The notes under the pieces: model-generated
Database searches by the model: none
Seen by the model: only the letters and a program-made list of their open reading frames with translations
Told to the model about the DNA's origin: nothing
In this document: positions 1 to 64,000 of the stretch, one piece after another
How positions within the stretch are numbered: position 1 is the first letter of the stretch
Layout of the letters: each line of letters begins with the position of its first letter
NCBI GenBank assembly: GCA_903909375.1
Contig: CAIVVM010000024.1
Span: forward strand, 1-64,000
DNA from: an uncultured Alphaproteobacteria bacterium
GTDB lineage: Bacteria > Pseudomonadota > Alphaproteobacteria > Caulobacterales > Caulobacteraceae
Direction: 5' to 3'
Length of the DNA stretch: 64,000 nucleotides
Translations under genes and position numbers: made by a program

Positions 1-2
1 CC

Positions 3-509
3 GACTGGAAGGCGCGCGGGATCAGGACCGTGGTCAATCTGCGCGGCGGCTTCGACGCCAGCTTCCATGCCCTCGAGAAGGACGCCTGCCAGCGCCTGGG
101 CCTCAACCTCGTCGATTTCACCATCACCTCGCGCGAGGTCCCGTCCCGAGAGCGGGTGCTGGGCGCAAAGGCCTTGTTCGAGACGCTGGAATATCCGGCC
201 TTCATGCACTGCAAATCCGGCGCGGACCGGGCGGGCATCATGAGCGTGCTCTACATGCATTTCCGCAAGGGTCTGCCGATCCGCGAGGCGATGGAACAGC
301 TCTCGTTCCGCTACCTTCACATCCGCCACGGAAAGACCGGGGTGCTCGACTATACCTTCGCGAAGTACCTGACCGAAGGCGAACCGGCGGGAATGACGTT
401 CCTCGAGTGGGTCGAGAGCCCCCTCTACGACCCCGCCGCCATGAAGGCCGAATTCCGCACCAACATGTGGGGCAACCTGCTGACCGAGAGCGTCCTGCGG
501 CGGGAGTGA
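3..509 (+). CDS. Tyrosine/dual-specificity phosphatase-like protein, 5' end outside window
   Basis: The reading frame is open from the first bases of the window, so the true start lies upstream. The motif HCKSGADRAG is a CX5R phosphatase P-loop (Cys nucleophile, Arg phosphate binder), and the preceding VVNLRGG segment is typical of the small dual-specificity/PTP-like phosphatases of proteobacteria. The GTG at 30 is inside the conserved region and is not a believable start. Substrate cannot be told from sequence. Family call is firm, role unknown. Confidence 0.75.
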   Translation, partial: DWKARGIRTVVNLRGGFDASFHALEKDACQRLGLNLVDFTITSREVPSRERVLGAKALFETLEYPAFMHCKSGADRAGIMSVLYMHFRKGLPIREAMEQLSFRYLHIRHGKTGVLDYTFAKYLTEGEPAGMTFLEWVESPLYDPAAMKAEFRTNMWGNLLTESVLRRE

Positions 510-598
510 CGAGACCTCGCACCGCCGTCACATTGCCGCTACACCTGCCGTGAACACATCAGGCGCGACCTAACGCGCCCTCAAGGGAGCCTCGACAC

Positions 599-1582
599 AT
601 GACCGCCAGCCGCCAGATCCACCTCGTCCGCCGCCCCTCCGGCGTCCCCGTCGTCGAGGACTTCGCCGTGGTCGAGGTCGACACCCCGGATGCCGCCGAG
701 GGCGAGGTCCAGGTCCAGAACGTGCTGATGTCGGTCGACCCCTACATGCGGCCCCGCCTGACCGCTGACCAGCCGCTGGACGCCCCCATGCTGGGCGGCG
801 GCATTGGCCGCATCGTCCAGTCGCGCAACCCCCGCTTCAAGGAAGGCGACCTCGTCCGTCATGGCGCGGGCATGCAGGAGCGCTTCAATTCCGACGGCAA
901 GGGTCTGCAGGTGCTGACCCCCGACCCGGCGCTGTCGCTCAGCGTCTACATGCATGCGCTCGGCGGCACCGGCATCACGGCCTATGGCGGCCTGCTGGAA
1001 ACCGGCGCGCTGAAGGACGGCGAGCAGGTGTTCGTCTCCACCGCCGGCGGTGCGGTCGGATCAGTCGTCGCCCAGATCGCCAAGATCAAGGGCTGCTATG
1101 TCGGCGGCTCCACGGGCGCCGACGAAAAGGCCGCCTGGCTGCGCGACGAGGTCGGCCTCGACGCTGTCATCAACTACAAGACCACCCCGCTCACCAAGGT
1201 CCTGCGGGAGGCCATGCCCAAGGGCATCGACGTCTATTTCGAGAACGTCGGCGGTGGTCATCTGGACGCCGTCCTGCCCCGCATGAACCAGCGCGGACGC
1301 GTCGCCGTCTGCGGCATGATCTCCACCTACAACGGCGGCGGCGAGGGCGTGCGCAACCTCTCGACCATGATCTACAGCCGGATCCGCATGGAAGGCTTCG
1401 TGGCCAGCGACTTCCCGCACCTGCAGGCGGCCTTCGTCAGCGACATGACCGGCTGGCTGAAGGACGGCCGCATCAAGTATCAGGAGACCATCCTGGACGG
1501 CTTCGAGCGCGCGCCGGAGGGCCTGATCGGCCTCTTCTCCGGCCTCAACAGCGGCAAGATGCTGATCCGCGTTTCGGAGTAG
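599..1582 (+). CDS. NADP-dependent oxidoreductase, medium-chain dehydrogenase/reductase (CurA/leukotriene B4 dehydrogenase-like)
   Basis: The 327-residue protein has the MDR layout: an N-terminal GroES-like domain with the SVDPYMRPRL segment typical of the zinc-free prostaglandin reductase/CurA group, then a Rossmann domain with AGGAVGSVVAQIA around residues 150-162. Length matches this family. It probably reduces the double bond of enones or enals with NADPH; the exact substrate is unknown. The ATG at 599 follows AAGGGAG about 10 bases upstream. It appears monocistronic and is followed by an inverted-repeat pair. Confidence 0.85.
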   Translation: MTASRQIHLVRRPSGVPVVEDFAVVEVDTPDAAEGEVQVQNVLMSVDPYMRPRLTADQPLDAPMLGGGIGRIVQSRNPRFKEGDLVRHGAGMQERFNSDGKGLQVLTPDPALSLSVYMHALGGTGITAYGGLLETGALKDGEQVFVSTAGGAVGSVVAQIAKIKGCYVGGSTGADEKAAWLRDEVGLDAVINYKTTPLTKVLREAMPKGIDVYFENVGGGHLDAVLPRMNQRGRVAVCGMISTYNGGGEGVRNLSTMIYSRIRMEGFVASDFPHLQAAFVSDMTGWLKDGRIKYQETILDGFERAPEGLIGLFSGLNSGKMLIRVSE

Positions 1583-1617
1583 CGCTTAGCCGGGCGGACT
1601 GCACCCCACCCCAAATC

Positions 1618-1742
1618 CGCTCATCCCGGCGAATGCCGGGACCCAGATGGAATAGCGCACAGGCGGGTGCGACCTGCGCGGCGGTCTTCCAAACCACCGC
1701 TGAGCTCTGAGATCTGGGTCCCGGCATTCGCCGGGATGAGCG
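1618..1742. repeat. Perfect 31-bp inverted repeat, REP-like palindrome pair
   Basis: The 31 bases at 1618-1648 are exactly repeated as their reverse complement at 1712-1742, with 63 bases between. Each arm contains a small internal palindrome of the type CCCGGCGAATGCCGGG. It lies between two converging genes and could act as a REP/BIME-type element or an RNA-level bidirectional terminator. A diverged relative of the same sequence is seen near 27524-27564. Confidence 0.8.
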
Positions 1743-1783
1743 GTGGTGGGGGAGGTCAGAGCGAGTGGATTGCGCTCCAGGCG

Positions 1784-2446
1784 TCAGGTTCCGGCCACCG
1801 GCCTCGTCAGCCGGTGCGCCAGGAACGTCGCGCCCAGTCGCAGTCCCATCTCGTCGATGCTGTGCCCCAGCCTCGGCGAGACGTGGGTCACCACGTCCAG
1901 GCCGGCGGCTTCCAGCCCCTGTTTGGCCCTGGCCAGCGAGGCCACCGGCAGCACCTCATCGGCGTCGCCGTGGATCAGCAGCACCGGTGGCCGGGTGACG
2001 ACCTCGACCGTCAGTTCGTCGGGGTCGGCCAGCATGCCCGAGAAGCCCACGATCCCGGCCAGCGCCTGCGCCCGGCGCGGCCCCACATGCAGGGCCATCA
2101 TCGTGCCCTGGCTGAACCCCACCAGCGCCAGCCGGGCCTCATCCAGCCCAAACTCGGCCAGTTTGGCGTCGATGAAGGCGTTCAGCCCCGCCGCCGGCTT
2201 GCGCACGCCCGCTGCCCGGCCCCCCGGCGTCAGGTTGCTCAGGCCCCACCACTGATAACCATCCGGCGCGCCCGGGCAGATTTCCGGGGCGTTGGGCGAC
2301 AGGAACACCGTGTCCGGCAAGGCGCCGCGCCAGTACTCGGCCAGGCCGATCAGGTCGTCGCCGTTCGACCCGTAGCCGTGCAGAAAGATCACCATCGACT
2401 GCGGCGCCCCGCCGGAAGCGGGCAGGCGCATCGGCCCTTCAAGCAT
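1784..2446 (-). CDS. Alpha/beta hydrolase, phospholipase/carboxylesterase family (YpfH-like)
   Basis: About 220 residues, the usual size for the Abhydrolase_2 phospholipase/carboxylesterase family. The nucleophile elbow GFSQG sits near residue 112, the acid is in HGDADEVLP near 165 and the histidine in LGHSID near 199, giving a complete Ser-Asp-His triad. HGYGSNGDD near the N-terminus supplies the oxyanion hole. A cytosolic esterase of unknown substrate. I chose the ATG at 2446; a TTG six bases upstream is better spaced from GAGGACC and could be the real start. It converges on the gene at 599. Confidence 0.85.
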   Translation of the reverse strand: MLEGPMRLPASGGAPQSMVIFLHGYGSNGDDLIGLAEYWRGALPDTVFLSPNAPEICPGAPDGYQWWGLSNLTPGGRAAGVRKPAAGLNAFIDAKLAEFGLDEARLALVGFSQGTMMALHVGPRRAQALAGIVGFSGMLADPDELTVEVVTRPPVLLIHGDADEVLPVASLARAKQGLEAAGLDVVTHVSPRLGHSIDEMGLRLGATFLAHRLTRPVAGT

Positions 2447-2503
2447 CGTCAATGTCCGGTCCTCGCTCTGCTATGGACGCCTTCCATACACCAGCTTCGA
2501 TAG

Positions 2504-2659
2504 CGCGCCTGCCTTGCCGACCGCCAGGACCTGGCGCTGCGCGCCGGAGACGCCCTGCATCTCGCCATCGCCATGGCCCACGGCGCCGCGCTGCTCACCC
2601 TCGATCGTCGTCTCCACGAGGCATGCCTGGCGCTCGGTCACCCGGTAGAGACGGTCTGA
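2504..2659 (+). pseudogene. VapC-type PIN-domain toxin, C-terminal remnant
   Basis: The + strand frame encodes about 51 residues including LRAGDALHLAIA, HGAALLTLD and a short tail ending at TGA 2657-2659. This is the conserved C-terminal third of VapC PIN nucleases (the GDALHLA and LLTLD strands with their acidic residues). The frame closes at a TAG (2501-2503), and no N-terminal PIN half or VapB antitoxin is present, because the adjacent DNA belongs to the hydrolase at 1784. I read it as a decayed toxin gene. Confidence 0.6.
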
Positions 2660-2721
2660 ACCCCTCGAAGGCGCCATGGCCGCCGTGGTCACCACCGTCA
2701 GCCACGCGCTGAAGCAGGCCC

Positions 2722-4410
2722 TCAGAACGTCTGCTTCGCCCAGGCCGTCTTGCACAGGTGCTGGTCGCGGAAGGCGTCAGCCGTCATCGCCGTCACCCCG
2801 CCGCCCGAGGCCACGTCCAGCGCCTGGACCGTCCCGCCCTTGAACCCCGCCCAGGCCGGGACGCCCGCGCCATTGGGATTGCCGGTCTTCGCGAAGTTGG
2901 TCCAGTAGGTCGACATGGTCGCCTTCAGCGCGGTCTGTTCGGCGTTCTGGGCCGCGCTGGCCATGCCGAACAGATAGGGCAACTCGAACGCATGCGCCGC
3001 GCCCTGTGGCAGGCTCAGCGCATATTTGCCGCCGAATACGCCGAACAGCGGTACGGCGGTCTGGTCGCGGAACTCATACATCCAGATCGGCGCACCCTGC
3101 GCGGCGATGCGCGCTGATACGTTCACGCCGTTGCACGAGAAGGTGCTGTCGGTGCCCGCCGCCGCCGCCGCGCGGCTGGGCTGCAGCCCGACATCGTCGC
3201 CGTGTCGGCTCAGCGGATAGTATCCCGCCAGGTCGCTGACCGAGACGCCGGTCTGACTGGCCATCGCCTCCGCGCCCTTGTTGAAGCCCTCGGCCGTCAT
3301 CAGGAAGGAGCGGTCGGCGGGATTGAAGTTGGGCGGCTTGGCCGCAAAACGCGCGCCCAACTCGGCCAGGGCCAGGAACAGCAGGTTCTCGTCTTCGTTG
3401 GATCCGTTGATCACCGGGACCTTGTTGTTGGCGCCGGCCGCGAATGTCGCCTTGATGGACCGGGTCAGCACCTTGCCGTCAATCGAAGGGATCACCCCGC
3501 CGGTGGCCCGTTCGAACGCGCTCATCAGCTTGCCGCGCACCACCGTGTCGGGCAGGCCGCGCAGGCAGGCCGCCGTCACCGCACCGCCGGCGCAGGCCAC
3601 GCCCGGATCAGCGCCCGCCATTGCCGTCTCCAGCGCCGTCGTGCTCTTGGCCTCCAGCTGCGCCTGGGTCAGCTGGTCGGCGACCCCATAGGCGCCGCTC
3701 TGGATAATGGCCTTGTCGAACAGGCCCTTCGACAGCGGCGAAGCCAGGTGGGTCATCACGCTGAACCCCCCGGCCGATTCGCCGAAGATGGTCACGTTCT
3801 TCGCATCGCCTCCGAACCGGCTGATGTTGGCCCGCACCCAGCGCAGCGCCGCCTGCTGATCCATCATGCCATAGTCGCCCGCGCTGCCGTCCGCGTCGCG
3901 CAGCGCCGGGTGCGCCAGGAAGCCCATGGCCCCCAGCCGGTAGTGGATCGCCACGACGATCACACCCTTCCCGACCATCGGGCCCGGGTCAGCATAGGTC
4001 GAGGCGTCGCCGGTGGTGAACGCCCCGCCGTGGATCCACACCATCACCGGGAACGGGCCTTTGCCGGTGGGCGTATGGACGTCCAGATAGAGGCAATCCT
4101 CACTGTCGCCCCGGGTCCGGAACGGGCTGTCCGCCCCGGTCTGCAGACAGGCCGCCGCCGTCTTGCTGCGGGCGATCGGCGCCGTCCACTTCGCCGCCGG
4201 CGCGGGCGCCTTCCAGCGCAGCTCGCCCACCGGCGGGGCCGCAAACGGAATGCCGAAATAGCTGCGCATCGCCGCCCCGCGCTCGGTCGCCTGCACCGGC
4301 CCGTTCACGGTGTTCACCACCACCGGCGCGTCCGCCGCGAAGGCCGGCGTCGTCGCCAGGACTGCCAGCGCGGCCAGGCTCGCGGAGATTTTCGATGTCA
4401 GGTGGCGCAT
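2722..4410 (-). CDS. Secreted type-B carboxylesterase
   Basis: A 562-residue protein with a clear Sec signal peptide (hydrophobic run ending AFA-AD near residue 26). The oxyanion motif WIHGGAF lies at 125-131 and the nucleophile motif GESAGG at 210-215 (Ser212), both diagnostic of the COesterase/cholinesterase-like family, and the length is typical. The conserved early EDCLYL motif is present around 104-109. It should hydrolyse ester bonds in the periplasm or outside the cell; substrate unknown. No obvious operon partner. Confidence 0.88.
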   Translation of the reverse strand: MRHLTSKISASLAALAVLATTPAFAADAPVVVNTVNGPVQATERGAAMRSYFGIPFAAPPVGELRWKAPAPAAKWTAPIARSKTAAACLQTGADSPFRTRGDSEDCLYLDVHTPTGKGPFPVMVWIHGGAFTTGDASTYADPGPMVGKGVIVVAIHYRLGAMGFLAHPALRDADGSAGDYGMMDQQAALRWVRANISRFGGDAKNVTIFGESAGGFSVMTHLASPLSKGLFDKAIIQSGAYGVADQLTQAQLEAKSTTALETAMAGADPGVACAGGAVTAACLRGLPDTVVRGKLMSAFERATGGVIPSIDGKVLTRSIKATFAAGANNKVPVINGSNEDENLLFLALAELGARFAAKPPNFNPADRSFLMTAEGFNKGAEAMASQTGVSVSDLAGYYPLSRHGDDVGLQPSRAAAAAGTDSTFSCNGVNVSARIAAQGAPIWMYEFRDQTAVPLFGVFGGKYALSLPQGAAHAFELPYLFGMASAAQNAEQTALKATMSTYWTNFAKTGNPNGAGVPAWAGFKGGTVQALDVASGGGVTAMTADAFRDQHLCKTAWAKQTF

Positions 4411-4496
4411 GCCGTTTCCCCAGAAAGTCGCGTCCCGGATCCCGGAACATTCGGGCGATCTATGAGGCCGCCTGAGGCTGCGCGCAACGCCTCAGC

Positions 4497-5126
4497 CTAC
4501 CCCATTTTCCGATACAGTTTCGGCGTCAGCCGCCCCTTGCGCGCCAACAGCGACCGGATCTCGGCGTTCGTCGCCTGTATGCCCATCAGCCACACCTTGT
4601 CCGGGACCAGATGCTCGGCGTTGAAGGCCAGCCAGCCGTCGCGCCAGTCGCAGGCGTCGATGAATGCCGCCCGAAAACCCGGGCATCCCCGCACCCGCGT
4701 ATAGAGCGCCTTGAATGACGGCGCCCCCGGCCGCCGCACGGCCTCGCTCACCGACGCCCCGTCGCGCAGGTCGCTCAGCAACTGGCCCAGCGCCTGCGCC
4801 GGGACCATGGGTCGTCGCCCCCCGCGCCGCCGCCTGCCGCGCAATCGCCGCAACGCGTCACGTTCGGCCAGCCGGTTCGCCGCCAGCTGCGCCCGCACCT
4901 GCGCCACCGCCTCCCCGAACGCGGGCACGACCTGCATCCACCGGAACACCGTGCAATAGGCCGGCATCCGCGGATCGGCCGTGATCGCCTTCACCGTCTC
5001 CCCGGCGCCGATCCGCGTCAGGATCAACTCCCCCATCGCCCAGGTGAAGGCGGTGTCCTTCCACCCGGACCCATGGTCCATCGGCGGGATCGGCAAGTCG
5101 GGGGCGGGGTGTGGTTCGGTGGGCAT
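4497..5126 (-). CDS. Terminase small subunit-like DNA-binding protein (orphan)
   Basis: A 209-residue basic protein. The N-terminal half contains a helix-turn-helix pattern with ITADPRMPAYCTVFRWM, which resembles the terminase small subunit-like family in which this ADP-x-MP-x-x-x-TV-x-RW signature recurs. A weaker second copy of the same pattern (SVSEAVRRPGAPSFKALYTR) follows an arginine-rich linker, so the protein looks like an internal duplication. No large terminase, portal or capsid gene is nearby. It may be a phage relic or a domesticated DNA-binding protein. Confidence 0.55.
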   Translation of the reverse strand: MPTEPHPAPDLPIPPMDHGSGWKDTAFTWAMGELILTRIGAGETVKAITADPRMPAYCTVFRWMQVVPAFGEAVAQVRAQLAANRLAERDALRRLRGRRRRGGRRPMVPAQALGQLLSDLRDGASVSEAVRRPGAPSFKALYTRVRGCPGFRAAFIDACDWRDGWLAFNAEHLVPDKVWLMGIQATNAEIRSLLARKGRLTPKLYRKMG

Positions 5127-5281
5127 CCGGACAGTCCAACACGCGGCGACGTCAGTTCCGGACGCAGCTTCCTCTCCCTATTGGTTTCTCCGGGGGAGAG
5201 AAGGTTGGATGCGGGTCCATTCGGCTTCGGGAATGTGCCTGCACCCCCACTTTCCCCCGTCTCGAATGTTCCCTATAAGTT

Positions 5282-5351
5282 CTTACCTCCCCCGCAAAGC
5301 GGCGGGAGGGGGACCACGCCCCGAAGAGGGCGTGGTGGAGGGGGCAGGCCG
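5282..5351. repeat. Left inverted repeat of DUF559 cassette 1
   Basis: Begins CTTACCTCCCCCGC and contains two nested small palindromes (CCCCCGCAAAGCGGCGGGAGGGGG and a CCACGCCC/GGGCGTGG stem). The same consensus recurs at 5721, 7085, 8486, 9856, 31231, 32581 and 33029. Confidence 0.8.
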
Positions 5352-5362
5352 CCAGTCACCGC

Positions 5363-5788
5363 ATGAGACGCACTTTGATCGCAAACCGCGCCCGGGCCTT
5401 GCGACGGGTCATGAGCGACCCCGAGGTCATCCTGTGGACGCGTCTGCGTGGGCGCAGCCCCGACAAGCCTACCTTCCGCCGCCAGCATCCTTTCGGCTCT
5501 GTCATTCTAGATTTCTACTGCCCGTCAGCGCGGCTCGCTGTGGAGGTTGATGGCGCTACCCACTGGGACGACGCTGCTCAGGCGCGGGACGAGGCACGCG
5601 ATCATTGGCTCAGGTCCCAGGGCGTCGATGTCATGCGCATCCCTGCATCCCAAGTCTACAACCAACTGGGCGATGTCGTGGATGCCATCCTGTGGCGCGT
5701 GGACGAGCGTCTTCGGACGGGGCCGGCCCCCTCCACCCCGCCCTCTACGGGGCGCGGTCCCCCTCCCGCCGCTTCGCGGGGGAGGTAA
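5363..5788 (+). CDS. DUF559 domain-containing protein (VSR-like endonuclease fold), copy 1
   Basis: A 141-residue protein with the DUF559 core: FRRQHPFGSVILDFYC followed by LAVEVDGATHW, which carries the acidic and lysine/glutamine-type positions of restriction-endonuclease-like folds related to very-short-patch repair nucleases. The ATG is at 5363, just inside the left repeat. The final roughly 20 residues (Pro/Arg-rich, ending AASRGR) and the TAA stop are encoded by the flanking repeat itself, exactly as in the second copy at 32583. About 70 percent of core residues look shared by the two copies. Function is unproven; a role in processing its own repeats is possible. Confidence 0.8.
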   Translation: MRRTLIANRARALRRVMSDPEVILWTRLRGRSPDKPTFRRQHPFGSVILDFYCPSARLAVEVDGATHWDDAAQARDEARDHWLRSQGVDVMRIPASQVYNQLGDVVDAILWRVDERLRTGPAPSTPPSTGRGPPPAASRGR

Positions 5789-5789
5789 G
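5721..5789. repeat. Right inverted repeat of DUF559 cassette 1
   Basis: Reverse complement matches the 5282-5351 repeat closely from the GGAGGTAAGG end inward. It doubles as the coding sequence of the last residues and stop codon of the DUF559 gene. Confidence 0.8.
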
Positions 5790-5831
5790 GATTAAAGGGT
5801 AGGTGAGGGCGGCGCACCTGGCCATCCGCCT

Positions 5832-5875
5832 CTACCTCCCCCATGAAATGGCGGGCGGTGGTGGGGGCAGGCCGC
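5832..5875. repeat. Partial, degenerate copy of the palindromic repeat
   Basis: CTACCTCCCCCATGAAATGG followed by GTGGTGGGGGCAGGCCGC matches both ends of the 5282 repeat but lacks the central part, so it looks like an internally deleted copy. Confidence 0.6.
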
Positions 5876-5896
5876 ATGCACGGCCCATCACCCCAA

Positions 5897-5932
5897 CGAA
5901 AAACCCCGCCGGCTCTCACCGACGGGGCTTCC
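5897..5932 (-). terminator. Rho-independent terminator for the acyl-CoA dehydrogenase operon
   Basis: On the minus strand a GC-rich stem (AGCCCCGTCGG pairing with CCGGCGGGGTT around the loop TGAGAG) is followed by a run of T residues. It lies 27 bases after the stop codon of the gene at 5960, which is the last of the array, and so probably ends the transcript. Confidence 0.8.
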
Positions 5933-5959
5933 CGAACTCAAACTGCGATCAGCGGCTGA

Positions 5960-7057
5960 TCAATACCCCTGGATCCGCGCATACCGGTCGCGGTGGAACG
6001 CCTGGTTGCCAAAGGCCGCTTCCGCCGCCCGCGCGCGCTTCAGGTAGAAGCCCGCGTCATGCGCGTCGGTCATGCCGATGCCACCGTGCATCTGCACCAT
6101 CTCGTTGCTCACCAGATGGAACGTGTCGCCCATCTTGGCCTTGGCCAGCGACACCAGTTCCGGAACGTCCGGGGCGTCGTTGTCGATCGCTGTCAGCGCG
6201 GCTTCCACCGCCGAGCGGCTCAGCTCCAGCTCGGTGAACATCTTGGCTGCGCGGTGCTGCAGGGCCTGGAAGGAACCGATCACCTGGCCGAACTGAACGC
6301 GGGTTTTCAGATAGTCCAGCGTCACTTCAAAGGCCTGCACGGCGGCGCCCAGCATTTCTGCCGAGATGCCGGCCCGCGCACGGTCCAGGGTCTTTTCCAG
6401 CAGGGCCGCGCCGCCGGTCAGCTTGTCGGCGTCCGAGACGGCGACGTTGTCGAAGCTGACGTTGGCCGCGCCGCGGCTGTCGGCCAGGTTCAGCTTGGTG
6501 CGCGTCACGCCGGGGGCGTCAGCGGCCACCAGATAGAGTTCGACGGCGCCGCCCGAGACGGCCGAGACCACGAACACATTGGCCGCCATGCCTTCCAGCA
6601 CAAAGGTCTTCTTGCCCGAGAGCTTGCCGCCCGAAACGGTGGTCGCCACCTTGTCGGGGCGGTGGTGCGGACCTTCGTCGACCGCCAGGGTGGCGATCGC
6701 CGCGCCTTCCGCGATCTTGGACAGCCAGGCCGACTTCTGGGCGTCCGAGCCGCCCAGGATTATCGCCGAGGCGCCGCCCAGTGCGCTGGCCAGCAGCGGG
6801 CTTGCGGTGAGCGTGCGGCCGGTTTCTTCCAGCACCAGACCCAGGCTGAGGTAGCCGAAGTCCGAGCCGCCGTATTCCTCGGGGATGATCACCCCGGCCC
6901 AGCCCATTTCCGCCATCTCGTTCCAGGCGGCGACGTCATAGCCCAGCTCGGCGCCGCTATCGCGCATCTTGCGGAAGGCGGTGACCGGGGATTTCTCCTG
7001 CACCCAGCTCTTGGCTGCGTCGCGCAGCATGCTCTGTTCTTCAGTCAGAACGGCCAT
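5960..7057 (-). CDS. Acyl-CoA dehydrogenase family protein, short subunit (365 aa)
   Basis: A 365-residue acyl-CoA dehydrogenase with the N-terminal helical domain, middle beta domain and a C-terminal four-helix domain carrying FGQVIGSFQALQHRAA and QMHGGIGMTDAHD, both conserved FAD/subunit-contact segments. It is shorter and clearly different from the five roughly 400-residue paralogues that precede it in the same operon. In actinobacteria and proteobacteria such short/long pairs often form mixed alpha2beta2 enzymes acting on bulky acyl-CoAs such as sterol side chains; that role here is inference. ATG 7057 is preceded by AGAGGAAA. It ends the array and is followed by a terminator. Confidence 0.85.
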   Translation of the reverse strand: MAVLTEEQSMLRDAAKSWVQEKSPVTAFRKMRDSGAELGYDVAAWNEMAEMGWAGVIIPEEYGGSDFGYLSLGLVLEETGRTLTASPLLASALGGASAIILGGSDAQKSAWLSKIAEGAAIATLAVDEGPHHRPDKVATTVSGGKLSGKKTFVLEGMAANVFVVSAVSGGAVELYLVAADAPGVTRTKLNLADSRGAANVSFDNVAVSDADKLTGGAALLEKTLDRARAGISAEMLGAAVQAFEVTLDYLKTRVQFGQVIGSFQALQHRAAKMFTELELSRSAVEAALTAIDNDAPDVPELVSLAKAKMGDTFHLVSNEMVQMHGGIGMTDAHDAGFYLKRARAAEAAFGNQAFHRDRYARIQGY

Positions 7058-7084
7058 AGTTGTTGTTTCCTCTCATAAAGATGA

Positions 7085-7235
7085 CTTGCCTCCCCCGCAG
7101 GGCGGGGGAGGGGAACCGTCGGCCGAAGAGCCGATGGTGGAGGGGGCGGGGTCAGGCTCGGCGCCTGGTCTCGCCCCTTCCACCACGCCCTCTACGGGCG
7201 CGGTCCCCCTTCCCCGTGAATGGGGAAGGCAGGGG
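7085..7235. repeat. Paired palindromic repeats in gap between dehydrogenase genes 1 and 2
   Basis: Two head-to-head copies of the cassette-type repeat (about 7085-7150 and 7183-7235) enclose only a few dozen bases and no gene. They fill nearly the whole intergenic gap and share the arrangement seen at 8486-8636, including a matching centre (CTC..GCGCCTGGTCTCGCCCC compared with CTCCGAGCCTAGCCTCGCCCC). Confidence 0.75.
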
Positions 7236-7248
7236 TTTCAGATGATCA

Positions 7249-8451
7249 TCACTTGCTTTGCGTAAGGTCCGGCAAGCCCAGAATGCGCTTCGAGACGATA
7301 TTCGACTGCACCTCGGACGAGCCGCCGAAGATGGTGAAGGCCTTGCCGAACAGCCAGCCGCGCACTGCGCCCAGTTCCTCAGCCGAGAAGTCGTCGCCCT
7401 CCCAGCCCAGGCCCTGATGGCCCATGATCTCCAGCGCCATCTCGTGACGCTCCTGGATGAGGGATGTGCCGGCGTTCTTCATGATCGAGGTGGTGTTGCC
7501 GGGGCTGGCGTTGCCGCGCGCCTCGACCATGGCGCGCACAGCGGTCTGCTGGAACGCGCGCATGTTCATCACATTGTTGATCAGGCGGGTGCGCAGATCG
7601 GAGTCGGCGATCCGGCCTTCCTCGTCGACGCCCACATATTCCTTGGCCAGTTGCTCGATGGGCTTGCCGCCCGAGCCCAGCCCGCCGCCGGCGCCGGTGA
7701 GGCCCGAACGCTCGTGCTGCAGCAGCCGCTTGGCGATGGTCCAGCCGCCGTTCAGCGGTCCGACCAGGTTCTTCTTGTCGGCGAGGGCGTCAGTCAGGAA
7801 CACTTCGCAGAAAGGTGAAGAGCCTGCGATCAGAGGAATCGGACGGGTTTCAACGCCCTTCTGATGCATGGTGAACAGTACAAACGAGATGCCTTCGTGT
7901 TTCTTCGAAGTATCCGTGCGAACCAGACAGAAGCACCAGTCGGCCCATTGCGCGCCGCTCGTCCAGATTTTCTGACCGTTGATGACAAAGTGGTCGCCCT
8001 TGTCTTCGGCTTTAGTCTGCAGACCTGCGAGGTCAGAGCCGGCGCCCGGCTCGGAGAAGCCCTGACACCAGGCGATCTCGCCGCGGCAGATCGGCGGGAT
8101 GTGCTCCTGCTTCTGCGCTTCGGTGCCGTATTCCAGCAGGGTTGGGCCGAACATCATCACGCCCATGCCGCCGATCGGGTTGTAGGCCCGCGCCCGGGCG
8201 AACTCGCCCTGCACCACCCGCGCTTCGGCCGAGCTAAGTCCGCCGCCGCCGTATTCCTTCGGCCAGGTGGGGGTGCCCCAGCCCTTGGAGCCGACCGCCT
8301 TGCGCCAGGCTTCCATGTCGGGTGTGGGCGTGTTGCGCTCCTCCACCTGCATCGGGTTCTTGCCCTTGAGCGCAGCGGGGAAATTCGCCTCGACCCAGGT
8401 CCTTACCTCGCCCCGGAAGGCCTCGAGGTCAGTTCCGCCAAAATCCGCCAT
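7249..8451 (-). CDS. Acyl-CoA dehydrogenase family protein, long subunit (400 aa)
   Basis: The protein starts MADFGGTDLEAFRGEVRTW at ATG 8451; the open frame extends further upstream only through a repeat. It has the acyl-CoA dehydrogenase flavin-binding signature WCQGFSEPGAGSDLA, the WTSGAQWADWCFCLVRTD middle-domain segment and the C-terminal IFGGSSEVQSNIVSKRILGLP motif. Length is normal. It is one of five close paralogues in a row and is closest by eye to those at 8644 and 9986. Probably oxidises a branched or ring-bearing acyl-CoA, alone or with the 365-residue partner; substrate is unknown. Confidence 0.87.
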   Translation of the reverse strand: MADFGGTDLEAFRGEVRTWVEANFPAALKGKNPMQVEERNTPTPDMEAWRKAVGSKGWGTPTWPKEYGGGGLSSAEARVVQGEFARARAYNPIGGMGVMMFGPTLLEYGTEAQKQEHIPPICRGEIAWCQGFSEPGAGSDLAGLQTKAEDKGDHFVINGQKIWTSGAQWADWCFCLVRTDTSKKHEGISFVLFTMHQKGVETRPIPLIAGSSPFCEVFLTDALADKKNLVGPLNGGWTIAKRLLQHERSGLTGAGGGLGSGGKPIEQLAKEYVGVDEEGRIADSDLRTRLINNVMNMRAFQQTAVRAMVEARGNASPGNTTSIMKNAGTSLIQERHEMALEIMGHQGLGWEGDDFSAEELGAVRGWLFGKAFTIFGGSSEVQSNIVSKRILGLPDLTQSK

Positions 8452-8485
8452 CTGTCTTCGTCCTCTTTGAAATATCTCGCCAGAC

Positions 8486-8636
8486 CCTGCCTCCCACGCG
8501 AAGCGGGGGAGGGGGACCGCGCCCCGCAGAGGGCGTGGTGGAGGGGGCGGGCTCAAGCTCCGAGCCTAGCCTCGCCCCTTCCACCATCGGCGCTCCGGCC
8601 GATGGTCCCCCTTCCCCGTGAACGGGGAAGGCAGGA
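8486..8636. repeat. Paired palindromic repeats in gap between dehydrogenase genes 2 and 3
   Basis: Same two-armed arrangement and the same total length (151 bases) as 7085-7235, including the non-repeat centre, so the two gaps descend from one duplicated element or one repeated dimer. Confidence 0.75.
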
Positions 8637-8643
8637 TGTATCC

Positions 8644-9849
8644 TTACCCCCTCTGCGTCACCTCGGGCAGTCCGAGAATCCGCTTCGAGATGATGTTCAA
8701 CTGCACTTCCCAGGAGCCGCCCGCAATGGTTCCGCTCTTGGTGCGCAGCATGGCCTTGATCGTGCCGGTCTCCTCGTCGGTGAATCCGGCGCCGTCCCAG
8801 CCCAGGCCCTGATGGCCCAGCACCTCGACCGACAGCTCGGCCTTGTCCTGGCGCACCTTGGAACCCACGTTCTTCAGCACCGATGAGGCCGCATTGGGGC
8901 CGGAGTTCCCGCGATTCTCGTCAGCCGCCCGTCGCCCGGTGAGCTGGAAGGCGCGTTCCTCCATCAGGTGTTCGGTAATCCGCCGGCGCAGGTCCACGTC
9001 GGCCAACCTGCCGCTGTCGTCGACGCCCACATAGGCCTTGGCCAGATCCTTCAGCGGGGGTCCGGGCACGGCGCCGGGACCGGGACCGCCACCCGCGCCG
9101 GAAATGCCCTCCCGCTCGTGCTGCAACAGTCGCTTGGCGATGGTCCAGCCACCGTTCAGCGGCCCCATCAGGTTGGCCTTGGGCACCTTCACATCGGTGA
9201 AGAAGGTCTCGCAGAAGGGCGCTGTGTCGTTGATCAGCCGGATCGGCCGCGGCTCTACGCCGCCGCCGGCCATATCGATAAGCAGGAAGCTGATCCCCTC
9301 ATGCTTCTTGGACGTATCGGTACGTACCAGACAGAAGCACCAGTCAGCCTTGTCGGCGCCGCTCGTCCAGATCTTGCTGCCGTCCACCACATAGTGGTCG
9401 CCCATGTCGACGGCCTTGGTCTGCAAGGACGCCAGGTCTGATCCGGCGCCGGGTTCGGAGAACCCCTGGCACCACATCTTCTCACCCTTCACGATGGCCG
9501 GGATATGCTCCTGCTTCTGGGCTTCGGTGCCGTACTCCAGCAGGGTCGGCCCGAACATGATGACGCCCATGCCGCCGATCGGATTATAGGCGCCGATGGC
9601 GGCCATCTCCTGGGCCAGCACCTTGGCTTCCTCCCGGCTGAGGCCGCCGCCGCCATAGACCCGGGGCCAGGTGGGCGTGCCCCAGCCCTTGTCGCCCATG
9701 GCCTTGCGCCAGGCATCCCGCTCGGGGCTCAGCGCTTCCAGCCGTTCGCCACCGCCCGTGGCGCCCTTCAGGGACGCCGGAAAGTTGGCCATCAGCCATT
9801 CGCGAACGTCCGCTCTGAAGGCGTCGAGGGTATTACCGAAATCCGCCAT
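8644..9849 (-). CDS. Acyl-CoA dehydrogenase family protein, long subunit (401 aa)
   Basis: Starts MADFGNTLDAFRADVREW at ATG 9849. It keeps WCQGFSEPGAGSDLA, WTSGADKADWCFCLVRTD and a C-terminal AGGSWEVQLNIISKRILGLP. The aromatic Trp in the last motif replaces the small residue of its neighbours and may mark a different acyl pocket. A glycine/proline-rich insertion (GAGGGPGPGAVPGP) lies before the C-terminal domain. It lies between two repeat-filled gaps in the array and is probably co-transcribed with the other dehydrogenases. Confidence 0.86.
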   Translation of the reverse strand: MADFGNTLDAFRADVREWLMANFPASLKGATGGGERLEALSPERDAWRKAMGDKGWGTPTWPRVYGGGGLSREEAKVLAQEMAAIGAYNPIGGMGVIMFGPTLLEYGTEAQKQEHIPAIVKGEKMWCQGFSEPGAGSDLASLQTKAVDMGDHYVVDGSKIWTSGADKADWCFCLVRTDTSKKHEGISFLLIDMAGGGVEPRPIRLINDTAPFCETFFTDVKVPKANLMGPLNGGWTIAKRLLQHEREGISGAGGGPGPGAVPGPPLKDLAKAYVGVDDSGRLADVDLRRRITEHLMEERAFQLTGRRAADENRGNSGPNAASSVLKNVGSKVRQDKAELSVEVLGHQGLGWDGAGFTDEETGTIKAMLRTKSGTIAGGSWEVQLNIISKRILGLPEVTQRG

Positions 9850-9855
9850 CTCAAG

Positions 9856-9980
9856 TTCCTCCCCCGTTTGCGGGGGAGGGGGACCGCGAAGCGGTGGAGG
9901 GGGCGTTGCCCGGACCACCGAATGCGCCGCAGCGCCCCCTCCGACCCTTCGGGCCACCTCCCCCGCACGCGGGGGAGGAT
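9856..9980. repeat. Paired palindromic repeats in gap between dehydrogenase genes 3 and 4
   Basis: Two short inverted copies (CCTCCCCCGTTTGCGGGGGAGG at the left, CCTCCCCCGCACGCGGGGGAGG at the right) with GGGGGACCGC extensions. This is a more compact subtype than those at 7085 and 8486, and resembles the pair at 31231-31368. Confidence 0.75.
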
Positions 9981-9985
9981 TAATG

Positions 9986-11191
9986 TTACCCCTGCGTCGT
10001 ATCCGGCAGTCCCAGGATGCGCTTGGAGACGATATTGCTCTGCACTTCCTGGCTGCCGCCGTAGATCGTTGTCGCCTTGCCCGAGAGCCAGGCGCGAACC
10101 GTCTCCAGCTCGTCCCTGTCGAAGTCCTCACCGGCCCAGCCCAGTCCCTGATGGCCCATGATCTCCAGCAACAGTTCCGACCGGTTCTGGCCGATCCAGG
10201 TGCCGGAGTTCTTCATCACCGAGGTGGTCGCCGAAGGGTTCACATTGCCCTTGGCCTCGTCCATGGCCCGCAGGACCGTCAGGGCGTGAGCCTTGGCGTT
10301 GATCTGGTGCTGCGAGATCCGGGTGCGCAGATCGCTGTCGGCCAACCGGCCCTGATCGTCGACGCCAACGTACTTCTTGGCCATGTCGGGGATCGAGATC
10401 CCGCCGCTGCCGGCCATCCGCGACCCGCCCTGGCCCGAGCGTTCATGCTGCAGCAGCCGCTTGCCCACCGACCAGCCGCCGTTCAGCGGCCCGACCATGT
10501 CGTCCTTCTCGGCGCGCGCATCGGTGAAGAAGGTCTCGCAGAACGGCGAGGAGCCCGCGATCAGCTTGATCGGCCGGGTCTCGACCCCCGGCTGGTGCAT
10601 ATTGATGAGCACAAAACTTATGCCCTCGTGCTTCTTCGTGGTATCTGTACGGACCAGACAGAAGCACCAGTCGGCGTATTGCGCGCCGCTCGTCCAGATC
10701 TTCTGGCCATTGATTTTCCAGTGATCTCCGGCGTCCTCGCACTTGGTCATCAGACTGGCGAGGTCCGATCCGGCGCCGGGTTCGGAATACCCCTGGCACC
10801 AGCGCAGCTCACCCTTCACGATCGGCGGGATGTGGCGCTGCTTCTGCTCTTCGGTGCCGTATTCCAGCAGGGTCGGGCCAAACATCGACAGGCCCATCCC
10901 GGTCATCGGGTTGTAGGCGCCGATCCGGTCCATTTCATCGGCCAGCACCCGCGCCTCGGCGCCCGTCAGGCCGCCCGCGCCATATTTCTTCGGCCAGGTG
11001 GGTGTGCCCCAGCCCTTCTCGGCCATCCGCTGCTTCCAGACCAGATAGTCACCGGTGGGTTTTACCCCGCCCATGATCATCCGGGCGCCCGCCTCGGGAT
11101 CCTCCCGCAGCGACTGCGGATAGTTGGCCTCAAGCCAGGTCCGCGCCTCCGTCCGGAACGTGTCCAGGTCCGAACCGCCGAAATCCGCCAT
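9986..11191 (-). CDS. Acyl-CoA dehydrogenase family protein, long subunit (401 aa)
   Basis: Starts MADFGGSDLDTFRTEARTW at ATG 11191 behind GGGAGGATGCG. Contains WCQGYSEPGAGSDLA, WTSGAQYADWCFCLVRTD and YGGSQEVQSNIVSKRILGLP. It is the same family and size as its neighbours on both sides. The gap to the upstream dehydrogenase at 11238 is 46 bases without repeats, suggesting co-transcription. Confidence 0.87.
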   Translation of the reverse strand: MADFGGSDLDTFRTEARTWLEANYPQSLREDPEAGARMIMGGVKPTGDYLVWKQRMAEKGWGTPTWPKKYGAGGLTGAEARVLADEMDRIGAYNPMTGMGLSMFGPTLLEYGTEEQKQRHIPPIVKGELRWCQGYSEPGAGSDLASLMTKCEDAGDHWKINGQKIWTSGAQYADWCFCLVRTDTTKKHEGISFVLINMHQPGVETRPIKLIAGSSPFCETFFTDARAEKDDMVGPLNGGWSVGKRLLQHERSGQGGSRMAGSGGISIPDMAKKYVGVDDQGRLADSDLRTRISQHQINAKAHALTVLRAMDEAKGNVNPSATTSVMKNSGTWIGQNRSELLLEIMGHQGLGWAGEDFDRDELETVRAWLSGKATTIYGGSQEVQSNIVSKRILGLPDTTQG

Positions 11192-11237
11192 CGCATCCTC
11201 CCAAACTGGTGCTGTAATAATACCGCTTATTCTAATC

Positions 11238-12446
11238 CTACTTCGGATCGGGCAGGCCTAGAACCCTTTTTGAGACCACGTTCAGATTGATTTCCGAACT
11301 GCCACCCTCGATCGAGTTGGCCTTGGATCGCAGCCAGCCGCGAACGGCGGCCAGCTCGCCGGGCTCGTAGCCCTCGCCGGCCCAGCCCAGTCCCTGATGG
11401 CCCAGCCCCTCGATCAGCAGTTCGTTGCGCTCATGGGCGATCTTGGCCCCGGCGTACTTCATGGCGGCGGCCAGATTGGACGGACCGTTGCCGGCCTTGG
11501 ACTCATTCTGCTGACGGTGCACGGTCAGCTGGAAGGATCTGGCCTCCATCAGATGCTCCGTGATCCGGCGGCGCAGGTCGGTGTCGCTGAGCCGCCCGTC
11601 GGCCTCGACCCCGACGCCGGCCTTGGCCGCCTCGACGACGGTCGGCACCGCTGTGACCCCGCCGATGTTGCCGGCGCCCAGGCTGGCGCCGATGCCTTCC
11701 CGTTCGAACTGCAGCAGCCGCTTTGCGATCGTCCAGGCGCCGTTCAGCGGTCCGAACAGCTGATCCTTGGGCACCTTCACGTCGGTGAAGAAGGTCTCAC
11801 AGAACGGCGACGTCCCGTTGATCAGCAGGATCGGCCGCACTTCGACCCCCGGCGCCTTCATGTCGATCAGCAGGAAGCTGATCCCTTCATGCTTTTTCGA
11901 CCGGTCCGTGCGCACTAGACAGTAGCAGCGATCTGCGTACTGCGCGCCAGAAGTCCATATTTTTGAACCATTTACGAGGAAGTGGTCGCCCTTGTCCTCA
12001 GCCCAGGTCTGCAGCGACGCCAGGTCCGATCCGGCGCCTGGTTCGGAGTATCCCTGGCACCACCACACATCGCCGCTGACGATGCCGGGGAAGTGCTCTT
12101 TCTTCAGCGCATCGCTGCCGTACTCCAGCAGCGTCGGGCCGAACATCGAGACGCCCATGCCGCCGATGGGATTGCGGGCGCCGATTTTCGTCATCTCCTC
12201 GGCCAGCACCCGGGCCTCGTCGCGCGACAGGCCGCCGCCGCCGATTGACTTCGGCCAGACCGGCGTACCCCAGCCCTTGGCCCCCATGGCGCGGCGCCAG
12301 GCCAGTGCTTCAGGACTTTCCGGTTGGGCCTGAAGCTTGGCAAGCTGGGCCATCGGGGTCTCTGCCAGAGACTTCGGGAAATTGGCCTCCAGCCAATCCC
12401 GCGCCTCGGCCCGGAAGGTTTCTACGTCGCCGCCAAAATCTGCCAT
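11238..12446 (-). CDS. Acyl-CoA dehydrogenase family protein, long subunit (402 aa)
   Basis: Starts MADFGGDVETFRAEARDWL at ATG 12446, eight bases after the stop of the next dehydrogenase, so the two are almost certainly translated from one message. Motifs are WCQGYSEPGAGSDLA, WTSGAQYADRCYCLVRTD and SIEGGSSEINLNVVSKRVLG. The IEGGxSE-N form of the last motif is shared only with the gene at 12455 and separates these two from the three at 7249-11191. Confidence 0.87.
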   Translation of the reverse strand: MADFGGDVETFRAEARDWLEANFPKSLAETPMAQLAKLQAQPESPEALAWRRAMGAKGWGTPVWPKSIGGGGLSRDEARVLAEEMTKIGARNPIGGMGVSMFGPTLLEYGSDALKKEHFPGIVSGDVWWCQGYSEPGAGSDLASLQTWAEDKGDHFLVNGSKIWTSGAQYADRCYCLVRTDRSKKHEGISFLLIDMKAPGVEVRPILLINGTSPFCETFFTDVKVPKDQLFGPLNGAWTIAKRLLQFEREGIGASLGAGNIGGVTAVPTVVEAAKAGVGVEADGRLSDTDLRRRITEHLMEARSFQLTVHRQQNESKAGNGPSNLAAAMKYAGAKIAHERNELLIEGLGHQGLGWAGEGYEPGELAAVRGWLRSKANSIEGGSSEINLNVVSKRVLGLPDPK

Positions 12447-12454
12447 GTCTCGCC

Positions 12455-13660
12455 CTACTTCATGTCCGGAAGGCCAAGCACCCGCTTGGCGATTACATTG
12501 AGATTCACTTCCGAGGTGCCGCCCTCGATGGAGTTGGCCTTGGTTCTCAGCCAGCCGCGCACCGCGCCGATCTCCGGTGGATCATAGCCCTCGCCGTCCC
12601 AGCCCAGGCCCTGATGACCCAGCGCCTCGATCATGAGCTCGGAACGTTCCTTGGCGAACTCGGCCGCCGCAAATTTGATGATCGAAGTGGCTGCGCTTGG
12701 CCCATTGCCGGCGCGGCTCTCGGCCGCCGAACGATTGATGGTCTGTCGCAGCGCCTGGAAGTCCATCTTGTTGAGGGTGATCCGCTTGCGCAGGTCTGCA
12801 TCCGGGAGGGCGCCATAGGACGCGGCGAGGCTGGCCAGATCGCCGGACGCACCGCCGGCAGTGCTGCCCTCGCCGAAGCCTGCGGAGATGTTCTGCCGCT
12901 CATACTGCAACAGCCGCTTGGCGATTTCCCAACCACCATTGACCCGGCCGACCAGGTTTTCCTTGGGGATCTTCACGTCGGTGAAGAAGGTCTCGCAGAA
13001 CGGGCTCTCGCCGCTGATCAGCTGGATCGGCCTCGTCTCGACGCCCGGCGACGCCATGTCGATGAGCACGAACGAGATGCCCTCGTGCTTCTTGGTCGCG
13101 TCGGTCCGCACCAGGCAGAAGCACCAATCGGCCTTGTCCGCATAGCTCGTCCACACCTTGCTGCCGTTGATCAGCCAGTGGTCGCCCTTGTCCTCGCATC
13201 TGGTCGCTAATGCGGCCAGGTCCGAGCCGGCGCCTGGCTCGGAATAGCCCTGGCACCAGCGGACCTCGCCCTTGATGATCCGCGGCAGGTGGACCAGCTT
13301 CTGGGCTTCGGTGGCGTATTCTATAAGCACTGGCCCAAGCATCCAGATTCCGAAGGCCAGCACCGGCGGCCGGTACTTGCCAGCGGCCAGCTCCTTGTCC
13401 AGAATCCGGGCTTCGTCAGCCGTCAGCCCGCCGCCGCCATAGGCCTTTGGCCAGGTAGGTGTCGTCCACCCCTTGGCCGCCATGCGGTTCATCCAGAGGA
13501 TTTGCGGATCTTGGGAACCTGCGAACACCCGACCTCCCCAGACCGCTTCCGGGTCAGTCGGCGCATCGGCGCTGCGCAATTCGGCAGGATACATCGCCTT
13601 GAGCTGCTCGCGGACATCCTTTCGGAAGGCCTCAAGGTCGACGGCGCCGAAATCGGCCAT
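12455..13660 (-). CDS. Acyl-CoA dehydrogenase family protein, long subunit (401 aa), first gene of the array
   Basis: Starts MADFGAVDLEAFRKDVREQ at ATG 13660 with GGGAGATTGCC just upstream; the frame continues 31 codons further but without family similarity. Carries WCQGYSEPGAGSDLA, WTSYADKADWCFCLVRTD and SIEGGTSEVNLNVIAKRVLG. It is the most upstream member of the minus-strand array, so the operon promoter should lie in the 114 bases before the divergent gene at 13775. Nearest relative in the window is the gene at 11238. Confidence 0.87.
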   Translation of the reverse strand: MADFGAVDLEAFRKDVREQLKAMYPAELRSADAPTDPEAVWGGRVFAGSQDPQILWMNRMAAKGWTTPTWPKAYGGGGLTADEARILDKELAAGKYRPPVLAFGIWMLGPVLIEYATEAQKLVHLPRIIKGEVRWCQGYSEPGAGSDLAALATRCEDKGDHWLINGSKVWTSYADKADWCFCLVRTDATKKHEGISFVLIDMASPGVETRPIQLISGESPFCETFFTDVKIPKENLVGRVNGGWEIAKRLLQYERQNISAGFGEGSTAGGASGDLASLAASYGALPDADLRKRITLNKMDFQALRQTINRSAAESRAGNGPSAATSIIKFAAAEFAKERSELMIEALGHQGLGWDGEGYDPPEIGAVRGWLRTKANSIEGGTSEVNLNVIAKRVLGLPDMK

Positions 13661-13774
13661 GGCAATCTCCCAACTGTTACAGGACCCAAACTTAATGATC
13701 GTCCCGGCAAGGGCAAGCCGAATGAAACAGTTGTTTGAGCGGATGTGCGCCAACCTCGCTAAGAGAACGACTCA

Positions 13775-15460
13775 ATGAGCCTGTTGTCTGACCTGAAGCC
13801 CGCCACGAACGCCGCCGCACCATGGACGGCCGCGCTACTCACCCTGGCTGCGGGTGTCATGTTGCTGGCGTCGGCGGCCACGCCCTCCGAGCCGACGCGA
13901 TTCATCCGCGTTATGCAGATCGAGCCGGTGCTTCTGATCGAGCTCAGCCACTTCGCGTCAAGCGTGCTGGGGCTGCTCCTGGTGATGCTGGCCTTCGGGC
14001 TGCGGGCGCGGCTTGGTGCGGCCTGGGTGGCTACGATTGTGGTGTTGCTGGTGGCGGCCCCGCTCAGCCTGGTGAAAGGATTCATCTGGGAAGAAACCAC
14101 CATCCTGACCGCACTTGCCGTGATGCTCGTCCCCTTTCGCCGGGCGTTTCCGCGAACCGCGCGCCTGACACGTATGGAGGTGACCCCCGGGTGGTTGCTG
14201 TCTGCGGTCTGTCTTGTGGCCGGGGCTGGTCTACTTGGTGTCTGGTCGTTCCAGCATGCCGACTACGGCGAGATGCCGTGGTGGGAAGTCATGGCGGATG
14301 AGGATGCGGCGCGGTCTCTTCGCGGCTGGGTTGGCGCGGCCATGGCGTTGTTGGCGGTCGGTGTCTGGCGCCTGCTGGCCTCTGCCGCCACGCCCGCGAT
14401 CGTCGGGGATGACGACCTGGAGTTTCAGCGTGTACGCGCGATCCTGGCTAATGCCGAGGTGTCCAAGCCGACATCCAACCTCGCGCTCCTGGGTGACAAG
14501 CGGTTTCTGTTTTCTGCGTCTGGCGACACCTTCCTGATGTTCGGGGTCAGGGGGCGCAGCTGGATCGCGATGGGCCCGCCGGTCGGGCGACGCGACGAGC
14601 GACTCGAATTGCTCTGGCAGTTCCGCGAGCTCGCCGACTCCCATGCGGCGCGCCCGGGTTTCTACCTGCTCGAGGCCGACGATCTGCCAGACATCGTCGA
14701 GTTGGGTTTTGCGATCCAGAAGCTGGGTGAAGCGGCTGTGACCCCGCTGGAAGACTTCACTATCGAGGGCACCAAACGCGGGAACCTGCGGCGTGCCTGG
14801 CGCAAGGCGGCCGAGGAAGGCGCGACCTTCGAGGTCGTGCCGCCGGAGGCTGTCGAGGCGCTGATTCCGGATCTGCAGCGAATTTCGGACGAGTGGCTTG
14901 CGGGACACGCGGGCGGCGAGAAAGGTTTCGCGCTGGGCGGCTTCCATCCGCCCTATGTCCAGCAGTTCCCGGTGGCGCTGGTGCGCTGGGAGGGTCGGAT
15001 CGTGGCCTTTGCGACCCTCTGGCCCGTGGCCTCCCTGTCGGCGTATTCGATCGATCTGATGCGCTATGTCGAGGAAGGTCCGCGCCGGATCATGGACTAT
15101 CTGTTCGTCGAACTGATCCAGTGGGGGCGCGAGCAGGGCTACGCCGCCTTTGACTTCGGCATGGCGCCACTGTCCGGTCTGGATGATCGCCCGCTGGCGC
15201 CGATGCTGTCGCGGGTGGGTCGGCTGATCTTCGACCGCGGCGAGGAAATCTACAACTTCCAGGGCGTGCGCGGATACAAGGACAAGTACGATCCCTTGTG
15301 GCAGCCGCGATATGTCGCAGCCCCGCGGAAGTGGGCCATCCCGCTCTTGCTGGCCGATGTCGGATTGTTGACCTCCGGGGGTATGGCCAACCTTGCCAAG
15401 CGCCCTTCGAAGAAGACGGATGAGACTGTCCCGGCGGCGGCTACAGCCCCGGCGGGTTGA
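13775..15460 (+). CDS. mprF: MprF-like phosphatidylglycerol aminoacyltransferase (DUF2156), short form
   Basis: A 561-residue protein. Residues 15-205 hold about six membrane helices; from about 225 onward is the cytosolic DUF2156 domain with KRGNLRRAWRKA, AYSIDLMRY, FDFGMAPLSGL and NFQGVRGYKDKYDP, all hallmarks of lysyl/alanyl-phosphatidylglycerol synthases. These enzymes move an amino acid from aminoacyl-tRNA to phosphatidylglycerol and lower membrane negative charge. Full MprF proteins are about 850 residues with a large flippase half; this one has only the last helices plus the synthase, so it may make the lipid without flipping it. Which amino acid is used cannot be told. Confidence 0.8.
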   Translation: MSLLSDLKPATNAAAPWTAALLTLAAGVMLLASAATPSEPTRFIRVMQIEPVLLIELSHFASSVLGLLLVMLAFGLRARLGAAWVATIVVLLVAAPLSLVKGFIWEETTILTALAVMLVPFRRAFPRTARLTRMEVTPGWLLSAVCLVAGAGLLGVWSFQHADYGEMPWWEVMADEDAARSLRGWVGAAMALLAVGVWRLLASAATPAIVGDDDLEFQRVRAILANAEVSKPTSNLALLGDKRFLFSASGDTFLMFGVRGRSWIAMGPPVGRRDERLELLWQFRELADSHAARPGFYLLEADDLPDIVELGFAIQKLGEAAVTPLEDFTIEGTKRGNLRRAWRKAAEEGATFEVVPPEAVEALIPDLQRISDEWLAGHAGGEKGFALGGFHPPYVQQFPVALVRWEGRIVAFATLWPVASLSAYSIDLMRYVEEGPRRIMDYLFVELIQWGREQGYAAFDFGMAPLSGLDDRPLAPMLSRVGRLIFDRGEEIYNFQGVRGYKDKYDPLWQPRYVAAPRKWAIPLLLADVGLLTSGGMANLAKRPSKKTDETVPAAATAPAG

Positions 15461-15647
15461 CGCCTGCCATCCGGAGAGCGCTGAACAGGAACATCATGGC
15501 CCCCGCTGCCGCCAGCAGCATGATGAAGCGCCAGGGCGCCATGCGTGGGCCCTTCAGCGGGTTGGGCGGCCGCGCGCCGCGCCAGCCGGCGAACAGCCCG
15601 ATGGCCGCCAGGGCCAACCCAAGACTGACCGAGGTCGAGATCGTCAT
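15441..15647 (-). CDS. Small two-helix membrane protein, unknown
   Basis: A 68-residue protein with two hydrophobic stretches (residues 4-22 and 42-60) joined by a basic, proline-rich loop. It converges on the mprF-like gene and overlaps its last 20 bases. The hydrophobicity pattern and codon use look real rather than a shadow frame. No function can be given. Confidence 0.5.
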   Translation of the reverse strand: MTISTSVSLGLALAAIGLFAGWRGARPPNPLKGPRMAPWRFIMLLAAAGAMMFLFSALRMAGVNPPGL

Positions 15648-15779
15648 TGTCCCGGTTTAGTCCGCAGCGAGGAGATCATCCACAGAAACCCCGTGACGCA
15701 CCAGATGTTGTGTTAACGGCGCGTTTACACCCCACAGTTCGGCGCCTAGGGTAAGGCCTGTTCGAGAGGTGCGATTCGA

Positions 15780-18440
15780 ATGAGCGCGGGGGCGCCCTGG
15801 AGCGTCAAAGGAATTGATCCCAAGGCCCGTGAGGTCGCGAAGGATCTTGCCCGTCGCTCCGGCATGACATTGGGTGAATGGCTGAACCGGGTCATCCTGG
15901 AAGACGACCTGCCTGAGGAAGTCACCGCTGAAGCCCAGGTCTCGGATCGACTCCATCGGCTGTCGAGCCCCGCGCCGCGGTTGGCCGTGGCCTCGGGATC
16001 ATCAGACCTCGCGCGTGTAGGTTTTGCGCTGGATCGAGTGACTGACCGCATCGAGGCGTCGGAGACCCGCACGGGCCTGGCGATCCATGGCGTGGAGCAT
16101 TCAATCCGTCAGGCGTTGGCCCGTATCGAGACCGCCGAGCGGGAGCAGCGCGCCAGCGCCCACCGGCTGGAGAGCCTGGTCGCCGAGAACACGGCGGATC
16201 AGGTCGCGTTCGGCGCGCGTCTGCGCCATCTGGAATCAGAGCCGGCTGGCCCCCGGTCCGTCGAGGCGATGCAAGCCATTGAGTTGCGTCTGGCCAGCGT
16301 GGAGCCGGAGGCTGTAACCGATGCCGTGCTGCAGCGGCTCGGCGAGCGTCTGGCCGAGGCGGAGGCGCGAACCGCCAATGCGCTGGAAACCCTGCAAAAA
16401 TCCCTGGCTTCCTTCGATCGGCGTGTGGCCGCCGTTGAGCGCCATGACTCTGCCGCCGTTGAGCGGAGGTTCGAGAGCCTTGGGCTCGCGCTGACGCAGC
16501 AGGTTGAGCAGGTGCGTGGCGAGGTCGCGCTGAAACTGGAAGCCGCGACGGGTCCGGCGCTCGAGGCCCGGCTCAGTGCCATGGCTGAAACAGTGAAGGC
16601 CGCCGAGCGGCGATCCACGCGTGCCGTCGAGGAGATCGGCCGACAGGTGCTGTTGATGGCCGAAGCGGTCAGCCGCAAGCTGGGCGAAGTGGATCAACGA
16701 AGCGCTGACGCCATTGACCAGGTTGGGTCCGAGGTCGCGCGGATCGCTGGTGCGGTCGAGCTGCGCCTGGCCCGTGGGGAACACACACAGGCCGAAGCCT
16801 TCGAGCGTCTTAACGCCGGATTCTCAAGAGTTACCGATGCGCTTGCCGCTCGCGGGATAGGGGCGGATGTGGAGGTGGCTCCGGCGTTTGCGCAAACGGA
16901 TGCCGTCGACCAGGATCCGGTTGAAGCGATTGAACAAACGCTGGCGGCGATCGACCGGGAGGTCGACCAGACGCTGATCGCCGGCAATGCGGCGGTCGAT
17001 CCCGATCCCCAGACGGCGGCTCTGCTTGAGGAGGCCCGCCAGCGATTGGGTCTCGCGCGTGAGGCAGAGGTCGAAAAAGAGTCGCCCGTGGCGTCTGATG
17101 CTTTCATGGAGCCGGATCCCCAAACCCTGGCGCTTCTGCAGGAAGCCCGGCAGCGCCTTGGCCCCCCGCCTGAACCGGAGCCTGAGCCGCTGCCGGTAGA
17201 GGCCGCAACGCCGGCGCCGCAGATGGGGCCATTCGATTCGGAGCTCTTCGCTCGGGCCGAGCCGCGCGACGACAGTCGCCAGGAGGCTTATGAAGCCCCT
17301 TGGCGAAGCCTGAATCCTGATGGATCAGAGCCAGAAGCCGAGACGGCGTTTGTTCCGATCCGGGAACCCGATGACGAGGCGCTGTTCGCGGCTCGCGATG
17401 CTGCGCCGGCTTCCCCCGAATTGTCGACGCGAGAGGTCATTGACCGCGCTCGCGCCGCGGCGCGCGCCGCCGACGCCACTCGGCCCCTGGACATGCGGGC
17501 GAAGGTCGACCGGAAGGCCGCGACAGGTCGTCTGTTTCAGGGATTTGGGACCAAGCCGCCGCCCCGTCGCCACAACACGGCCCTGCAGACCGCCCTGCTG
17601 GTGGCTGGGGGTGCAGCCTTTCTAAGCGTGGGTGCAGCCGGCTTGACCCTGATGCAGGGTCCGGCCGGCGGCGCGCGCGACGCCGAGGTTTCGCCGCTCG
17701 GACCCAATCCCCGCGCGGCGGTGGCGCTCTCTGCCCCGGCACGCCCGGTGTCGACACCCGTTTTGGAACAGGTTCGGCGCGATGTTGAGAACGGCGCCCC
17801 AGGTGCGGTCGCCCGCCTCAAGGCGCTTGCCGATGCAGACCACCCGCAGGCTCAGCTCTATCTGGCTCAACTCTATGATCTGGGGCAGGCGGGATTGGCC
17901 CGTGACCCTGTTGAAGCCCGTCGCCTTATCGCTCTGGCCGCCGAAAACGGTGATATCCAGGCGATGCACAATCTGGGCGTCTTCTATTTCAGGGGAGAGG
18001 GCGGCCCTCAGGATCTCGCCAGCGCAGCCCAGTGGTTCCGCAAGGCTGCCGAGGGCGGCGTTGTCGAGAGCCAGTACAATCTGGCGCTCCTCTACCAGAG
18101 CGGATCGGGCCTCCAGAAGGATCTGACCAAGGCCCGCTACTGGTTCGCCCAGGCCGCCGGCCAGGGCGATACCGAGGCCCGGCGCGCGCTGGCGGGCCTG
18201 GACACGCCGACCAACCCTCGCCCATCGACGCTTGCCGGTCAGACGCAACCCTACACCCCCGCGACGGGGTCGGGCGTCTCGCAGAATGTCCGCCAGACCC
18301 AGCTGATCCTGGCGAGGCTGGGCTACTACGATGGGCCGGCAGACGGCCTTTCCAATCCCGCCTACCGGACGGCGCTGTCCGCGTACCAGACGGCTCTGGA
18401 CGGGCAGGGCGTCGGAGCCCGGCCCACGCTCGCGAAGTGA
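15780..18440 (+). CDS. podJ: PodJ polar organelle development protein
   Basis: An 886-residue protein that begins with the PodJ signature KGIDPKAREVAKDLARRSGM, followed by long heptad-rich coiled coil (about residues 80-360), an acidic/proline-rich region with two near-identical DPQT-ALL-EARQRLG repeats (near 404 and 444), one membrane span around 603-626, Sel1-like repeats at about 680-800 and a peptidoglycan-binding domain at 833-883. In Caulobacter PodJ localises to the new pole and scaffolds PleC and pilus factors; the periplasmic part is proteolytically shed. Length is slightly below the roughly 970 residues of C. crescentus. ATG 15780 follows GAGAGGT. Confidence 0.88.
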   Translation: MSAGAPWSVKGIDPKAREVAKDLARRSGMTLGEWLNRVILEDDLPEEVTAEAQVSDRLHRLSSPAPRLAVASGSSDLARVGFALDRVTDRIEASETRTGLAIHGVEHSIRQALARIETAEREQRASAHRLESLVAENTADQVAFGARLRHLESEPAGPRSVEAMQAIELRLASVEPEAVTDAVLQRLGERLAEAEARTANALETLQKSLASFDRRVAAVERHDSAAVERRFESLGLALTQQVEQVRGEVALKLEAATGPALEARLSAMAETVKAAERRSTRAVEEIGRQVLLMAEAVSRKLGEVDQRSADAIDQVGSEVARIAGAVELRLARGEHTQAEAFERLNAGFSRVTDALAARGIGADVEVAPAFAQTDAVDQDPVEAIEQTLAAIDREVDQTLIAGNAAVDPDPQTAALLEEARQRLGLAREAEVEKESPVASDAFMEPDPQTLALLQEARQRLGPPPEPEPEPLPVEAATPAPQMGPFDSELFARAEPRDDSRQEAYEAPWRSLNPDGSEPEAETAFVPIREPDDEALFAARDAAPASPELSTREVIDRARAAARAADATRPLDMRAKVDRKAATGRLFQGFGTKPPPRRHNTALQTALLVAGGAAFLSVGAAGLTLMQGPAGGARDAEVSPLGPNPRAAVALSAPARPVSTPVLEQVRRDVENGAPGAVARLKALADADHPQAQLYLAQLYDLGQAGLARDPVEARRLIALAAENGDIQAMHNLGVFYFRGEGGPQDLASAAQWFRKAAEGGVVESQYNLALLYQSGSGLQKDLTKARYWFAQAAGQGDTEARRALAGLDTPTNPRPSTLAGQTQPYTPATGSGVSQNVRQTQLILARLGYYDGPADGLSNPAYRTALSAYQTALDGQGVGARPTLAK

Positions 18441-18493
18441 TCTGCCTTGACCGGGGGCTGATCCAGAGCCCGTTAAGGGCGTAGGCGTACGTA

Positions 18494-19417
18494 GTGGATA
18501 TCTATCTTCCCATCGCCGAGGTCGCGGTCAATGCGCCGCTTATCGTCGCGCTCGGGGCGCTGGTGGGCTTCATCTCCGGCTTGTTCGGAATTGGCGGCGG
18601 CTTCCTGATGACCCCGCTCCTGGTGTTCTTCGGCATCCCCGCGCCGGTGGCGGTGTCCAGCATGGCGCTGCATGTGGCCGGGTCGTCCATGTCAAGCGTC
18701 ATGGCTTACAGCCGCCGCCGTGCTGTGGACTGGCGGATGGGCGGCCTTCTGGCGAGCGGTGGGGTTGTCGGCGCCATCGCCGGGGTGGAAATCTTCCGGT
18801 TGCTTCGGCTGCTCGGACAGGCCGATCTGATCGTTGCCCTGGCCTATCTGGTGTTCCTCGGCGTTATCGGCGGGCTGATGCTCTGGGAATCCCTGGGTCA
18901 GATTATGCGTCGCCGGGCGGGGCAGCCGGATCCGCCACACCGGGATCGCCGGCCGATCTGGCTCTATGGCTTGCCCCTGAAGGTGCGCTTTCCCCGGTCG
19001 CGCCTCTACATCAGCGTCATTCCACCGCTCGCGCTTGGCCTGTTCGTGGGCGTGCTGTCCGCCATCATGGGTGTCGGTGGCGGGTTCATCCTGGTTCCGG
19101 CGATGATCTACATCCTGCGGATGCCAGCCGGCATGGTGGTGGGCACCAGCCTGTTCCAGATCATCATCACGACCGCTCTCACCGGCGTTTTGCAGGCTGG
19201 CCGGAACCAGACGGTCGATGTGGTGCTGGCGACCTTGCTGCTTGTCGGGGGTGTGATCGGCGCCCAGCTGGGTGCGCGCGCGTCCTCGAGGTTCCGGGCT
19301 GAAGAGTTGCGCGCCATCCTGGCCCTGATCGTTCTGCTGGTCGGTCTGCGGATGGGACTGGGCCTGTTTCTCACGCCGGAAGAGCCTTTTGTACTCATGA
19401 CGGGGATGGCAGGATGA
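18494..19417 (+). CDS. Sulfite exporter TauE/SafE (TSUP) family membrane protein
   Basis: A 307-residue protein with eight predicted membrane helices and the two internal TSUP repeats, each starting with a glycine-rich GIGGGFLMTP or GVGGGFILVPAM motif. TSUP proteins export or import sulfite, sulfonates and other small sulfur anions across the inner membrane. The start is GTG 18494. Its stop overlaps the ATG of the TIGR02186 gene by four bases, and these two families are regularly paired in alphaproteobacteria. Confidence 0.85.
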   Translation: MDIYLPIAEVAVNAPLIVALGALVGFISGLFGIGGGFLMTPLLVFFGIPAPVAVSSMALHVAGSSMSSVMAYSRRRAVDWRMGGLLASGGVVGAIAGVEIFRLLRLLGQADLIVALAYLVFLGVIGGLMLWESLGQIMRRRAGQPDPPHRDRRPIWLYGLPLKVRFPRSRLYISVIPPLALGLFVGVLSAIMGVGGGFILVPAMIYILRMPAGMVVGTSLFQIIITTALTGVLQAGRNQTVDVVLATLLLVGGVIGAQLGARASSRFRAEELRAILALIVLLVGLRMGLGLFLTPEEPFVLMTGMAG

Positions 19418-20214
19418 CGCGCGCCGTCGTTCCGCTGGCCATGGTCACTGCACTTGCTGCGCTTGCACCCGCGCGAGCGGCCCCGGTGATCTCTGCGGCG
19501 CTCACCGACACTACGGTGAAGGTCTCGTCGGACTTCAACGGTGCACGGATCATTCTGTATGGCGCGGTGTTCGACCCCTCCGCGACCCCCAGCGATGTGG
19601 TTGTGCTGGTCCGGGGTCCCGAGCAGGCGGTGCGGATCACCCGCCGCGACAGGGTTTTCGGCCTGTGGCTCAACAGCCGCCCTGTGGTGTTTCGCGGTGC
19701 TCCGGGCTTCTATCGCGCAGCGTCCAATCGTCCGCTGGATGAAATCGCGACCTTCGGGACCTTGCGAAGGCTTGGGGCCGGCATCGACCACCTCGCCATC
19801 AATGCGCCCGAGGAGCAGAGGATCGAAACCCGCTACGGGGTCCGCGACGTCGTCGTCTCGCGGCTGGGCGCCGACTACTACGTCTGGCGGCGGGCCGTGG
19901 TTCGGCTAAAGCAGGCGGCGGGGCTCTACAACGAGGATGGCCGGGGCGTGCGTTTCGTCGATCGGGGTCTGTTCCGCGCCGAGATCGCACTGCCAGCGGG
20001 AGCGCCGACCGGGGTCTATCGGGCCGACATTCTATTGTTTCAGAACGGAAAACCCGTTGCGCAACGGTCGAGGGCGCTGACGGTCGAAAAGGTCGGTATT
20101 GAGCGGGCCCTTTACGTCTGGGCGCATGTGAGGCCATGGTCTTACGGGTTGGTTTCCATGGCGTTTGCCCTGGCGGCCGGTTGGGCGGCCTCCATGGCCT
20201 TCCGGAGGGATTGA
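19414..20214 (+). CDS. TIGR02186 family periplasmic protein
   Basis: A 266-residue protein with a signal peptide (to about residue 22), a beta-rich body with TTVKVSSDFNGARIILYGAV and FGLWLNSRPVVFRGAPGFY, and one C-terminal membrane helix (about 240-260). This is the alphaproteobacterial conserved family TIGR02186, almost always next to a TauE/SafE transporter as here (ATGA overlap). It is probably an accessory to that transporter facing the periplasm; the biochemical role is unknown. Confidence 0.8.
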   Translation: MTRAVVPLAMVTALAALAPARAAPVISAALTDTTVKVSSDFNGARIILYGAVFDPSATPSDVVVLVRGPEQAVRITRRDRVFGLWLNSRPVVFRGAPGFYRAASNRPLDEIATFGTLRRLGAGIDHLAINAPEEQRIETRYGVRDVVVSRLGADYYVWRRAVVRLKQAAGLYNEDGRGVRFVDRGLFRAEIALPAGAPTGVYRADILLFQNGKPVAQRSRALTVEKVGIERALYVWAHVRPWSYGLVSMAFALAAGWAASMAFRRD

Positions 20215-20220
20215 TAGCTC

Positions 20221-20688
20221 GTGGATAGCGTGAGACCCGCTTCCAGATCGGAATCGCCGCCGTTGGCCCTTTGGGCCATCGCCGCGCTGTGCCTGTCGCC
20301 GTTTGTGGCGGCTGCATTGATCTTCAGCTACGGCCCGCCAAAGCATGCCACGATGTCTCTGAATATCCTGATGACATGGTCCGCGGGCGGCATGTCGTTT
20401 CTGGCTGGCGTACGCTGGGGACTTGAAACCCGGGAACCGGATCCTCGCTGGCAGCGCCAGGGGTTTTCCGCCCTTGCGGCCTTGGCTGCGTGGGTCATTT
20501 TTCTGGCGCGCGGCCATGCCCCCGACACCTGGATCCTGGGCGGGTTCATCGCGGCCTACCTGATCCAGTGGCTGTTCGACCACCAGACGCCGGATACGCC
20601 GTCGCGCTATCCCATACTATCAACAGCCGTCACCGGCGTGGCCTGCGTTTCGTTGGCGCTGGCGCTGGAAAAGGCGCTGCACGCCTGA
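20221..20688 (+). CDS. DUF3429 family membrane protein
   Basis: A 155-residue protein with about five short membrane segments and the pattern MTWSAGGMSFLAGVRWGLE, typical of DUF3429. It starts at GTG 20221, six bases after the TIGR02186 gene, and is probably in the same operon. Function unknown. Confidence 0.7.
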   Translation: MDSVRPASRSESPPLALWAIAALCLSPFVAAALIFSYGPPKHATMSLNILMTWSAGGMSFLAGVRWGLETREPDPRWQRQGFSALAALAAWVIFLARGHAPDTWILGGFIAAYLIQWLFDHQTPDTPSRYPILSTAVTGVACVSLALALEKALHA

Positions 20689-20714
20689 GCGGGCGATACA
20701 AGAAGGATACCATC

Positions 20715-21467
20715 ATGCGCCTCAGACAGATCGCCTTGGTCGGGCAGGACCTCGCCGCCGCGACGGCAGATATCGTGGACGTTCTGGGATTGGGCGACGC
20801 CTATGCCGATCCGGGCGTAGGCAAGTTCGGGCTGACCAATGCAGTCTGGCCGGTGGGCGACACCTTTCTGGAAGTGGTCACGCCCCTGCAACCGGGCACG
20901 ACGGCGGGTCGTCTGCTGGAAAAGCGCGGCGGCGACGGCGGCTATATGGTGATCCTGCAAGTGGACGACATTGCCGTGGCCCGCGGCCACATCCATGCGG
21001 CCGGCGCACGGGTCATCGAACAGGTGGATGTCAGGGACAAGGTGTCCATGAGCCACATCCACCCCAAGGATATCGGCGGCGCGATCCTGTCGGTGGATCA
21101 GATGATTCCGAGGGAGAACTGGGAGTGGGGTGGTCCGGACTGGCGCCGCAACGTGCGGACGGATGTCTCGGCGGCCGTGGTCGGCGGCGAATTGCAGGGA
21201 GACGACCCTGAGGGCATGGCCCGACGCTGGGCCGCCGTGCTCGGGCTCACCGCAGAGCCTTTTGCAGCGGGTTGGCGAATTGCGCTCGAGGGCGGTGAAC
21301 TGCGTTTTGTCGCGGCGACGGATGGCAGAGGCGAGGGTCTGGGCGTGTTTGATGTTGCGGTGCGCGATCCCGAAGCGGTCCGCGACCGGGCGCGGGCCCG
21401 CAACTGCCTCGGCTCGGACGGTGGTGTTGTTCTTTGCGGAACCCGCGTCCGCCTGATCCAGGCCTGA
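20715..21467 (+). CDS. VOC superfamily protein, two-module
   Basis: A 250-residue protein starting MRLRQIALVGQDLAAATADI. The first half is a glyoxalase/bleomycin-resistance module with ILQVDDIAVARGHIHAAG; the second half repeats the fold more loosely. It starts 26 bases after the DUF3429 gene behind AGAAGGAT. Metal ligands are not obvious, so I cannot assign a reaction. It could be a dioxygenase-like or lyase-like enzyme. Confidence 0.7.
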   Translation: MRLRQIALVGQDLAAATADIVDVLGLGDAYADPGVGKFGLTNAVWPVGDTFLEVVTPLQPGTTAGRLLEKRGGDGGYMVILQVDDIAVARGHIHAAGARVIEQVDVRDKVSMSHIHPKDIGGAILSVDQMIPRENWEWGGPDWRRNVRTDVSAAVVGGELQGDDPEGMARRWAAVLGLTAEPFAAGWRIALEGGELRFVAATDGRGEGLGVFDVAVRDPEAVRDRARARNCLGSDGGVVLCGTRVRLIQA

Positions 21468-21468
21468 T

Positions 21469-21897
21469 CTATTCGCTGCGGTTCAGGATCGCGGCGGTGT
21501 CGACCAGTTCGGCCAGTAGCGACAGGGTGGCTTTGCCGGAGCAGTCGAAGGGATTCAGCTCCACCCTTTTGAAGTACTTCAGCAGAAGGGACGGATTGAT
21601 CCGGGAGATGGTCACCTGGCCCATCGTCCAGTTGCCGAACCGGCGCTCGCCGATTTCCTCATAGATCAGCAGCCGGACCTGCTCGTGGCGAGGATCCCGC
21701 ACGATGGTGTTGTAGAGGTCGCATACTTCATCCCGGCCGCCTTCCAGCACCTGGATGAAGAGGTCATCGGACACGCACAAAAGGCCTGTCACCCCTTGGT
21801 CGGGGTTATTCTTCCGCGACTGGGCCAGAATATCATCGCAGGACGACGCCACGAGGGCCTTCGACGGACGACTTGCATAGAGACAGCGCACAAGCAT
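21469..21897 (-). CDS. BLUF-domain blue-light photoreceptor
   Basis: A 142-residue stand-alone BLUF protein. The flavin-photocycle residues are in place: Tyr7 (VRCLYASR), Asn31 (NNPDQGVTGLL) and Gln49 (FIQVLEG), with the same spacings as Tyr21, Asn45 and Gln63 of AppA. BLUF domains bind FAD and switch hydrogen bonding on blue light. The roughly 45 residues after the core form the usual short helical cap and no output domain is attached, so it should signal by protein contact. It lies seven bases after folE and is very likely in its operon. Confidence 0.9.
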   Translation of the reverse strand: MLVRCLYASRPSKALVASSCDDILAQSRKNNPDQGVTGLLCVSDDLFIQVLEGGRDEVCDLYNTIVRDPRHEQVRLLIYEEIGERRFGNWTMGQVTISRINPSLLLKYFKRVELNPFDCSGKATLSLLAELVDTAAILNRSE

Positions 21898-21904
21898 CTG
21901 CGGC

Positions 21905-22618
21905 TCACTTCCTTTGTTGCAGGAGGGACAGGAACTCGCTTCTCAAGTGCGTGTCCTTGAGGAAGGAGCCTCTCATCACGCTGTTGATCATCTTGGTCTC
22001 GCTGTCCTTTACCCCACGCCAGTGCATACAGAAGTGGTCGGCCTCCATGACGATGGCGAGACCATCAGGCCGCACCTTGTCCATCAGCAGTTCGGCCATC
22101 TGGGTGATGGCTTCCTCCTGAATCTGGGGGCGCGACATCACCCAATCGGCCAGGCGCGAGTACTTTGAAAGACCGATCAGGTTGGAGTGCTCATTGGGCA
22201 TAAGACCGATCCAAAGGCGCCCCATGATTGGGCAGAAGTGGTGGCTGCAGGCGCTGCGCACCGTGATCGGACCCACAATCATCAACTCGTTGAGCGACTC
22301 TGCGTTGGGGAACTCCGTAACCGGCGGCGCTTCAGCGTAGCGGCCGCGAAACACCTCCGTGAGGTACATCTTGGCCACCCGGCGCGCGGTGTCCTGGGTG
22401 TTGTGGTCGCCCTCGGTGTCGATCACCAGGCTTTCCAGCACGCCCTGGAACTTGCCCGCCACCTCGGCAAGCAGGGCGTCCATTTCCCCGGGTTCGACGA
22501 AGGCGGCGATGTTGTCGTTGGCGTTGAACCGTTTGCGAGCGCGTTGCAGCCGCCCGCGGATCGTCACGGAAATCGGCTCCGGAGCCGTTGTATCGCTGGG
22601 CGGGGGCGGTTCGCTCAT
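21905..22618 (-). CDS. folE: GTP cyclohydrolase I
   Basis: A 237-residue type I GTP cyclohydrolase, which converts GTP to dihydroneopterin triphosphate. The zinc ligands are visible as Cys124 and His127 in SACSHHFCPIMG and Cys197 in HFCMHWRGV, and the family's N-terminal helices and DTARRVAKMY segment are present. About 35 extra residues precede the core. It is the first gene of a two-gene unit with the BLUF sensor, suggesting the pterin product is used in a light-linked function (for example a photolyase/cryptochrome antenna) rather than, or besides, folate. A palindrome sits about 90 bases upstream. Confidence 0.92.
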   Translation of the reverse strand: MSEPPPPSDTTAPEPISVTIRGRLQRARKRFNANDNIAAFVEPGEMDALLAEVAGKFQGVLESLVIDTEGDHNTQDTARRVAKMYLTEVFRGRYAEAPPVTEFPNAESLNELMIVGPITVRSACSHHFCPIMGRLWIGLMPNEHSNLIGLSKYSRLADWVMSRPQIQEEAITQMAELLMDKVRPDGLAIVMEADHFCMHWRGVKDSETKMINSVMRGSFLKDTHLRSEFLSLLQQRK

Positions 22619-22706
22619 GGGACCCTTCGACGCGCGCGACAGGAAGCGCCTGCCCGTACCGCATCGACCTACAGCCCGGTGAGCCGCGCGTCATGTGAAT
22701 CCGGGA

Positions 22707-22724
22707 TGACGTAACGAAACGTCA
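22707..22724. promoter_or_regulatory. Candidate operator upstream of folE-BLUF (TGACGT-N6-ACGTCA)
   Basis: A perfect 6-base inverted repeat with a 6-base spacer, in the 110-base gap between folE and the adenylate cyclase gene. Symmetry and position suit a dimeric regulator of folE; it could also be part of a terminator for the cyclase gene, though no T-run follows. Regulator unknown. Confidence 0.4.
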
Positions 22725-22728
22725 GCGC

Positions 22729-25404
22729 CTATTTCTCTGTCAGGTTCCACACGCCGTCCCAATCGCCGGGTGGCGGCGTGTCCCGGAGCAGGCGGCAACG
22801 ATCAACGTAGATGCTCGACGGGCCGTCGTCCGGATAGAGCTCCAGCGCCGCCAGGAAAGCCCGCTCCGCCATGTCCCAGTCGCGGGCGCGATAGGCGTTC
22901 AAGCCTTCTGCGTGAAGCATCAGCAGAGACGCCATTCCAGGTTCCTGGGCGCGGTAGCCGAGGGACTCATAAACCGCCACGGGTCGATCCTTCCCCCTCA
23001 CGCGGATAAGATCCAGCTCCCGCAGGGTCGCCGGGCTCTGTAGTTCGCGCACGGTGGTTTCGGACAACACGATCTTGGCGCCGTACTGCTTTGTCGCGCC
23101 CTCCAGCCGCGAGGCCAGGTTTACGTTGTCGCCGATCACCGTGTAGTCCAGTCGTTTCACCGACCCGATATTGCCGACCACGGTCGGGCCGGTGGAAAAC
23201 CCGATCCCTATGTCCAGCGCCTGTTGACCGGCCGCAACCCGACGCTCGTTAAGGGCGGCAAGTCTCCGCATCATGTCGTCAGCGGCGGCCAACGCCTGGT
23301 CCGCATCACGGGGGCCCACCAGCGGAGCCCCGAACAGCGCCATGATCCCGTCGCCCATATATTTGTCCAGGATGCCGCCGTGCTGGAAGATCACGTCGAC
23401 CATCTCGGTGAAGTACGCGTTCAGGAGCGAGACCGTTTCGCGCGGCCCCAGAGCCTCGGCGATGGAGGTGAAACTCCGGATGTCGGAGAACATCACCGTG
23501 ACCTTCTGTTCCTTGCCTCCAAGTTCCAGCTCGCCGGCCGAGAGCAGCTGATCGGCCACCTCCTTGGACATGTAGCGCGACATGGTGGAGCGGATACGCT
23601 TCTCCTCGGTGATGTCCTCGAGAACCAGCATCGAGCCGATCCGGTCCTCAGAGGCATCGATCAGGGGCATCGCCGTCAGATTGACAGTCGACACGCCGCC
23701 ATCCGGGCGCAGAAACTCCGCGTCGATCGCCAACGCCGTTTCACCGCTCGAGGTCTTGTCGAGGCTGTCGATGATCCAGGCATTGCCCTCGTCAAAAACG
23801 CGCGCCGCATCGCGCCCGATCAGTATGTCGCGCTTCAGGCCGAGCAGGGTTTCGGCAGCATCATTGGCCGTGACGATCTTCGCGTCGGCGTCCAGGGTGA
23901 CAATCCCGTTCGAGGTGCTCTTCAGGATGCTTTCGTTGTAGTTCTTGATGCTCAGCACATCGTCGAAAAGCTTGGCGTTCTCGAGGCTGACGGCGATCTG
24001 GGCGGCAAACGCCTTGAGGCGGGATTCGTCCTTGGTTGAGAAGTGGCCGCCGCGCTTGTTGAGCGCCTGGGCGACCCCGATCCGGGCTCCGGCCTTGTTG
24101 GTGATCGGTACGCAAAGGATGCTGCGGGTGGTGAAGCCCGACAACCGGTCTACCTCCGGGTTGAACCTCGGGTCCTCATAGGGATTGTCGATATTCTCGA
24201 GATGGCCGGTCGTGAACACCGCGCCGGCGATCCCCCGCCCGGTTGGCACCCGTATCTGCCGGGTCTCCATGCCGTCGGCATAGAGGGTGTAGAGTTCATC
24301 GGTCTTGTCATCATAGATGAACAGGGATGCCCGTTCGGCGCCAAGCAACTGAGTGGTGGCCGTCATGATACGGCCGATCAGCACCTCCAGCAGCAGCTCC
24401 CCGGCCAGGTCCTGCGTGACTTCCAGGATCTGCTGCTCCTCACGCAGCGACTCCAGCATCAGGTCAAAGCCGCGGTTGATGTCGGCGTACTCGTCTGTAC
24501 TCAGGACCTCGAGCTTGGCGTTGTCGAGGTCGCCGCTTTCGACCTTGCCCATGGCGTCGATCAGGCGCGCCGCTGATTGTGACACCTCACGCGCTGTCAG
24601 GACGGCCATCGATACGGAGCCGACCACACAGACCAGGACAATTCCGACGCTCCAGACATAGAGGGCGAGAATCTCGCCTTCTGGTACGACGAACCCGTGG
24701 CGCGTCAGCATCCGATCGAACTTGTAGAGGAATGAAACCACCGCGAAGACGAGGGGCAGCGAGCTCACTGCGATGGCGAGGAACAGCAGTTTTGTGCGCA
24801 ACGGAACCGAGGTCAGCTTGGCCAGTTCCGCTGGCGGCGTTGGTCCGCCGAGGCTCCGCGAAAGACGCTGCGCGATGGGCTGGATTTCGCGGCTGACGGC
24901 GAAATATTCGAAGATCGCATGCGCCGGCGTGGCGAAAACAAAGATCAGGGTCGCCAGCGACAGGACCTGCCACAGTACGATGTCTGCGCCAAAGAACAGG
25001 TTGATCGGGATGATCACCAGCAACAGCGACATCGTCGCCATCGGCCCGTGCAGGACGATCACCCGGACCGCGGAAAGCTGCGGAAGATTCAGGGCCCGCA
25101 CCAGGGCCGCGCCCAGTATCTCGGGACCGGGCCGTTCGCCTCGATCCAGAGCGCTCAGGACCGGAGCCAGGGGTTTCAGATGTCGACGAATGGCGATCAC
25201 GTCGATCGAGGTAAAGAACGCGACACCGAACGGCGCGGCCAGCCAGAACAGCAGCCACTGACGTCCGGTGAACTCAAGGCCCAGAAGCCCGAGTCCCATC
25301 GAAATCGTCACGGCTGTGAACGAGGCCAGATGATAGATGACGATCAGGCGCCAGAAGAGCGCCCGGCCTGAGTCCGGCATGGTCGAGGCGACCCCTTTGG
25401 TCAC
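22729..25404 (-). CDS. Membrane class III adenylate cyclase with HAMP, GAF and PAS domains
   Basis: About 891 residues from GTG 25404, which has GAGGTGGG at the right distance; the frame is open a little further upstream. Order of parts: about six membrane helices (to about residue 270), a HAMP-like linker, GAF (about 325-480), PAS (about 490-600), class III cyclase (about 618-820) and a short TPR-like tail. The catalytic domain has metal aspartates in MFSDIRSFT and DKYMGDGIMALFG, and the Lys (KYMGD) and Asp (LDYTVIGD) pair that selects ATP over GTP. It should make cAMP in response to a small-molecule or redox cue read by GAF/PAS. Confidence 0.88.
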   Translation of the reverse strand: MTKGVASTMPDSGRALFWRLIVIYHLASFTAVTISMGLGLLGLEFTGRQWLLFWLAAPFGVAFFTSIDVIAIRRHLKPLAPVLSALDRGERPGPEILGAALVRALNLPQLSAVRVIVLHGPMATMSLLLVIIPINLFFGADIVLWQVLSLATLIFVFATPAHAIFEYFAVSREIQPIAQRLSRSLGGPTPPAELAKLTSVPLRTKLLFLAIAVSSLPLVFAVVSFLYKFDRMLTRHGFVVPEGEILALYVWSVGIVLVCVVGSVSMAVLTAREVSQSAARLIDAMGKVESGDLDNAKLEVLSTDEYADINRGFDLMLESLREEQQILEVTQDLAGELLLEVLIGRIMTATTQLLGAERASLFIYDDKTDELYTLYADGMETRQIRVPTGRGIAGAVFTTGHLENIDNPYEDPRFNPEVDRLSGFTTRSILCVPITNKAGARIGVAQALNKRGGHFSTKDESRLKAFAAQIAVSLENAKLFDDVLSIKNYNESILKSTSNGIVTLDADAKIVTANDAAETLLGLKRDILIGRDAARVFDEGNAWIIDSLDKTSSGETALAIDAEFLRPDGGVSTVNLTAMPLIDASEDRIGSMLVLEDITEEKRIRSTMSRYMSKEVADQLLSAGELELGGKEQKVTVMFSDIRSFTSIAEALGPRETVSLLNAYFTEMVDVIFQHGGILDKYMGDGIMALFGAPLVGPRDADQALAAADDMMRRLAALNERRVAAGQQALDIGIGFSTGPTVVGNIGSVKRLDYTVIGDNVNLASRLEGATKQYGAKIVLSETTVRELQSPATLRELDLIRVRGKDRPVAVYESLGYRAQEPGMASLLMLHAEGLNAYRARDWDMAERAFLAALELYPDDGPSSIYVDRCRLLRDTPPPGDWDGVWNLTEK

Positions 25405-25550
25405 TGACCCACCTCGCAAGACGCCGCCCGGCCGTAGCGCACCAATAACCCCCAATACGTCGCCGGAGCGCAGTCTAGACCGCGATCTCTTGCAGCGCCA
25501 AACGGCGATCAAACGCTGGATCTGAAGCAGCGCCTGTCGCTGGCGCGATA

Positions 25551-26489
25551 CTAGCTACGCCACAACCACCTCAGGGACTCGGCAAAGATCGCACCGGCGT
25601 GCCGCAGGTTGTGCGCACCGGAGCCATACTCGAACCGTACATCATAGCCCGCGAAGTCCAGCGCCCGCGCCATGGTCTGGTTGGCCAGCGGCCAGTCGCC
25701 CAGCACGTTGCGACCGTCGTTCTCCCCGCTTTGCAGGAACACCCGGAGCGGCAGCCGTGGCGTGATCCCCACCAGATAGGGATAGTTGTGCCCGCCCATG
25801 ATGTTCACGAACGAGCCGCAATGGCTGAGAACGCGCCGGAACTGGTCCGGGAAATGCCAGGCCGCCGTGAAGGCGCAGATGCCGCCGCTGGAAATGCCGC
25901 ACACGGTGCGATGCTCCGGATCGCGGGTTAGGGTCAGGCCCTCCGTCGCCTCCACGAAGGGCAAAACCTCCTCGATCAGGAAGCGGCCGAAGCTGTCTGT
26001 CAGAGCGTCATACTCCTGGCGGCGCTGTTCTGCCCCTGCGGCGTAGACCTCAGCGCGCGGCGTGGCCGGATCTGTCGGCGCGTGCCCCGGGTTGACGAAT
26101 ACCGCGACAGTCGGCGCGATCTCGCCCCTGGCGTGAAGGCTGTCCAGCACCTGGGCCGCGCGCACGGCGCCCTTGGGGTCCAGGTAGCTGGCTCCGTCGT
26201 TGAAGATGATCAGGCTGGCGGGTTTGCTGCGATCCAGACCAGCCGGCATGTAGACGCTGATCACCCTTTGCGTCCCCGGATAGATCTTGGACTGATCCCA
26301 GTCCGCGTGGCGCGAGACCGCGCCCGTCGGCACATCGTCGCCGGGGAAGGCTTCGGGGCAGGGGTGGTAGGGGCCGTCGCCGGCATGCTGCAGATAGTTC
26401 GCGAAGTCGCTTGATCGGTGGCCGTTAACATCGCGGCTGCGGGTCTCATGCAGGCCCAGCGCCTGATAGGTCCCGAGATCCATGGTCAT
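25551..26489 (-). CDS. Esterase family protein (enterochelin esterase-like alpha/beta hydrolase)
   Basis: A 312-residue protein related to the esterase D/enterochelin esterase family. It has IFNDGASYLDPKG, VFVNPGHAP, the nucleophile elbow GISSGG, and a late SGAHNLRHAG histidine. No signal peptide is evident. ATG 26489 overlaps the stop of the phytanoyl-CoA dioxygenase-like gene by four bases (ATGA), so they are translationally coupled. Substrate unknown; the context suggests processing of a small ester or acyl conjugate. Confidence 0.8.
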   Translation of the reverse strand: MTMDLGTYQALGLHETRSRDVNGHRSSDFANYLQHAGDGPYHPCPEAFPGDDVPTGAVSRHADWDQSKIYPGTQRVISVYMPAGLDRSKPASLIIFNDGASYLDPKGAVRAAQVLDSLHARGEIAPTVAVFVNPGHAPTDPATPRAEVYAAGAEQRRQEYDALTDSFGRFLIEEVLPFVEATEGLTLTRDPEHRTVCGISSGGICAFTAAWHFPDQFRRVLSHCGSFVNIMGGHNYPYLVGITPRLPLRVFLQSGENDGRNVLGDWPLANQTMARALDFAGYDVRFEYGSGAHNLRHAGAIFAESLRWLWRS

Positions 26490-27424
26490 GGCGCAGGCGT
26501 CCCTCCAGCCAGGGCGGCGCGATAGGGCGAGAGGTCCCAGCCCGGATAACGCACCTGGGCGCGGCGCAGGGTTTCTTCGGTCCAGAACGGATGACCGGGC
26601 GGCTGCACACCGAAACAGGCCAGTTGCTCCGGCGTCGCGTGGTCGAAAATGTTGCGCCAGGGCTTGGTCTGATGAAACGGCCAGGCGTGATAGCCGACGG
26701 CGTCGTTCCCCGCCGCCTTGAAGCACACCATCACCGCATACCGGATCCCGCCGGGCGCCGTCATGTTGGTGCCCCGATGATAGATGTCGATGCCGTAGGG
26801 CACGATGGATCCGGCCGGCGCCGCGCTGGAGCGGGCCATCGCCTTCAGGCCATCCTGTAACCTCGCCTGATGCTCCGGGTCGAAGTCCAGCGTGCCCTCG
26901 GGCCCCGCCAACCTGGCGCTGTCCGGCCGCGTCACATAGTTCATCGCCCCGTGCGCATCGGAGACGTCTGTGAAGTAGCAGAGGATCGTCACCGAATTCA
27001 GGTGGTCCGCCTCGGAAGGTACGGTCAGGGTGTGATTGCCGAAGTCGCAGTGGAACGGCTGGTCATAGTCGGCGTCGCCGGTGAACTTGGCCCAGGCCTG
27101 GCACTGGTAGAGATGCACATCGTCGGTCTTCAGCGCCGCCTTGGCGAACGCGATCAGGTCCGGATGTACGCCGATCAGGTTCAGCGCCGGTGAGCAGTCA
27201 AACGGGATGGCGTCAAAGTCCTTGAACTGGGCGGCGTTGAAGCGGCCCAGCTGGCCATCCCGCTTCTTGTCCAGCCCCGCCTCGGCGCCGGCCTGGCGGC
27301 CGAACACGTTCACAAAGTCCGCCCTCACCGCCGCCACTTCGTCGGGCGTGAAAAAGCCGACAAGCGGCCGCACGCCGTCACGCCGCCAGATTTCCACATC
27401 CTCGGGGGTGAAACGCTCGCTCAT
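26486..27424 (-). CDS. Phytanoyl-CoA dioxygenase (PhyH) family Fe(II)/2-oxoglutarate oxygenase
   Basis: A 312-residue protein. The iron-binding HxD is in PFHCDFGNH and the distal histidine in YHRGTNMTAPGG, with an Arg for 2-oxoglutarate further on (GIRYAVMVCFK). PhyH-type enzymes hydroxylate lipid, isoprenoid or natural product substrates. Starts at ATG 27424 (MSERFTPEDVEIW) and is coupled to the esterase gene downstream. The substrate is unknown. Confidence 0.82.
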   Translation of the reverse strand: MSERFTPEDVEIWRRDGVRPLVGFFTPDEVAAVRADFVNVFGRQAGAEAGLDKKRDGQLGRFNAAQFKDFDAIPFDCSPALNLIGVHPDLIAFAKAALKTDDVHLYQCQAWAKFTGDADYDQPFHCDFGNHTLTVPSEADHLNSVTILCYFTDVSDAHGAMNYVTRPDSARLAGPEGTLDFDPEHQARLQDGLKAMARSSAAPAGSIVPYGIDIYHRGTNMTAPGGIRYAVMVCFKAAGNDAVGYHAWPFHQTKPWRNIFDHATPEQLACFGVQPPGHPFWTEETLRRAQVRYPGWDLSPYRAALAGGTPAP

Positions 27425-27523
27425 GGGAAGGTCCTGATCATTTCGTGGGGCAACAGACTGACCCATCATCGCTGCGCCTGCCAGCACGAAGGTGAGGCAA
27501 CGCCTTCACACCCACCCCCTGTG

Positions 27524-27564
27524 TCATCCCGGTTTTCGCGCCAGCGAAAGACCGGGACCCATAA
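27524..27564. repeat. Diverged REP-like palindrome
   Basis: TCATCCCGGTTTTCGCGCCA followed by GCGAAAGACCGGGACCC forms a hairpin with one bulge and resembles the arms of the perfect repeat at 1618-1742. It sits between the PhyH-like gene and the VOC gene. Confidence 0.6.
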
Positions 27565-27615
27565 ACTCCGCCCCGCCAATCCTCGCGCTGCGGCCCCGCT
27601 TCGATCCACAATCCG

Positions 27616-27993
27616 TCACTTCCGCACAAATGCACACAGCTTGTTCCCGTCGCAGTCGCGTACATAGGCGGCGTAGAAAACCGGGTTCATCCCCTCGCGC
27701 ACCCCGGGCGGGCCCTCGCAGGTTCCGCCATTTTCCAGCGCTGCGGCATGGAACCGGTCGATGGCCGCGCGGTCCTCGCCCAGAAACGCCAGCATCGCCC
27801 CATTGCCGCCCGACGCCGCGGCGCGATCAAACGGCCGGGTCAGGAAAAACCTCGCCCGGTCGCCCGCCCGCGAATAGCCCGTCCAGGTCTCGCTGGTGGT
27901 GTCCCGCATAGCCCCCAGCGGGGCGAAGGCGGCGTCGTAGAAGCGTATGGCCCGCGCCATGTCGTCCACGCCGATCGTCGAATAGGCGATCAT
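27616..27993 (-). CDS. VOC family protein (glyoxalase-like, single module)
   Basis: A 125-residue single VOC module starting MIAYSTIGVDDMARAIRFYD. The C-terminal PVFYAAYVRDCDGNKLCAF is the typical second half-site strand. Two bases separate its ATG from the stop of the DszC-like gene upstream, so the two form an operon. Function unknown. Confidence 0.75.
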   Translation of the reverse strand: MIAYSTIGVDDMARAIRFYDAAFAPLGAMRDTTSETWTGYSRAGDRARFFLTRPFDRAAASGGNGAMLAFLGEDRAAIDRFHAAALENGGTCEGPPGVREGMNPVFYAAYVRDCDGNKLCAFVRK

Positions 27994-27995
27994 CG

Positions 27996-29153
27996 TCAAA
28001 ACCCCGCAGTCATCGTGGGCAATCCCAGGTACAGTCGCCCCGCCGTCTCCGCGATCATCGGCGAGACCATGAAATGCTGCGTGGCCACATGCACATCGCG
28101 GAACTGTCGCTGCAGCGGCGAGACGTCATAGATCGAGCTGCCGCCGGCCAGATTGTACATCATGTCCACCACCGCGGCGGATTCCTGCATGGCGTGCCAG
28201 GTGGCCAGCCGCATGTCGCGGCTGTGGCTGAGCGCCACGGGTCCCCCGGCGTTGGCGGCTTCCCAGCCGGCGTCGATGGCGCCGTAGAAGAACGCGCGGG
28301 CGGACCGCAGCCGCGCCTCGGCCCGGGCTACCTCCATCTGCGCATAGGACTTCTCGGCCAGCGGCGACGACGACCCGCCGCGCTTCTTCTCACCGGCGAT
28401 CTTCATGAATTCCGTCAGGCTGGCCCGTGCGATCCCCAGCCCCACCGCCCCCACGCCCTGGGCCAGCGGCGAGAATCCCGGAAACCGGAACAGCGGCCGG
28501 TCCGGCGTAGACTTCACCAGATAGCCCGCCGCGCGGTGCTCGGGCACGAACAGGTCCCTGACCTCGAACGCCGTGCTGCCCGTGCCGCTGAGGCCCGCCA
28601 CATGCCAGGTGTCCAGCGAGATCACGTCCGCAGCCGGAAAGAACAGCATGTGGTTGCGCGGCAATCCGGCGGAGTTGGTCAAGGGCTGGCCGTCCTCCAC
28701 CAGCACACACCCGCCGCCCACCCAGTCGGCATTGCCCGAGCCCGACCCCCACTGCCAGGTTCCGTTGACGCGGAAGCCCCCGGCCACCCTTGTCGCCGTC
28801 CCGGACGCGGCGAACACGCCTGAGATCAGGCTCGCGGGATTGGCCAGCAGCTCGCCGGCAGCTTCATCCGTCAGCCGCGCCAGCGCCAGGCCGGTGGTCG
28901 CGCCGATGAAGGTCACCCAGGCGCTGGCGGCGTCGCCTTCCGCCACGGCCTCGACCACCTGTGCGGCGATGGACGGCGGGACCTCCAGGCCGCCGGCGTT
29001 CTCGCCGACGTACATCCGGTAGAAGCCGGCCTCGCCCAGCCGGCAGGCGATATCCCCCGGCAGCCGCCGCAGCGCCTCGATCTCGCCCCCGCGCGGGGCG
29101 ATCTCGGCTGCGATGGCTCTGGCGGTGTCGACCAGTCCGTGGATGTTGCTCAT
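27996..29153 (-). CDS. Acyl-CoA dehydrogenase-fold flavin monooxygenase (DszC/hydroxylase-like)
   Basis: A 385-residue acyl-CoA dehydrogenase-superfamily protein starting MSNIHGLVDTARAIAAEIAP. The VNGTWQWGSGSGNADWVGGG segment and the C-terminal arrangement (HSRDMRLATWHAMQESAAVV, YNLAGGSSIYDVSPLQRQFRD) match the type-2 C-terminal domain found in DszC and the oxygenase components of two-component flavin hydroxylases rather than true dehydrogenases. It probably uses reduced flavin and oxygen. No flavin reductase is adjacent. It heads a two-gene unit with the VOC gene. Confidence 0.8.
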   Translation of the reverse strand: MSNIHGLVDTARAIAAEIAPRGGEIEALRRLPGDIACRLGEAGFYRMYVGENAGGLEVPPSIAAQVVEAVAEGDAASAWVTFIGATTGLALARLTDEAAGELLANPASLISGVFAASGTATRVAGGFRVNGTWQWGSGSGNADWVGGGCVLVEDGQPLTNSAGLPRNHMLFFPAADVISLDTWHVAGLSGTGSTAFEVRDLFVPEHRAAGYLVKSTPDRPLFRFPGFSPLAQGVGAVGLGIARASLTEFMKIAGEKKRGGSSSPLAEKSYAQMEVARAEARLRSARAFFYGAIDAGWEAANAGGPVALSHSRDMRLATWHAMQESAAVVDMMYNLAGGSSIYDVSPLQRQFRDVHVATQHFMVSPMIAETAGRLYLGLPTMTAGF

Positions 29154-29330
29154 CAGCTTCCCCGCTCGAGCCCGCGTCATGATCCGCGCAGGACTTGTCC
29201 GCAGTTTGGACCCGAAAAGGCCCGCTCTGACAACCGCCGACGGCGCCCGCACGGCGCCTTGTCTCGCCGGCCTCGCGCGACCACAATCCCCTCCAACGAA
29301 CGCAGCCATGGCGTTCGAGCGGAGGTCTCC

Positions 29331-31217
29331 ATGAAATCGCGTCTGGTGGGTTGGTCGATGGCGCTTGCGGCCTTGCTGGCGCCGCCGGCCATGGCGGCGG
29401 CTGCGCCCGCCAGCACGGTTCCCGGCTATCCCGAGGTGCTCGGAGAATATCTGCAGACGCCAGGGTTCGCCGCCCCCGGTACGCCCGAGGCGCTGAATTC
29501 GGCCACCTTCCTGCGGCTGCGGCTGGCCGCCGACGGCGCCAGTCCGAAGCCTGCCAACGCCGTGATCGTCGCCCTGCCGGGCTTCTCCTCCACCCCCTCG
29601 CAGTGGATCTTCCTCGCCAGCCAGATGGTCAAGAAGGCGCCGCAGAGCCAGTGCGAGGGCAAGCCCTGCCGGATCGAGGTCTGGGTGCTGCAGCGCCGCG
29701 GCGCGCACCTGGCCGATACCTCCGGCCTGATCGCCGCCCGCAAGGCCAGGGACCCGGCGGTTGCGCTCAAATACTACTACGGCACGCCGGTCACGCGCCC
29801 CGGCCCCGGTCCCGGTGCGCCTGCCCTCATTCTCGCCCCCGGCCCCGACGCCAGCTTCAAGGCCCTGACCCAGACCGACCTGGGCTTCATGGCCGACTGG
29901 GGCTTCGAGGCCTACGCCGGCGACGTCGACGCCATGATCGGCCTGATCAGGACCCGGTCAGGCGCCCGCAATGTCTTCCTGGCCGGCCACAGCCAGGGCG
30001 GCGGCTTTGTCGCCAACTATGCGTCCCGCCTCCAGCCGGACGGCAAACGCGGGGTCGACCGGCTGGCCGGTCTGATCTTCCTGGACGGAGGCCCCTCCGC
30101 CGGCGGCGAGGACAAGCCCACCGACGCCCAGCTGAACGCCTACTTCAGCCGCGTGGCTGACCTGCGCTCCGGCAAGTCCAAGGTCTACACCGACGGCAAC
30201 GGCGTGCTGGGGCCTGTCGCCAGCCTGACCTCCTTCATGGGCCAGTCGGTCACCGGCCTCTACTACGCCTTCTCCGATCCGAAGGCCGAGACGATCTTCC
30301 CGATGCGCGCCGTGGGCTCGGCGTCGGCGCCCGGCGACGACTTCCTGAACGGCCTGCGCGTCACCTGGCAGGCCCGCGCCGGGGTCACCTTCGACACCGA
30401 ACCCGTAGCCGGCGGCGCCGTCCAGTTGTCTATCCTGCGCTTCCTGGGGCAGGGCCTGGGCAAGCTCGACTTCACGCCCCTGCCGGGAACCGAGGCCCTC
30501 TGCGACAAGACGCCCGAGCCGCCGATGCTGGGCCCGCCCCGCACGGGCGCGGCGGTCACCTGCACGCCGACCGCGGCCATGCTGGATCCGAAGAGGGTCT
30601 ATGGCTGGATCGAAGGCGGCGGTAATGGCGGGGTCGCCGACCCCAGCAAGGCCATGCTGTGGCTGCAGGCCCAGGCCTGGGCGCCCTCGCGCACCAACGT
30701 CCGTCCCGCCACGGCCACCTTTGCGCAGAGCGGCGTGCGCACCCTCGACGCCTCGTCCATGATCGCCTTCAACTGGTACCAGTCCGAGCGCTGGGACTTC
30801 GACGCCAACTTCGTGGGCCGCTACAAGACGCTCAAGATCGATCGCGACGGCATGAAGCTCGACCTAGACAAGTCCGCCATCGCCGCCATCCCCGTCTATG
30901 TCGCGCGCCAGAGCACCGCGCCTCGCGCGAGCAATCCCTTCCCGGGCGTGACCGACTACACCGAGATCAACAAGGCCGGGACCTTCCAGTCCGACGCCGC
31001 CAAAGCCCTCACCCCGCTGAACCCTGCCATCAACGCGGCCATCTACAACCACACCGACTTCATCGCCGCCGACGACACCACGCCGGACAAGGGCAAGCCC
31101 GGCGACCCCGGCAATGCCGTGGTCTCCAACACCCTCACCGACTGGGTCCTGAAACGCTCAAAAGGCGCCGCCACCACCCCGACCCCCAGGGCGCTGGGCG
31201 TGAGGGACGTGTTCTAA
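29331..31217 (+). CDS. Secreted alpha/beta hydrolase, large
   Basis: A 628-residue protein starting MKSRLVGWSMALAALLAPPA, with a Sec signal peptide and a perfect GGAGGT eight bases before ATG 29331. The nucleophile elbow is GHSQGG, about residue 221, preceded by VALPGFSSTPSQWIFLA for the oxyanion hole. The C-terminal 250 residues are unusual for a lipase and may form a cap or binding domain. It is divergent from the DszC-like gene. Substrate unknown. Confidence 0.75.
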   Translation: MKSRLVGWSMALAALLAPPAMAAAAPASTVPGYPEVLGEYLQTPGFAAPGTPEALNSATFLRLRLAADGASPKPANAVIVALPGFSSTPSQWIFLASQMVKKAPQSQCEGKPCRIEVWVLQRRGAHLADTSGLIAARKARDPAVALKYYYGTPVTRPGPGPGAPALILAPGPDASFKALTQTDLGFMADWGFEAYAGDVDAMIGLIRTRSGARNVFLAGHSQGGGFVANYASRLQPDGKRGVDRLAGLIFLDGGPSAGGEDKPTDAQLNAYFSRVADLRSGKSKVYTDGNGVLGPVASLTSFMGQSVTGLYYAFSDPKAETIFPMRAVGSASAPGDDFLNGLRVTWQARAGVTFDTEPVAGGAVQLSILRFLGQGLGKLDFTPLPGTEALCDKTPEPPMLGPPRTGAAVTCTPTAAMLDPKRVYGWIEGGGNGGVADPSKAMLWLQAQAWAPSRTNVRPATATFAQSGVRTLDASSMIAFNWYQSERWDFDANFVGRYKTLKIDRDGMKLDLDKSAIAAIPVYVARQSTAPRASNPFPGVTDYTEINKAGTFQSDAAKALTPLNPAINAAIYNHTDFIAADDTTPDKGKPGDPGNAVVSNTLTDWVLKRSKGAATTPTPRALGVRDVF

Positions 31218-31230
31218 AGCCCTGCGACGG

Positions 31231-31368
31231 CGGCCCCCTCCACCCCGCTTCGCGCGGTCCCCCTCCCCCACCGGGGGAGGAGAGGGTTTGTCGAGGACGG
31301 GGTCACATCATTCTCCTCCCCCGTCGGGGGAGGGGGACCGCGGAACGCGGTGGAGGGGGCTCGCCGCC
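31231..31368. repeat. Paired palindromic repeats between convergent genes
   Basis: Two inverted copies of the repeat (about 31231-31275 and 31312-31368; core GGCCCCCTCCACC versus GGTGGAGGGGGC) fill the gap between the secreted hydrolase and the sulfurtransferase. Confidence 0.75.
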
Positions 31369-31394
31369 GCTGAAGCCTTCGAAAAATACCCCCC

Positions 31395-32264
31395 CTAAGC
31401 CCCCGTCTCCATCGGCAGCTCCGGATCCTTCGTCCACTCCGACATCGACCCGTCATAGACCGCCACCGACGGGTGCCCCAGCCGCGTCAACGCCAGCGCA
31501 TCCATCGTCGCCGAGATGCCGCCGCCGCAGTAGAAGATCACGCGCGGCCGTTCAAACGCGCCCACCCCCTCGAACAGCGTCCGCAGCTCATCGTCGCTGC
31601 GATAGAGCCCGTCGGCGTCCAGCAGCGCCGCATAGGGCACATTGCGGCTGCCCTTGATGTGGCCCTTGCGGCCATAGTTCATCTCCGCCTCGCCCGAGTG
31701 CACGCCGGCCGACAGCGCATTGATCGTGCAGACCGCCCCGTCGTCGATCGCCGCCAGCACGGCGTCCCTGTCGGCCCAGGCGTCGGCCCGCTCGGCGATC
31801 ACCGCGCTCGCCGCCGGATAGGTCCGCCCTTCAGTCTCCACCGGCCGCCCCTCGGCGGTCCAGCGCGCAAAGCCGCCGTCCAGCACCGCCACATCGGCCA
31901 CCCCCGCCGACCGCAATATCCACCACAGCCGCGTCGCCCACATGGGCGTCGAGGTGCTGTAACAAACCACCTTCACCCCCGGCCCGATCCCCGCCGCACC
32001 CAGCGCCGCCGCCAGCGCCGCACCCTTCAGCCGCGTGAACCCCAGCGGCGCGGTGGTGTCCGAAAGCTCCCGCGCCAGATCCAGAAACGCCGCGCCCGGA
32101 ATATGCCCCGCGGCATAATCCGCCCGCCCGCTCTCCACCACATAGGGCCCGGGCTTCGAGGGCCGCAGATGCACCGTGGCGTCAAAGATCCTGACGTCAG
32201 GATCGCTGAGATGCGCCGCCACCCATTCCGTCGACACCAGCCCGCGCCCGTCCCAGCCGCTCAT
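31395..32264 (-). CDS. Rhodanese-type sulfurtransferase, two-domain (3-mercaptopyruvate sulfurtransferase-like)
   Basis: A 289-residue tandem rhodanese. The first domain is inactive-type; the second has the catalytic loop YCGGGISATMDALAL with the persulfide cysteine. Classical SseA enzymes have CGSGVTAC, so this CGGGISA loop marks a separate subgroup whose donor may not be mercaptopyruvate. Linker residues NALSAGVHSGE lie between domains. It moves sulfane sulfur to an acceptor in the cytosol. Palindromic repeats surround it. Confidence 0.8.
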   Translation of the reverse strand: MSGWDGRGLVSTEWVAAHLSDPDVRIFDATVHLRPSKPGPYVVESGRADYAAGHIPGAAFLDLARELSDTTAPLGFTRLKGAALAAALGAAGIGPGVKVVCYSTSTPMWATRLWWILRSAGVADVAVLDGGFARWTAEGRPVETEGRTYPAASAVIAERADAWADRDAVLAAIDDGAVCTINALSAGVHSGEAEMNYGRKGHIKGSRNVPYAALLDADGLYRSDDELRTLFEGVGAFERPRVIFYCGGGISATMDALALTRLGHPSVAVYDGSMSEWTKDPELPMETGA

Positions 32265-32323
32265 GATCGTTTCCTCGTTATGGTAGGCGTGACCCTCACC
32301 CCCGAACGCCTGAAGATCAACCC

Positions 32324-32526
32324 CACCTCCTCCCCCCCGCGAAGCGAGAGGGGGAGGATTGAGGAGAGGGCCGGCTGGGCTTCTGGCTCGCCACCGGCGG
32401 GACGTCGAGGGCCCGAAAGCGTCACAACCGCAGATCCTCGCATTCCCATCGGCGGATCACGCTCTCACGAGCCGGCCCTCTCCTCAGTCCTCTCCCTCTC
32501 GGCTTCGCCGGGGGCGAGGAGGTGGG
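32324..32526. repeat. Long-armed inverted repeat pair, second repeat subtype
   Basis: CCTCCTCCCCCCCGCGAAG with GAGGAGAGGGCCGGCT on the left is mirrored by AGCCGGCCCTCTCCTCA and GGCTTCGCCGGGGGCGAGG on the right, with about 95 bases between. No gene is seen in this 318-base stretch. Confidence 0.65.
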
Positions 32527-32580
32527 CTCGCGGGTGGCGTTGGCAGATGCGCATCGGGAATGCGTGCCTGCCCCATTTCC

Positions 32581-32653
32581 CCTCACCTCCCCCGCGTAGC
32601 GGCGGGAGGGGGACCGCGCCCCGCAGAGGGCGGGGTGGAGGGGGCAGGCCGCG
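32581..32653. repeat. Repeat forming the 3' end of the DUF559 gene, cassette 2
   Basis: CCTCACCTCCCCCGCGTAGC followed by GGGGGACCGCGCCCCGCAGA is nearly identical to the 5282 repeat of cassette 1. Confidence 0.8.
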
Positions 32654-33011
32654 CGCTCCGTCGTTCGTCCGCCAACCTCAAAACACCATCCGCAACCCCA
32701 CCCGGATCCCGAAAAACCTCGGACGCCGGAACGCGCAGCACTGCCACGCCCTGTCGCCAAAGCCATTGATCCCGCGCCTCATTCCGCTCGCGCTGTTCCT
32801 CATCCCAGTGCGAAGACCCGTCGACCTCAACGGCCAGCCTCGCCGAGGGGCAATAGAAGTCAGCAATGATGGAGCCGATCGGATGTTGTCGGCGGAATGT
32901 CGGCTTGTCCGGACTGCGGCCTCGCAGGCGGGTCCATAGCAAAACTTCGGGCGGGCTCATGGACTTTCGCATCGCCCGGGCGCGGGTGGCGATCAGGGTG
33001 ATGTTTCGCAT
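32583..33011 (-). CDS. DUF559 domain-containing protein (VSR-like endonuclease fold), copy 2
   Basis: A 142-residue protein starting MRNITLIATRARAMRKSM at ATG 33011. It shares with copy 1 the blocks LLWTRLRGRSPDKPTFRRQH, DFYCPSARLAVEVDG and HWDE, and the repeat-coded tail ending AATRGR. The core carries the acidic residues expected of a PD-(D/E)XK nuclease-like fold. The frame is open upstream through the repeat to 33200, but the homology starts at 33011. Function is unproven. Confidence 0.8.
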   Translation of the reverse strand: MRNITLIATRARAMRKSMSPPEVLLWTRLRGRSPDKPTFRRQHPIGSIIADFYCPSARLAVEVDGSSHWDEEQRERNEARDQWLWRQGVAVLRVPASEVFRDPGGVADGVLRLADERRSARPAPSTPPSAGRGPPPAATRGR

Positions 33012-33028
33012 GACGTGGCTCGTGGCTT

Positions 33029-33090
33029 TCCCCCTCCACCACGCCCTCTTCGGGGCGCGGTCCCCCTCCCGCCACTGCGTGGGGGAGATT
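33029..33090. repeat. Repeat upstream of the DUF559 gene, cassette 2
   Basis: CCCCCTCCACCACGCCCTCT followed by TCGGGGCGCGGTCCCCCTCC, inverted relative to 32581-32653. Bases 33091-33186 hold no other recognised feature. Confidence 0.8.
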
Positions 33091-33186
33091 AGAACAATAC
33101 ATGAACATTTATGTCGACTGCGGTCAACTTCTGGCGCCCCCACCCCCGCCAGCGTATGAACCCCCCACCGGGGGCAGAACAAACTC

Positions 33187-34461
33187 ATGGCGTCAGACAT
33201 CCTCCTCCAGCTTCAGGGCCTCACCGGCCTCGCCCTGATCGTCCTCGTCGCCTGGGGTCTGTCCGAAGACCGCCGCGCCCGGCCCACCGCCCTCTGGATC
33301 GTGGGCGCCCTGGCCATGCAGATCGCCATCGCGCTGATCGTCGTCCGCGTGCCCTTCGTCTGGTCCATCATCGGGCTGGCCAACCACGCGGTGGCGGCCA
33401 TCGAGCAGGCCTCGCTGGTCGGCTCCAGCTACATGTTCGGCTACACGGGCGGCGGGCCGCTGCCGTTTGAGCTGAAAGAGGGCGTCGCGCCGCCCCTGAT
33501 CATCGCCTTCCAGATCCTGCCGCTGATCATCGTCTATTCGGCGCTGGCGGCGCTGATGTGGCACTGGGGGATTCTGTCGCGGATCGTTCAGGGCCTGTCC
33601 TGGGCGCTGCGCCGCACGCTCGGCGTCAGCGGCGTGGTGGGCCTTAGCGCAGGCGCGAACATCTTCCTGGGCGTGGTGGAATCGCCGCTGGTGGTGCGGG
33701 CCTATTTCGAGCGGATGAGCCGCTCGGAGCTGTTCGCCGTCATGGTGCTGGCCATGTCCAACATCTCCGGCGTGCTGCTGGTGCTCTATGCCCAGACCCT
33801 GTCGAGGAGCGTGCCCGACGCGGTCGGCCACATGATCTCGGCCTCGCTGATCTCGCTGCCGGCGTCGATTCTCATCGCGCGCTTGATGGTGCCGGGGCAG
33901 GGCGGGACCGACGCCTCTGTCGACGAGGCGGGCCTCACCTACGACAGCAGTATCGACGCCATCGTGCGCGGCACCATGGACGGCGTGCAGCTGTTCCTGG
34001 CGGTGATCGGCGTGATCATCGTGATCTTCGCCCTGGTCGCCCTGGTGGATCAGGCCCTGACGCTGGCGCCCCTGTTCGACGGCCAGCCTCTGACGCTCCG
34101 TCGCATCTTCGGCTGGCTGTTTTCGCCCCTGATGTGGACGCTCGGCGTGCCCTGGGATCAGGCGCCCCAGGCCGGCGCCCTGATGGGCACCAAGACCATC
34201 CTCAACGAATATGTCGCCTATCTGGACCTGGCCGCCCTGCCGGCGGGCGCCTTCGATCCGCGCAGCCAGCTGATCGTCACCTATGCCCTGTGCGGCGTGG
34301 CGAACCTCGCCAGCGTCGGCCTGCTGGTCTCCACCATCGGCACCCTGGCCCCCGGCCGCCGCGCCGAGGTGGCGGCGCTGGGCATGAAGTCCTGGCTGGC
34401 CGGCAACATGGCCTCCGCCATGACCGGCGCCGTCATCGGCCTCGTGACCTGGGCGGGGTGA
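33187..34461 (+). CDS. Concentrative nucleoside transporter (NupC/CNT family)
   Basis: A 424-residue inner-membrane protein with the CNT core: the N-terminal gate helices, GVVGLSAGANIFLGVVESPLV region, and the C-terminal LGVPWDQAPQAGALMGTKTI and YALCGVANLASVGLL segments that bind nucleoside and cation. Length and topology are typical. It should import nucleosides with sodium or protons. No nucleoside-catabolism gene is adjacent, so it appears to stand alone. Confidence 0.9.
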   Translation: MASDILLQLQGLTGLALIVLVAWGLSEDRRARPTALWIVGALAMQIAIALIVVRVPFVWSIIGLANHAVAAIEQASLVGSSYMFGYTGGGPLPFELKEGVAPPLIIAFQILPLIIVYSALAALMWHWGILSRIVQGLSWALRRTLGVSGVVGLSAGANIFLGVVESPLVVRAYFERMSRSELFAVMVLAMSNISGVLLVLYAQTLSRSVPDAVGHMISASLISLPASILIARLMVPGQGGTDASVDEAGLTYDSSIDAIVRGTMDGVQLFLAVIGVIIVIFALVALVDQALTLAPLFDGQPLTLRRIFGWLFSPLMWTLGVPWDQAPQAGALMGTKTILNEYVAYLDLAALPAGAFDPRSQLIVTYALCGVANLASVGLLVSTIGTLAPGRRAEVAALGMKSWLAGNMASAMTGAVIGLVTWAG

Positions 34462-34497
34462 GGGGCTGAGCTTTCACCATCGGACGACCACGGTCGC

Positions 34498-34655
34498 CCC
34501 TTCTCCCCTTGTGGGAGAAGGTGGCAGGCGAAGCCTGACGGATGAGGGGTCGATGACAATCTCAGGCAAATCCCGGACATCATATCGGCCCGGCCGCGCG
34601 ACCCCTCATCCGACCGCCTGCGGCGGCCACCTTCTCCCGCAAGGGGAGAAGGAAA
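34498..34655. repeat. Inverted repeat pair of a third type (CTTCTCCC / GGGAGAAGG)
   Basis: CCCTTCTCCCCTTGTGGGAG and CGGATGAGGGGTC on the left are mirrored by GACCCCTCATCCG and TCTCCCGCAAGGGGAGAAGG on the right, with about 45 bases between. It fills most of the 264-base gap between the nucleoside transporter and the phosphatidyltransferase. The same headline motif is widespread in alphaproteobacterial genomes. Confidence 0.75.
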
Positions 34656-34725
34656 ACCCGCGTCTAGCGCTTGCGCAATCGCCGGGCAGGGGGAACCCTC
34701 CAGTGCGAAAAGGTCCCTAACCCCC

Positions 34726-35328
34726 ATGTTCGACGCCAAACTCCGCCCCCTGATCGACCCGGCCCTCAACCGCATGGGCGCCGCCCTGGCGCACGCCGGG
34801 ATCACGGCCAATCAGGTGACGGTGGCCGGCGCGCTGTGCGGGGCCCTGGCCGGCGTCGCCATCGGGCTGGGACATCCGCTGGCCGGGCTGGGGTTCATCC
34901 TCGCCAGCCGGCTGCTGGACGGGCTGGACGGCGCCATCGCCCGCGCCGGCAGCTCCACCGACTTCGGCGGCTACCTCGATATCGTCTGCGACTATGTCTT
35001 CTACCTGGCCGTGCCGCTGGGCTTCGGCTTCGCGGCGGCGGAAAACCTGCCCTATGCCCTGGCCCTGGTGGCCGCCTTCACCCTCACCGCCGTCAGCTTC
35101 CTGGCCTTCGCGGCCCTGGCGGCCAAGCGCGGCGTGGAGACCGACGCGCATGGGCCCAAGAGCTTCTTCTACAGCACCGGACTGGCCGAAGGCGCCGAGA
35201 CGATCCTGGCCTTCGTCCTGATGTGCCTGGCGCCCGGCCTGTTCCCGGCCATCGCCGCGGTCTTCACCGCCCTTTGTGTCCTGACCGTGATCCAGCGTAG
35301 CGTGATCGCCCGGCGTGTGTTTCGATAG
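34726..35328 (+). CDS. CDP-alcohol phosphatidyltransferase family protein
   Basis: A 200-residue membrane enzyme with the complete signature D-G-x2-A-R-x8-G-x3-D-x3-D read in LDGLDGAIARAG and STDFGGYLDIVCD. Such enzymes swap CMP for an alcohol to make phospholipids such as phosphatidylglycerol phosphate; the alcohol here is not known. About five or six helices. The next gene (DUF1499) follows after 26 bases, possibly as an operon. Confidence 0.87.
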   Translation: MFDAKLRPLIDPALNRMGAALAHAGITANQVTVAGALCGALAGVAIGLGHPLAGLGFILASRLLDGLDGAIARAGSSTDFGGYLDIVCDYVFYLAVPLGFGFAAAENLPYALALVAAFTLTAVSFLAFAALAAKRGVETDAHGPKSFFYSTGLAEGAETILAFVLMCLAPGLFPAIAAVFTALCVLTVIQRSVIARRVFR

Positions 35329-35354
35329 CGGCCGCCACTGATAAAGGTCCTCCG

Positions 35355-36164
35355 ATGAAACTGCTGATCGCCCGCGTCTCGCTGATCCTGTCCCTGCTGC
35401 TGCCGGTCTACTTCATGGTGGCGGCGCTTGGGGTGAAGTTCGGCCTGTGGCCCTGGCAGTTCGGCCTGATGAAGCTGATCGTTCAGTTCGGCCTGCCGCT
35501 GATCGGTATCACCCTGCTGCTGGGTCTTGTGGCGCTGGTATGGACCCTGGTCCGCAAGCCGCGCACCGGCTGGGCCATGGCGCTGGTGGGCCTGCTGATC
35601 CCGGTGCTGGCCCTGGGCTACCTGGGCTCGGTGCGGGCGAAGTCGGCTGACATTCCGCCGATCCACGACATCTCCACCGACATCGTCGATGCGCCGGTCT
35701 TCTCCGCGAAGGTGATGGCGGCGCGTCAGGCCATGAGCGCCAATCCGGTGAACCCCATGACGGCGCCCATGGGCAGTCTGGACGCCTACAAGGCGCCGGC
35801 CTTCTCGAAGATCGCCGCCTTGACCTTGGGTCAAGTGGGCCACGCAGCCTATCCGGCCGTCCGCACCCTGACCGTCGCCGCTGATCCCGCCAGGGCCGCC
35901 GCCGCCGCCCAGGCCGAGGCCGCGGCCCAGGGCTGGACCGGCGTCACCGCCGACCCTGCCGTCGGCGTCGTCGAGGCCACAGCCGAGACCTTCTGGTTCG
36001 GCTTCAAGGATGATGTGGTCGTCCGGGTTCGCCCGGGTGCGACCGGCGGTTCGATCGTCGACGTCCGCTCCACCTCCCGCGTGGGCCTCAGCGACATCGG
36101 CGCCAACGCCGCCCGCATCCAGAAATTCCTGACCGGCCTGAAGACGCGACTGGCCGCGGCCTAG
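35355..36164 (+). CDS. DUF1499 domain-containing membrane protein
   Basis: A 269-residue protein with three N-terminal membrane helices (to about residue 95) and a soluble DUF1499 domain with IPPIHDISTDIVDAPVF and SRVGLSDIGANAARIQKFL. The family is found across plants and proteobacteria without an agreed function. It is five bases before the flavoprotein gene at 36170 and probably shares its transcript. Confidence 0.82.
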   Translation: MKLLIARVSLILSLLLPVYFMVAALGVKFGLWPWQFGLMKLIVQFGLPLIGITLLLGLVALVWTLVRKPRTGWAMALVGLLIPVLALGYLGSVRAKSADIPPIHDISTDIVDAPVFSAKVMAARQAMSANPVNPMTAPMGSLDAYKAPAFSKIAALTLGQVGHAAYPAVRTLTVAADPARAAAAAQAEAAAQGWTGVTADPAVGVVEATAETFWFGFKDDVVVRVRPGATGGSIVDVRSTSRVGLSDIGANAARIQKFLTGLKTRLAAA

Positions 36165-36169
36165 GCGCC

Positions 36170-37300
36170 TTGGCGCTGGCCCGACCCCGCGTCGTCCTGG
36201 TCGGCGCCGGCCACGCACACCTGCATGTCGTGCGAAACGCCGCCGTCCTGCGCGCGGCGGGCGTCGAGCCGGTGCTGGTGGCGCCGTCCACCTTTCACTA
36301 CTCGGGCCTGGCGACCGGCGTTCTGTCCGGCGCCCTGACCGCCGACCGCGCGCAGATCGACGTGGCCGCGTTGGCGTCGAATTTCGGTGTCCGGCACATC
36401 GCCGCCGAGGCGACAGCTATAGACCGCGCTGCCCGGCGCCTGCGCCTCTCCGACGGCCAGGACCTGATCTACGACGCCCTGTCCCTCAACGTGGGCAGCG
36501 TCACCCCGGACCCCTACCGCCTCACCGGGCAGGCCGATGTCTGGTCAACAAAGCCACTAAACAGCCTTGCTTGTCTGAAGACGCGTATAGAAAGTTCCAT
36601 CAGTAGCGGTCGCCCGGAACCCGCCATCGTCATCGCCGGAGGCGGTCCGTCAGGCTTCGAGATCGCGGCCGCCCTGGCTGGACTTCTTGAGCGGAATGCA
36701 CAACGCCCACGCCTACATCTTGTGTGCAAGCGGGAGGCAGGCTGGGGCCCCCGCCGCGCGATCTCCCGGCTCATGGCGGCCCTCCAGCGACGCGGCGTGG
36801 TGCTGGTGCGCGGCGAGGTGGTCGAACGCGAGGCCGGGGCCTGCCGCCTGTCCGACGGCCGCAGCCTCGCCTGCGACATGCTGGTGCTGGCGGCCGGCCT
36901 CTCGGCGGCGCCCATTGTCACGGCGACGGGATTGCCCGTCTCAAGTGAAGGGCGGCTGCAGGTCGGGCCAACCCTGCAATCGGTCGCGGATCCGACCATC
37001 TTCGCGGTCGGCGACTGTTCGGTGATGGAGGGCGCGTCCCGCCCGGCCGCCGGCGTCTTCGGCGTGCGCGCCGCGCCGATCCTGCTCTACAACCTCGCCG
37101 CCCTGGGTGGAGGGGGCATGCGCCGCTATCGCCCCCAGCGCCAATGGCTCTCGATCATGGACCTCGGCGATGGAACGGGCCTGGCGATGCGAGGCCGGCT
37201 CTGGTGGATGGGCCGCAGCGCGCTGGCTCTGAAACGCCGCCTCGACCTCGGGTTCATCGCCGCGATGCGCGCAACGTCAGGCGAAGTGCTTCAGGATTGA
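36170..37300 (+). CDS. FAD/NAD(P)-dependent oxidoreductase (NDH-2/SelD-associated type)
   Basis: A 376-residue flavoprotein with a first dinucleotide fold VVLVGAGHAHLHVVR, a second AIVIAGGGPSGFEIAAAL and the FAD-closing TIFAVGDCSVM. The early GAGHAHLHV pattern is that of the pyridine nucleotide-disulfide oxidoreductase family that in many bacteria is fused to selenophosphate synthase SelD; here it stands alone. No redox-active CxxxxC is present. It starts at TTG 36170, five bases after DUF1499. Its 3' end overlaps the convergent gene at 37277 by 24 bases. Confidence 0.8.
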   Translation: MALARPRVVLVGAGHAHLHVVRNAAVLRAAGVEPVLVAPSTFHYSGLATGVLSGALTADRAQIDVAALASNFGVRHIAAEATAIDRAARRLRLSDGQDLIYDALSLNVGSVTPDPYRLTGQADVWSTKPLNSLACLKTRIESSISSGRPEPAIVIAGGGPSGFEIAAALAGLLERNAQRPRLHLVCKREAGWGPRRAISRLMAALQRRGVVLVRGEVVEREAGACRLSDGRSLACDMLVLAAGLSAAPIVTATGLPVSSEGRLQVGPTLQSVADPTIFAVGDCSVMEGASRPAAGVFGVRAAPILLYNLAALGGGGMRRYRPQRQWLSIMDLGDGTGLAMRGRLWWMGRSALALKRRLDLGFIAAMRATSGEVLQD

Positions 37301-38695
37301 GACCACTTTTCGGGTCCGGTCCGAAAACAGCGCCGGCGTGTAGAAGGCGCTCGCCAGCCGCTTGCTGATCTCGCCACGGGTAGGGTAGGGCGCGATCATC
37401 CCGGTCAGCTGGCTCAGCTTCAGCCCCGCCGTCAGCGCCAGCGACCAGAGCTGAATGTGATCCCCGGCGTGCCTGCCCACCAGGGTCACCCCCAGCACCT
37501 TGCCCTTGGCCGTCGTGATCAGCTTGCCGAACCCGCGGGTGTCGCCCTCGGCCTGGGCCCGGTCGTTCTCGGCGAACTCGAAAGTCTGGACGCGGATATC
37601 GGCGCCGTGCCGCTTGCGGGCCTCTGCCTCGCCCAGACCGATCGCCCCTACCTCCGGGTCGCAATAGGTCACTCGAGGAACCTGTACGGCGTCGGCGTTG
37701 ACCGGCAGGGCGAACAGGGCGCGCCGCACCACCAGCGAGGCGTGCGTTCCGGCCAGGTGGGTAAACTGGCCCCGGCCCGCCGCATCACCTACCGCGAAGA
37801 CGCGCCGGTTCGAGCTCAGGAGGGACTTGTCGGTGACGATCCCGTTTCGATCACGGGCGATCCCGGCCGCCTCCAGGTTCAGGTCATCTATAGACGGCGT
37901 GCGACCCAAGGCGACCAGCAGGTGCGAGCCCGAGACCCGGACCTCCCTGTCTCCGGACTGAAGCACGATTGTCGGCCCCGCCTCCACGCGGATCGCCTTG
38001 TGGCCGGCCATCAGTTCGACTCCGTCGGCTTCAAGCTGTTCCACAACGACCTTCGCCGCGTCGGGGTCCTCGCGGCCCAGGATCGCCTCGGCCTCGATGA
38101 TGACCACCTCCGACCCCAGACGCCGGAACGCCTGGCCCAGCTCCACGCCGATCGGCCCGCCGCCCAGCACAATCAGCCGCTCGGGCAGGGACTTGAGCTC
38201 GAAGATCGTCTCGTTGGTGAGATGCGGCGTGGCGTCCAGTCCGGGGATCGGCGGGATCATCGCCCGCGACCCGGTCGCGATGACGAACTTGCGGGCCTCC
38301 ACCCGGACGCTGTCGCTGGCCACCGTGCGGGCGTCGACAAAGCGGGCCGCCTCGCGGACCACCTGGCAGCCGAGCCCCTCGAAGCGCTCCTGGCTGTCGA
38401 CCGGCGCAATCGTCGCGATGGTGGCGTGGACGTGCGCCATGACTTTCGCAAAGTCGACGCTCACCGCCTTGGCGCTGATGCCCAGATGGCCGCAATGCCG
38501 GGCCTCGTGCGCCGCGCTGGCCGCGGCGATCAGGGCCTTGGAGGGCACACAGCCATAGTTCAGGCAATCCCCGCCCATCTTGCCCTTTTCAAAGAGCACC
38601 ACCTTCAGACCTAGCTGAGCAGCGCCGGCGGCGACGGACAGGCCCCCGGATCCCGCGCCTATAACGGCGATGTCGGCCTTGATCGTCTGGCTCAC
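37277..38695 (-). CDS. Pyridine nucleotide-disulfide oxidoreductase (mercuric reductase/dihydrolipoamide dehydrogenase-like)
   Basis: A 472-residue class I flavoprotein disulfide reductase. The FAD motif VIGAGSGGLS is at 11-20, the redox pair Cys44 and Cys49 in GGDCLNYGCVPSK, the NAD motif in VLGGGPIGVELGQAF and the FAD motif FAVGDAAG follow. The usual C-terminal dimer-interface HPT-type active-site His/Glu motif is replaced by APYPTRGEISKRLASAF, as in the mercuric reductase-like group found beside TVP38 genes. No C-terminal Cys pair for Hg is seen, so mercury reduction is unlikely. Its ATG overlaps the TVP38 stop by four bases. Confidence 0.85.
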   Translation of the reverse strand: MSQTIKADIAVIGAGSGGLSVAAGAAQLGLKVVLFEKGKMGGDCLNYGCVPSKALIAAASAAHEARHCGHLGISAKAVSVDFAKVMAHVHATIATIAPVDSQERFEGLGCQVVREAARFVDARTVASDSVRVEARKFVIATGSRAMIPPIPGLDATPHLTNETIFELKSLPERLIVLGGGPIGVELGQAFRRLGSEVVIIEAEAILGREDPDAAKVVVEQLEADGVELMAGHKAIRVEAGPTIVLQSGDREVRVSGSHLLVALGRTPSIDDLNLEAAGIARDRNGIVTDKSLLSSNRRVFAVGDAAGRGQFTHLAGTHASLVVRRALFALPVNADAVQVPRVTYCDPEVGAIGLGEAEARKRHGADIRVQTFEFAENDRAQAEGDTRGFGKLITTAKGKVLGVTLVGRHAGDHIQLWSLALTAGLKLSQLTGMIAPYPTRGEISKRLASAFYTPALFSDRTRKVVSILKHFA

Positions 38696-39408
38696 AGGGT
38701 CTTCCCGGATCTGGCGCGCATGCGCTGGTAAATCGTCGTGGCGAGCGTCAGCAGACCCAGCGCCACCAGCGGGCCCAGCACGGTTGGTGAGAAGATGACC
38801 CCCAGGTCCGGCGTCTCGCCACGCGCCAGCAGCTCGCCGATCCCGGCGCCGATGCCGCTGTATATGAAGGTCGCCGGCATGATCCCGATGAAGGTCGCCA
38901 CCGCATAGGCGCGCAGCGGCGCATGGGCCAGGGCTGCGGCTACATTGACCAGCCAGAAGGGCGCCAGCGGGATCAGTCGCAGCGTCAGGATATAGCCAAA
39001 AGCGCCCGCCTGTACGCCGTCGATCACCGACTTCAGCCTGCCGCCTGAGGCCTCGGCCTTGTCGCGCAGGACCTGGCCAAAAGATGTTTTCACCGCGTAG
39101 AAAACCAGCACCGCGCCGATCGTGGCGCCCGCCACCGTGGCCGCGCCGCCGATCCAGGTCCCGAACAGGTACCCCCCGGCCAGGGTAAGGATTGTGGCTC
39201 CTGGCAGACTGACCGCCGTGGCCAGCGCGTAGACAACGACGAAGGTCAGCAGGGCCAGCGGCAGTTGCTGGTCCACGAATGCCCGCAGCGCGGCCTCATT
39301 GGCCTGCAGCGCCTCGAGATTGAGATATCGCGTAGCCCCGCTGGCGAATACGGCCACAACCGCCAGAAGCAGGATCAGCAGCGGGACGAAACGTTTGAAG
39401 CGGGCCAT
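38692..39408 (-). CDS. TVP38/TMEM64 family (DedA-like) membrane protein
   Basis: A 238-residue protein with about six hydrophobic segments and the family core (SLPGATILTLAGGYLFG, RLIPLAPFWLVNVAAAL). It sits in the middle of an overlapping three-gene operon DUF547-TVP38-disulfide reductase; its ATG overlaps the DUF547 stop (TGATG-type overlap). This arrangement recurs widely in proteobacteria and suggests a membrane redox or lipid scramblase role, which is not established. Confidence 0.87.
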   Translation of the reverse strand: MARFKRFVPLLILLLAVVAVFASGATRYLNLEALQANEAALRAFVDQQLPLALLTFVVVYALATAVSLPGATILTLAGGYLFGTWIGGAATVAGATIGAVLVFYAVKTSFGQVLRDKAEASGGRLKSVIDGVQAGAFGYILTLRLIPLAPFWLVNVAAALAHAPLRAYAVATFIGIMPATFIYSGIGAGIGELLARGETPDLGVIFSPTVLGPLVALGLLTLATTIYQRMRARSGKTL

Positions 39409-40244
39409 CAGGCCTCCGATTTGGCGTTGATGGACCAGTCATAGGCGCCTCGGGCGATCCGATCCACCGCTTGCAGCCGGGCGCGCAGGGCAGGGGCGGC
39501 ATATTGCGTCAGGTGCGCGATCACCTTGCCGTCGTTGCCGCCAAAGTCGTTTCCGTACCAGCGGTAGATCGAGGAGACGATCAGCTTCTGGCCTTCGAAC
39601 CGCACCCCGCGCGCATGGTTCACATAGGCGCGCGCGGCCGCATCAAGGACTTCCCCCAGCCCGACCCCGCGTAGCGCCGCCTGTGGCAGGTTCGGGCAAC
39701 TGAAGGACGCGCAATTGACGGCATAGTGCACCCGCGGATCGCGCCAGCCCTTGCGCAGGATGTCATGCTCGATGTTGTTCAGGGACAGGTCCACGCCGGC
39801 AACCCGCGTGATCGGCTTCCACCAGGGCCCAGGCAACAGACCCGACGTGCGGATGTTGCGGATCGAGGCGACTGGCCATGCATCCAGCACCACCTCCAGG
39901 GTCAGTGCGTTGTAGAGATTGGCCCAGTAGGCGAACTGCTCCGGACGGGTCAGTGTCAACGGGTCCAGCCCCGTCAATCCGTCCAGGTAGCGCTTGAGCG
40001 CCTGCCGATCTGCGGCAGACCTGCTCCAGCCCGCATAGTCGACCCGGACCACCCCGTCCTGCGACAGCCGGGCCCATCGCGCCAGCAGGGCGTCAAACGC
40101 CGAAGGGTCGGCCGCGCCGGTTCCGGCCGCACGTTCGGTGAACCTTGCGAGCCCCTGCGCGGCCGCCGACCCCGCGCCGAGACCGGCGGCCAGGCCAAAA
40201 CCTGCGCTGATCAGCGTACGTCTGGGCAATCTATCGATAGACAC
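39408..40244 (-). CDS. DUF547 domain-containing exported protein
   Basis: About 278 residues from GTG 40244, which has AAGGGAA upstream; a GTG at 40289 in the same frame has none. The N-terminus (RLPRRTLISAG, then hydrophobic, ending SAAAQG) looks like a twin-arginine-type signal peptide. The DUF547 body has QFAYWANLYNALTLEVVLD, HDILRKGW, VHYAVNCASFSCPNL and YVNHARGVRF. These conserved His/Cys/Asn residues resemble a papain-like/transglutaminase fold. First gene of the operon with TVP38 and the disulfide reductase. Confidence 0.82.
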   Translation of the reverse strand: MSIDRLPRRTLISAGFGLAAGLGAGSAAAQGLARFTERAAGTGAADPSAFDALLARWARLSQDGVVRVDYAGWSRSAADRQALKRYLDGLTGLDPLTLTRPEQFAYWANLYNALTLEVVLDAWPVASIRNIRTSGLLPGPWWKPITRVAGVDLSLNNIEHDILRKGWRDPRVHYAVNCASFSCPNLPQAALRGVGLGEVLDAAARAYVNHARGVRFEGQKLIVSSIYRWYGNDFGGNDGKVIAHLTQYAAPALRARLQAVDRIARGAYDWSINAKSEA

Positions 40245-40312
40245 TTCCGCAAGTTCCCTTGGTCTCTTCAGGATCAACGGTATAGTCACACGAACGACTG
40301 GGCGAGGGCACG

Positions 40313-41533
40313 ATGGTCTATATTCTCGGTGGCTGGCAGAGCGACTTCTCGAAGAACTGGGCGCGCCAGCAGATGGACTTCGCCGACGCCTTTGCCGAAG
40401 TGGTGGGCGAGGGCCTGGCGGCCGTTGACCTGGAACCCAGGGACATCGACACGGGCCACGTGGGCAACTTCGTGGGTGAACTATTCGCGGGTCAGGGCCT
40501 GCTTGGCGGATTCTTTGGTCTGGTGCATCCTGGCTTTGACGGCATGCCGACGTCGCGGCACGAGGCGGCCTGCGCCTCGGGCAGTGTGGCGATCCTGGCT
40601 GCCACCGCCGAGATCGAGGCCGGACGCTATGACACGGCCTGTGTCGTCGGCCTCGAAATGATGCGCAACGTGTCTGGCCAGCAGGCCGCGCAAAATCTCG
40701 GCGCGGCGGCCTGGACCGGCCATGAATTTCAGGACGCCACCTTTCTGTGGCCCCGTGCCTTTTCCGACCTGGGCGAGGAGTACGACCGTCGCTTTGGCCT
40801 GAAGTATGAGCATCTCATGCGGATCGCCGAGATCAACTTCGCCAACGGCCGCAAGAACCCCAACGCCCAAACGAGGCAGTGGGCCTTCAATGACAAGAGC
40901 TTCACCGAAGACGATGAAGCCAACCCGGTCGTCGAGGGCATGATCCGCAAGAACGACTGCGGCCAGGTGACGGATGGTTCGGCTGTGGTCTTCCTGGCCT
41001 CTGAAAAGGCGGCGACCGAATATGCCGCCAAGCGCGGCATCCCGCTTGAAAGCCTGCCGCAGATCAAGGGCTGGGGGCATCGCTCCGCGCCGATCAGCTA
41101 TGACCGCAAGGTGCGCGCCAGCGCCGGCGAGCCCTATGTCTTTCCCCAGGTGAAGCGCGCCATCGACGACGCCCGCGCCCGCGCCGGGATCACGGAGTTG
41201 GCTCAGCTGGACGCGGTGGAGACCCACGACTGCTTCACGACCACTGAGTACATGGCCATCGAGCACCTGGGCCTGACAGCGCCCGGCGAGGCCTGGAAGG
41301 CCATCGAGGACGGCTCCATCGAAATCGGCGGCCGGCTCCCGGTCAACCCGTCCGGCGGCCTGATCGGCGGCGGCCATCCCGTGGGCGCCACAGGCGTGCG
41401 CATGGCGCTGGACGCATTCAAGCAAGTGACGGACCGCGCTGGCGACTATCAGGTCGAGGGCGCCAAAACCGTGCAGACGCTCAACATCGGCGGCTCGACC
41501 ACGACGACGGTCAGCCTCGTCGTCGGCCTCTGA
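40313..41533 (+). CDS. Thiolase (acetyl-CoA acetyltransferase, SCP-x-like)
   Basis: A 406-residue thiolase. The acylated cysteine is Cys87 in EAACASGS; catalytic histidines appear in ETHDCFTTTE and in NPSGGLIGGGHPVGATG. The HDCF motif, rather than the NEAF of classic thiolases, places it with the SCP-x/sterol-type and DitF-like group that cleave bulky 3-ketoacyl-CoAs. Likely last step of a beta-oxidation turn on a branched or cyclic substrate, consistent with the dehydrogenase array nearby. Starts at ATG 40313; DUF1295 follows after ten bases. Confidence 0.87.
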   Translation: MVYILGGWQSDFSKNWARQQMDFADAFAEVVGEGLAAVDLEPRDIDTGHVGNFVGELFAGQGLLGGFFGLVHPGFDGMPTSRHEAACASGSVAILAATAEIEAGRYDTACVVGLEMMRNVSGQQAAQNLGAAAWTGHEFQDATFLWPRAFSDLGEEYDRRFGLKYEHLMRIAEINFANGRKNPNAQTRQWAFNDKSFTEDDEANPVVEGMIRKNDCGQVTDGSAVVFLASEKAATEYAAKRGIPLESLPQIKGWGHRSAPISYDRKVRASAGEPYVFPQVKRAIDDARARAGITELAQLDAVETHDCFTTTEYMAIEHLGLTAPGEAWKAIEDGSIEIGGRLPVNPSGGLIGGGHPVGATGVRMALDAFKQVTDRAGDYQVEGAKTVQTLNIGGSTTTTVSLVVGL

Positions 41534-41543
41534 AGGACAACCA

Positions 41544-42353
41544 ATGCAGGACATAGCCATCGTTCTGGCGGTCAACGCCGGGGTCATTCTGGCGCTGTTT
41601 GTGCTGGCCTGGGCCGCCTGCGTGGCGATGCGCGACTGCACCCCGGTCGATAGCCTCTGGGGCGCAGGCATGGGTGTGGTGGCGATCTCTACCTTCCTGC
41701 AAACCGGCGGCGGCACAGAGCGCCGGTTGGTGCTGACCGTGATCTGCGTGGCCTGGGCGCTCAGGCTGGCGGGCTATCTGCTCTGGCGCTGGCGCGATCA
41801 TGGCCCCGACCGCCGCTACGTCCGGATGATGGACAAGGCCAAGGCCGAGCGTGGCTGGGGTTATGGCTATGCGGCCTTTCGACTGGTGTTCCTGCTGCAG
41901 ATGCCCCTGCTCTGGCTCGTCTGTCTGCCGGTGCAGCTGGGCCAGATCGCGGCTGAGCCGGCGCACCTGGGCTGGATCGGTTGGACCGGGGCGGGCCTTG
42001 CCGTGTTCGGTCTGATCTTCGAGAGCCTCGGCGACTGGCAGCTGGTTCGGTTCCGCAAGGATCCGGCCAACGCGGGCCTGATCCTGGATCGCGGGCTGTG
42101 GCGCTATACCCGGCATCCCAACTACTTCGGCGACGCCTGCGTCTGGTTTGGCCTCTGGCTGGTGGCGGCGGAAACGACGCCCGGCCTGTTCGCCATCGTG
42201 GGGCCCGCCTATCTGGTTTTCACGCTCACCCGCTGGAGCGGAATGCCCACCGTCGAGGGTCGCATGCAGCGGCGCAAGCCGGGCTATGAGGACTACAAGC
42301 GCCGTACCTCGCCGTTTGTCCCCTGGCCGCCGAAGCCGACCGAACCGGTCTGA
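41544..42353 (+). CDS. DUF1295 domain-containing membrane protein (steroid 5-alpha-reductase-like)
   Basis: A 269-residue protein with about seven membrane helices. The C-terminal GLWRYTRHPNYFGDACVWFG is the conserved NADPH-binding segment of the DUF1295/steroid 5-alpha-reductase and isoprenylcysteine methyltransferase superfamily. It probably reduces a double bond in a lipid or sterol-like molecule. Its placement ten bases after a sterol-type thiolase supports a terpenoid or steroid link, which is inference. Confidence 0.85.
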   Translation: MQDIAIVLAVNAGVILALFVLAWAACVAMRDCTPVDSLWGAGMGVVAISTFLQTGGGTERRLVLTVICVAWALRLAGYLLWRWRDHGPDRRYVRMMDKAKAERGWGYGYAAFRLVFLLQMPLLWLVCLPVQLGQIAAEPAHLGWIGWTGAGLAVFGLIFESLGDWQLVRFRKDPANAGLILDRGLWRYTRHPNYFGDACVWFGLWLVAAETTPGLFAIVGPAYLVFTLTRWSGMPTVEGRMQRRKPGYEDYKRRTSPFVPWPPKPTEPV

Positions 42354-42361
42354 GCCGAGCC

Positions 42362-42754
42362 TTACGGCCTGCGGTGCGCGTCCAGCAGGGTCTTGAACTG
42401 GGCGGAGTCTACGTACTCATCCAGCCGTGTGATCACGCCATCCTTCACGCGAACCACAGCGCAGGCGTCCATGCTCCAGGAGGCGCCATCGGGAAGTGAC
42501 GCTTCAAGCACGTGCTGTTGCACAAATCCGTCTGGCAGCGCCTCGCGCCGCAGGATCCGGTAGAGACGGTCCGGCATCCTGCGGACCATCCAGCCCAGCA
42601 GTTTCATGTTTTCCTCGACGGTCTGCTCGATGCCATCGGTGTTGTGCCAGAGTTTGGCATCCGGGGCGTAGCAGGCCCTCACCGCATCCATATCGCCGGC
42701 CTGGACGGCAGCCATGTAGCGGGCGCCGAAATCGACGTAATCCTGCGGACTCAT
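42362..42754 (-). CDS. NTF2-like/SnoaL family protein
   Basis: A 130-residue single-domain protein starting MSPQDYVDFGARYMAAVQAG with the cone-fold pattern ACYAPDAKLWHNTDG and VRVKDGVITRLDEYVD of SnoaL-like isomerases/hydratases. ATG 42754 overlaps the carotenoid oxygenase stop by four bases. It may process the product of that oxygenase. Confidence 0.78.
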   Translation of the reverse strand: MSPQDYVDFGARYMAAVQAGDMDAVRACYAPDAKLWHNTDGIEQTVEENMKLLGWMVRRMPDRLYRILRREALPDGFVQQHVLEASLPDGASWSMDACAVVRVKDGVITRLDEYVDSAQFKTLLDAHRRP

Positions 42755-44241
42755 ACTGTTGCTCCCGCGCCCGAGACGCCGTTCTGGATGAAGTCGCGGT
42801 CGGCCCAGACGCTGTGGGTGCCGCTGGAGATCTTGTGGGGGAGGGCGATGCGAACCACCGGGCCCTCTTCGAAGCGTTTGCAGTCGATCAAGACGCACTC
42901 CGACGTTCCGGCCGTGTCATCGATGATGAAGCTCACCAGATAACCGTCGTCTTCGTCCGTCGCGCCGATTCGAGGCACGAACGGCGCCTCGCTGGCGTAG
43001 CGCCCCTCCGGCAGGTCCACGGTCCAGCTCTCACCCGTCTGCAGGTCGTGCTTCACGAACCCCTTGAACAGAAACCAGCCAGGCTTTGTGAAGGTGGAAT
43101 AGGCGTAACGATAGGGTTTGCCGGCATAGCGCTGGTTGAACATCCCGAACTCCAGCACCCGGTCATCCAGATGATGCTCGCGGGTTTCGCCGGTCTTCAG
43201 GTTGAACCGCCAGCGGTGCAGTTTGGACAGGAACGAATGCTCGTCCAGGAAGCCCATCATGTGCTCGTAGCCGGCCGGTGCATCGGCCAGCGGGCGGGGC
43301 GTCGGCTTCTCCTGGAAATAGCCGTCCATGACGATCTCGTCGCCGTCCTCATAGGCGTTGAGGAAGTGCAGGATGTAGGTGGGATCGGCCTCGAACCAGC
43401 GGATGTCTTCGGGGTTCCCGAAGCGCGGGATCACTGCAAACCGCGACGGCATCCCCCGATGCTCGCGCACGGCGTGGACGTTGCGCTTCAGGAGCTCCTC
43501 GTCCCAGAACACCGGCAGGTCGTTCAGGATCGAGTAGTTGGCGGTGAACGCCATATCGTGCGGCAGGCGGGGGCCGGGCAGGGGCACCGGCACATAGTGG
43601 ACCCGCTTTCCGGTCCGGTCGACGACGCCATAATGCATGTAGGGCGCGTGCTTGGAGTAGTTGAAGAAGAGAAGGTCGCCGGTGGCCTCGTCGACCTTGG
43701 CATGGGCCGAGACGCCGTCCAGCGGCGCCCAGCTGGCGACGCCGCCCTGTTCCAGGGTTTCGGGATCCAGCCAATAGGCCTCGCCGCACTGATAGAAGGT
43801 CGCGACGATGCGCCCGCCATGCACCACCACATCGGTGGATGCGGTGTCCTTCAGTCCGCCATGAGCGCCAAACCCCGGACGCAGCGAGACGCCCGCGCCG
43901 TCCATCAGGCCGCCCCAGAGCGACTGCCCGGCCTCCTGCTCGGCCTCGAACCCGCGTGTGCGGACAAAGCGATTGCGATAGTCAGCCCGGCCGTTCTTGA
44001 AGCTGATGACATGGACCATCCCGTCGCCGTCGAAGGGGTGGTAGCGGCCCAGCGCCTGATGCACCGGGTTCTCGGTGTTGCGGACATAGACACCATCGAT
44101 ATCGGTCGGAATCGCGCCTTCCAGAACCGTAAGGTCGGTCGCATCGACCTCCTCGTGCAACGGGGTCCAGGCGCCGGTGAGGTAGGGGTGGTTGCTCGGC
44201 TGGAGCGAGGTCTTCACCGGTGGCAGGCGTTCCATCTTCAT
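42751..44241 (-). CDS. Carotenoid oxygenase family protein (stilbene/apocarotenoid cleavage type)
   Basis: A 496-residue seven-bladed propeller enzyme. Iron-ligand histidines are visible in GVSAHAKVD, RLPHDMAFT, TYILHFLNAYEDGD and the C-terminal SGTHSVW. GVYVRNTENP and HPFDGDGMVH match the family's N-terminal signature. These non-heme iron enzymes split a C=C bond in carotenoids, stilbenes such as lignostilbene, or related phenylpropenes. The bacterial, cytosolic, single-copy context suggests stilbene or apocarotenoid cleavage but does not decide. Start ATG 44241 has GGAG upstream; coupled to the NTF2-like gene. Confidence 0.87.
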   Translation of the reverse strand: MKMERLPPVKTSLQPSNHPYLTGAWTPLHEEVDATDLTVLEGAIPTDIDGVYVRNTENPVHQALGRYHPFDGDGMVHVISFKNGRADYRNRFVRTRGFEAEQEAGQSLWGGLMDGAGVSLRPGFGAHGGLKDTASTDVVVHGGRIVATFYQCGEAYWLDPETLEQGGVASWAPLDGVSAHAKVDEATGDLLFFNYSKHAPYMHYGVVDRTGKRVHYVPVPLPGPRLPHDMAFTANYSILNDLPVFWDEELLKRNVHAVREHRGMPSRFAVIPRFGNPEDIRWFEADPTYILHFLNAYEDGDEIVMDGYFQEKPTPRPLADAPAGYEHMMGFLDEHSFLSKLHRWRFNLKTGETREHHLDDRVLEFGMFNQRYAGKPYRYAYSTFTKPGWFLFKGFVKHDLQTGESWTVDLPEGRYASEAPFVPRIGATDEDDGYLVSFIIDDTAGTSECVLIDCKRFEEGPVVRIALPHKISSGTHSVWADRDFIQNGVSGAGATV

Positions 44242-44393
44242 AGGGGGCTCCGGTCCGGTTGGGGAGCGGCACACTATCAGCGTGACCTGCCTTCGCAAGT
44301 TGGGTCGTCGCGCGCATAGATCATCTACCGCGCAGCGGCTGGCCGGTTTAAGGAAGCCGGCAAGACTTCAGGAAACGTCTCGGGCAGGAAACC

Positions 44394-45158
44394 ATGAACC
44401 TCACTGACAAGATCATCGTCGTCACCGGCGCGGCAAGCGGCATTGGCCGGGCGCTGGCGCACCGCTTTGTCGCAGAGGGCGCACGCGCCGTGGTCTGCTC
44501 GGACCGCGACGGCGACGGCGTTCGCGCTGTCGCTGCTGAAATCGGCGGCGTCGCCATTCAGGCAGACGTTTCGCGCGAGGCGGACATCAAGGCGCTGATC
44601 GAACAGGTCGAGAGCCAGATCGGACCCATCGACCTCTTCTGCTCCAATGCGGGCATCGGCGTCGGCGGCGGCGCCGAGACGCCCACGGAAGACTGGCAGC
44701 GGATCTGGGACATCAATGTCATGGCCCATGTCTGGGCGGCGCGACACCTGGTTCCGCTGATGGCCGCGCGCGGCAGCGGCTATCTGCTGAATACCTCGTC
44801 GGCGGCAGGTTTGCTGTCGCAGATCGGTTCTGCGCCTTACGCCGTCACCAAGCACGCGGCTGTCGGTCTGGCAGAATGGCTGGCGATCACCCACGGCGAT
44901 CAGGGCATCAAGGTCTCCGTCCTGTGCCCGCAGGCGGTGCGGACCGCCATGACCGCAGGCAATCCGGACGGCGTCGCCAGCATCGACGGCATGATGGAGC
45001 CGGACGTGGTGGCTGAAGCCTGCGTGCGCGCGATTGAGGCGGAGACCTTTCTGGTCCTGCCGCACCCCGAAGTCCTCACCTACATGCGCAACAAGACAAA
45101 TGACTACGACCGCTGGATCGGCGGGATGCGCAAGCTCAACCGCAGATTTGCGGGATAG
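44394..45158 (+). CDS. Short-chain dehydrogenase/reductase
   Basis: A 254-residue classical SDR. Cofactor motif TGAASGIG at 11-18, CSNAG at 83-87, and catalytic Ser135-136, Tyr149 and Lys153 (YAVTK). An acidic residue after the second strand (CSDRDG) favours NAD over NADP. It is divergent from the carotenoid oxygenase gene and might oxidise or reduce its aldehyde/alcohol products. ATG 44394 is preceded by GGCAGGAAACC. The next 230 bases (45159-45388) hold a short GC palindrome but no gene. Confidence 0.88.
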   Translation: MNLTDKIIVVTGAASGIGRALAHRFVAEGARAVVCSDRDGDGVRAVAAEIGGVAIQADVSREADIKALIEQVESQIGPIDLFCSNAGIGVGGGAETPTEDWQRIWDINVMAHVWAARHLVPLMAARGSGYLLNTSSAAGLLSQIGSAPYAVTKHAAVGLAEWLAITHGDQGIKVSVLCPQAVRTAMTAGNPDGVASIDGMMEPDVVAEACVRAIEAETFLVLPHPEVLTYMRNKTNDYDRWIGGMRKLNRRFAG

Positions 45159-45388
45159 CGTCCCCGCGCGGGGGATGTGAACTTCCGTGCAGTCCGTGGG
45201 CGGGCAGCGTGCGGCTTTCAAGATCCAGTTTGCGGCTCCCAACGGTCGTCAGGGCCAGTCCAGGTCATGTTCGCTCCCGGCGGTAAGCGCCCGGCATAGA
45301 CTTCCTGATCCGACCCGCTGGATCTAGGGTGGCGCTTGCAGATCGGTCATCTGTCCGGTGACCGACATAGCTATGGGCGTGGCATGAC

Positions 45389-46474
45389 ATGACAAGCCGC
45401 AGGGTCTTTGTTGGCGCGGCAGCGGGGCTCGCGATCGGCGGGCCGTCGATGGCGGCCGGGGCGGAGTACTGGCCTGCGGGCAACGACTGGGCCGGTCCCG
45501 CGCCGGGCGGGTCGGGGCTGGATCAGCAACGTCTTGCCGCGGGCATCGATGCCGTGATGGCCGAGCGCAGCAGCAGCGTTGTGGTCCTGCACAAGGGACG
45601 GCTGGCTGCGGAACGCTATGCGCCCGGCGTCAGGGATCCAAGTCTTCAGGAGATCGCGTCGGCCGCCAAGAGCATGGTGTCCGTTCTGGTCGGAATCGCC
45701 ATCGATCAGGGACGTATCAAGAGCGTCGAGCAAAGCGCCGCCGATTTCATTCCGGCGTGGCGCGACAAGCCGCAGGCGGCGATCACAATCCGTCACATGC
45801 TCAGCATGACCAGCGGCCAGGATTTTCGAGGTCTGGCGTTGCGCGGCGTGGCCGGCGACCAGTTTGCGATCAATGCCGCCGCGCCTCAGGCGGTCCCGCC
45901 CGGAACCCTGTGGGCCTATGACACCGCGACGTTCCATCTGCTCTACCACCTCATCGAGCGCGCGGTTGGCGAGCCGTTCGAGGTCTTCGCCGGGCGAAAC
46001 CTGCTGGGTCCGCTGGGAATGAAGGACACCACCTGGCTGACCAATGTGGGTCAGGGCGCTGGCGGCCCTGTGACGAACTACTATTCTGCCCGAAGCTCCG
46101 CCCGGGATCTGGCCCGCTTCGGCCTGTTCGCCCAGCGCAGTGGTCGCTGGGCCGGGCGCCAGATCGTCAATGCGACCTATCTCAAGGCGGCGACCTCGCC
46201 CTCACAGGCGCTCAATCCGGCCTATGGCTATCTGTGGTGGGAAAATGCCCGACCCGGACGCGGCGCCGGCGTCGGCGCGGGTGGGGCGGAGGGTGCGGGG
46301 TATCGCTTCGAAGGCTCACCGCGCGACACCTTTGCGGCCATGGGCGCCGGCGGGCAGGTGGTGATGGTCGTGCCTTCGCTGGAACTGGTCGTCGTTCGTC
46401 AGGGACAGAACCCGGCAAGTGCGGCCAGCCTGCCTCGCCTGCTTGAGGCGGTCTGCGGTGCGGTCAGAACCTGA
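45389..46474 (+). CDS. Serine hydrolase, class C beta-lactamase/esterase family, exported
   Basis: A 361-residue protein starting MTSRRVFVGAAAGLAIGG, a likely twin-arginine signal. The nucleophile motif is Ser91-A-A-Lys94, a Tyr follows in WAYDTATFHLLYHL, and the third motif region is GAGGQVVMVV. These are the marks of penicillin-binding-protein-like esterases (EstB/AmpC superfamily). Probably a periplasmic esterase or peptidase, not necessarily resistance. It converges on the ceramidase-like gene. Confidence 0.82.
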   Translation: MTSRRVFVGAAAGLAIGGPSMAAGAEYWPAGNDWAGPAPGGSGLDQQRLAAGIDAVMAERSSSVVVLHKGRLAAERYAPGVRDPSLQEIASAAKSMVSVLVGIAIDQGRIKSVEQSAADFIPAWRDKPQAAITIRHMLSMTSGQDFRGLALRGVAGDQFAINAAAPQAVPPGTLWAYDTATFHLLYHLIERAVGEPFEVFAGRNLLGPLGMKDTTWLTNVGQGAGGPVTNYYSARSSARDLARFGLFAQRSGRWAGRQIVNATYLKAATSPSQALNPAYGYLWWENARPGRGAGVGAGGAEGAGYRFEGSPRDTFAAMGAGGQVVMVVPSLELVVVRQGQNPASAASLPRLLEAVCGAVRT

Positions 46475-46483
46475 CGGGGTGCG

Positions 46484-47896
46484 TCACGCCGCGCGGAGGC
46501 CGGCCAGCATTGCGGCCGCGTGTTCGAGCGCGACCTCGACTTCCCCGGACTGTAACCCCGCGGTCACTGTTTCATAGCGAACCGACGCCTCCGGTTCGGC
46601 GAAGTGCGAGGCCAGCGGCAGGTAGCGAAGATGGGCGTTGGCCAGACCCACTATGAAGGCGGTTGGGCTCGCGGCCATCTCGGACCAGGCCTGTCCTACC
46701 TCGACCATCACCTCGCCGGGCAGCGCCAGCAGCTCGAAATCATTGATCCGCATCACCTGGACCGGCGCCTTGACCGGCCTGGGCGGCGTGGCGACCGCGG
46801 GTCGCTGATAGAGACCCAGATACCGGCAGCAGGCGATCATCAGTTCGCGCATGTCGTCCTCACTGAGGTCGCGGGCGACAACCACCTCAGAGGCCACAGA
46901 CCAGAGCGGGCCCGGCGGCAGGCCGCGTTCGAGGTCCGGACCCAGATAGGCGTCCAGCGTCGCGCGCGCGTCGGCCAGCAGGGCGGCTGCCGCCTCCGGC
47001 GAATAGTCGGCGAAGTTGGGTTTCAGGAACAAAGCCTGCCGATTCGACGAGACCTTGAGCGGAGCTGTGACTGTGGCGCTCGCCAAAACGTCCGCTACGG
47101 CCCGGGCCAGATCTTCGCCCATTTTTCGCGTGTCGGCATAGCTGCCGCCCACATAGCCGCGAGGGTCCAGTGCGTCCCGGTTGGGGCTGGTGATCGGCAC
47201 CACATTGCCCTCGGTGGTGTTGAAGAACAGCGCATTGACACCCGGCGTGGCGGCTTCAATGGCCCGCTGGGCCAGGCCCACGAAGTCGCCGCTGATCTGC
47301 AGGTTGTCCCAGCCCAGGGTGACGGGATGGCAGCCCGCGCCGAACAGCACGGCGATCGGCGCCCCGGTTTCCGTGTCATCCGCGATGACGACCGGGATCC
47401 GCCTGTCGACTAGATTGGGCGCTCCACGGGTACGGCGATTGAGGAACCCGTCCAGTTCACCCACCCCGGTACGCACTACAGAGGGCCGCGCGGCGTCCAC
47501 CGCCTGCACGCCGACCAGGATCATCGCCGCCTGCAGCGATGCCGCGAACGCCGCGACACCGGGAGCTCCGTCGCCTGCATCATGAGGCACGGGCCCGGAG
47601 TGGGTGTGTGAGGCGCAGACGCAGATCTGCTCCGGCGCCAGGCCCAGGCGTTCGCCCAGCGCCAGGGCGACGGCCTCCCCCAGCGGCCTAGGTGTCGAGA
47701 TCAGGTCGGCGGTGATCAGCAAGAGCCGGTTCTCACCATCGTCGAGGAACAGCGCCTTGACGAAGATCCGGTCGAGCACGCCCTGGCTGGGCTGGGTGCG
47801 CTGCCCGAACCCCGCCATCATCACCGGCCAATCCGGGGTGATATCGATGCGCGCTGTCCCTGCCCGCGATGTCGCCATGGCCGCCTCCGGTTTCAT
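46484..47896 (-). CDS. Neutral/alkaline ceramidase N-terminal domain-like hydrolase
   Basis: A 470-residue protein with ARIDITPDWPVMMAGFGQR and CASHTHSGP, the signature of the neutral ceramidase N-terminal domain family, where these His residues bind zinc. There is no signal peptide, unlike true secreted ceramidases, so it is probably a cytosolic amidase/hydrolase acting on something other than ceramide. ATG 47896 overlaps the PIG-L stop (ATGA), giving tight coupling to a de-N-acetylase, which suggests both act on an N-acylated amino compound. Confidence 0.8.
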   Translation of the reverse strand: MKPEAAMATSRAGTARIDITPDWPVMMAGFGQRTQPSQGVLDRIFVKALFLDDGENRLLLITADLISTPRPLGEAVALALGERLGLAPEQICVCASHTHSGPVPHDAGDGAPGVAAFAASLQAAMILVGVQAVDAARPSVVRTGVGELDGFLNRRTRGAPNLVDRRIPVVIADDTETGAPIAVLFGAGCHPVTLGWDNLQISGDFVGLAQRAIEAATPGVNALFFNTTEGNVVPITSPNRDALDPRGYVGGSYADTRKMGEDLARAVADVLASATVTAPLKVSSNRQALFLKPNFADYSPEAAAALLADARATLDAYLGPDLERGLPPGPLWSVASEVVVARDLSEDDMRELMIACCRYLGLYQRPAVATPPRPVKAPVQVMRINDFELLALPGEVMVEVGQAWSEMAASPTAFIVGLANAHLRYLPLASHFAEPEASVRYETVTAGLQSGEVEVALEHAAAMLAGLRAA

Positions 47897-48732
47897 AGCC
47901 GGCGCCCATGCCGGCTCAACATGCCTTCAAGTCCGCCGAACCGCACGACGCGAAACTCTTCCGCGGCCTCCAGATCGTGGCGTTGTCCCACCTGACGCGC
48001 GCCGCCCCGGATCAGCATCTCGACAAAGGGCCGAAGGTCGCCGCCAGCTGCGACGTCATCCAGCAGGGGCAGGGCCCAGCCGCCGGTCCTCGCCTGCATA
48101 CGGACCTGGTTCACATAGTTGCGCAGCATGGTCTGGTGACACAGTGCAGCTTCCAGCTTGCGCTCCAGGACCGGGGCGATATCGATCACGTCGGTCACCT
48201 GGGTTACCGAACGCCCGAAGTACCACCGCTCGAAACAGCCGTGTGGCGCCAGACCCGCAGCCAGATGCTCGGGGTGATGCAGGGGAAACTGGCTGGTCCA
48301 GAAGGCCTCGTCCACCGCGGCGGCGACCTTGATGTGGTCCTGGTTGTCCTCGCCGTACATCGCGTAGGGATCGAAGGTGACCAGGGCATAGGGTTTATGG
48401 GTGCGGATCTGGCGGATCACGTGCTCGCGAAGGGCCACCTCGCTGGCGTCGCCCAGAACGTCGGTCGCATAGCCCAGCTCGACGATCTCGGTGATGCCCA
48501 GGGCGGCGGCGGCCTGACGGAACTCGGCGGCGTTGGCGGCGATGGTCGCGGTTTCGGTGAGATTGTGGGAGTCCCAGCGGTCATCGGTGACCCGCACGCA
48601 GACGATCCGCCACCCGGCATCGGCCCAGCGCAGGATCGTACCGCCCAGAAACAGCGCCGGGTCGTCCGCATGGGCCACCACCAGCAGGATCGTGCGGCCC
48701 TCGCCGGGCGCGATGGTGGTCGGCGTGGTCAT
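47893..48732 (-). CDS. PIG-L/LmbE family deacetylase
   Basis: A 279-residue protein starting MTTPTTIAPGEGRTILLVVA. AHADDPALFLGG is the AHxDD metal-binding motif, with HNLTET further on and a MYGEDNQDHIKVAAAV motif carrying the third zinc ligand. PIG-L enzymes remove an acetyl group from N-acetylglucosaminyl or similar conjugates. It starts at ATG 48732 and is divergent from the dehydrogenase at 48821 across an 88-base gap with a palindromic operator. Confidence 0.85.
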   Translation of the reverse strand: MTTPTTIAPGEGRTILLVVAHADDPALFLGGTILRWADAGWRIVCVRVTDDRWDSHNLTETATIAANAAEFRQAAAALGITEIVELGYATDVLGDASEVALREHVIRQIRTHKPYALVTFDPYAMYGEDNQDHIKVAAAVDEAFWTSQFPLHHPEHLAAGLAPHGCFERWYFGRSVTQVTDVIDIAPVLERKLEAALCHQTMLRNYVNQVRMQARTGGWALPLLDDVAAGGDLRPFVEMLIRGGARQVGQRHDLEAAEEFRVVRFGGLEGMLSRHGRRL

Positions 48733-48763
48733 GGGATTCAACGCTAGGCGCCGGATCGCCCGG

Positions 48764-48779
48764 GGTCAAATCATTGACC
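48764..48779. promoter_or_regulatory. Candidate operator GGTCAA-ATCA-TTGACC
   Basis: A perfect 6-base inverted repeat with a 4-base spacer in the middle of the 88-base gap between two divergent gene pairs (PIG-L/ceramidase and dehydrogenase/DegT). This is a good position for one regulator to control both sides. The regulator is not identified. Confidence 0.5.
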
Positions 48780-48820
48780 ACCGGTTTGTGGCCCGCATAG
48801 GCTGAGTGGCAGGAGACCCG

Positions 48821-49873
48821 ATGGCGCGCGACGCAGACCCTTTCACCTCGATCATGATCGGCGAGCCCTTTGATGTGGCCGAGGTGTCGCTGGGGGACGT
48901 GCTCTCCGGGCTGGGATCGTACACCGCCGTCGTCAACGATCCGCCGTGGACTCTGATCGCCCCGGCGTTTCCGAAACCGGCGCGGGTGGTTGTCGCCGCC
49001 GACATGGAGCTTTCGGAACTTGAGGCCCTGGCGGCGGTGGGCGACGCCGGCCGCACGGTCGTCGGCATCGGCGGCGGCACGGCCATGGACACCGCCAAGT
49101 TTCTCGCCTGGAAACACGAGAAGCCCCTTATCCAGGTTCCCACCATCACCTCCGTCGACGCCGCCTTCACGGATGCCATCGGCGTGCGCCAGGACCAGCG
49201 GGTGCGCTACATCGCCAAGGTCACGCCGCGTCTGGTGGTTCTCGACCTGCCCCTGATCAGGTCGGCGCCGCCGCACCTGAACCGCGCAGGCGTGGGGGAT
49301 GTGCTGTCGTGCCACACCGGTCTCTTTGACTGGAAACTGGCCAGCGACGCCGGTCACGGCCATCCCTGGCGGGCCGACCTCGCGGCCCTTGGCGCTGAAC
49401 TTCTGGACGGTCTGGACGCCGCCGCCGGCGACATCCGCGATGTCTCCGCCGATGGAATCCGGTTCCTGGCCCATGCCTACCGCCGTATTGGCGCCGCCTC
49501 TGCTCTGGCTGGTCACAGTCGATTTGAGGAAGGCTCCGAGCACTTCTGGGCCTACGCTTACGAGGCCCTGACCGGCGTGTCCCAGATCCATGGCGAACTC
49601 ATCGCCTGCGGCGTGGTGGCGCTCAGTGTGGTGCAGGGCAACGACCCTGGCCGCGCCGCCGATATTGTGACCCGCAGCGGCGTCCGCTCCCATCCGGCGG
49701 ACCTCGGGATCACCGAGCAACAGTTCCGCGCCGCCCTGACCGGACTGGCGGCCTATGCCCGCGCGGAGTCCCTCGACATATCCGTGGCGGATCTGACGCC
49801 GGTGACACCGGATCAGGTTGACGCCGCATGGCAGGCGGTCTGCGCGTTGCCGCGTCGACCAGTGGCCGCATGA
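48821..49873 (+). CDS. Iron-containing alcohol dehydrogenase, glycerol-1-phosphate dehydrogenase-like
   Basis: A 350-residue member of the dehydroquinate synthase/glycerol-1-phosphate dehydrogenase superfamily. NAD-binding loop GIGGGTAMDTAKF, PTITSVDAAF, and metal ligands in GVGDVLSCHTG and SQIHGELIACG. AGGAG precedes ATG 48821. Members oxidise secondary alcohols of polyols, including aminocyclitol-type rings. The DegT aminotransferase follows 15 bases later, a pairing used to exchange a hydroxyl for an amine or the reverse. Confidence 0.82.
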   Translation: MARDADPFTSIMIGEPFDVAEVSLGDVLSGLGSYTAVVNDPPWTLIAPAFPKPARVVVAADMELSELEALAAVGDAGRTVVGIGGGTAMDTAKFLAWKHEKPLIQVPTITSVDAAFTDAIGVRQDQRVRYIAKVTPRLVVLDLPLIRSAPPHLNRAGVGDVLSCHTGLFDWKLASDAGHGHPWRADLAALGAELLDGLDAAAGDIRDVSADGIRFLAHAYRRIGAASALAGHSRFEEGSEHFWAYAYEALTGVSQIHGELIACGVVALSVVQGNDPGRAADIVTRSGVRSHPADLGITEQQFRAALTGLAAYARAESLDISVADLTPVTPDQVDAAWQAVCALPRRPVAA

Positions 49874-49888
49874 GCCGGAGCCATACCC

Positions 49889-51130
49889 ATGACCTCTGAT
49901 AACCGCGCCGCGATTCTTGGCGGACAACCGCTCTTTGCCGCGCCTTTCCCCCGTTGGCCGGTCTGGGACGACCGTGAGCGCAAGGCCCTGTCCGCCACCC
50001 TGGACAGCGGCGGCTGGTGGGATGGCGACGGGGAAAGGGCTGCGCGCTTCGCCAGCGATTTTGCCGCCTACCAAGGCGCAAGACATGGCCTCGCCATGAC
50101 CAACGGCACCCACACCCTGGAGACAGCTCTGGCGGCTTGCGACGTCGGCGAGGGCGACGAGGTCATCGTGCCCGGGATGACCTTCGTGGCGTCGGCTGGT
50201 GCGGTGCTGGCGGTCAACGCAACGCCGGTCCTGGTGGACGTGGACCCGGAGACCCTCTGCCTCGACGCCGCCGCCGCCGAGGCCGCCATAACGGAGCGCA
50301 CCCGCGCCATCATGGTGGTGCATGTGGCTGGCGCGGCGGCCGATCTCGACGCGCTCACGGCGCTCTGCGCGCGCCGGGGCCTGCATCTGATCGAGGATTG
50401 CGCCCACGCCCACGGCACCTTCTGGCGGGGCCGGGGCGTCGGCTCCTGGGGCAGTTTCGGCAGCTTCTCCATGCAGTCGTCAAAGCTGATGACCGCCGGC
50501 GAGGGCGGGGTGCTGACCTGCAACGATGACCGGTTGCGCGACCTGGCCCGCAGCTACGCCAACTGCGGCCGGGTGGAGGGCGAATGGTTCTACCACCACG
50601 TCCGCTACGGGGCGAACCTGCGCATGACCGAGTGGCAGGGCGCGGTGCTGGCCGCCCAGCTTGAACGGTTCCCCGAGCAGAACCGCACCCGTAACCGGAA
50701 CGCCCTGGCGCTGGGCGAGGCGCTCTCGCGGATCGAGGGCATCCGCCCCCAGTTTCGCGACCCCCGGATGAACAGCCAGGGCAACTATTGCTACGTCTTC
50801 CATTATGATCGGTCCGCCTTCGCCGGCATGGACCTGCGCCTGTTCGAACGGGCGCTGGGTGCGGAGGGTGTGCCCATGGGGGTTTCCTACCCCAGCCTGA
50901 ATGAGCTGGAGGTGTTCCGCCGCGGCGACTTCGGGCCTCGCCTGCGCGCATCGGCGCCGAAGATCGACTACGCCAGCCTGCGGTTGCCCGTCGCCGAACA
51001 TGCGGCGCGCTCGACGGTCTGGCTGCAACACCGCCTGCTGCTGGGCGAGCCGGATCAGGTGCTGGACGTGGCGCGGGCAGTGAAGCGCGTCCAGGACCAG
51101 GCGGCGGCGATCATGGTGGCGGGAAGCTAG
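49889..51130 (+). CDS. DegT/DnrJ/EryC1/StrS family PLP aminotransferase
   Basis: A 413-residue sugar/cyclitol aminotransferase. It has TNGTHTLETAL for phosphate binding, the PLP-contact aspartate in IEDCAHAHGT and the Schiff-base lysine in FSMQSSKLMTAGEGG. This family transaminates keto-sugars and keto-cyclitols, using glutamate or glutamine. In the unit with an alcohol dehydrogenase and a divergent deacetylase, it probably serves an amino-polyol route; whether made or degraded is unclear. Its stop overlaps the TetR gene's stop tail to tail. Confidence 0.86.
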   Translation: MTSDNRAAILGGQPLFAAPFPRWPVWDDRERKALSATLDSGGWWDGDGERAARFASDFAAYQGARHGLAMTNGTHTLETALAACDVGEGDEVIVPGMTFVASAGAVLAVNATPVLVDVDPETLCLDAAAAEAAITERTRAIMVVHVAGAAADLDALTALCARRGLHLIEDCAHAHGTFWRGRGVGSWGSFGSFSMQSSKLMTAGEGGVLTCNDDRLRDLARSYANCGRVEGEWFYHHVRYGANLRMTEWQGAVLAAQLERFPEQNRTRNRNALALGEALSRIEGIRPQFRDPRMNSQGNYCYVFHYDRSAFAGMDLRLFERALGAEGVPMGVSYPSLNELEVFRRGDFGPRLRASAPKIDYASLRLPVAEHAARSTVWLQHRLLLGEPDQVLDVARAVKRVQDQAAAIMVAGS

Positions 51131-51777
51131 GCGGAGTCGGCCACCCTGAAGGCGCCCTGCCGCACAATCTCATCTGCGGCCCGGGCGGCCAGGCTCTCGG
51201 CTTCGGGGGGCGGCACGCCGAGGCCCCTCAGTTCCAGTGCGCCGATCTGCTGGGCGAGTGTGACCGCATGGGCGAGGTTCGGGTCCCCGGCTACCTGGAC
51301 AAACGCCGCCTGGACGACGCCGATTACGAATATGAGCCCGGACTCCATGCTGGCGAGCGCGAAGCGACCGCTGGCCAGACCTGCTGTGACGTCGCTGACG
51401 ACGCCTCGGTTCAAGGGCGCCTCAGGCGCGTTGCCCGCATGAAACCGGATGATCACCCCGGCGCCCTGAGGGTCGTCTACGGCGTAGCGCAAATAGACAC
51501 ACAGAGCCCTGACCATCCGGCGTGCGCTGTCCTCGACGCCCATGTTGGCCGTATCGACGGCGTGTTCCACGTCGGCGCGGATCAAGGCGGTCACGGCCCG
51601 CGCCAAAGCCTCCCGATCCGTGAAGTGATTGTAGAAGCTGCCCTTGGCCACCCCGGCTTCCCGGACAATGTCGTCGATGGCCACGGCGTCGATAGGGTGT
51701 TCGCAGAACAACTTGCGGCCCGCAGCGACCAGGGCCGCGCGCGTCTTCTCCGTACGGCCTGGGCGATCAGCGGCCAT
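51127..51777 (-). CDS. TetR family transcriptional regulator
   Basis: A 216-residue repressor starting MAADRPGRTEKTRAALVAAG with the helix-turn-helix IDDIVREAGVAKGSFYNHFTDREALARA. The ligand domain is in the usual 120-200 range. It lies immediately downstream of, and overlaps by about 11 bases, the flavin hydroxylase gene of the ring-cleavage operon, so it most likely regulates that operon through the two TGAC-N6-GTCA palindromes at 55097 and 55152. An alternative ATG at 51807 is possible. Confidence 0.85.
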   Translation of the reverse strand: MAADRPGRTEKTRAALVAAGRKLFCEHPIDAVAIDDIVREAGVAKGSFYNHFTDREALARAVTALIRADVEHAVDTANMGVEDSARRMVRALCVYLRYAVDDPQGAGVIIRFHAGNAPEAPLNRGVVSDVTAGLASGRFALASMESGLIFVIGVVQAAFVQVAGDPNLAHAVTLAQQIGALELRGLGVPPPEAESLAARAADEIVRQGAFRVADSA

Positions 51778-53269
51778 GGGGCGCTGGCGTCGTTTCGTCG
51801 GTGACATGGCGGGCGTAGGCGGCGGCCAGCACGCTGGGGTCTCCGGTTCCAAAGACGTATCGGTCGGGTCGCACCAGAACAGCATCGGCGCCCTCCCGGT
51901 CGAGCCAGTCTGTCAGCGCCTTCCTGAAGGGTGCGAGAGACGCATCCTCAAGGGTCATCACCGTCGCGATGTCGCTGGCCCCGGGCCATGTGGTCCGCGA
52001 AAGCAGCCAGGCTCCGTCGTGCAGGACATCATCCAGGCGCTGGCCTTCGGTCGTGGGCTGCGGGAAGAGCGCACCCGCGCCGGTGGTCCCGTCCAGAACA
52101 CAGCCTGACGTCAGCGAAGCTGCTCTGGCAGGCGGAAGCGGCCGTGCGCCGCCGGCCTCCTGCGCCAGCATACCCCGATCGCGTTCGGCGGCCGCGACCG
52201 GATCCAGCGTGCAGACGACACGGCCCATGCCGATCGCCTGTTCGATGATCGCGCGCACATGCGGCGCGCGCTCGGTCTGATAGGTATCGAGCAGCGCTTC
52301 CGGAGCACCCGCCAGCACCGCCTGCAGTTTCCACGCGAGGTTGGCGGCGTCCCGAAGACCCGAGCACATGCCCTGCCCGGCAAAGGGCGGCATCTGATGG
52401 GCGCTGTCGCCGGCCAGCAGCACGCGACCGTTCCGCCAACGGTTCGCCATCAGGCCATGGAATCTGTAGACCGCCTTCCGTTCCAGTTCGACGGGCCCGC
52501 AGTCCCACGGGGTGATGAGCGACTGGATGAAGTCGTCGTCCAGCACCTGGTCCGGGGTCTCGCCCGGCAACAGCATGAACTCCCAACGATGTCGGCCCGG
52601 ACCCATCAGCACGCAGGTCGTGGGGCGCTTCGGATCGCAGATCTGCAGGTTGATCTCAGGCGTCCGGGCGCCCGGCAGGACGCGCGCGTCGATCACCAGC
52701 CAGGGCTCGTCGAACTGGAAATCGATCATGCCGCCGCCGACTTCGCTACGAACCGGGCTGGACGCACCGTCACAGCCCACGAGGTAGCGCGCGCGACGCG
52801 TCGTCCGTCCTGACGGGGTATCGATCGTCGCCGTCACGCCTGAATTGTCCTGTTCCTGGGACAGGTAGCGCCATCCGGTGTGCATGGTCGCTGCGGGCAG
52901 CGTTGCGAGCAGGTCGCGCAGGGCGTGCTCGAGCGCCGGCTGATGAAACATGTAGCCCGCGGCCCAGCCGGAAGGGCTGTGTGCAGGGATCTCAAAGCGC
53001 AACAACGCCTGTCCATCCGCCGTGCGGAATTCATAAGCCGGGGCAAGCTGGGTATGGCGCTCGACGGTCTCGGCGATCCCCAACTGCTGGAAGATCCGCA
53101 TGATCTCGTGGTCGAAGTGGGCGGCCCGCGGCAGAGGGTAGACCTCGGCGTCCTTGTCCAGGACGATGGTCCTGATCCCGGCGCGGGCCAGCAGAGCTGC
53201 AAGCGTGGCGCCCACAGGGCCCAGGCCGACGATCAGCACATCACAGTCGAAGCCTGCCGCGGTCGACAT
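51767..53269 (-). CDS. FAD-dependent aromatic hydroxylase (MhpA-like)
   Basis: A 500-residue class A flavin monooxygenase with GLGPVGATLAAL (FAD), YLVGCDGASSPVR (DG motif) and AGDSAHQMPPFAGQGMCSG (GD motif). Size and sequence fit the 3-(3-hydroxyphenyl)propionate hydroxylase/PHBH-like MhpA group, which adds a hydroxyl to a phenol ring to give a catechol. It is one base after the FAH-family gene (53271) in the same operon as an extradiol dioxygenase, so it likely makes the dioxygenase's substrate. True substrate unknown. Confidence 0.87.
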   Translation of the reverse strand: MSTAAGFDCDVLIVGLGPVGATLAALLARAGIRTIVLDKDAEVYPLPRAAHFDHEIMRIFQQLGIAETVERHTQLAPAYEFRTADGQALLRFEIPAHSPSGWAAGYMFHQPALEHALRDLLATLPAATMHTGWRYLSQEQDNSGVTATIDTPSGRTTRRARYLVGCDGASSPVRSEVGGGMIDFQFDEPWLVIDARVLPGARTPEINLQICDPKRPTTCVLMGPGRHRWEFMLLPGETPDQVLDDDFIQSLITPWDCGPVELERKAVYRFHGLMANRWRNGRVLLAGDSAHQMPPFAGQGMCSGLRDAANLAWKLQAVLAGAPEALLDTYQTERAPHVRAIIEQAIGMGRVVCTLDPVAAAERDRGMLAQEAGGARPLPPARAASLTSGCVLDGTTGAGALFPQPTTEGQRLDDVLHDGAWLLSRTTWPGASDIATVMTLEDASLAPFRKALTDWLDREGADAVLVRPDRYVFGTGDPSVLAAAYARHVTDETTPAPHGR

Positions 53270-53270
53270 G

Positions 53271-54128
53271 TCAGGCCTCGTTGGCGCAGGGGTTGTCTAT
53301 GGCGCCCAGGGTCTCGATCTCGATCCGGACGCGATCGCCGGCCTTGAGGAACTGCATGGGCTTCATCGCCGCGCCGATGCCTCCCGGCGTACCTGTGAAG
53401 ATCAGGTCTCCGGCCTCCAGGGTCATGGCCTGTGACAGGTGCTCGAGCTGATCCCAGACGTTGAACACCAGATGCCGTGTGTTGGAGTCCTGCCGGGTCT
53501 CGCCGTTCACCGTGCAGCGGATCGCCAGCGCATGCGGATCGGGCACCTCATCGGCGGTGGTGATCCAGGGGCCGAACGGCGCATGGGTGTCGAAGGACTT
53601 GCCAACCACCCATTGCGGCGTGCGGTGCTGCCAGGCCCGCTCGGTAGCGTCATTGCCCACGCAGTAGCCAAACACGGCAGAGGGCGCGTCGGCGCTGGAA
53701 ATGTGTCGCCCGCCAGTCCCGATCACGGCGACCATTTCGGCCTCGTAGTCCAGCGCCTGCGAGACCCTGGGCACATCGATCGGATCGAAGGGACCGTTCG
53801 CCGACGTCGGCGCCTTGCTGAACCAGACTTGGTGTTCCGGCGTGCCCATCCCGCTCTCGGCGATGTGATCGGCGTAGTTGAGGCCGATGGCCATGATCTT
53901 GCCGGGACGCCGGATGGGCGCCAGTAGCCGGACCTGATCGAGGTCCAGGGCGATTGCAGCCGAGTCGGCCGCGGCCCGGACGGCGGCTTCGACCGCGGGC
54001 CAGGACTGGATCAGCCCGATCATGTCCGCCGGCAGTTGCGGGAGGATGCGGTTCAACGGGACGATCTTCTGTCCAACGACGGCGCCCAGCTCCGAGGCCG
54101 AGTCGGTGGTGAAGGTTGCAAGTTTCAT
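53271..54128 (-). CDS. Fumarylacetoacetate hydrolase family protein
   Basis: A 285-residue FAH-family protein starting MKLATFTTDSASELGAVVGQ. It has KIMAIGLNYADHIAESG, metal-binding acids in ALDYEAEMVAVIG and GDLIFTGTPGGIG. Such enzymes hydrolyse or isomerise the ring-fission products of catechols. It lies between the hydroxylase and the dioxygenase genes, so it should act on the dioxygenase product. Confidence 0.87.
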   Translation of the reverse strand: MKLATFTTDSASELGAVVGQKIVPLNRILPQLPADMIGLIQSWPAVEAAVRAAADSAAIALDLDQVRLLAPIRRPGKIMAIGLNYADHIAESGMGTPEHQVWFSKAPTSANGPFDPIDVPRVSQALDYEAEMVAVIGTGGRHISSADAPSAVFGYCVGNDATERAWQHRTPQWVVGKSFDTHAPFGPWITTADEVPDPHALAIRCTVNGETRQDSNTRHLVFNVWDQLEHLSQAMTLEAGDLIFTGTPGGIGAAMKPMQFLKAGDRVRIEIETLGAIDNPCANEA

Positions 54129-54150
54129 GTGGTCCTTACCTTGTCTGACG

Positions 54151-55077
54151 TCAGGCCATGGTCGGCGGCGCCGGCTGGCCCCACTGTACGGCCAGCAGGT
54201 CCTGCAGCGACGCGACGTTTGACCCGTCGCTGGCCGTCAGCAGGTCGCCGTCGGTCCAGTGCTCCAGGGTGTGGCCCCAGGGGTCGCGCCAGTAGTCGAA
54301 CACCTGGCTGCCCAGGATGTGACGCCCCACGCCCCACTCGGCCGTGCGCCCCGCGTCCTTCAGTCGGGTATGGCCGGCCATCAGGTCGTCAAGGTCGGCC
54401 ACCTCGAAGGCGGCGTGATTGAAGCCGGGCCCCTTGGGGCTCTGCGCCAGGAACAGGGTGTGGTGGTCGGTCGGCGTATCGCCCCGATCGCACCGCAGGA
54501 AGGCGCCCAGCGAAAACTCCGGCGAGATCGCCACCTCGTCGGAGGTGATGAAACCGAAGCGCGCCTTGTACCAGGCCTCGGAGGCCCGGAAGTCTGACAC
54601 GTTCAGCACGCAGTGTCCCAGCCGCACCACATGGGCAGCGCCGACGCCGGTCCGCTTCACGGCCCGCAACCTTGCATGCGCCCGGGCGTCATTCCACGGC
54701 GACCGTTCGGGTAGCGGCAGCGGATCTACGAGAGCCTGGCCTGCAACCACCTCGATGCGGTGACCGTCGGGATCGCTGAGCGCGATCATCTGCCCGCCGC
54801 CCGGCGCGTCCAGCGGCTGGATCTCCACGCCCTCGGCCTTGGCCAGAGTCTCCAGGTCGACAGCTGACTCGGCGCGGAGGCCAAGCGCGGCGAAGCCTGC
54901 GTCGCCCTGTTCGGTGGCGTGCAGGAATGGCGCGGTTCCGGCGCCTCGGGCAAACAGCCGCCCTGAGGCGGCGTCGGCCACCTTGAGGCCGAAGTCCTCC
55001 AGGAACCCGGACATCTCGTCCAGGTCCGGCGCGCGGAACCGGACATAGGCGATGTCTTCGATCTTGATCAGGCTCAT
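54151..55077 (-). CDS. Two-domain extradiol dioxygenase (catechol 2,3-dioxygenase-like, VOC)
   Basis: A 308-residue type I extradiol dioxygenase starting MSLIKIEDIAYVRFRAPD. Iron ligands appear as His in RLGHCVLNVSDF, His in GPGFNHAAFEV and Glu in GHTLEHW, all in the C-terminal domain. It should open a catechol ring next to the hydroxyls. First gene of a three-gene operon (dioxygenase, FAH, hydroxylase) followed by its TetR gene. ATG 55077 is better placed than ATG 55095, which lies at the edge of the first palindromic operator. Confidence 0.87.
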   Translation of the reverse strand: MSLIKIEDIAYVRFRAPDLDEMSGFLEDFGLKVADAASGRLFARGAGTAPFLHATEQGDAGFAALGLRAESAVDLETLAKAEGVEIQPLDAPGGGQMIALSDPDGHRIEVVAGQALVDPLPLPERSPWNDARAHARLRAVKRTGVGAAHVVRLGHCVLNVSDFRASEAWYKARFGFITSDEVAISPEFSLGAFLRCDRGDTPTDHHTLFLAQSPKGPGFNHAAFEVADLDDLMAGHTRLKDAGRTAEWGVGRHILGSQVFDYWRDPWGHTLEHWTDGDLLTASDGSNVASLQDLLAVQWGQPAPPTMA

Positions 55078-55096
55078 GAGGTCATCCGGGTCCATA

Positions 55097-55114
55097 AATG
55101 ACTATTTGGTCATT
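55097..55114. promoter_or_regulatory. Candidate TetR operator 1 (AATGAC-N6-GTCATT)
   Basis: A perfect 6-base inverted repeat, 20 bases upstream of the chosen dioxygenase start. It shares the TGAC-N6-GTCA core with the site at 55152; centres are 54 bases apart, so two dimers would sit on about the same helix face and could block transcription on both sides. Confidence 0.6.
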
Positions 55115-55151
55115 ATACCGATGAAAAGTTTCGTCAGCAACACTACAATAG

Positions 55152-55167
55152 GTGACGAAATGGTCAC
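55152..55167. promoter_or_regulatory. Candidate TetR operator 2 (GTGAC-N6-GTCAC)
   Basis: A perfect 5-base inverted repeat with the same 6-base spacing as operator 1, in the lower-GC promoter region between the dioxygenase operon and yghU. The remaining bases 55168-55377 show no further gene. Confidence 0.6.
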
Positions 55168-55377
55168 AATCTAGGTAAAACTCCGCGCCGGGAAGCAAGC
55201 CAAAGCTCGATCATGGTGTTCAGCGTTGTCGACCAGGAACCAAGCTCGAAATGGATTCTGCCCTGGTAGCCATGTGTCGGCCGCGCTTCGCCCTCGACTC
55301 GCCACCACTGTTCATGCCACCCAGAAAAGTCTGAGCGCAGGTCCAACGCGCGCCCGCTGGAAACGTCTGGAGCCCCC

Positions 55378-56256
55378 ATGAGCGACGCCACCTATACCCC
55401 GCCCGCCGTCTGGACCTGGAACAAGGAGAGCGGGGGCCGGTTCGCCGCCATCAACCGGCCGATCGCCGGTCCGACCAAGGAGCATGTGCTGCCGGTGGGC
55501 AAGCATCCGATGCAGCTCTATTCACTGGGCACGCCCAACGGCGTGAAGGTGACGGTTATGCTGGAGGAGCTGCTGGCGCTGGGGCATTCGGGCGCCGAGT
55601 ACGACGCCTGGCTGATCAATATCGGCGCGGGGGATCAGTTCGGCTCGGGTTTCGTCGACATCAATCCCAATTCCAAGATCCCGGCCTTGCTGGACCGCAG
55701 TGGCCCTACGCCGATCCGGGTGTTTGAATCCGGCGCGATCCTGATCCACCTGGCCGAGAAGTTCGGTGAGTTCCTGCCCACCGAGCCGGCGGCGCGGGCT
55801 GAGTGCCTGTCCTGGCTGATGTGGCAGATGGGCTCGGCGCCCTTCCTCGGCGGCGGGTTCGGCCACTTCTACGCCTATGCGCCGATCAAGATCGAATACG
55901 CCATCGACCGCTACGCCATGGAGGTGAAGCGCCAGTTGGACGTGCTGGATCGCCGTCTGGCCGAGAGCGAGTATCTGGGCGGCGCCGATTACACCATCGC
56001 CGACATGGCCGTCTGGCCCTGGTACGGGGCCCTGGTGAAGGGCGTAGTCTATGAGGCCGGCGAGTTCCTGCAGGTGGCCGAGTACAAGAACGTCATCCGC
56101 TGGACCGACCAGATCGCAGAGCGTCCTGCCGTCAAGCGCGGCCGAATGGTCAACCGCGCCCAGGGTGATCCGTCCAGCCAGCTGCGCGAACGCCACGATG
56201 CCTCGGACTTCGACCTGCGCACCCAGGACAAGCTGGACGCAGCCGCCGCCGGCTGA
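55378..56256 (+). CDS. yghU: Glutathione-dependent disulfide-bond oxidoreductase YghU
   Basis: A 292-residue GST-superfamily protein very close to E. coli YghU: GKHPMQLYSLGTPNGVKVTV, EYDAWLINIG, PNSKIPALLD, FLGGGFGHFYAYAPIKIEYA and a tail with LRERHDASDFDLRTQDK are nearly superimposable. YghU-type (Nu-class) enzymes bind two glutathiones and reduce disulfides or organic peroxides. Start ATG 55378 (MSDATYTPPAVWTWNKESG) matches the family start. Divergent from the dioxygenase operon. Confidence 0.92.
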   Translation: MSDATYTPPAVWTWNKESGGRFAAINRPIAGPTKEHVLPVGKHPMQLYSLGTPNGVKVTVMLEELLALGHSGAEYDAWLINIGAGDQFGSGFVDINPNSKIPALLDRSGPTPIRVFESGAILIHLAEKFGEFLPTEPAARAECLSWLMWQMGSAPFLGGGFGHFYAYAPIKIEYAIDRYAMEVKRQLDVLDRRLAESEYLGGADYTIADMAVWPWYGALVKGVVYEAGEFLQVAEYKNVIRWTDQIAERPAVKRGRMVNRAQGDPSSQLRERHDASDFDLRTQDKLDAAAAG

Positions 56257-56260
56257 AGTC

Positions 56261-57337
56261 TCACATCAGCTGGATGGCGGTGAGGGCGAAGGTCAGGATC
56301 ACCAGGGTTTCCAGCACGATGATCGCCAGCGAGTTCAGGCCCACCTTGAACATGTCGCCGAGCGAGGTTTTGACGCCCACCGCGGCGATGGCGGCCACCA
56401 GCAGCCAGCGGGAAACCTCGCCGGCGGCTGTCGGCAGTTCTTTCGGCACGAGGCCGGTGGAGTTGATCGCCACCAGGGCGATAAAGGCCAGCAGGAAGCC
56501 GGGGACCAGCGGCGCGGAGCGCCAGCTGGTTTTGGTCTCGGATTTCGCCCGGAACATCAGGGCTACGATGACGATCACCGGCAGAAGCAGGGCCACGCGG
56601 AACAGCTTGACGATGGTGGCGGTGTCGCCGACCTCCTTGGAGACGCCGTAGCCCGCGCCCACCACCTGGGCCACGTCGTGAATGGTTGCGCCCAGCAGCA
56701 GGCCGGTCTGTTGTTCCGAAAGCCCCAGGGCGGCGGCCAACACCGGATAGGTCACCATGGCCACGGTCGACAGGGCGGTGACGCCGACCACGGTCAGCAG
56801 GGTGTCGCGCTCGCGGGTGGGTGAGGGCGGCAGGACTGACGAGATCGCCAGCGCGGCCGAGGCGCCGCAGATCGCCACTGCGCCGGCGGTCAGGACGCCG
56901 AACTCGGGCCGGAGCTTGAGCACCCGTGAAAGCAGCCAGCCCGCCGTGATGGTCAGGGCGACGCCCAGCGTCACCACCAGCACCACATTGCCGCCCAGCG
57001 ACAGCACCTGATCGGCGGTGATCCTCGCGCCGAGCAAGGCCACGCCAAGCCGCAGCAATTGGCGGGTGGCGAAATCCAGGCCGGGCCGGTAGCTGGCGTC
57101 GGCACGAAGGAAGTTCATCGCCATGCCCAGCAACAGGGCGAACAGCAGGATCGGGACCGTGTAGTGATCGGCCAGCCAAGCGGCGGCCATCGAGACCAGC
57201 ACAACGATCGACAGGCCAGGCGCCAGCTTGCGCGCCGTCGCCAGAAGACTTGCTTTGGCGACCGGCGCCTCGACAGGATCCGGAACGCCCTCCAGCGAGT
57301 CCAGCGACGAGGCCGTGTAGTGCTCTTCCCTCAGCAT
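56261..57337 (-). CDS. yeiH: YeiH family putative sulfate/sulfite exporter (UPF0324)
   Basis: A 358-residue membrane protein with about ten helices and the UPF0324 marks VPILLFALLLGMAMNF, LGVALLGARIT, AGAVAICGASAALAI and GATIHDVAQVVGAGYG. YeiH proteins are thought to export a sulfur anion, possibly sulfate or sulfite. It follows the selenoprotein gene by 101 bases on the same strand, with a palindrome between. No adjacent LysR (YeiE) gene is seen. It could be the last gene of the selenocysteine island or an independent unit. Confidence 0.85.
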   Translation of the reverse strand: MLREEHYTASSLDSLEGVPDPVEAPVAKASLLATARKLAPGLSIVVLVSMAAAWLADHYTVPILLFALLLGMAMNFLRADASYRPGLDFATRQLLRLGVALLGARITADQVLSLGGNVVLVVTLGVALTITAGWLLSRVLKLRPEFGVLTAGAVAICGASAALAISSVLPPSPTRERDTLLTVVGVTALSTVAMVTYPVLAAALGLSEQQTGLLLGATIHDVAQVVGAGYGVSKEVGDTATIVKLFRVALLLPVIVIVALMFRAKSETKTSWRSAPLVPGFLLAFIALVAINSTGLVPKELPTAAGEVSRWLLVAAIAAVGVKTSLGDMFKVGLNSLAIIVLETLVILTFALTAIQLM

Positions 57338-57382
57338 ATGGCCAGATCAGGCCTTTCAATCTTCAGGGCAAGAGTGCTCGGT

Positions 57383-57403
57383 CAAGTGACCGCCGTTCAC
57401 TTG
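57383..57403. promoter_or_regulatory. Inverted repeat CAAGTGA-N7-TCACTTG upstream of yeiH
   Basis: A perfect 7-base inverted repeat, 46-66 bases before the yeiH start and 36 bases after the selenoprotein stop. It has no T-run and is therefore more likely an operator than a terminator. Confidence 0.45.
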
Positions 57404-57438
57404 CAAGTTCCTGTGAATGCAGGCGAGTCCGCTACCGT

Positions 57439-57957
57439 CTAAACCGTCAGCGCTGCAATCACCTGCTCCAGCACCGCGCGGGCCTTGCCGCGCATCTCGT
57501 CGTCGGTGGCGTCCTGGATCGGATGGTCCACCAGCACGTAGCGCGCGCCCTCCATGCCCAGCGCCTTGCGCTGAACCTCGGCGGCCTGGCCAAACTCACT
57601 GGAGGCGATGGTCACCGCCGGAAGTCCCTGGATCTCGAACCACACAGTGTCGTGCAGACTGCACGTCGTGCATGATCCTCAATCGGCCAGGCCTTCCACC
57701 AGAACCGCGCACTCGGCCTTGATTTTCAGGCGCAGGTCCGACGGGCAGGGCTTGGTGAAGGTCGGCTTTGCGTAGCGCTTGATCTCCACTTTCGGATACC
57801 GGGCCGCCATCAGCACTTCCAGCTCGTCCAGCAGGATGTTGCCGCGGGGCTTGGCGATATCCAGCAGCCCGATCACACCGGTGATATCGCCTGTCCGCGC
57901 GGTGATCTGGCGCTCGACGGGGACCCGCTCATCGGTCGGGTCCAGAATGGTCGTCAT
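57439..57957 (-). CDS. UGSC-type selenoprotein (in-frame TGA at 57679-57681 read as selenocysteine)
   Basis: The frame runs from ATG 57957 to TAG 57439 with one in-frame TGA as codon 93. Read through, the codons from the TGA give Sec-Gly-Ser-Cys-Thr-Thr-Cys, and the protein continues smoothly for 79 residues (TVWFEIQGLPAVTIASSEFG). This is the motif for which the UGSC selenoprotein family is named; cysteine forms carry CGSC. GGGAGG lies six bases before ATG 57957; an ATG at 57963 touches it and is too close. A hairpin directly after the TGA fits a bacterial SECIS, and selA, selB and selC are next door. Likely a thiol/selenol redox protein of unknown substrate, co-transcribed with the thioredoxin-like gene 31 bases upstream. 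Confidence 0.92.
57651..57665 (-). ncRNA. Bacterial SECIS hairpin of the UGSC selenoprotein mRNA
   Basis: On the minus strand CGTGCA-GTC-TGCACG forms a perfect 6-base-pair stem with a 3-base loop. The loop begins 19 bases after the UGA, within the 16-37 base window used for bacterial SECIS models, and its first base is G as those models require. An A-A mismatch and a further G-C pair extend the stem. It should bind the winged-helix end of SelB and recode the UGA. Confidence 0.75.
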
Positions 57958-57988
57958 CGACATCCTCCCTGGTTCAGCCCTGAGGCTA

Positions 57989-59575
57989 TCAGTATTCGAT
58001 TTTCCGGGAAACGCTGATCGATCCCATCGGTCCGGTGACCCAGCCGTGGAAGGCGGCCGAGAATTTTCCGGCGTCTGACCCTGCCACCACGATGTGGATG
58101 TAGGCGTCGCTGGCGAACTTGGAGACCGGCGTGTCGAGCTGCGCGTCCGTCATCTTCGCGGCCATGGCCCGGGTAATGCCGGCGCCCGAGATCTCGTTGG
58201 CCACCATCTCGCGCATGGGTCGCGTCGTCACCGCCTGGATGCGTTCTCGCAGACGCGCCTTGGAGTAGGGCCCCTCGCTGGTCAGGGTGGCGACATGTTC
58301 GGGACAGACCACCAGCAGGGCGTCGGTGTGCATCCGCCGGATCTTGGACAGGAACATGCTTTCCAGCCCGAGGCCCAGGGTGCCTCCCATCTGGTCGGGT
58401 CCGCGTGACTCCTGATCCACGATCTGCACCGGCCCGCTGGTCATGGCGAAGGCGGTGACCACCGAGTCCTCCGCCTTGAAGCCGCGCTCCACATGCAGCG
58501 GCTCCCAGGGCGAGCCCTCCTCCCACTCCGCGAAGCACATGGTGAACTTCATCGGGCTGCTGAGGGTGGAGCGGTCCACGCCGCCGGGCTGGGCGCCGCC
58601 CACGTTTCGCACCACCAGCCTGAGCGCGCGGCCGATGGTGGCGTTGGCGCGGTTGCCGGGTCCCAGCGCTCCCAGCCGCATGTTCATGCCGATGCGTTCA
58701 CGGATCGGGCCATTGACCACCAGCACCGGCGAGGCGCCCATGGTGGTGGCGGTGACGCCATGCATGTTGAACTCGTCAGTGCAGACGGCCTCGACGGCGG
58801 CGATCACCACCGGCAGGTACTCGGGTTTGCAGCCCGCCATCACGGCGTTGATGGCGATCTTCTCCACCGTCACCGGCGCCATGTTGGGCGGCACGATGGC
58901 GACAATATCCTGCGGCGCGCGCGGTGTGCCCGCCAGCATGCGGATCACCCGCTCGGCCGTGGGCGGGATCAGCGGCAGGCCGTCGCTGAAGCCCTGGTCG
59001 AACATGAACTCGGCGATGTCGTCGGCGCTGGCGATCTCGATCCGCCGCGCCCGGATCGGGCTGTCGTCGGCCTCGGCCTGAAGCTTGTCGTGGATCTCCG
59101 GGTCCAGGTGTTTGGAGCCGCAGCCGGGCCGCCAGTCCGGCAGGTCCGCCCAGACGATGGCGGCGGGTGCGGCGTCGAGATCGGCGGCGATCTGGCGGTC
59201 CAGGGCCTGCCACTCCTCCCTGACAAAACCTTCCAGCTTGGTCTTCACCACGCCATCGGCGCCGATCCAGTAGACCGCCGGGACGATCTCGAAGTCCCAT
59301 GCAAAGGAGGTCTTGCAAGCGCTGTCGTCCAGGAACGGCAGGGTGAAGCCGTGGCGATCCTGCAGGATATCGTTGCCCTCGGTCGACTGGCCGAGCACCA
59401 GCACGTCGGCGGCCTCACCCCACGCCTGGTGAAACGCCTCCAGCAACGGCGCCGCCAGATTGCAGGTGTGGCAATCCTCCTTGATGAAGGCGATCAGGCT
59501 TGGCCGCGCCGTCGGGAACCGCCGGGTCTCGCCGGCGCGGTCGGTCAGGGCGAAAGGCGGGCAGGGCACGGTCAT
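57989..59575 (-). CDS. Thioredoxin-like domain fused to a large uncharacterised domain, UGSC partner
   Basis: A 528-residue protein. Residues 1-140 look thioredoxin/TlpA-like with KEDCHTCNLAAPLLEAFHQA (redox pair CHTC) and no signal peptide. A short WRPGCGSKHLDPE linker carries a CGS sequence. From about 175 to the end is a long conserved domain (EFMFDQGFSDGLPLIPPTAE, PPNMAPVTVEKIAINAVMAG, GPIRERIGMNMRLGALGPGN) that I do not recognise as a known enzyme. It lies between selC (22 bases) and the selenoprotein gene (31 bases), so it probably works with that protein, perhaps reducing it. The SD before ATG 59575 is weak. Confidence 0.8.
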   Translation of the reverse strand: MTVPCPPFALTDRAGETRRFPTARPSLIAFIKEDCHTCNLAAPLLEAFHQAWGEAADVLVLGQSTEGNDILQDRHGFTLPFLDDSACKTSFAWDFEIVPAVYWIGADGVVKTKLEGFVREEWQALDRQIAADLDAAPAAIVWADLPDWRPGCGSKHLDPEIHDKLQAEADDSPIRARRIEIASADDIAEFMFDQGFSDGLPLIPPTAERVIRMLAGTPRAPQDIVAIVPPNMAPVTVEKIAINAVMAGCKPEYLPVVIAAVEAVCTDEFNMHGVTATTMGASPVLVVNGPIRERIGMNMRLGALGPGNRANATIGRALRLVVRNVGGAQPGGVDRSTLSSPMKFTMCFAEWEEGSPWEPLHVERGFKAEDSVVTAFAMTSGPVQIVDQESRGPDQMGGTLGLGLESMFLSKIRRMHTDALLVVCPEHVATLTSEGPYSKARLRERIQAVTTRPMREMVANEISGAGITRAMAAKMTDAQLDTPVSKFASDAYIHIVVAGSDAGKFSAAFHGWVTGPMGSISVSRKIEY

Positions 59576-59597
59576 CTAACGGATCTCACCACAGGCT

Positions 59598-59692
59598 TGG
59601 CGGAGATGGATGGGAATCGAACCCACCACACGCCTTTTGGACGTGTCACTGGTTTTGAAGACCAGGGAAGCCACCAGACTCCAGTCACCTCC
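59598..59692 (-). tRNA. selC: tRNA-Sec (selC), anticodon TCA
   Basis: A 95-base tRNA gene with encoded CCA (59598-59600) and G discriminator. The anticodon arm CTGGT-CTTCAAA-ACCAG is perfectly paired and displays TCA (59656-59658). The variable arm is long (ACACGTC pairing with GGCGTGT around CAAAA), the T arm has the loop TTCGATT, and the D stem is six pairs with one mismatch. Acceptor stem pairs GGAGGTG with CATCTCC plus one weak eighth pair. These extended features and size match bacterial selC, which is 95 nt in E. coli. It sits between selB and the thioredoxin-like gene. Confidence 0.95.
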
Positions 59693-59756
59693 AGACGAGG
59701 TGACAGTAGGGTTCAATTGCAGAGCGCACACCCCCTTTTTGTTGCCGGGGCTGCTG

Positions 59757-61652
59757 CTAGCGCACAACCCTGCGCACGTCCCCTTCCCGCGTCGTCCATC
59801 CGATCTCGTCCAGATACTCCAGCACCGGCACGATGAACTTGCGGCTGGTGCCCAGCGCCGCGCGGGCCTCGCCGGTCGTGAAGGTCAGGGGCGGCGGGAA
59901 GGCGGAGCCCAGCGTTGCGACGGCGTCGTCCAGGCAGGCGGGATGAAACACCAGGGTCTGGCGCAGCGACACATTGCGCAGGGATACCACCCGGCCGTCC
60001 TCGACCAGCAGCTGGAGCAGGTCGGCCAGGCCCGGATCACCGCCGGTCAGCTTTGCAGGGTCCGGCGGGGTCAAGCCGCCCTCGCGCAGGGTGACCTCCA
60101 GATCGCCCAGTTGGCTCAGGGCCTCGGGCGCGAGGGATGCCAGAGGATCGTGTCCGCTCAGGGCCACCCGTCCTGCATCAAGTCGGATGGCGCCGTCGCC
60201 GGCAAGCGCGCGTTCGACGGCGTTGACGATCTCCCGGGCGGTTTGCCGGGCGAGCGCGCCCCGGACGTCGCCCACCGCTGCCATCCGGCGCGTGGGTGCG
60301 GCCTGATGGGCGGCTACCAGTAGGTCGAGATAGGCGGTGCGTGTAGTCGCCAGGGCGTCGCGCGCGGCGAAGCGGCCGTCGCCCAGGTCCTGAAAATCGA
60401 GAGCCAGCGCCGCATGGGCCGCCGGCGCGTCGCACCGCCCAAGCCGGGCCAGCTCAGCCATCGCGAGTGTGCCGCCATCCCGCGTCGCCAGCTGGCCGGC
60501 TATTTCCTGGATATCGCCGGTCGTTGCGGCCTCCAGCACGGCGCGGCGCAGGCCGGGCCGCCCGCGATAGACCGGCGGATCAGGGTCCAGGACAATGACG
60601 CCGCCGATCGTCGCCGCCGGTGACAGGCGCCGCAGCACGCCGCGCTGGCCGGCATAGGCGATCACGGGCGATACAAATCGAAGCTGGGCGAAGTCTTCTG
60701 CGCCGGGCGCGATGACCCCTGCTCCCATCAGCCGCACCGACGCGACATCCTGTCGTGCGCCCCACATGACCCTGACCTGGTCGAGGTGTTTCAGCGGGCG
60801 GGGCGCGCCTGCGTCCAGCGTCAGTCGCACATCGACCTGGCTGGTGGCGGTGAAATGGCCCGGCGAACACAGCACGTCGCCGGGCCGGACCTCGTCCAGC
60901 GCGACGCCGCGCAGGCCCACCGCGACCCGCCCGCCGGGCGGTGCGGCTTCGACGGTGCGGCCATGAACCTGAACCTGGCGCAGGCTGACGCTGCGGCCGG
61001 ATGGCTCCAGCACCATCCGCAGGTCCGGCGTCAGCGACTGACCCTGCAGCACCCCGGTCACGACCACGCCCGCGCCGGGAACCGTGAAGACGCGGTCGAT
61101 GGGCAGGAAGGCGCCGGGCAGGGCGGTCGGCGGCGGCGCGTTGGCCCGCAGGGCGTCAATCGCTGCGTGGAGCTGGTCCAGGCCCTGCCCCGTCAGGGCG
61201 GAGCAGAAGACCACCGGCGCCCCGTCCAGGAAGGTTCCTGCCAGCGTCGCCTGGATGTCCGCGCGCCGCTCGGCCTGGATCTCCGGTGACGCAAGGTCGG
61301 CCTTGGTCACCGCGACCACGCCGACCCCCAGGCCCAGAAGGGCGGCGATCTGCAGGTGCTCCCGCGTCTGCCGCCCGAACCCCTCGGTCGCGGAGACCAC
61401 CAGCATGACGGCGCGGACGCCGGTCATGCCCACGACCATCGCCCGGATGAAATCCTCATGGCCGGGAGAATCGATGATGTCGATCTCGCCCGAAGGATAG
61501 CCGCGCCAGGCGAATCCCGGCGTGATGGACAGGCCCCGCGCCTGCTCCTCGGGCAGCCGATCGGTCTCGATTCCGGTCATTGCGCGCACCAGCGCGGTCT
61601 TGCCGTGGTTGACGTGGCCGATGACGCCCAGGGTCAGGGGTGCGGTCGGAAT
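59757..61652 (-). CDS. selB: Selenocysteine-specific elongation factor SelB, probable ATT start
   Basis: About 631 residues, near the usual SelB length. G1 motif GHVNHGKT is at residues 12-19, G3 is SPGHEDF and G4 is TKAD, followed by EF-Tu-like domains and C-terminal winged helices (SRKFIVPVLEYLDEIGWTTR) that bind SECIS RNA. It carries Sec-tRNA to the ribosome. The frame has no ATG, GTG or TTG at the position expected from homology; GGGGAGG sits five bases before an ATT at 61652-61650, giving I-P-T-A-P-L-T-L-G-V-I-G as the N-terminus. A far-upstream TTG (position L22 of the open frame) lacks an SD. selC follows on the same strand. Confidence 0.9.
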   Translation of the reverse strand: MPTAPLTLGVIGHVNHGKTALVRAMTGIETDRLPEEQARGLSITPGFAWRGYPSGEIDIIDSPGHEDFIRAMVVGMTGVRAVMLVVSATEGFGRQTREHLQIAALLGLGVGVVAVTKADLASPEIQAERRADIQATLAGTFLDGAPVVFCSALTGQGLDQLHAAIDALRANAPPPTALPGAFLPIDRVFTVPGAGVVVTGVLQGQSLTPDLRMVLEPSGRSVSLRQVQVHGRTVEAAPPGGRVAVGLRGVALDEVRPGDVLCSPGHFTATSQVDVRLTLDAGAPRPLKHLDQVRVMWGARQDVASVRLMGAGVIAPGAEDFAQLRFVSPVIAYAGQRGVLRRLSPAATIGGVIVLDPDPPVYRGRPGLRRAVLEAATTGDIQEIAGQLATRDGGTLAMAELARLGRCDAPAAHAALALDFQDLGDGRFAARDALATTRTAYLDLLVAAHQAAPTRRMAAVGDVRGALARQTAREIVNAVERALAGDGAIRLDAGRVALSGHDPLASLAPEALSQLGDLEVTLREGGLTPPDPAKLTGGDPGLADLLQLLVEDGRVVSLRNVSLRQTLVFHPACLDDAVATLGSAFPPPLTFTTGEARAALGTSRKFIVPVLEYLDEIGWTTREGDVRRVVR

Positions 61653-61794
61653 GTGCGCCTCCCCGGGGCTGGCGACGATCAGGAGGGGCCACAGTAAGGC
61701 TCCGGGTGGCCGGTTCAAACGTCCGAATCGTCGCCGGTCCCTTGCTCGGGCGGCCGCCAGCTCGCTACAACAACATCCCACAGGAGGCAGACCC

Positions 61795-63210
61795 GTCGCC
61801 CGCCAGGCCCCCAGGCCCGTTCATCAGGATCCCCGTCGGCGTCTGCCGGCGGTGGGCGCGATCTGCGCTGATCCGGCGGCCCTGGCGCTGGGTAGGCAGT
61901 TTGGCGACGCCGCGGTCACCCGGACAGTGCGTGCGGTGCTGGCCGATGTTCGCGAACGCCTGCTGAGCGACGCCCCCCTGATCCCGACTGTGGCCTCCCT
62001 GCTGGACGAGGTGGAGCGGCGGCTGGCCGACACCACCCGCGAGACGCTGTTCGGGGTGATCAACGCCACCGGCGTTGTCATCCACACCAACCTCGGCCGC
62101 GCGCCGCTGGCGCCCGAGGCGGTGGCCGCCATGACGCTCGCCGCGGGATACGGCAATCTGGAGCTAGACCTGGAGGGCGGGCGGCGCGCCTCGCGACATG
62201 ATCATCTGGAGGCGCTGATCGCCGGCGCAACCGGGGCTGCGACCGGCCTTGCGGTCAACAATTGCGCCGGCGCCGTGGTGCTGGCGCTCGCGGCGCTGGC
62301 CGCCGGTACACCCGTGATCGTGTCGCGGGGCGAGATGGTCGAGATCGGCGGCGGGTTCCGGGTGCCGGACATCGTGGCCCAGAGCGGCGCACGGCTGGTT
62401 GAGATCGGGACCACCAACCGCACCCATCTGCGCGACTACGAACAGGCGGTGGCCGACCACCCCGAGGCGCGGGTGATCCTGCGCACGCACCCCAGCAACT
62501 ACCGGATCACCGGCTTCACCAGCGCGCCATCGCTGGAGGCGCTGGCCGCCTTCGCCCATGCGCGGGGCCTGTTGCTGGTGGAGGATCTGGGGGGCGGCGC
62601 CCTGATCGACCTGGCGCCTTACGGGATCGAGGGAGAGCCCCGGGTACAGGAGAGTGTGAGGGCCGGCGCGGATCTGGTGATCTTCAGCGGCGACAAGCTG
62701 ATGGGCGGGCCTCAGGCCGGGATCATCGCCGGACGTCGCGAGCTGGTCGAGACCCTGGGCCGCCACCCGCTGGCGCGCGCGCTTCGGCTCGACAAGCTGT
62801 CATTGGCGGCGCTGGCGGCGACGCTGCGCCTCTATCGCGCACCGTCCGATCCCACGCTGCGGGTGCCGGTGTTGCGGATGCTGACCCAGCCGGGCGACGT
62901 GATCCGGGCGCGGGCCGAGGCGCTGGCGGCGATGGTGAGTGACATCGGCGACCTCCAGGGCGAGGTGATCGAAACCCGGAGCTACGCGGGTGGCGGGGCC
63001 ATGCCGATGCATGCCCTGGCGGGCTACGCGCTCAGCGTTCAGACGCCTGCGATGGGCGCGGAGGCTCTGGCCCACCGTCTGCGCACCGGGCCGGCGCCGG
63101 TGGTCGGCCGGATCGAGCGGGACCGGGTGCTGCTGGATCTTCGCACGGTGAACGACGGCGAACTCGATGCGCTGTCGGCAGCTCTTCGCCGCGCCCTGGC
63201 GCCTGGCTGA
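61795..63210 (+). CDS. selA: L-seryl-tRNA(Sec) selenium transferase SelA, non-canonical start
   Basis: About 471 residues (E. coli SelA 463). The N-terminal RRLPAVGAICADP fits the SelA start region; then VINATGVVIHTNLGRAPL and NNCAGAVVLAL follow, and the PLP lysine lies in SGDKLMGGPQAG at about residue 301. SelA turns Ser-tRNA(Sec) into Sec-tRNA(Sec) using selenophosphate. A perfect AGGAGG at 61782-61787 points to GTC at 61795 with seven bases between; no ATG, GTG or TTG is nearby upstream in frame, and the first GTG downstream is already inside the conserved region. It is divergent from selB across about 142 bases. Confidence 0.92.
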   Translation, partial: VARQAPRPVHQDPRRRLPAVGAICADPAALALGRQFGDAAVTRTVRAVLADVRERLLSDAPLIPTVASLLDEVERRLADTTRETLFGVINATGVVIHTNLGRAPLAPEAVAAMTLAAGYGNLELDLEGGRRASRHDHLEALIAGATGAATGLAVNNCAGAVVLALAALAAGTPVIVSRGEMVEIGGGFRVPDIVAQSGARLVEIGTTNRTHLRDYEQAVADHPEARVILRTHPSNYRITGFTSAPSLEALAAFAHARGLLLVEDLGGGALIDLAPYGIEGEPRVQESVRAGADLVIFSGDKLMGGPQAGIIAGRRELVETLGRHPLARALRLDKLSLAALAATLRLYRAPSDPTLRVPVLRMLTQPGDVIRARAEALAAMVSDIGDLQGEVIETRSYAGGGAMPMHALAGYALSVQTPAMGAEALAHRLRTGPAPVVGRIERDRVLLDLRTVNDGELDALSAALRRALAPG

Positions 63211-63238
63211 CCGGCGCCTGCAATTCCGGGTTTGTTTT

Positions 63239-63253
63239 TGTTATGATATAACA
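63239..63253. promoter_or_regulatory. Zur box (TGTTATGATATAACA)
   Basis: A perfect palindrome of 6-base arms around GAT, matching the TGTTATNNNATAACA form of proteobacterial Zur sites. It lies 37 bases before the TonB receptor start, in a local AT-rich patch, where it should overlap the promoter and give repression when zinc is plentiful. Confidence 0.75.
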
Positions 63254-63290
63254 TATACCTGTAACCGATCAGTCTGTTGCGGTGACCCCC

Positions 63291-64000
63291 ATGAATCTGA
63301 AGACCTGTCTGTTGTCGGCTGTCAGCATTTCCACGCTGGTGACCGCGCCTGCGTTCGCGGCCGAAAAGCCGCCCAATGAAGTTTCGGAAGTGGTCATTAC
63401 GGGCGCCCCCTATGCGGTCTCGCTGGATTCCACCACCACCAGCGTCAACATCGTCAACCGCGCGCAACTGCAGGCGGCGCCTGCCGTGGGCCTCGGCGAC
63501 ACCTTGAACGGCATGCCCGGATTGCGCTCCACGTTCTACGGCCCGGGGGCCAGCCGCCCGATCATTCGTGGTCTGTCGGGACCCCGCGTTCAGGTGCTGC
63601 AGAACGGCGTAGGCCTGGTCGACGCCAGTTCGCTCTCGCCTGACCACGCCGTGGCTTCGGAGCCCAGCGAGGCGACCCGGATCGAGGTGCTTCGCGGCCC
63701 TGCGACCCTGGCCTATGGCGGCTCGGCCATCGGTGGCGTGGTCAATATCATCGATGATCGGGTGCCCTCGTCGGCGGCGAAGGACGGACCCGAAGGCCAC
63801 CTCTCGGCCTCCTACGGAACGGCCGATGACAGCTATGCCGCCTCGGCCAACCTCAAGGCGGGCAAGGGCCCCTGGGTGGTTGTGGTGGATGCGGTCAAGC
63901 GCAAGAGCCAGGACTACAAGGCGGGCGGTCGCGCCGTGTCGGATATCCTCGCGGATGCAACTGGCGAGACGCCGCTGCCCGGCGACAGGGTGCTGAACTC
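63291..64000 (+). CDS. TonB-dependent receptor, ZnuD-like (3' end outside window)
   Basis: The first 236 residues start MNLKTCLLSAVSISTLVTAP with a signal peptide ending AFA. VSEVVITGA is the TonB-box region, and the plug domain has GLGDTLNGMPGLRSTFYGPG, RPIIRGLSGPRVQVLQNGVG, DASSLSPDHAVA and IEVLRGPATLAYGGSAIGGVVNII. The DASSLSPDHAV block is characteristic of ZnuD-type zinc receptors. With the Zur box just upstream this is most likely an outer-membrane zinc (or zinc complex) importer. It reads off the window edge. Confidence 0.85.
   Translation, partial: MNLKTCLLSAVSISTLVTAPAFAAEKPPNEVSEVVITGAPYAVSLDSTTTSVNIVNRAQLQAAPAVGLGDTLNGMPGLRSTFYGPGASRPIIRGLSGPRVQVLQNGVGLVDASSLSPDHAVASEPSEATRIEVLRGPATLAYGGSAIGGVVNIIDDRVPSSAAKDGPEGHLSASYGTADDSYAASANLKAGKGPWVVVVDAVKRKSQDYKAGGRAVSDILADATGETPLPGDRVLN

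Follow-up and report, generated by a model that had tools for sequence, protein, structure and literature searches.

A GTP cyclohydrolase I gene and a PixD-type BLUF photoreceptor gene kept as a pair in alpha- and betaproteobacteria: a candidate two-gene light module

Introduction

Human GTP cyclohydrolase I is a decamer of D5 symmetry, and two GFRP pentamers flank it on the fivefold axes (PMC7750480). Crystals of the cyanobacterial BLUF protein PixD contain two stacked pentameric rings, and the protein also forms dimers; on irradiation the rings dissociate and release the partner PixE (PMC5899715). In Escherichia coli the BLUF protein BluF has a dedicated partner in BluR, a MerR-type regulator (PMC9758184). 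In Pseudomonas putida, folE is induced by light along with photolyase, cryB and ufaM (PMC9758184, PMC8508746). In Pseudomonas mendocina, a short LOV protein has PmlR2 as its effector, the PmlR2 region holds a folM-folE-folX operon, and folE is up 1.6-3.3 fold in light (PMC9758184).

The locus described here pairs a folE-like gene with a BLUF gene. It resembles the animal system in the enzyme, and the proposed regulator is likewise a small protein with relatives that form fivefold rings; unlike GFRP, that regulator is a BLUF protein, its signal would be blue light, and the complex is a putative one. With PixD-PixE it shares a PixD-type BLUF, matched over nearly the full length in sequence and model, whereas the neighbouring gene is folE and not pixE, and the output would be metabolism instead of phototaxis. 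The Pseudomonas PplR/PmlR system (PMC9758184, PMC8508746) likewise joins a GTP cyclohydrolase I gene with a short flavin photoreceptor; its light regulon also holds photolyase, CryB and UfaM, its photoreceptor is a LOV and not a BLUF protein, and its control, as described in these sources, is transcriptional via LitR. As in BluF-BluR, a BLUF would act with a dedicated partner, but no MerR gene was found beside the pair studied here.

We propose, at a probability of roughly 0.48, that the two genes form a light module in which a dedicated FolE has the PixD-type BLUF as its partner protein, regulating its activity. Were this so, light would gate an early step in the folate metabolism of bacteria that are, judging by their names, largely non-phototrophic, and one group of short BLUF proteins would have a known partner. 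The module would also be a natural light switch for an enzyme and an unrelated, light-driven counterpart of GFRP, acting in some species on the cell's only GTP cyclohydrolase. No paper on a folE-BLUF pair was found in the open-access literature searched, most subscription journals and all preprints lying outside the search.

The gene pair in the window

The window is the whole stretch of DNA that was analysed, 64,000 nucleotides long. Its features at this locus are as follows.

21469..21897, minus strand: BLUF photoreceptor gene, 142 aa, short, PixD type, with C-terminal helices
21898..21904, minus strand: gap of 7 bp between the folE stop and the BLUF start
21905..22618, minus strand: folE-like gene, 237 aa, GTP cyclohydrolase I of a separate branch
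22707..22724, no strand: exact palindrome TGACGT-N6-ACGTCA, judged a chance inverted repeat
22729..25512, minus strand: HAMP-GAF-PAS-class III cyclase gene (Pfam), 110 bp upstream of folE

A preliminary description of this DNA had placed the first two genes in one operon. Both genes are real; they match PF01227 at 142 bits (curated cut-off 27) and PF04940 at 101 bits (Pfam), and because they lie on the same strand and 7 bp apart, a single transcript is likely.

The window FolE scores 145 bits against the NCBIfam folE equivalog, under its cut-off of 181.6. In the alignment it carries an N-terminal RFxANDNI motif and a loop P141-N-x-H144-S-N146. Residues C124, H126, H127, H195 and C197, which we take to be the zinc and catalytic residues of GTP cyclohydrolase I, are invariant in all 20 aligned FolE proteins; the conserved active-site residues are present. 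The AlphaFold model of the monomer is poor (pLDDT 44), below the quality needed for a fold search. A second, higher-scoring folE (234 bits) lies on contig C20 of the same genome, and the window FolE belongs to a branch of its own within GTP cyclohydrolase I and is not the housekeeping copy. Copies of this branch occur in 20 of 149 genomes of the family, window included, at 70-100% identity to the window FolE, and each of these carriers has at least one additional FolE match; the next best family FolE reaches at most 37% identity among the matches listed. The boundary of the branch is not sharp everywhere, since plasmid-borne FolE proteins are intermediate (58% identity to the window FolE in Roseibium, 37-42% in Neorhizobium and Microvirga).

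The BLUF gene is the only one in its genome. Among solved structures, the closest are two PixD proteins, Tll0078 and Slr1694, with almost the whole length matched. The AlphaFold model (pLDDT 85) was used in a fold search, and the top 24 PDB matches were all PixD chains, with TMq of 0.83-0.89 over the whole length including the C-terminal part. Y7, N31, Q49, W90 and M92, presumably the photochemical residues of BLUF proteins, are kept in 107 of 107 paired BLUF proteins. The paired BLUF is accordingly classed, by sequence and fold comparison, as PixD type with its light-sensing residues kept. Pfam yields the BLUF domain alone, with no match to the GFRP family in the window protein. Elsewhere in the family, genomes G135 and G139 have six and five BLUF matches, respectively. 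High-scoring BLUF proteins of two genomes without the window-type FolE (G016, G148) were set aside because they are just 38-39% identical to the window BLUF.

Conservation of the pair

The search for the pair in other genomes, which the preliminary description had suggested, found it conserved. BLUF lies directly downstream of folE in all 20 family carriers. A search of named species gave at least 573 FolE relatives, of which the best 80 were kept; in 79 of these the gene immediately 3' of folE, in the same orientation and with a gap value of 9-72 nt, is BLUF, a count that leans towards pairing because these loci are the most window-like. The 80th, L139, meets a contig edge 3 nt past folE. Seven of the 80 were dropped, their folE starts being identical to those of family loci. 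Class- and phylum-wide counts are fairer: across the class the branch occurs in 6 of 385 genomes and is paired in 6 of 6, and across the phylum it occurs in 22 of 398 genomes at 23 places, 14 paired and nine unpaired, six of the latter within two genera (window included in both counts). Overall, L139 left out, BLUF adjoins FolE in 109 of 118 branch members.

The closest of the best 80 named loci is a Phenylobacterium deserti metagenome-assembled genome (MAG). Cultured carriers include Phenylobacterium aquaticum, Sapientia aquatica, Uliginosibacterium aquaticum, Chitinimonas, Caldimonas, Aquabacterium, Sphaerotilus and Cupriavidus metallidurans CH34; some species titles of MAGs are doubtful, for example Bordetella parapertussis. 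In C. metallidurans CH34, a laboratory strain, the pair occupies 558041-559149 of NC_007974.2. Genome G830 has two branch FolE copies, L187 with BLUF and L203 without.

The pairing is far beyond chance, and folE-BLUF is a conserved two-gene unit in alpha- and betaproteobacteria. That the genes are kept together in many Proteobacteria suggests light control of the entry step of folate and pterin synthesis. The nine branch members of the phylum sample with no adjacent BLUF indicate that the enzyme does not need BLUF.

Gene neighbourhood

Neighbours were surveyed at 93 loci, with flanks of up to about 9 kb in the family and at most 4 kb in the named species. Genes beyond the pair are common mainly to close relatives and vary by lineage, so the pair itself is the unit. 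The cyclase gene upstream of the window folE was rejected as part of it: among 113 loci searched, a homologue stands beside the pair only in L072 (genome G144). A DUF3429 gene at 20221-20688 on the plus strand of the window has no relative in the other loci searched; a DUF3429 gene also occurs in the Burkholderia anthina cluster described below.

A light-regulated setting is suggested by relatives of the enzyme that lack BLUF. In Caballeronia such a relative stands in a MerR-folE-SDR-sigma factor cluster. On a plasmid of Burkholderia anthina the order is lipocalin, FAD oxidoreductase, DUF1365, CFA, chalcone isomerase, DUF2256 and folE, then sigma factor, DUF3429, SDR, FAD oxidoreductase and MerR, with no BLUF. 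These two clusters (L255 and L256, respectively) are both on plasmids, one of them predicted conjugative. In the phylum sample, G817 has most of the B. anthina-type genes together with MerR and photolyase, and G870 has four of them; among the nine unpaired loci, only these two have a regulon-like cluster. A HiPIP gene lies near four unpaired loci from a single genus, and the regulon queries gave no match near unpaired G701, G598 and G830:C42. By gene content, the clusters of some BLUF-less relatives resemble the Pseudomonas LitR light regulon, their CFA gene being read as UfaM-like, and this likeness would place the FolE branch in a light response in some lineages. The general claim of the preliminary description, that pterin synthesis is coupled to blue light, is well supported, though solely by comparison, through the conserved unit and the light-regulon-like clusters.

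The same clusters bear on how the coupling would work. FolE and BLUF could both belong to a regulon for light or photo-oxidative stress, under LitR or a sigma factor, and share an operon simply to be co-expressed, with no contact between them. The four BLUF-less clusters fit this explanation, as do the DCC1-like, SDR, fasciclin, HiPIP and FAD oxidoreductase genes found near the pair in 13, 12, 7, 6 and 6 of the 93 loci. The other cluster genes come and go, however, while BLUF stays with FolE at nearly every branch locus, and 13 of the 20 family loci, the window included, have none of the searched-for neighbour genes, HTH-length MerR matches aside. We regard co-expression with no contact as improbable.

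The best rival to direct regulation of FolE places the control at transcription: BLUF would act on the operon by way of a DNA-binding partner, MerR/LitR or other, with FolE merely the target gene. It ranks first because both E. coli BluF-BluR and the short LOV of P. mendocina with its LitR protein PmlR2 work in this way (PMC9758184). A full-length LitR-like MerR gene does stand beside the pair in 7 of the 93 loci, directly upstream in L113, L119, L120, L127, L130 and L144 and divergent in L115 (34% identity). The remaining 86 loci have no full-length neighbour of this kind; a search with the L120 MerR found no LitR-like MerR in the window's genome at E <= 1e-8. Across 37 paired genomes the match is full-length in 2, HTH-length in 7 and missing in 28. 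Nor was an obvious shared element found by a crude 6-mer word count of 118 upstream regions, in which the top words CATGAC (21/118) and CCATGA (19/118) are start-codon-like and CTGCTA follows with 15. This mode of control, which may instead use a partner of another family, is rated unlikely, though a better candidate than co-expression.

The upstream palindrome and photolyase

The preliminary description had further proposed a regulator bound at TGACGT-N6-ACGTCA, and antenna supply to photolyase as the process served. The palindrome is exactly where it was reported, ends 88 bp before the folE start, and is the sole perfect copy of the 18-mer in the genome; one-mismatch copies number eight, against one for a reversed-pattern control. 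All eight, however, lie inside open frames of 392-1370 nt (mechanical scan). The site is missing upstream of the pair in the nearest relative, G144 of the same genus (92% FolE identity), despite the same upstream cyclase gene, and among the 118 upstream regions, each of 160 bp, it occurs just in the window and, with two mismatches, in L199. A perfect 6+6 inverted repeat with a spacer of 0-10 is found in 405 of 1162 window tiles of 110 bp (35%) and, after Markov shuffling of the region, in 335 of 1000 sequences. The genome's photolyase locus has no copy at up to three mismatches. At chance-level frequency and not conserved, the palindrome was rejected as an operator and looks like a chance inverted repeat; a regulator acting there to tie the pair to photolyase is very improbable.

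Photolyase antenna supply as the role of the pair is itself weakly supported. Photolyase is within reach of the pair at 1 of the 93 loci, and in the window's genome the one PF00875 match sits on another contig, C56, outside the pair's cluster. Within the family, photolyase is found in 19 of 20 carriers (one a partial match) versus 105 of 129 non-carriers, a difference that is not significant (Fisher p = 0.20).

The content of GTP cyclohydrolases in other genomes bears on the same question. Of 25 further branch carriers tested, 19 have a single PF01227 gene, and 10 of these also lack PF02649, the other GTP cyclohydrolase family. Nine of the 10 are paired (G712, G839, G544, G863, G735, G729, G852, G873 and G497, the last a MAG of 95% completeness), and G598 is unpaired. 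Of the 9 genomes with an unpaired copy, 7 have PF02649 (G598 and G830 do not), as do three paired genomes (G758, G821, G750). Since no other GTP cyclohydrolase was found in the nine paired genomes, their paired FolE must supply general folate, unless there is a GTP cyclohydrolase type unknown to the PF01227 and PF02649 profiles; this makes photolyase antenna supply unlikely as its sole role in these genomes. The window-type FolE may be the main GTP cyclohydrolase in some genomes.

Proposed mechanism

In the proposed light module, BLUF chains, probably five or ten in a ring, would bind the FolE decamer along its fivefold axis. Blue light would alter the contact and thereby move GTP cyclohydrolase activity up or down, so that BLUF would act like animal GFRP, its signal being light and not phenylalanine or BH4. 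The module would likely serve to adjust folate and pterin synthesis to the light; possible uses are the replacement of photodamaged reduced folates and the supply of pterin cofactors under light stress. Light control, its direction, the direct contact and the physiological purpose are all inferred. In its most specific form, in which a ring of blue-light receptors clamps the decamer and light sets folate, queuosine and pterin synthesis post-translationally in many Proteobacteria, the proposal is tentative and somewhat doubtful.

The fivefold symmetry shared by PixD and GTP cyclohydrolase I is suggestive and no more. Direct docking gains from the finding that a LitR-like MerR does not appear to be a general partner of the pair. 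Against it, operon pairing alone can also be explained by common light induction; no FolE-BLUF fusion occurs among 109 pairs (an in-frame stop follows folE within 30 codons in 109 of 109), and unpaired branch members exist. The PixD partner described in PMC5899715, moreover, is PixE and not an enzyme, and PixD is also dimeric.

Phylogeny and the unpaired members

A tree was built from 119 branch FolE and 6 canonical FolE sequences, and the branch stands apart from the canonical ones. BLUF presence requires 5 changes on this tree versus a mean of 15.4 for shuffled labels. With L139 left out, the unpaired sequences fall in two places: L193 and L194 lie within a paired clade, and the second place holds four sequences of one small-genome genus and three single ones, with the paired L199 among them. 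Few changes, most likely losses, fit the distribution best; the reading of the tree is rough, given extremely long outgroup branches and an unsettled bootstrap. FolE and BLUF distances correlate at r = 0.78 over 107 of the 109 pairs, two under the length limits being left out, and the best of 1000 permutations gave 0.17; such a correlation is expected if both genes are co-inherited.

The unpaired sequences differ from the paired ones most at H144, in the loop noted above. It is present in 105 of 109 paired FolE and changed in 8 of 9 unpaired. Among the 132 columns with 90% or more conservation across the 109 paired rows it is the one most often changed in unpaired rows, the mean over columns being 0.67 of 9; nearby N142 and N146 are changed in 4 and 5 of the 9. 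Counted by lineage, H144 is changed in 4 of 5 unpaired lineages (Fisher p = 5e-5 with all paired rows as the comparison; corrected for 132 columns, about 0.007), in a post hoc test made after the data had been viewed and with unpaired rows that are long-branched. Five hand-picked long-branch paired control rows show no change (0/5). The paired rows lacking H144 are L147, L199, L115 and L157, of which L147 and L199 are long-branched and outside the control set. L203 is the sole unpaired row that keeps H144, and its genome, G830, is the one that also has a paired copy. Y85 and Q173 are likewise changed in 3 of 5 unpaired lineages. The H144 pattern is a hint that would fit a docking loop freed from constraint after BLUF loss.

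In the small-genome genus (L206-L209, genomes of 1.7-2.1 Mb), the unpaired FolE gene stands beside a conserved gene of 123 aa, and PF02649 is also present in the genomes.

Follow-up and report, generated by a model that had tools for sequence, protein, structure and literature searches.

A selenocysteine gene set with a UGSC-family selenoprotein and its thioredoxin-domain partner, and a second selenocysteine cassette in the same genome

Here, we analysed 64,000 nucleotides of an uncultured Alphaproteobacteria bacterium (contig CAIVVM010000024.1, positions 1 to 64,000; hereafter the window), whose genus is probably Phenylobacterium and not Caulobacter. By its sequence, the window contains a compact, functional-looking selenocysteine (Sec) gene set that is linked to a UGSC-family selenoprotein and its partner, here named TrxX. 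We favour, at a probability of about 0.6, the reading that this is a self-contained Sec cassette in which UGSC and TrxX form a thiol/selenol-driven reductase recycled by the fused thioredoxin (Trx) domain. While cassettes of this type are already known, the second, separate cassette in the genome is the unexpected part.

A sequence-only reading had placed a tRNA-Sec gene, SelB, SelA and a UGSC selenoprotein with an in-frame TGA in this region, with selB, selC, a thioredoxin-like gene and the UGSC gene on one strand and selA divergent; model scores confirmed each of these at its place and on its strand (Table 1).

Table 1. Positions of the features of the Sec gene set in the window
Feature	Position	Strand	Basis
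UGSC-family selenoprotein gene	57439..57957	(-)	NF041046 162.8 bits, PF24696 156 bits; alignments; AlphaFold model
In-frame TGA, predicted to be read as selenocysteine	57679..57681	(-)	Codon 95 counting from ATG 57963
Bacterial SECIS apical stem-loop, CGUGCA-GUC-UGCACG	57651..57665	(-)	6/6 pairs
TrxX, 528 aa, UGSC partner	57989..59575	(-)	Domain searches, alignments, co-occurrence
selC, tRNA-Sec, anticodon UCA, 95 nt including CCA	59598..59692	(-)	ARAGORN and Rfam
selB	59757..61652	(-)	TIGR00475 and start comparison
selA, divergent	61795..63210	(+)	TIGR00474 and start comparison

The tRNA-Sec, for which ARAGORN gave the anticodon TCA, scored 74.6 bits against Rfam RF01852 (gathering score 47). 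SelB scored 246.5 bits against TIGR00475 (cut-off 242), with its winged helix and beta-barrel domains matched in Pfam, and SelA scored 516.5 bits against TIGR00474 (cut-off 268). Judged from the sequence, selB most likely starts at an ATT after GGGGAGG and selA at a GTC after AGGAGG; in the start comparison, relatives use GTG or ATG for selB and, at the same place, GTC, GTG, ATG, TTG, ATT or ATC for selA. Because both genes apparently have unusual start codons, simple ORF calls place their starts elsewhere. A profile search of the genome identified selD outside the window (G000:C47:49300-50229; 412 bits), adjoining selU. The genome therefore encodes selA, selB, selC and selD, and the lack of selD, named beforehand as the main finding that would speak against the set, does not apply.

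In Alphaproteobacteria, sel clusters whose selC is nested in selB have been described in a study that also mentions Caulobacterales (Mukai 2021, PMC8124441). As in those clusters from the same class, selB and selC adjoin on one strand in the window; however, selC lies 64 nt past the selB stop and not inside the selB ORF, and the window cluster serves UGSC and TrxX whereas the described type serves formate dehydrogenase.

The UGSC-containing selenoprotein family and a fusion of UGSC with a domain termed 'Unknown_1' were reported by Zhang and Gladyshev (2008, PMC2398784). The window protein is a member by two curated models, NF041046 (cut-off 125) and PF24696 (cut-off 25), and has its predicted Sec in the motif D-U-G-S-C. 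Its start is probably ATG 57957, a further ATG being present at 57963. Among aligned UGSC homologues, D-U/C-G-x-C is invariant. The same in-frame TGA is present in 23 of 100 genomes of the genus and, across several phyla, at 78 loci, and therefore it is not a sequencing error, the other objection raised in advance; the hairpin, too, recurs with the identical codon in many genomes. This hairpin of 6 bp, located 14-28 nt downstream of the TGA, was kept in all 64 distinct sequences (one mismatch in two), with 99.5% of pairs retained and G-C, G-U and A-U exchanging at one synonymous pair; 7% of synonymous recodings would preserve it, and it is incomplete in 5/5 Cys homologues. In total, the in-frame UGA together with the conserved hairpin has, at the level of sequence, the defining features of a bacterial SECIS element.

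UGSC proteins belong to the most common selenoproteins of aquatic bacteria. In the AlphaFold model (pLDDT 93), UGSC has five alternating beta-alpha units and is thus predicted to adopt a flavodoxin-like fold; the beta-alpha-beta-alpha-beta-beta-alpha order of the thioredoxin-like fold guessed for the family in PMC2398784 is not what the model shows. We found no sequence relatives of UGSC in the PDB. Compared with the sister genome, dN/dS was about 0.04 for UGSC and about 0.06 for TrxX, i.e. both genes are under purifying selection.

TrxX consists of an N-terminal TlpA/ResA-like thioredoxin domain and a C-terminal domain of ~350 aa (the X domain), which no Pfam or NCBIfam model matched. The N-terminal domain has a Trx fold with a conserved C-x-x-C: CxTC is at residues 35-38 and is conserved in nearly all aligned Sec-type partners, and a fold search matched the domain to 3gl3 (Z 17.4, rmsd 1.8, 132 residues). 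In the search with whole TrxX, the Trx domain filled the match list, and PDB sequence relatives were thioredoxins only, covering the N-terminal domain. Thus, the earlier label of a thioredoxin-like gene holds for the N-terminal quarter of TrxX but not for the rest. Such an N-terminal Trx domain is additional to what was reported for the family in PMC2398784.

The UGSC and TrxX genes lie side by side in the same 25 of 100 congener genomes. Of 80 loci with TrxX, 78 also have UGSC, and the remaining two are cut by contig ends (78/78 uncut loci). Moreover, a Cys-type UGSC is fused to an X domain in a single chain in G099 and G083. TrxX, previously proposed as the probable partner of UGSC, is by these sequence criteria its obligate partner.

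While the presence of the genes and of the TGA, the conservation of the hairpin, the strict pairing of UGSC with TrxX and the fusions are read from the sequences themselves, we infer SelB binding to the UGSC hairpin, complex formation, selenenylsulfide chemistry and recycling by the fused domain. In this scheme, SelD would provide selenophosphate and SelA would convert Ser-tRNA-Sec to Sec-tRNA-Sec, which SelB, bound to the hairpin immediately downstream of the UGA, would deliver to this codon of the UGSC mRNA. The resulting flavodoxin-like alpha/beta protein would have the Sec of U-G-S-C at the tip of strand 3. UGSC would act together with TrxX, whose X domain would provide the remainder of the active site and whose TlpA-like domain would reduce the Sec-Cys selenenylsulfide after each turnover. 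With the X domain completing the active site and the Trx domain recycling the Sec-Cys pair, UGSC-TrxX would therefore be a thiol/selenol-driven reductase.

Alternatively, Sec could bind a metal(loid) or an electrophile, or act as the site of a thiol peroxidase, with the Trx domain as a chaperone or docking module. U-x-x-C motifs are also present in peroxiredoxin-like and metal-related selenoproteins (PMC13188914), and Cys-type UGSC pairs do without the Trx domain, which is therefore not essential for activity as such; however, the conservation of CxTC in Sec-type partners and the invariant Sec-Cys pair argue for recycling, and we consider this alternative rather unlikely. Slightly less likely still is that the UGSC system belongs to the glycine/proline reductase (GrdB/PrdB) superfamily, with Sec cleaving a carbon-heteroatom bond and the X domain replacing the pyruvoyl subunit. 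Both families place Sec in a strand-U-x-x-C-helix-G-[LI]-x-strand arrangement, and a profile comparison aligned the two Sec-x-x-Cys motifs (E 0.0085), but the hhalign probability was only 4.7%, UGSC has no Pfam link to PF07355 and a single weak match to PF09338 (E 0.099), and searches with the X domain gave no match to a glycine-reductase family. UGSC and PrdB/GrdB have a similar U-x-x-C core; homology between them did not reach significance in the profile comparison.

Within the genus, TGA-UGSC and tRNA-Sec co-occur: a tRNA-Sec of >60 bits was detected in 23/23 congener genomes with TGA-UGSC and in 0/2 with Cys-UGSC, and four congener genomes have a tRNA-Sec without UGSC. The block, which the sequence-only reading suggested looking for in other Caulobacterales, is found there with its gene order conserved, as well as in the 23 congeners, Hyphomonadaceae and Rhodobacterales; its insertion site varies between genomes. 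Neighbouring genes did not reveal a function; acyl-CoA dehydrogenases, CoA transferases and SDRs recur in other phyla, but they do not form one operon with the pair, being dispersed or encoded on the opposite strand, and are probably background.

Whether the set is a recent acquisition of one foreign block for UGSC alone was weighed against these data. The conserved gene order, the presence in only a quarter of congeners and the flanks that vary between genomes are in favour. By contrast, the foreign base composition that was to be checked for was not seen, GC and GC3 being like those of neighbouring genes; Phenylobacterium sequences form one clade in the TrxX, SelB and SelA trees; and both locus and flanks are shared with the sister genome, at 88% DNA identity. 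Moreover, there is a break 17 bp upstream of tRNA-Sec, where identity to the nearest genome falls from 88% to 67%, and the selAB half and the selC-TrxX-UGSC half have separate histories. The proposal that the set came in as one unit holds in part at most, and a recent foreign origin for UGSC alone, already contradicted by the second selenoprotein cassette, is highly improbable.

This cassette, on contig C29, has a second selB, a second tRNA-Sec and a TGA-containing PrdB-like gene, and the window set can thus no longer be said to serve a single selenoprotein. Compared with D-proline reductase PrdB and glycine reductase GrdB (PF07355, TIGR04483), its selenoprotein, with the motif U-P-N-C, is by sequence a distant PrdB homologue (122 bits, below the equivalog cut-off of 300). 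Formate dehydrogenase was rejected as a further Sec user in the genome, where there were only weak domain matches, without stops. Unlike in the window, the second selB runs 9 coding nt plus the stop into its own selC. Both cassettes are on contigs of a single assembly of 99.97% completeness, and the sister assembly likewise has the two. Among 100 congeners and 385 class members, no genome other than this one and its sister had two tRNA-Sec genes. Other two-tRNA-Sec genomes are known, such as that of Photobacterium profundum 3TCK, in which both operons are complete (Santesmasses 2017, PMC5330540); here, too, one genome has two different tRNA-Sec genes and two sel operons, but a separate selenoprotein belongs to each cassette, the two SelBs share only 38% identity, and of one selA a short in-frame remnant is left. 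This remnant has 110 codons, scores 29 bits against the cut-off of 268, lacks the GDKL (PLP lysine) motif, and its stop overlaps the selB2 start in ATGA. Therefore, the SelA of the window must serve both cassettes.

Possibly, two Sec lines run in parallel, with SelB1/tRNA-Sec1 reading the UGSC hairpin, SelB2/tRNA-Sec2 reading the PrdB-like hairpin, SelA and SelD shared, and the second selA reduced, without loss of frame, to a short leader whose role is translational coupling; SelB2 would then owe its retention to an inability of SelB1 to read the PrdB hairpin. We advance this tentatively: the apical loops of both hairpins contain a GU, at a similar distance from the UGA.

Altogether, UGSC is now tied to a strictly linked partner and the folds are predicted, and the pair is therefore testable as a two-part enzyme. 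Moreover, the dual cassette with its decayed selA is a natural experiment in which SelA is shareable while SelB with its hairpin possibly is not.

The dedicated selenocysteine (Sec) factors proposed by the sequence-only reading were recovered with ARAGORN, Rfam and curated models, with selB, tRNA-Sec, TrxX and UGSC transcribed in this order from one strand and selA divergent. UGSC belongs to a selenoprotein family with a U-G-S-C motif; its partner TrxX consists of an N-terminal thioredoxin domain and an X domain of ~350 aa. selD is present on another contig (C47), and thus the genome does not lack this factor; it forms a pair with a tRNA 2-selenouridine synthase gene (G000:C47:49300-51246), so that the selenouridine trait is present as well. 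While well-studied Caulobacter are indeed not known for Sec use, this does not hold for the genome of the window, which is probably a Phenylobacterium, since the genus includes genomes filed under that name.

Features of the two Sec cassettes and of the selD locus (L187 is G000:C29:50000-69000, on contig C29 of the same genome)
Feature	Position	Strand	Support
selB	window, about 61652-59757	minus	TIGR00475, 246.5 bits, above NCBI curated cut-off
tRNA-Sec (selC)	window, 59692-59598	minus	ARAGORN; Rfam 74.6 bits
TrxX, 528 aa	window, 59575-57989	minus	
UGSC-family gene, in-frame TGA	window, 57957-57439	minus	162.8 bits, above NCBI curated cut-off; passes Pfam cut-off
selA, divergent	window, about 61795-63210	plus	516.5 bits, above NCBI curated cut-off
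selD	C47:49300-50229		412 bits
tRNA 2-selenouridine synthase gene	C47:50335-51246		adjoins selD, divergent
Second Sec cassette	L187:6694-10223		selA remnant, selB2, tRNA-Sec2, PrdB-like selenoprotein
selB2, 621 aa	L187:7023-8888		TIGR00475, 259.9 bits
tRNA-Sec2	L187:8877-8967		76.3 bits
PrdB-like selenoprotein, U-P-N-C	L187:9042-10223		single in-frame TGA, 9507-9509

Among 100 genomes of the same genus, UGSC was found in 25, with exactly one in-frame TGA in 23 and with only sense (Cys) codons in two. A tRNA-Sec scoring above 60 bits was detected in all 23 genomes with TGA-type UGSC and in neither genome with Cys-type UGSC. Four of the 100 genomes contain tRNA-Sec without UGSC; three of these (loci L227, L229 and L230) have an Rfam SECIS_3 element, the formate dehydrogenase type. 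The UGSC TGA is followed by a hairpin of 6 bp with GU in its loop, in which 99.5% of pairs are kept across 64 distinct UGSC sequences; at one pair, formed by two synonymous third positions, G-C occurs in 44 sequences, G-U in 17 and A-U in three. By comparison, five Cys homologues retain three to five of the six pairs; if the window gene were recoded synonymously, all six would survive in 7% of cases. The recurrence of the TGA in congeners and the conservation of the hairpin argue against a sequencing error. Sec is very probably decoded at the UGSC UGA (probability about 0.95).

UGSC and TrxX occur in the identical set of 25 same-genus genomes. A scan of species genomes identified 80 TrxX relatives from Alpha- and Gammaproteobacteria, Chloroflexi, Actinobacteria, Acidobacteria, Myxococcota and others; TGA-type UGSC was beside or near TrxX in 78 of the 80 loci, and the remaining two are truncated by contig ends. 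In Cys-type loci, the gene order is UGSC then X, and at two loci (L074:7977-9668 and L076:4914-6650), in genomes with no clear tRNA-Sec, Cys-type UGSC is fused to the X domain in a single frame; a fusion of UGSC with 'Unknown_1', which may be the X domain, was described in 2008 (PMC2398784). UGSC and TrxX most likely act as one complex.

The description of TrxX as thioredoxin-like fits its N-terminal domain, which is TlpA/ResA-like (3gl3 match, Z 17.4, 132 residues) with a CxTC conserved in alignments, but not the ~350-aa remainder, which has no matching model in Pfam or NCBIfam. D198-G, E238, G248, G315-R316 and others are invariant in this remainder, and C249 nearly so. We slightly favour that the fused Trx domain would regenerate the Sec-Cys pair of a putative reductase. 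All five Cys-type X proteins recovered are without a Trx domain; the contrast with the Sec-type is suggestive only, because the profile used in the scan contained the Trx domain.

The AlphaFold model of UGSC (pLDDT 93.4) has five alternating beta-alpha units with Sec between strand 3 and helix 3. The best Foldseek matches are flavodoxin-like FMN proteins. In VIA, chain H of the methyl-coenzyme M reductase activation complex ranks first (Z 11.2, 129 residues), only slightly above unrelated flavodoxin-like folds. The thioredoxin-like fold suggested in 2008 (PMC2398784) is at odds with these predictions.

The UGSC-TrxX pair lies within a sel block in other Caulobacterales as well as in Hyphomonadaceae and Rhodobacterales, usually in the order selA, selB, selC, TrxX, UGSC. 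At five Hyphomonadaceae/Rhodobacterales loci (L088, L089, L090, L092 and L094), UGSC is directly followed by a ~720-aa gene with an N-terminal sequence resembling an Ndh-SelD fusion, making the cassette nearly complete there. The proposal that the island arrived as a unit, which the recurring order favours, holds at most in part: selAB and TrxX-UGSC diverge differently from the sister genome G095. Window 49507-59709 is 88% identical to G095 in DNA, while selB and selA are 67% and 75% identical (protein identity: TrxX 95%, SelB 60%, SelA 74%). selB and selA have dS values of 0.93 and 0.87, compared with 0.32-0.61 for seven neighbouring genes including TrxX (dN 0.36 and 0.19 compared with 0.02-0.06); for UGSC, dS is 0.23 and dN 0.01. 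Identity breaks sharply 17 bp upstream of tRNA-Sec (window 59709), where an additional gene lies on a 730-bp insert in G095 (L072:10129-10858). This gene encodes a small membrane-type protein that looks MAPEG-like by eye. The simplest reading is that one of the lineages had its divergent selAB pair replaced, the break being near selC. GC content, suggested as a check, did not support a foreign block (UGSC-TrxX 66.8%, selAB 71.8%, whole window 66.9%). The genus stays together in the TrxX, SelB and SelA trees. The island flanks are common only to G095, and few other flanking genes are common between congeners; the block therefore has a history of movement, or of gain and loss, in this genus.

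The island was also thought to serve a single selenoprotein; a search for PrdB relatives instead led to a second Sec cassette on contig C29 with a second TGA-containing gene. SelB2 is 38% identical to SelB, and its reading frame extends into tRNA-Sec2. The PrdB-like protein matches TIGR04483 at 122 bits, below the equivalog cut-off; its U-x-x-C motif aligns with that of UGSC in a comparison of UGSC with PrdB-type proteins that is not significant. The upstream selA remnant (110 codons) contains pieces of SelA without the PLP-lysine motif; its stop codon and the start codon of selB2 overlap in an ATGA. G095 has the same cassette, including the remnant (96% DNA identity over 7.2 kb), and dN/dS (about 0.27 for SelB2, about 0.04 for PrdB-like) indicates purifying selection. 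Since the window SelA is the sole intact SelA in the genome, one SelA would serve both tRNA-Sec if both lines are functional. A division of labour between SelB and SelB2 is conceivable but rather unlikely. Apart from these two genomes, two tRNA-Sec genes were found neither among the 100 congeners nor in a sample of 385 class members, 55 of them with one or more tRNA-Sec genes. Dual tRNA-Sec has precedents, among them Photobacterium profundum 3TCK with its two complete operons (PMC5330540), and is thus rare but not unprecedented. A further, remote PrdB-like gene, uninterrupted by in-frame stops, lies elsewhere in the genome (G000:C40:22021-22656), and each cassette has a gene for a YeiH-type putative sulfate exporter in its vicinity (window 56261-57337 and L187:2823-3884; the two share 75% identity).

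Finally, a Shine-Dalgarno-like sequence precedes the selA starts of the group with constant spacing. The start codon is ATG, GTG or TTG in some genomes, GTC in about nine including the window (61795), and ATT and ATC in one each; the window selB start is ATT (61652) compared with GTG or ATG in relatives. Non-canonical sel starts recur in the window and at L053, L054, L057, L059, L061, L062, L068 and L071. In the window, selA appears to begin with GTC and selB with ATT. If real, these weak starts would hold SelA and SelB at low levels.

Follow-up and report, generated by a model that had tools for sequence, protein, structure and literature searches.

A domain family fused to thioredoxin-like domains as the predicted partner of the UGSC-containing selenoprotein

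The UGSC-containing selenoprotein is known from the GOS survey, the available text of which assigns it no function, calls its fold thioredoxin-like and records its fusion to a conserved domain named 'Unknown_1' (PMC2398784). An obligate partner, a link to thioredoxin or thioredoxin reductase (TrxR) and selenocysteine (Sec) in a partner protein are not described in that available text. Thioredoxin-dependent electron flow is known from glycine reductase, in which electrons pass from NADPH through TrxR, thioredoxin and GrdA to GrdB (PMC3091704), a protein whose motif is UxxCxxC (PMC13188914). Here we describe a locus within a window of 64,000 nucleotides, the whole stretch of DNA analysed, from contig CAIVVM010000024.1 of an uncultured Caulobacteraceae bacterium (GCA_903909375.1). 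The gene order is selB, selC, a gene joining a thioredoxin-like domain to a large domain (LD; the fusion is called Trx-LD), and a UGSC gene, with selA divergent (Table 1). The original prediction had placed the fusion gene between selC and the selenoprotein gene, and this is the arrangement that we find, with short spacers on both sides. The open reading frame of selA is over-extended at its start: the SelA N-terminal domain begins near 61834.

Table 1. Features of the selenocysteine locus in the window
Feature	Position	Strand	Remarks
selA	61522..63210	(+)	PF03841, E 2e-130; divergent from selB
selB	59757..61781	(-)	GTP_EFTU, SelB-wing_3; start codon uncertain
selC, tRNA-Sec	59598..59692	(-)	22 nt upstream of Trx-LD
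Trx-LD fusion gene	57989..59575	(-)	ORF, ATG start, 528 aa
Thioredoxin-like N-domain	59123..59575	(-)	HMM match residues ~19-151
CHTC (C35-H-T-C38) of the N-domain	59462-59473	(-)	
Linker motif P150-G-C152-G-S154	59114..59128	(-)	Cys codon TGC 59120-59122
LD	57992..59050	(-)	~residues 176-528
LD residue C249	58829-58831		
LD residue C347	58535-58537		
UGSC family selenoprotein gene	57439..57963	(-)	174 aa with Sec95, motif DUGSCTTC; 25 nt downstream of Trx-LD
In-frame TGA (Sec95) of the UGSC gene	57679..57681	(-)	
SECIS-like hairpin	57637..57678	(-)	immediately after the UGSC TGA

The Trx-LD protein comprises an N-terminal thioredoxin-like domain with a CHTC site, a PGCGSK linker and LD, of about 350 residues. 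Full-length homologues with identities of 76-83% are present in four relatives, and the CxxC of the N-domain is kept throughout the Trx-LD homologues aligned; the reading frame and this conservation bear out the predicted junction of a CHTC thioredoxin-like domain with a large one. The N-domain has no significant match in Pfam, and its first ~150 residues give sub-threshold matches to ResA (E 0.21) and YkuV (E 0.017). The likeness to thioredoxin, ResA and YkuV-type thiol oxidoreductases lies in the CxxC domain at the N-terminus; unlike these proteins, the N-domain of Trx-LD is highly diverged and tied to LD by a fixed PGCGS linker. LD had been called unrecognised, and a profile search of residues ~176-528 agrees: no match was found to Pfam (33 homologues searched singly), NCBIfam (searched with the window protein) or PDB sequences. 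In the annotated plasmid records seen, LD is a 'hypothetical protein'. It is a previously unnamed family, widespread across bacteria and haloarchaea, and is probably the 'Unknown_1' domain mentioned in the available text of PMC2398784.

The gene downstream of Trx-LD belongs to the family of UGSC-containing selenoproteins, matching PF24696 with 156.4 bits (cut-off 25) and NF041046 with 162.8 bits (cut-off 125). A UGA at the conserved Sec site, a SECIS-like hairpin behind it, and selA, selB and selC at the same locus mark the gene as a selenoprotein gene. Most close homologues preserve the apical stem of the hairpin, GTGCAG-TCT-GCAC, and one of them (L130) shows a compensatory change; folding energies of the hairpins were not better than those of shuffled sequences.

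Presence of LD follows presence of UGSC across genomes. Both families occur in the identical 28 of the 289 genomes of the window's class (Fisher 1.5e-39; the co-occurrence p-values ignore shared ancestry, and the pattern nonetheless recurs across classes and down to haloarchaea). Among 40 close relatives both are found in the same five; an apparent sixth LD carrier (G039) was discarded as a chance match lying antisense inside a HemW-like gene. A distant actinobacterial class of 247 genomes, entered via an Acidimicrobiaceae MAG, has LD in 91 genomes and UGSC in 89: 87 carry both, 4 LD only, 2 UGSC only and 154 neither. Both genes are present in 117/120 loci examined, mostly adjacent, and in several lineages they are joined in in-frame UGSC-LD fusions. 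For the 127 pairs lying no more than 600 bp apart, mirror-tree comparison of LD and UGSC distances gives r = 0.93. When partners were exchanged between systems inside a genome the mean r was 0.74, and the observed value was reached in 0/1000 trials, which indicates that every LD is matched to a particular UGSC. The predicted two-protein system is thus upheld by co-occurrence in two distant classes, adjacency, in-frame fusions and pair-specific co-evolution, and the interpretation of LD and UGSC as obligate partners is strongly supported by sequence and context. The opposite situation, an LD common away from UGSC or CGSC genes and with a known unrelated function, was looked for and did not emerge. 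Two LD genes, L083 (G119:C136) and L104 (G104:C161), lack an adjacent UGSC gene in genomes that carry UGSC elsewhere; they are possibly orphan copies or partners in trans.

The source of electrons is indicated by the distribution of thioredoxin-related genes. LD is fused to a Trx domain in 92 loci, none of which has a TrxR-like gene (with CxxC) within 4 kb, whereas such a gene lies within 4 kb in 16 of the 45 Trx-less loci (p = 2e-9), in ten of them within 250 bp. The Arthrobacter operon reads trxB-trxA-LD-UGSC, and the order in Roseovarius is LD-UGSC-trxB. Substitution of the fused Trx by a local Trx/TrxR is the pattern of a thioredoxin-driven enzyme. The remaining 29/45 Trx-less loci are without a TrxR-like gene nearby, so household thioredoxin must serve there. 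The anticipated thioredoxin-linked redox system therefore appears in complementary loci as a fused Trx, a local trxB or a trxB-trxA pair, and on this gene context thioredoxin is well supported as the electron source of LD-UGSC.

The peptide between the two domains of Trx-LD had been regarded as an echo of the UGSC motif. The C152-G-S-K155 sequence is real and conserved, with PGC[G/A][S/A] present in 91/92 Trx-LD homologues and a Trx-to-LD spacing of 24 residues in 87/92; it is a motif in its own right and does not duplicate the UGSC domain. The sole exception among the 92 is an Acidimicrobiaceae MAG (L197), which has TGA at the linker Cys codon (L197:7926-7931). In a search of its class, the same codon was an in-frame TGA in four further genomes (identity 68-76%), and loci L214-L218 read PGUGS, Cys standing in the other homologues shown. 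The five TGA genomes, all of the Acidimicrobiia group, share an 8-bp hairpin 3' of the TGA with the loop CGGGC. All its pairs form in 5/5 genomes; at one pair both bases have changed (C-G to U-A), another shows a G-U/G-C change, and folding of two Cys homologues did not give this hairpin. Since the hairpin energies are no better than those of shuffles, its identification as a SECIS element depends on where it lies, on its conservation and on a small number of compensatory changes. This clade has CPAC at the Trx active site, versus CPTC or CATC. Replacement of the codon by TGA in one clade agrees with the importance ascribed to the linker cysteine, and the apparent exchange of Cys for Sec argues strongly that this residue has a redox role. 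Trx-LD of the five related actinobacterial genomes is probably an undescribed selenoprotein. As these genomes are close relatives, the switch most likely arose in a single event.

Fold and motif of UGSC point in the direction of GrdB. In its AlphaFold model (pLDDT 95) UGSC folds as a Rossmann/flavodoxin-like sandwich, the Sec lying at the N-terminus of a helix, and its Foldseek and VIA-align matches are Rossmann-like; the model does not support the thioredoxin fold given in the available text of PMC2398784. Second among the VIA-align matches of the model (m97d6cc6f5f70) stands 8s7v chain H, from the activation complex of methyl-coenzyme M reductase (128 residues, Z 11.1), which may simply reflect a common Rossmann-like arrangement. 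In alignment numbering, the UxxCxxC motif of UGSC has U94 in 116/117, C97 in 117/117 and C100 in 102/117 sequences. A comparison by hhalign with a GRDB-like profile built from proteins of the same class placed Sec on Sec with a probability of 46.7% (E 2e-4), while 45 control families gave at most 4.0%. The same method rejected homology of LD to UGSC (0.5%) and to GRDB (0.1%). These results are suggestive of remote homology between UGSC and GrdB/PrdB (PF07355) of glycine and D-proline reductase. The shared features are the UxxCxxC motif, the placement of Sec at a helix, an electron supply by Trx/TrxR that gene context indicates for LD-UGSC, and a separate large subunit; the remote profile similarity is suggestive. 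The systems differ in that Pfam does not link the families (PF07355 found no match in 23 UGSC proteins at E<=10) and LD is unlike the pyruvoyl subunit family PF09338 (GrdE/PrdA), which had no match in 33 LD sequences at E<=1. PF09338 also had no match in eight GRDB-bearing genomes, yet the control matched nowhere, so this search is uninformative on absence. In addition, the hosts of LD-UGSC include aerobes and haloarchaea, and here the partner, LD, carries the Trx domain as a fusion. The window's genome also contains two GRDB-like (PF07355) matches, at G000:C29:59137-59499 and G000:C40:22351-22689; the former bears PVUPNC with an in-frame TGA and represents a second selenoprotein family.

We lean towards the interpretation of LD-UGSC as a two-subunit Sec/Cys reductase, driven by thioredoxin, whose substrates would be small organic acids or carbonyls held by LD. 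Trx-LD would be one subunit of the (seleno)enzyme and the UGSC selenoprotein the other. Electrons would come from thioredoxin, by way of the fused Trx domain here and of a separate TrxR or a Trx/TrxR pair in the operons of other lineages. The Sec of UGSC, at the helix N-end of the Rossmann-like fold, would most likely attack a small substrate, bound at or near LD, at one of its electrophilic atoms. The resolving Cys of U-G-S-C would release the reduced product, leaving a selenenylsulfide, which would in turn be re-reduced via the CxxC of Trx and the Cys/Sec of the linker (PGC/UGS). Such action would be akin to that of glycine or D-proline reductase, but would take place in (micro)aerobic heterotrophs and haloarchaea and on diverse organic-acid substrates. 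We infer the Sec-attack chemistry, the substrate-holding role of LD and the direction of electron flow by analogy, and substrate binding by LD is a guess, as this domain has no confident fold match. A broader proposal, which we put forward tentatively and consider somewhat doubtful, is that LD-UGSC makes up an extensive, so far unrecognised group of reductases, driven by thioredoxin and of many specificities, whose Trx-linked subunit independently turned into a selenoprotein (PGUGS), giving Sec on both partners. Such an enzyme would form a diselenide or a Sec-to-Sec relay.

The assignment of catalysis to UGSC can be questioned from the side of LD, which could itself be the enzyme, perhaps a lyase or hydrolase that depends on a thiol and acts on organic acids, with UGSC and Trx acting as an activator or repair system that keeps C249 and C347 reduced. 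LD is the larger and more conserved partner, and its strongly conserved residues include D198, G199, P201, R316 and E350 (numbered as in the protein); its invariant D, G, R and E residues are of the kind typical of enzymes. Cys is retained at position 249 by 97% of homologues and at position 347 by 87%. In several systems LD is duplicated, with two copies beside a single UGSC. The AlphaFold model of LD (pLDDT 87) has no confident structural match; in Foldseek it comes closest to class I fumarase and Toblerone hydrolases (E 0.03), which would suit this reading. These matches are weak, with no match below E 0.02 and TM-scores <0.3. VIA-align (Z <=5.5) finds folds other than Toblerone or fumarase, and chorismate-mutase-like rows are also weak. 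A relation of LD to Toblerone-fold hydrolases (cyanuric acid hydrolase) or to class I fumarase, its top weak matches, is not demonstrated. The UGSC-LD fusions of Sporomusa (L240:8329-10053) and Vibrio (L241:8419-10104), which adjoin aconitase X and DUF126, have Met at the Sec/Cys position (GDMGTS and ADMGTS) and suggest that LD can work without a selenol; hence not every LD-UGSC member can perform Sec/Cys redox chemistry. These two redox-dead paralogues must work in another way or be degenerate. Against LD as the enzyme, C249 is Ala in four homologues, so that this cysteine is dispensable in some members, and many have lost C347. Nearly every LD has a UGSC at 1:1 or 2:1, in a strict co-evolution that exceeds the need for a general repair factor, and retention of Sec in all but one of the 117 UGSC copies of the locus set points to a catalytic site. 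We consider catalysis by LD unlikely on this balance. A proposed association of Ala at position 249 of the protein (Ala74 of LD) with a Cys-type UGSC in one genome (G284) was rejected, as other Ala74 members have Sec partners.

LD genes lie on plasmids and chromosomal islands, with up to 7-8 diverged LD-UGSC copies per genome, beside CoA-transferases, TRAP/TTT transporters, SDR/GMC oxidoreductases, RraA-family proteins and LysR regulators. These neighbourhoods look like catabolism of assorted organic acids, and the neighbour clusters indicate no single recurrent substrate. An antioxidant system, in which UGSC would act on peroxides, as a peroxide reductase or Sec peroxidase, while Trx-LD served it as scaffold and dedicated reductant, could draw on the Trx link and selenol chemistry, on the peroxidase activity reported for GrdB (cited in the available text of PMC3091704) and on thiol oxidoreductases being most of the known selenoproteins according to the available text of PMC2398784. 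We regard it as improbable: the multiplication of diverged copies beside organic-acid transporters, CoA-transferases, GMC/SDR enzymes and LysR looks like catabolic diversification, a peroxidase fold was not found, and the 350-aa partner is left without a role. Genes annotated as phosphosulfolactate synthase occur near LD-UGSC in Arthrobacter (L246:6668-7456) and Natrinema (L245:5847-6314), a possible hint at sulfonate substrates. DUF6282 genes recur at or near haloarchaeal LD (L245:10015-10848, L247:9029-9880, L248:3877-4773 and L254:3757-4653).

A role of Trx-LD in making or delivering selenium, which would fit its place between selB/selC and the selenoprotein gene in the window and the tRNA-Sec gene directly 5' of it in 5/8 related loci searched, is very improbable: most copies of other lineages are not near sel genes, and haloarchaea, Variovorax, Roseovarius and Arthrobacter do without Sec, having CGSC (Cys) pairs with LD intact, which rules out a purely selenium-handling function.

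Returning to the thioredoxin-driven two-subunit reductase, naming an obligate partner, an electron source and a second Sec in the partner turns the orphan UGSC into a testable two-protein enzyme. The CGSC pairs need no Sec machinery and should be expressible in ordinary hosts. If the likeness to GrdB/PrdB holds, Stickland-type reductive chemistry would extend into aerobic and archaeal organic-acid metabolism.

Directly 3' of the UGSC gene the window carries a gene for a YeiH-like putative exporter (PF03601; 56261-57337), beyond which lies a convergent GST gene (55378-56256).
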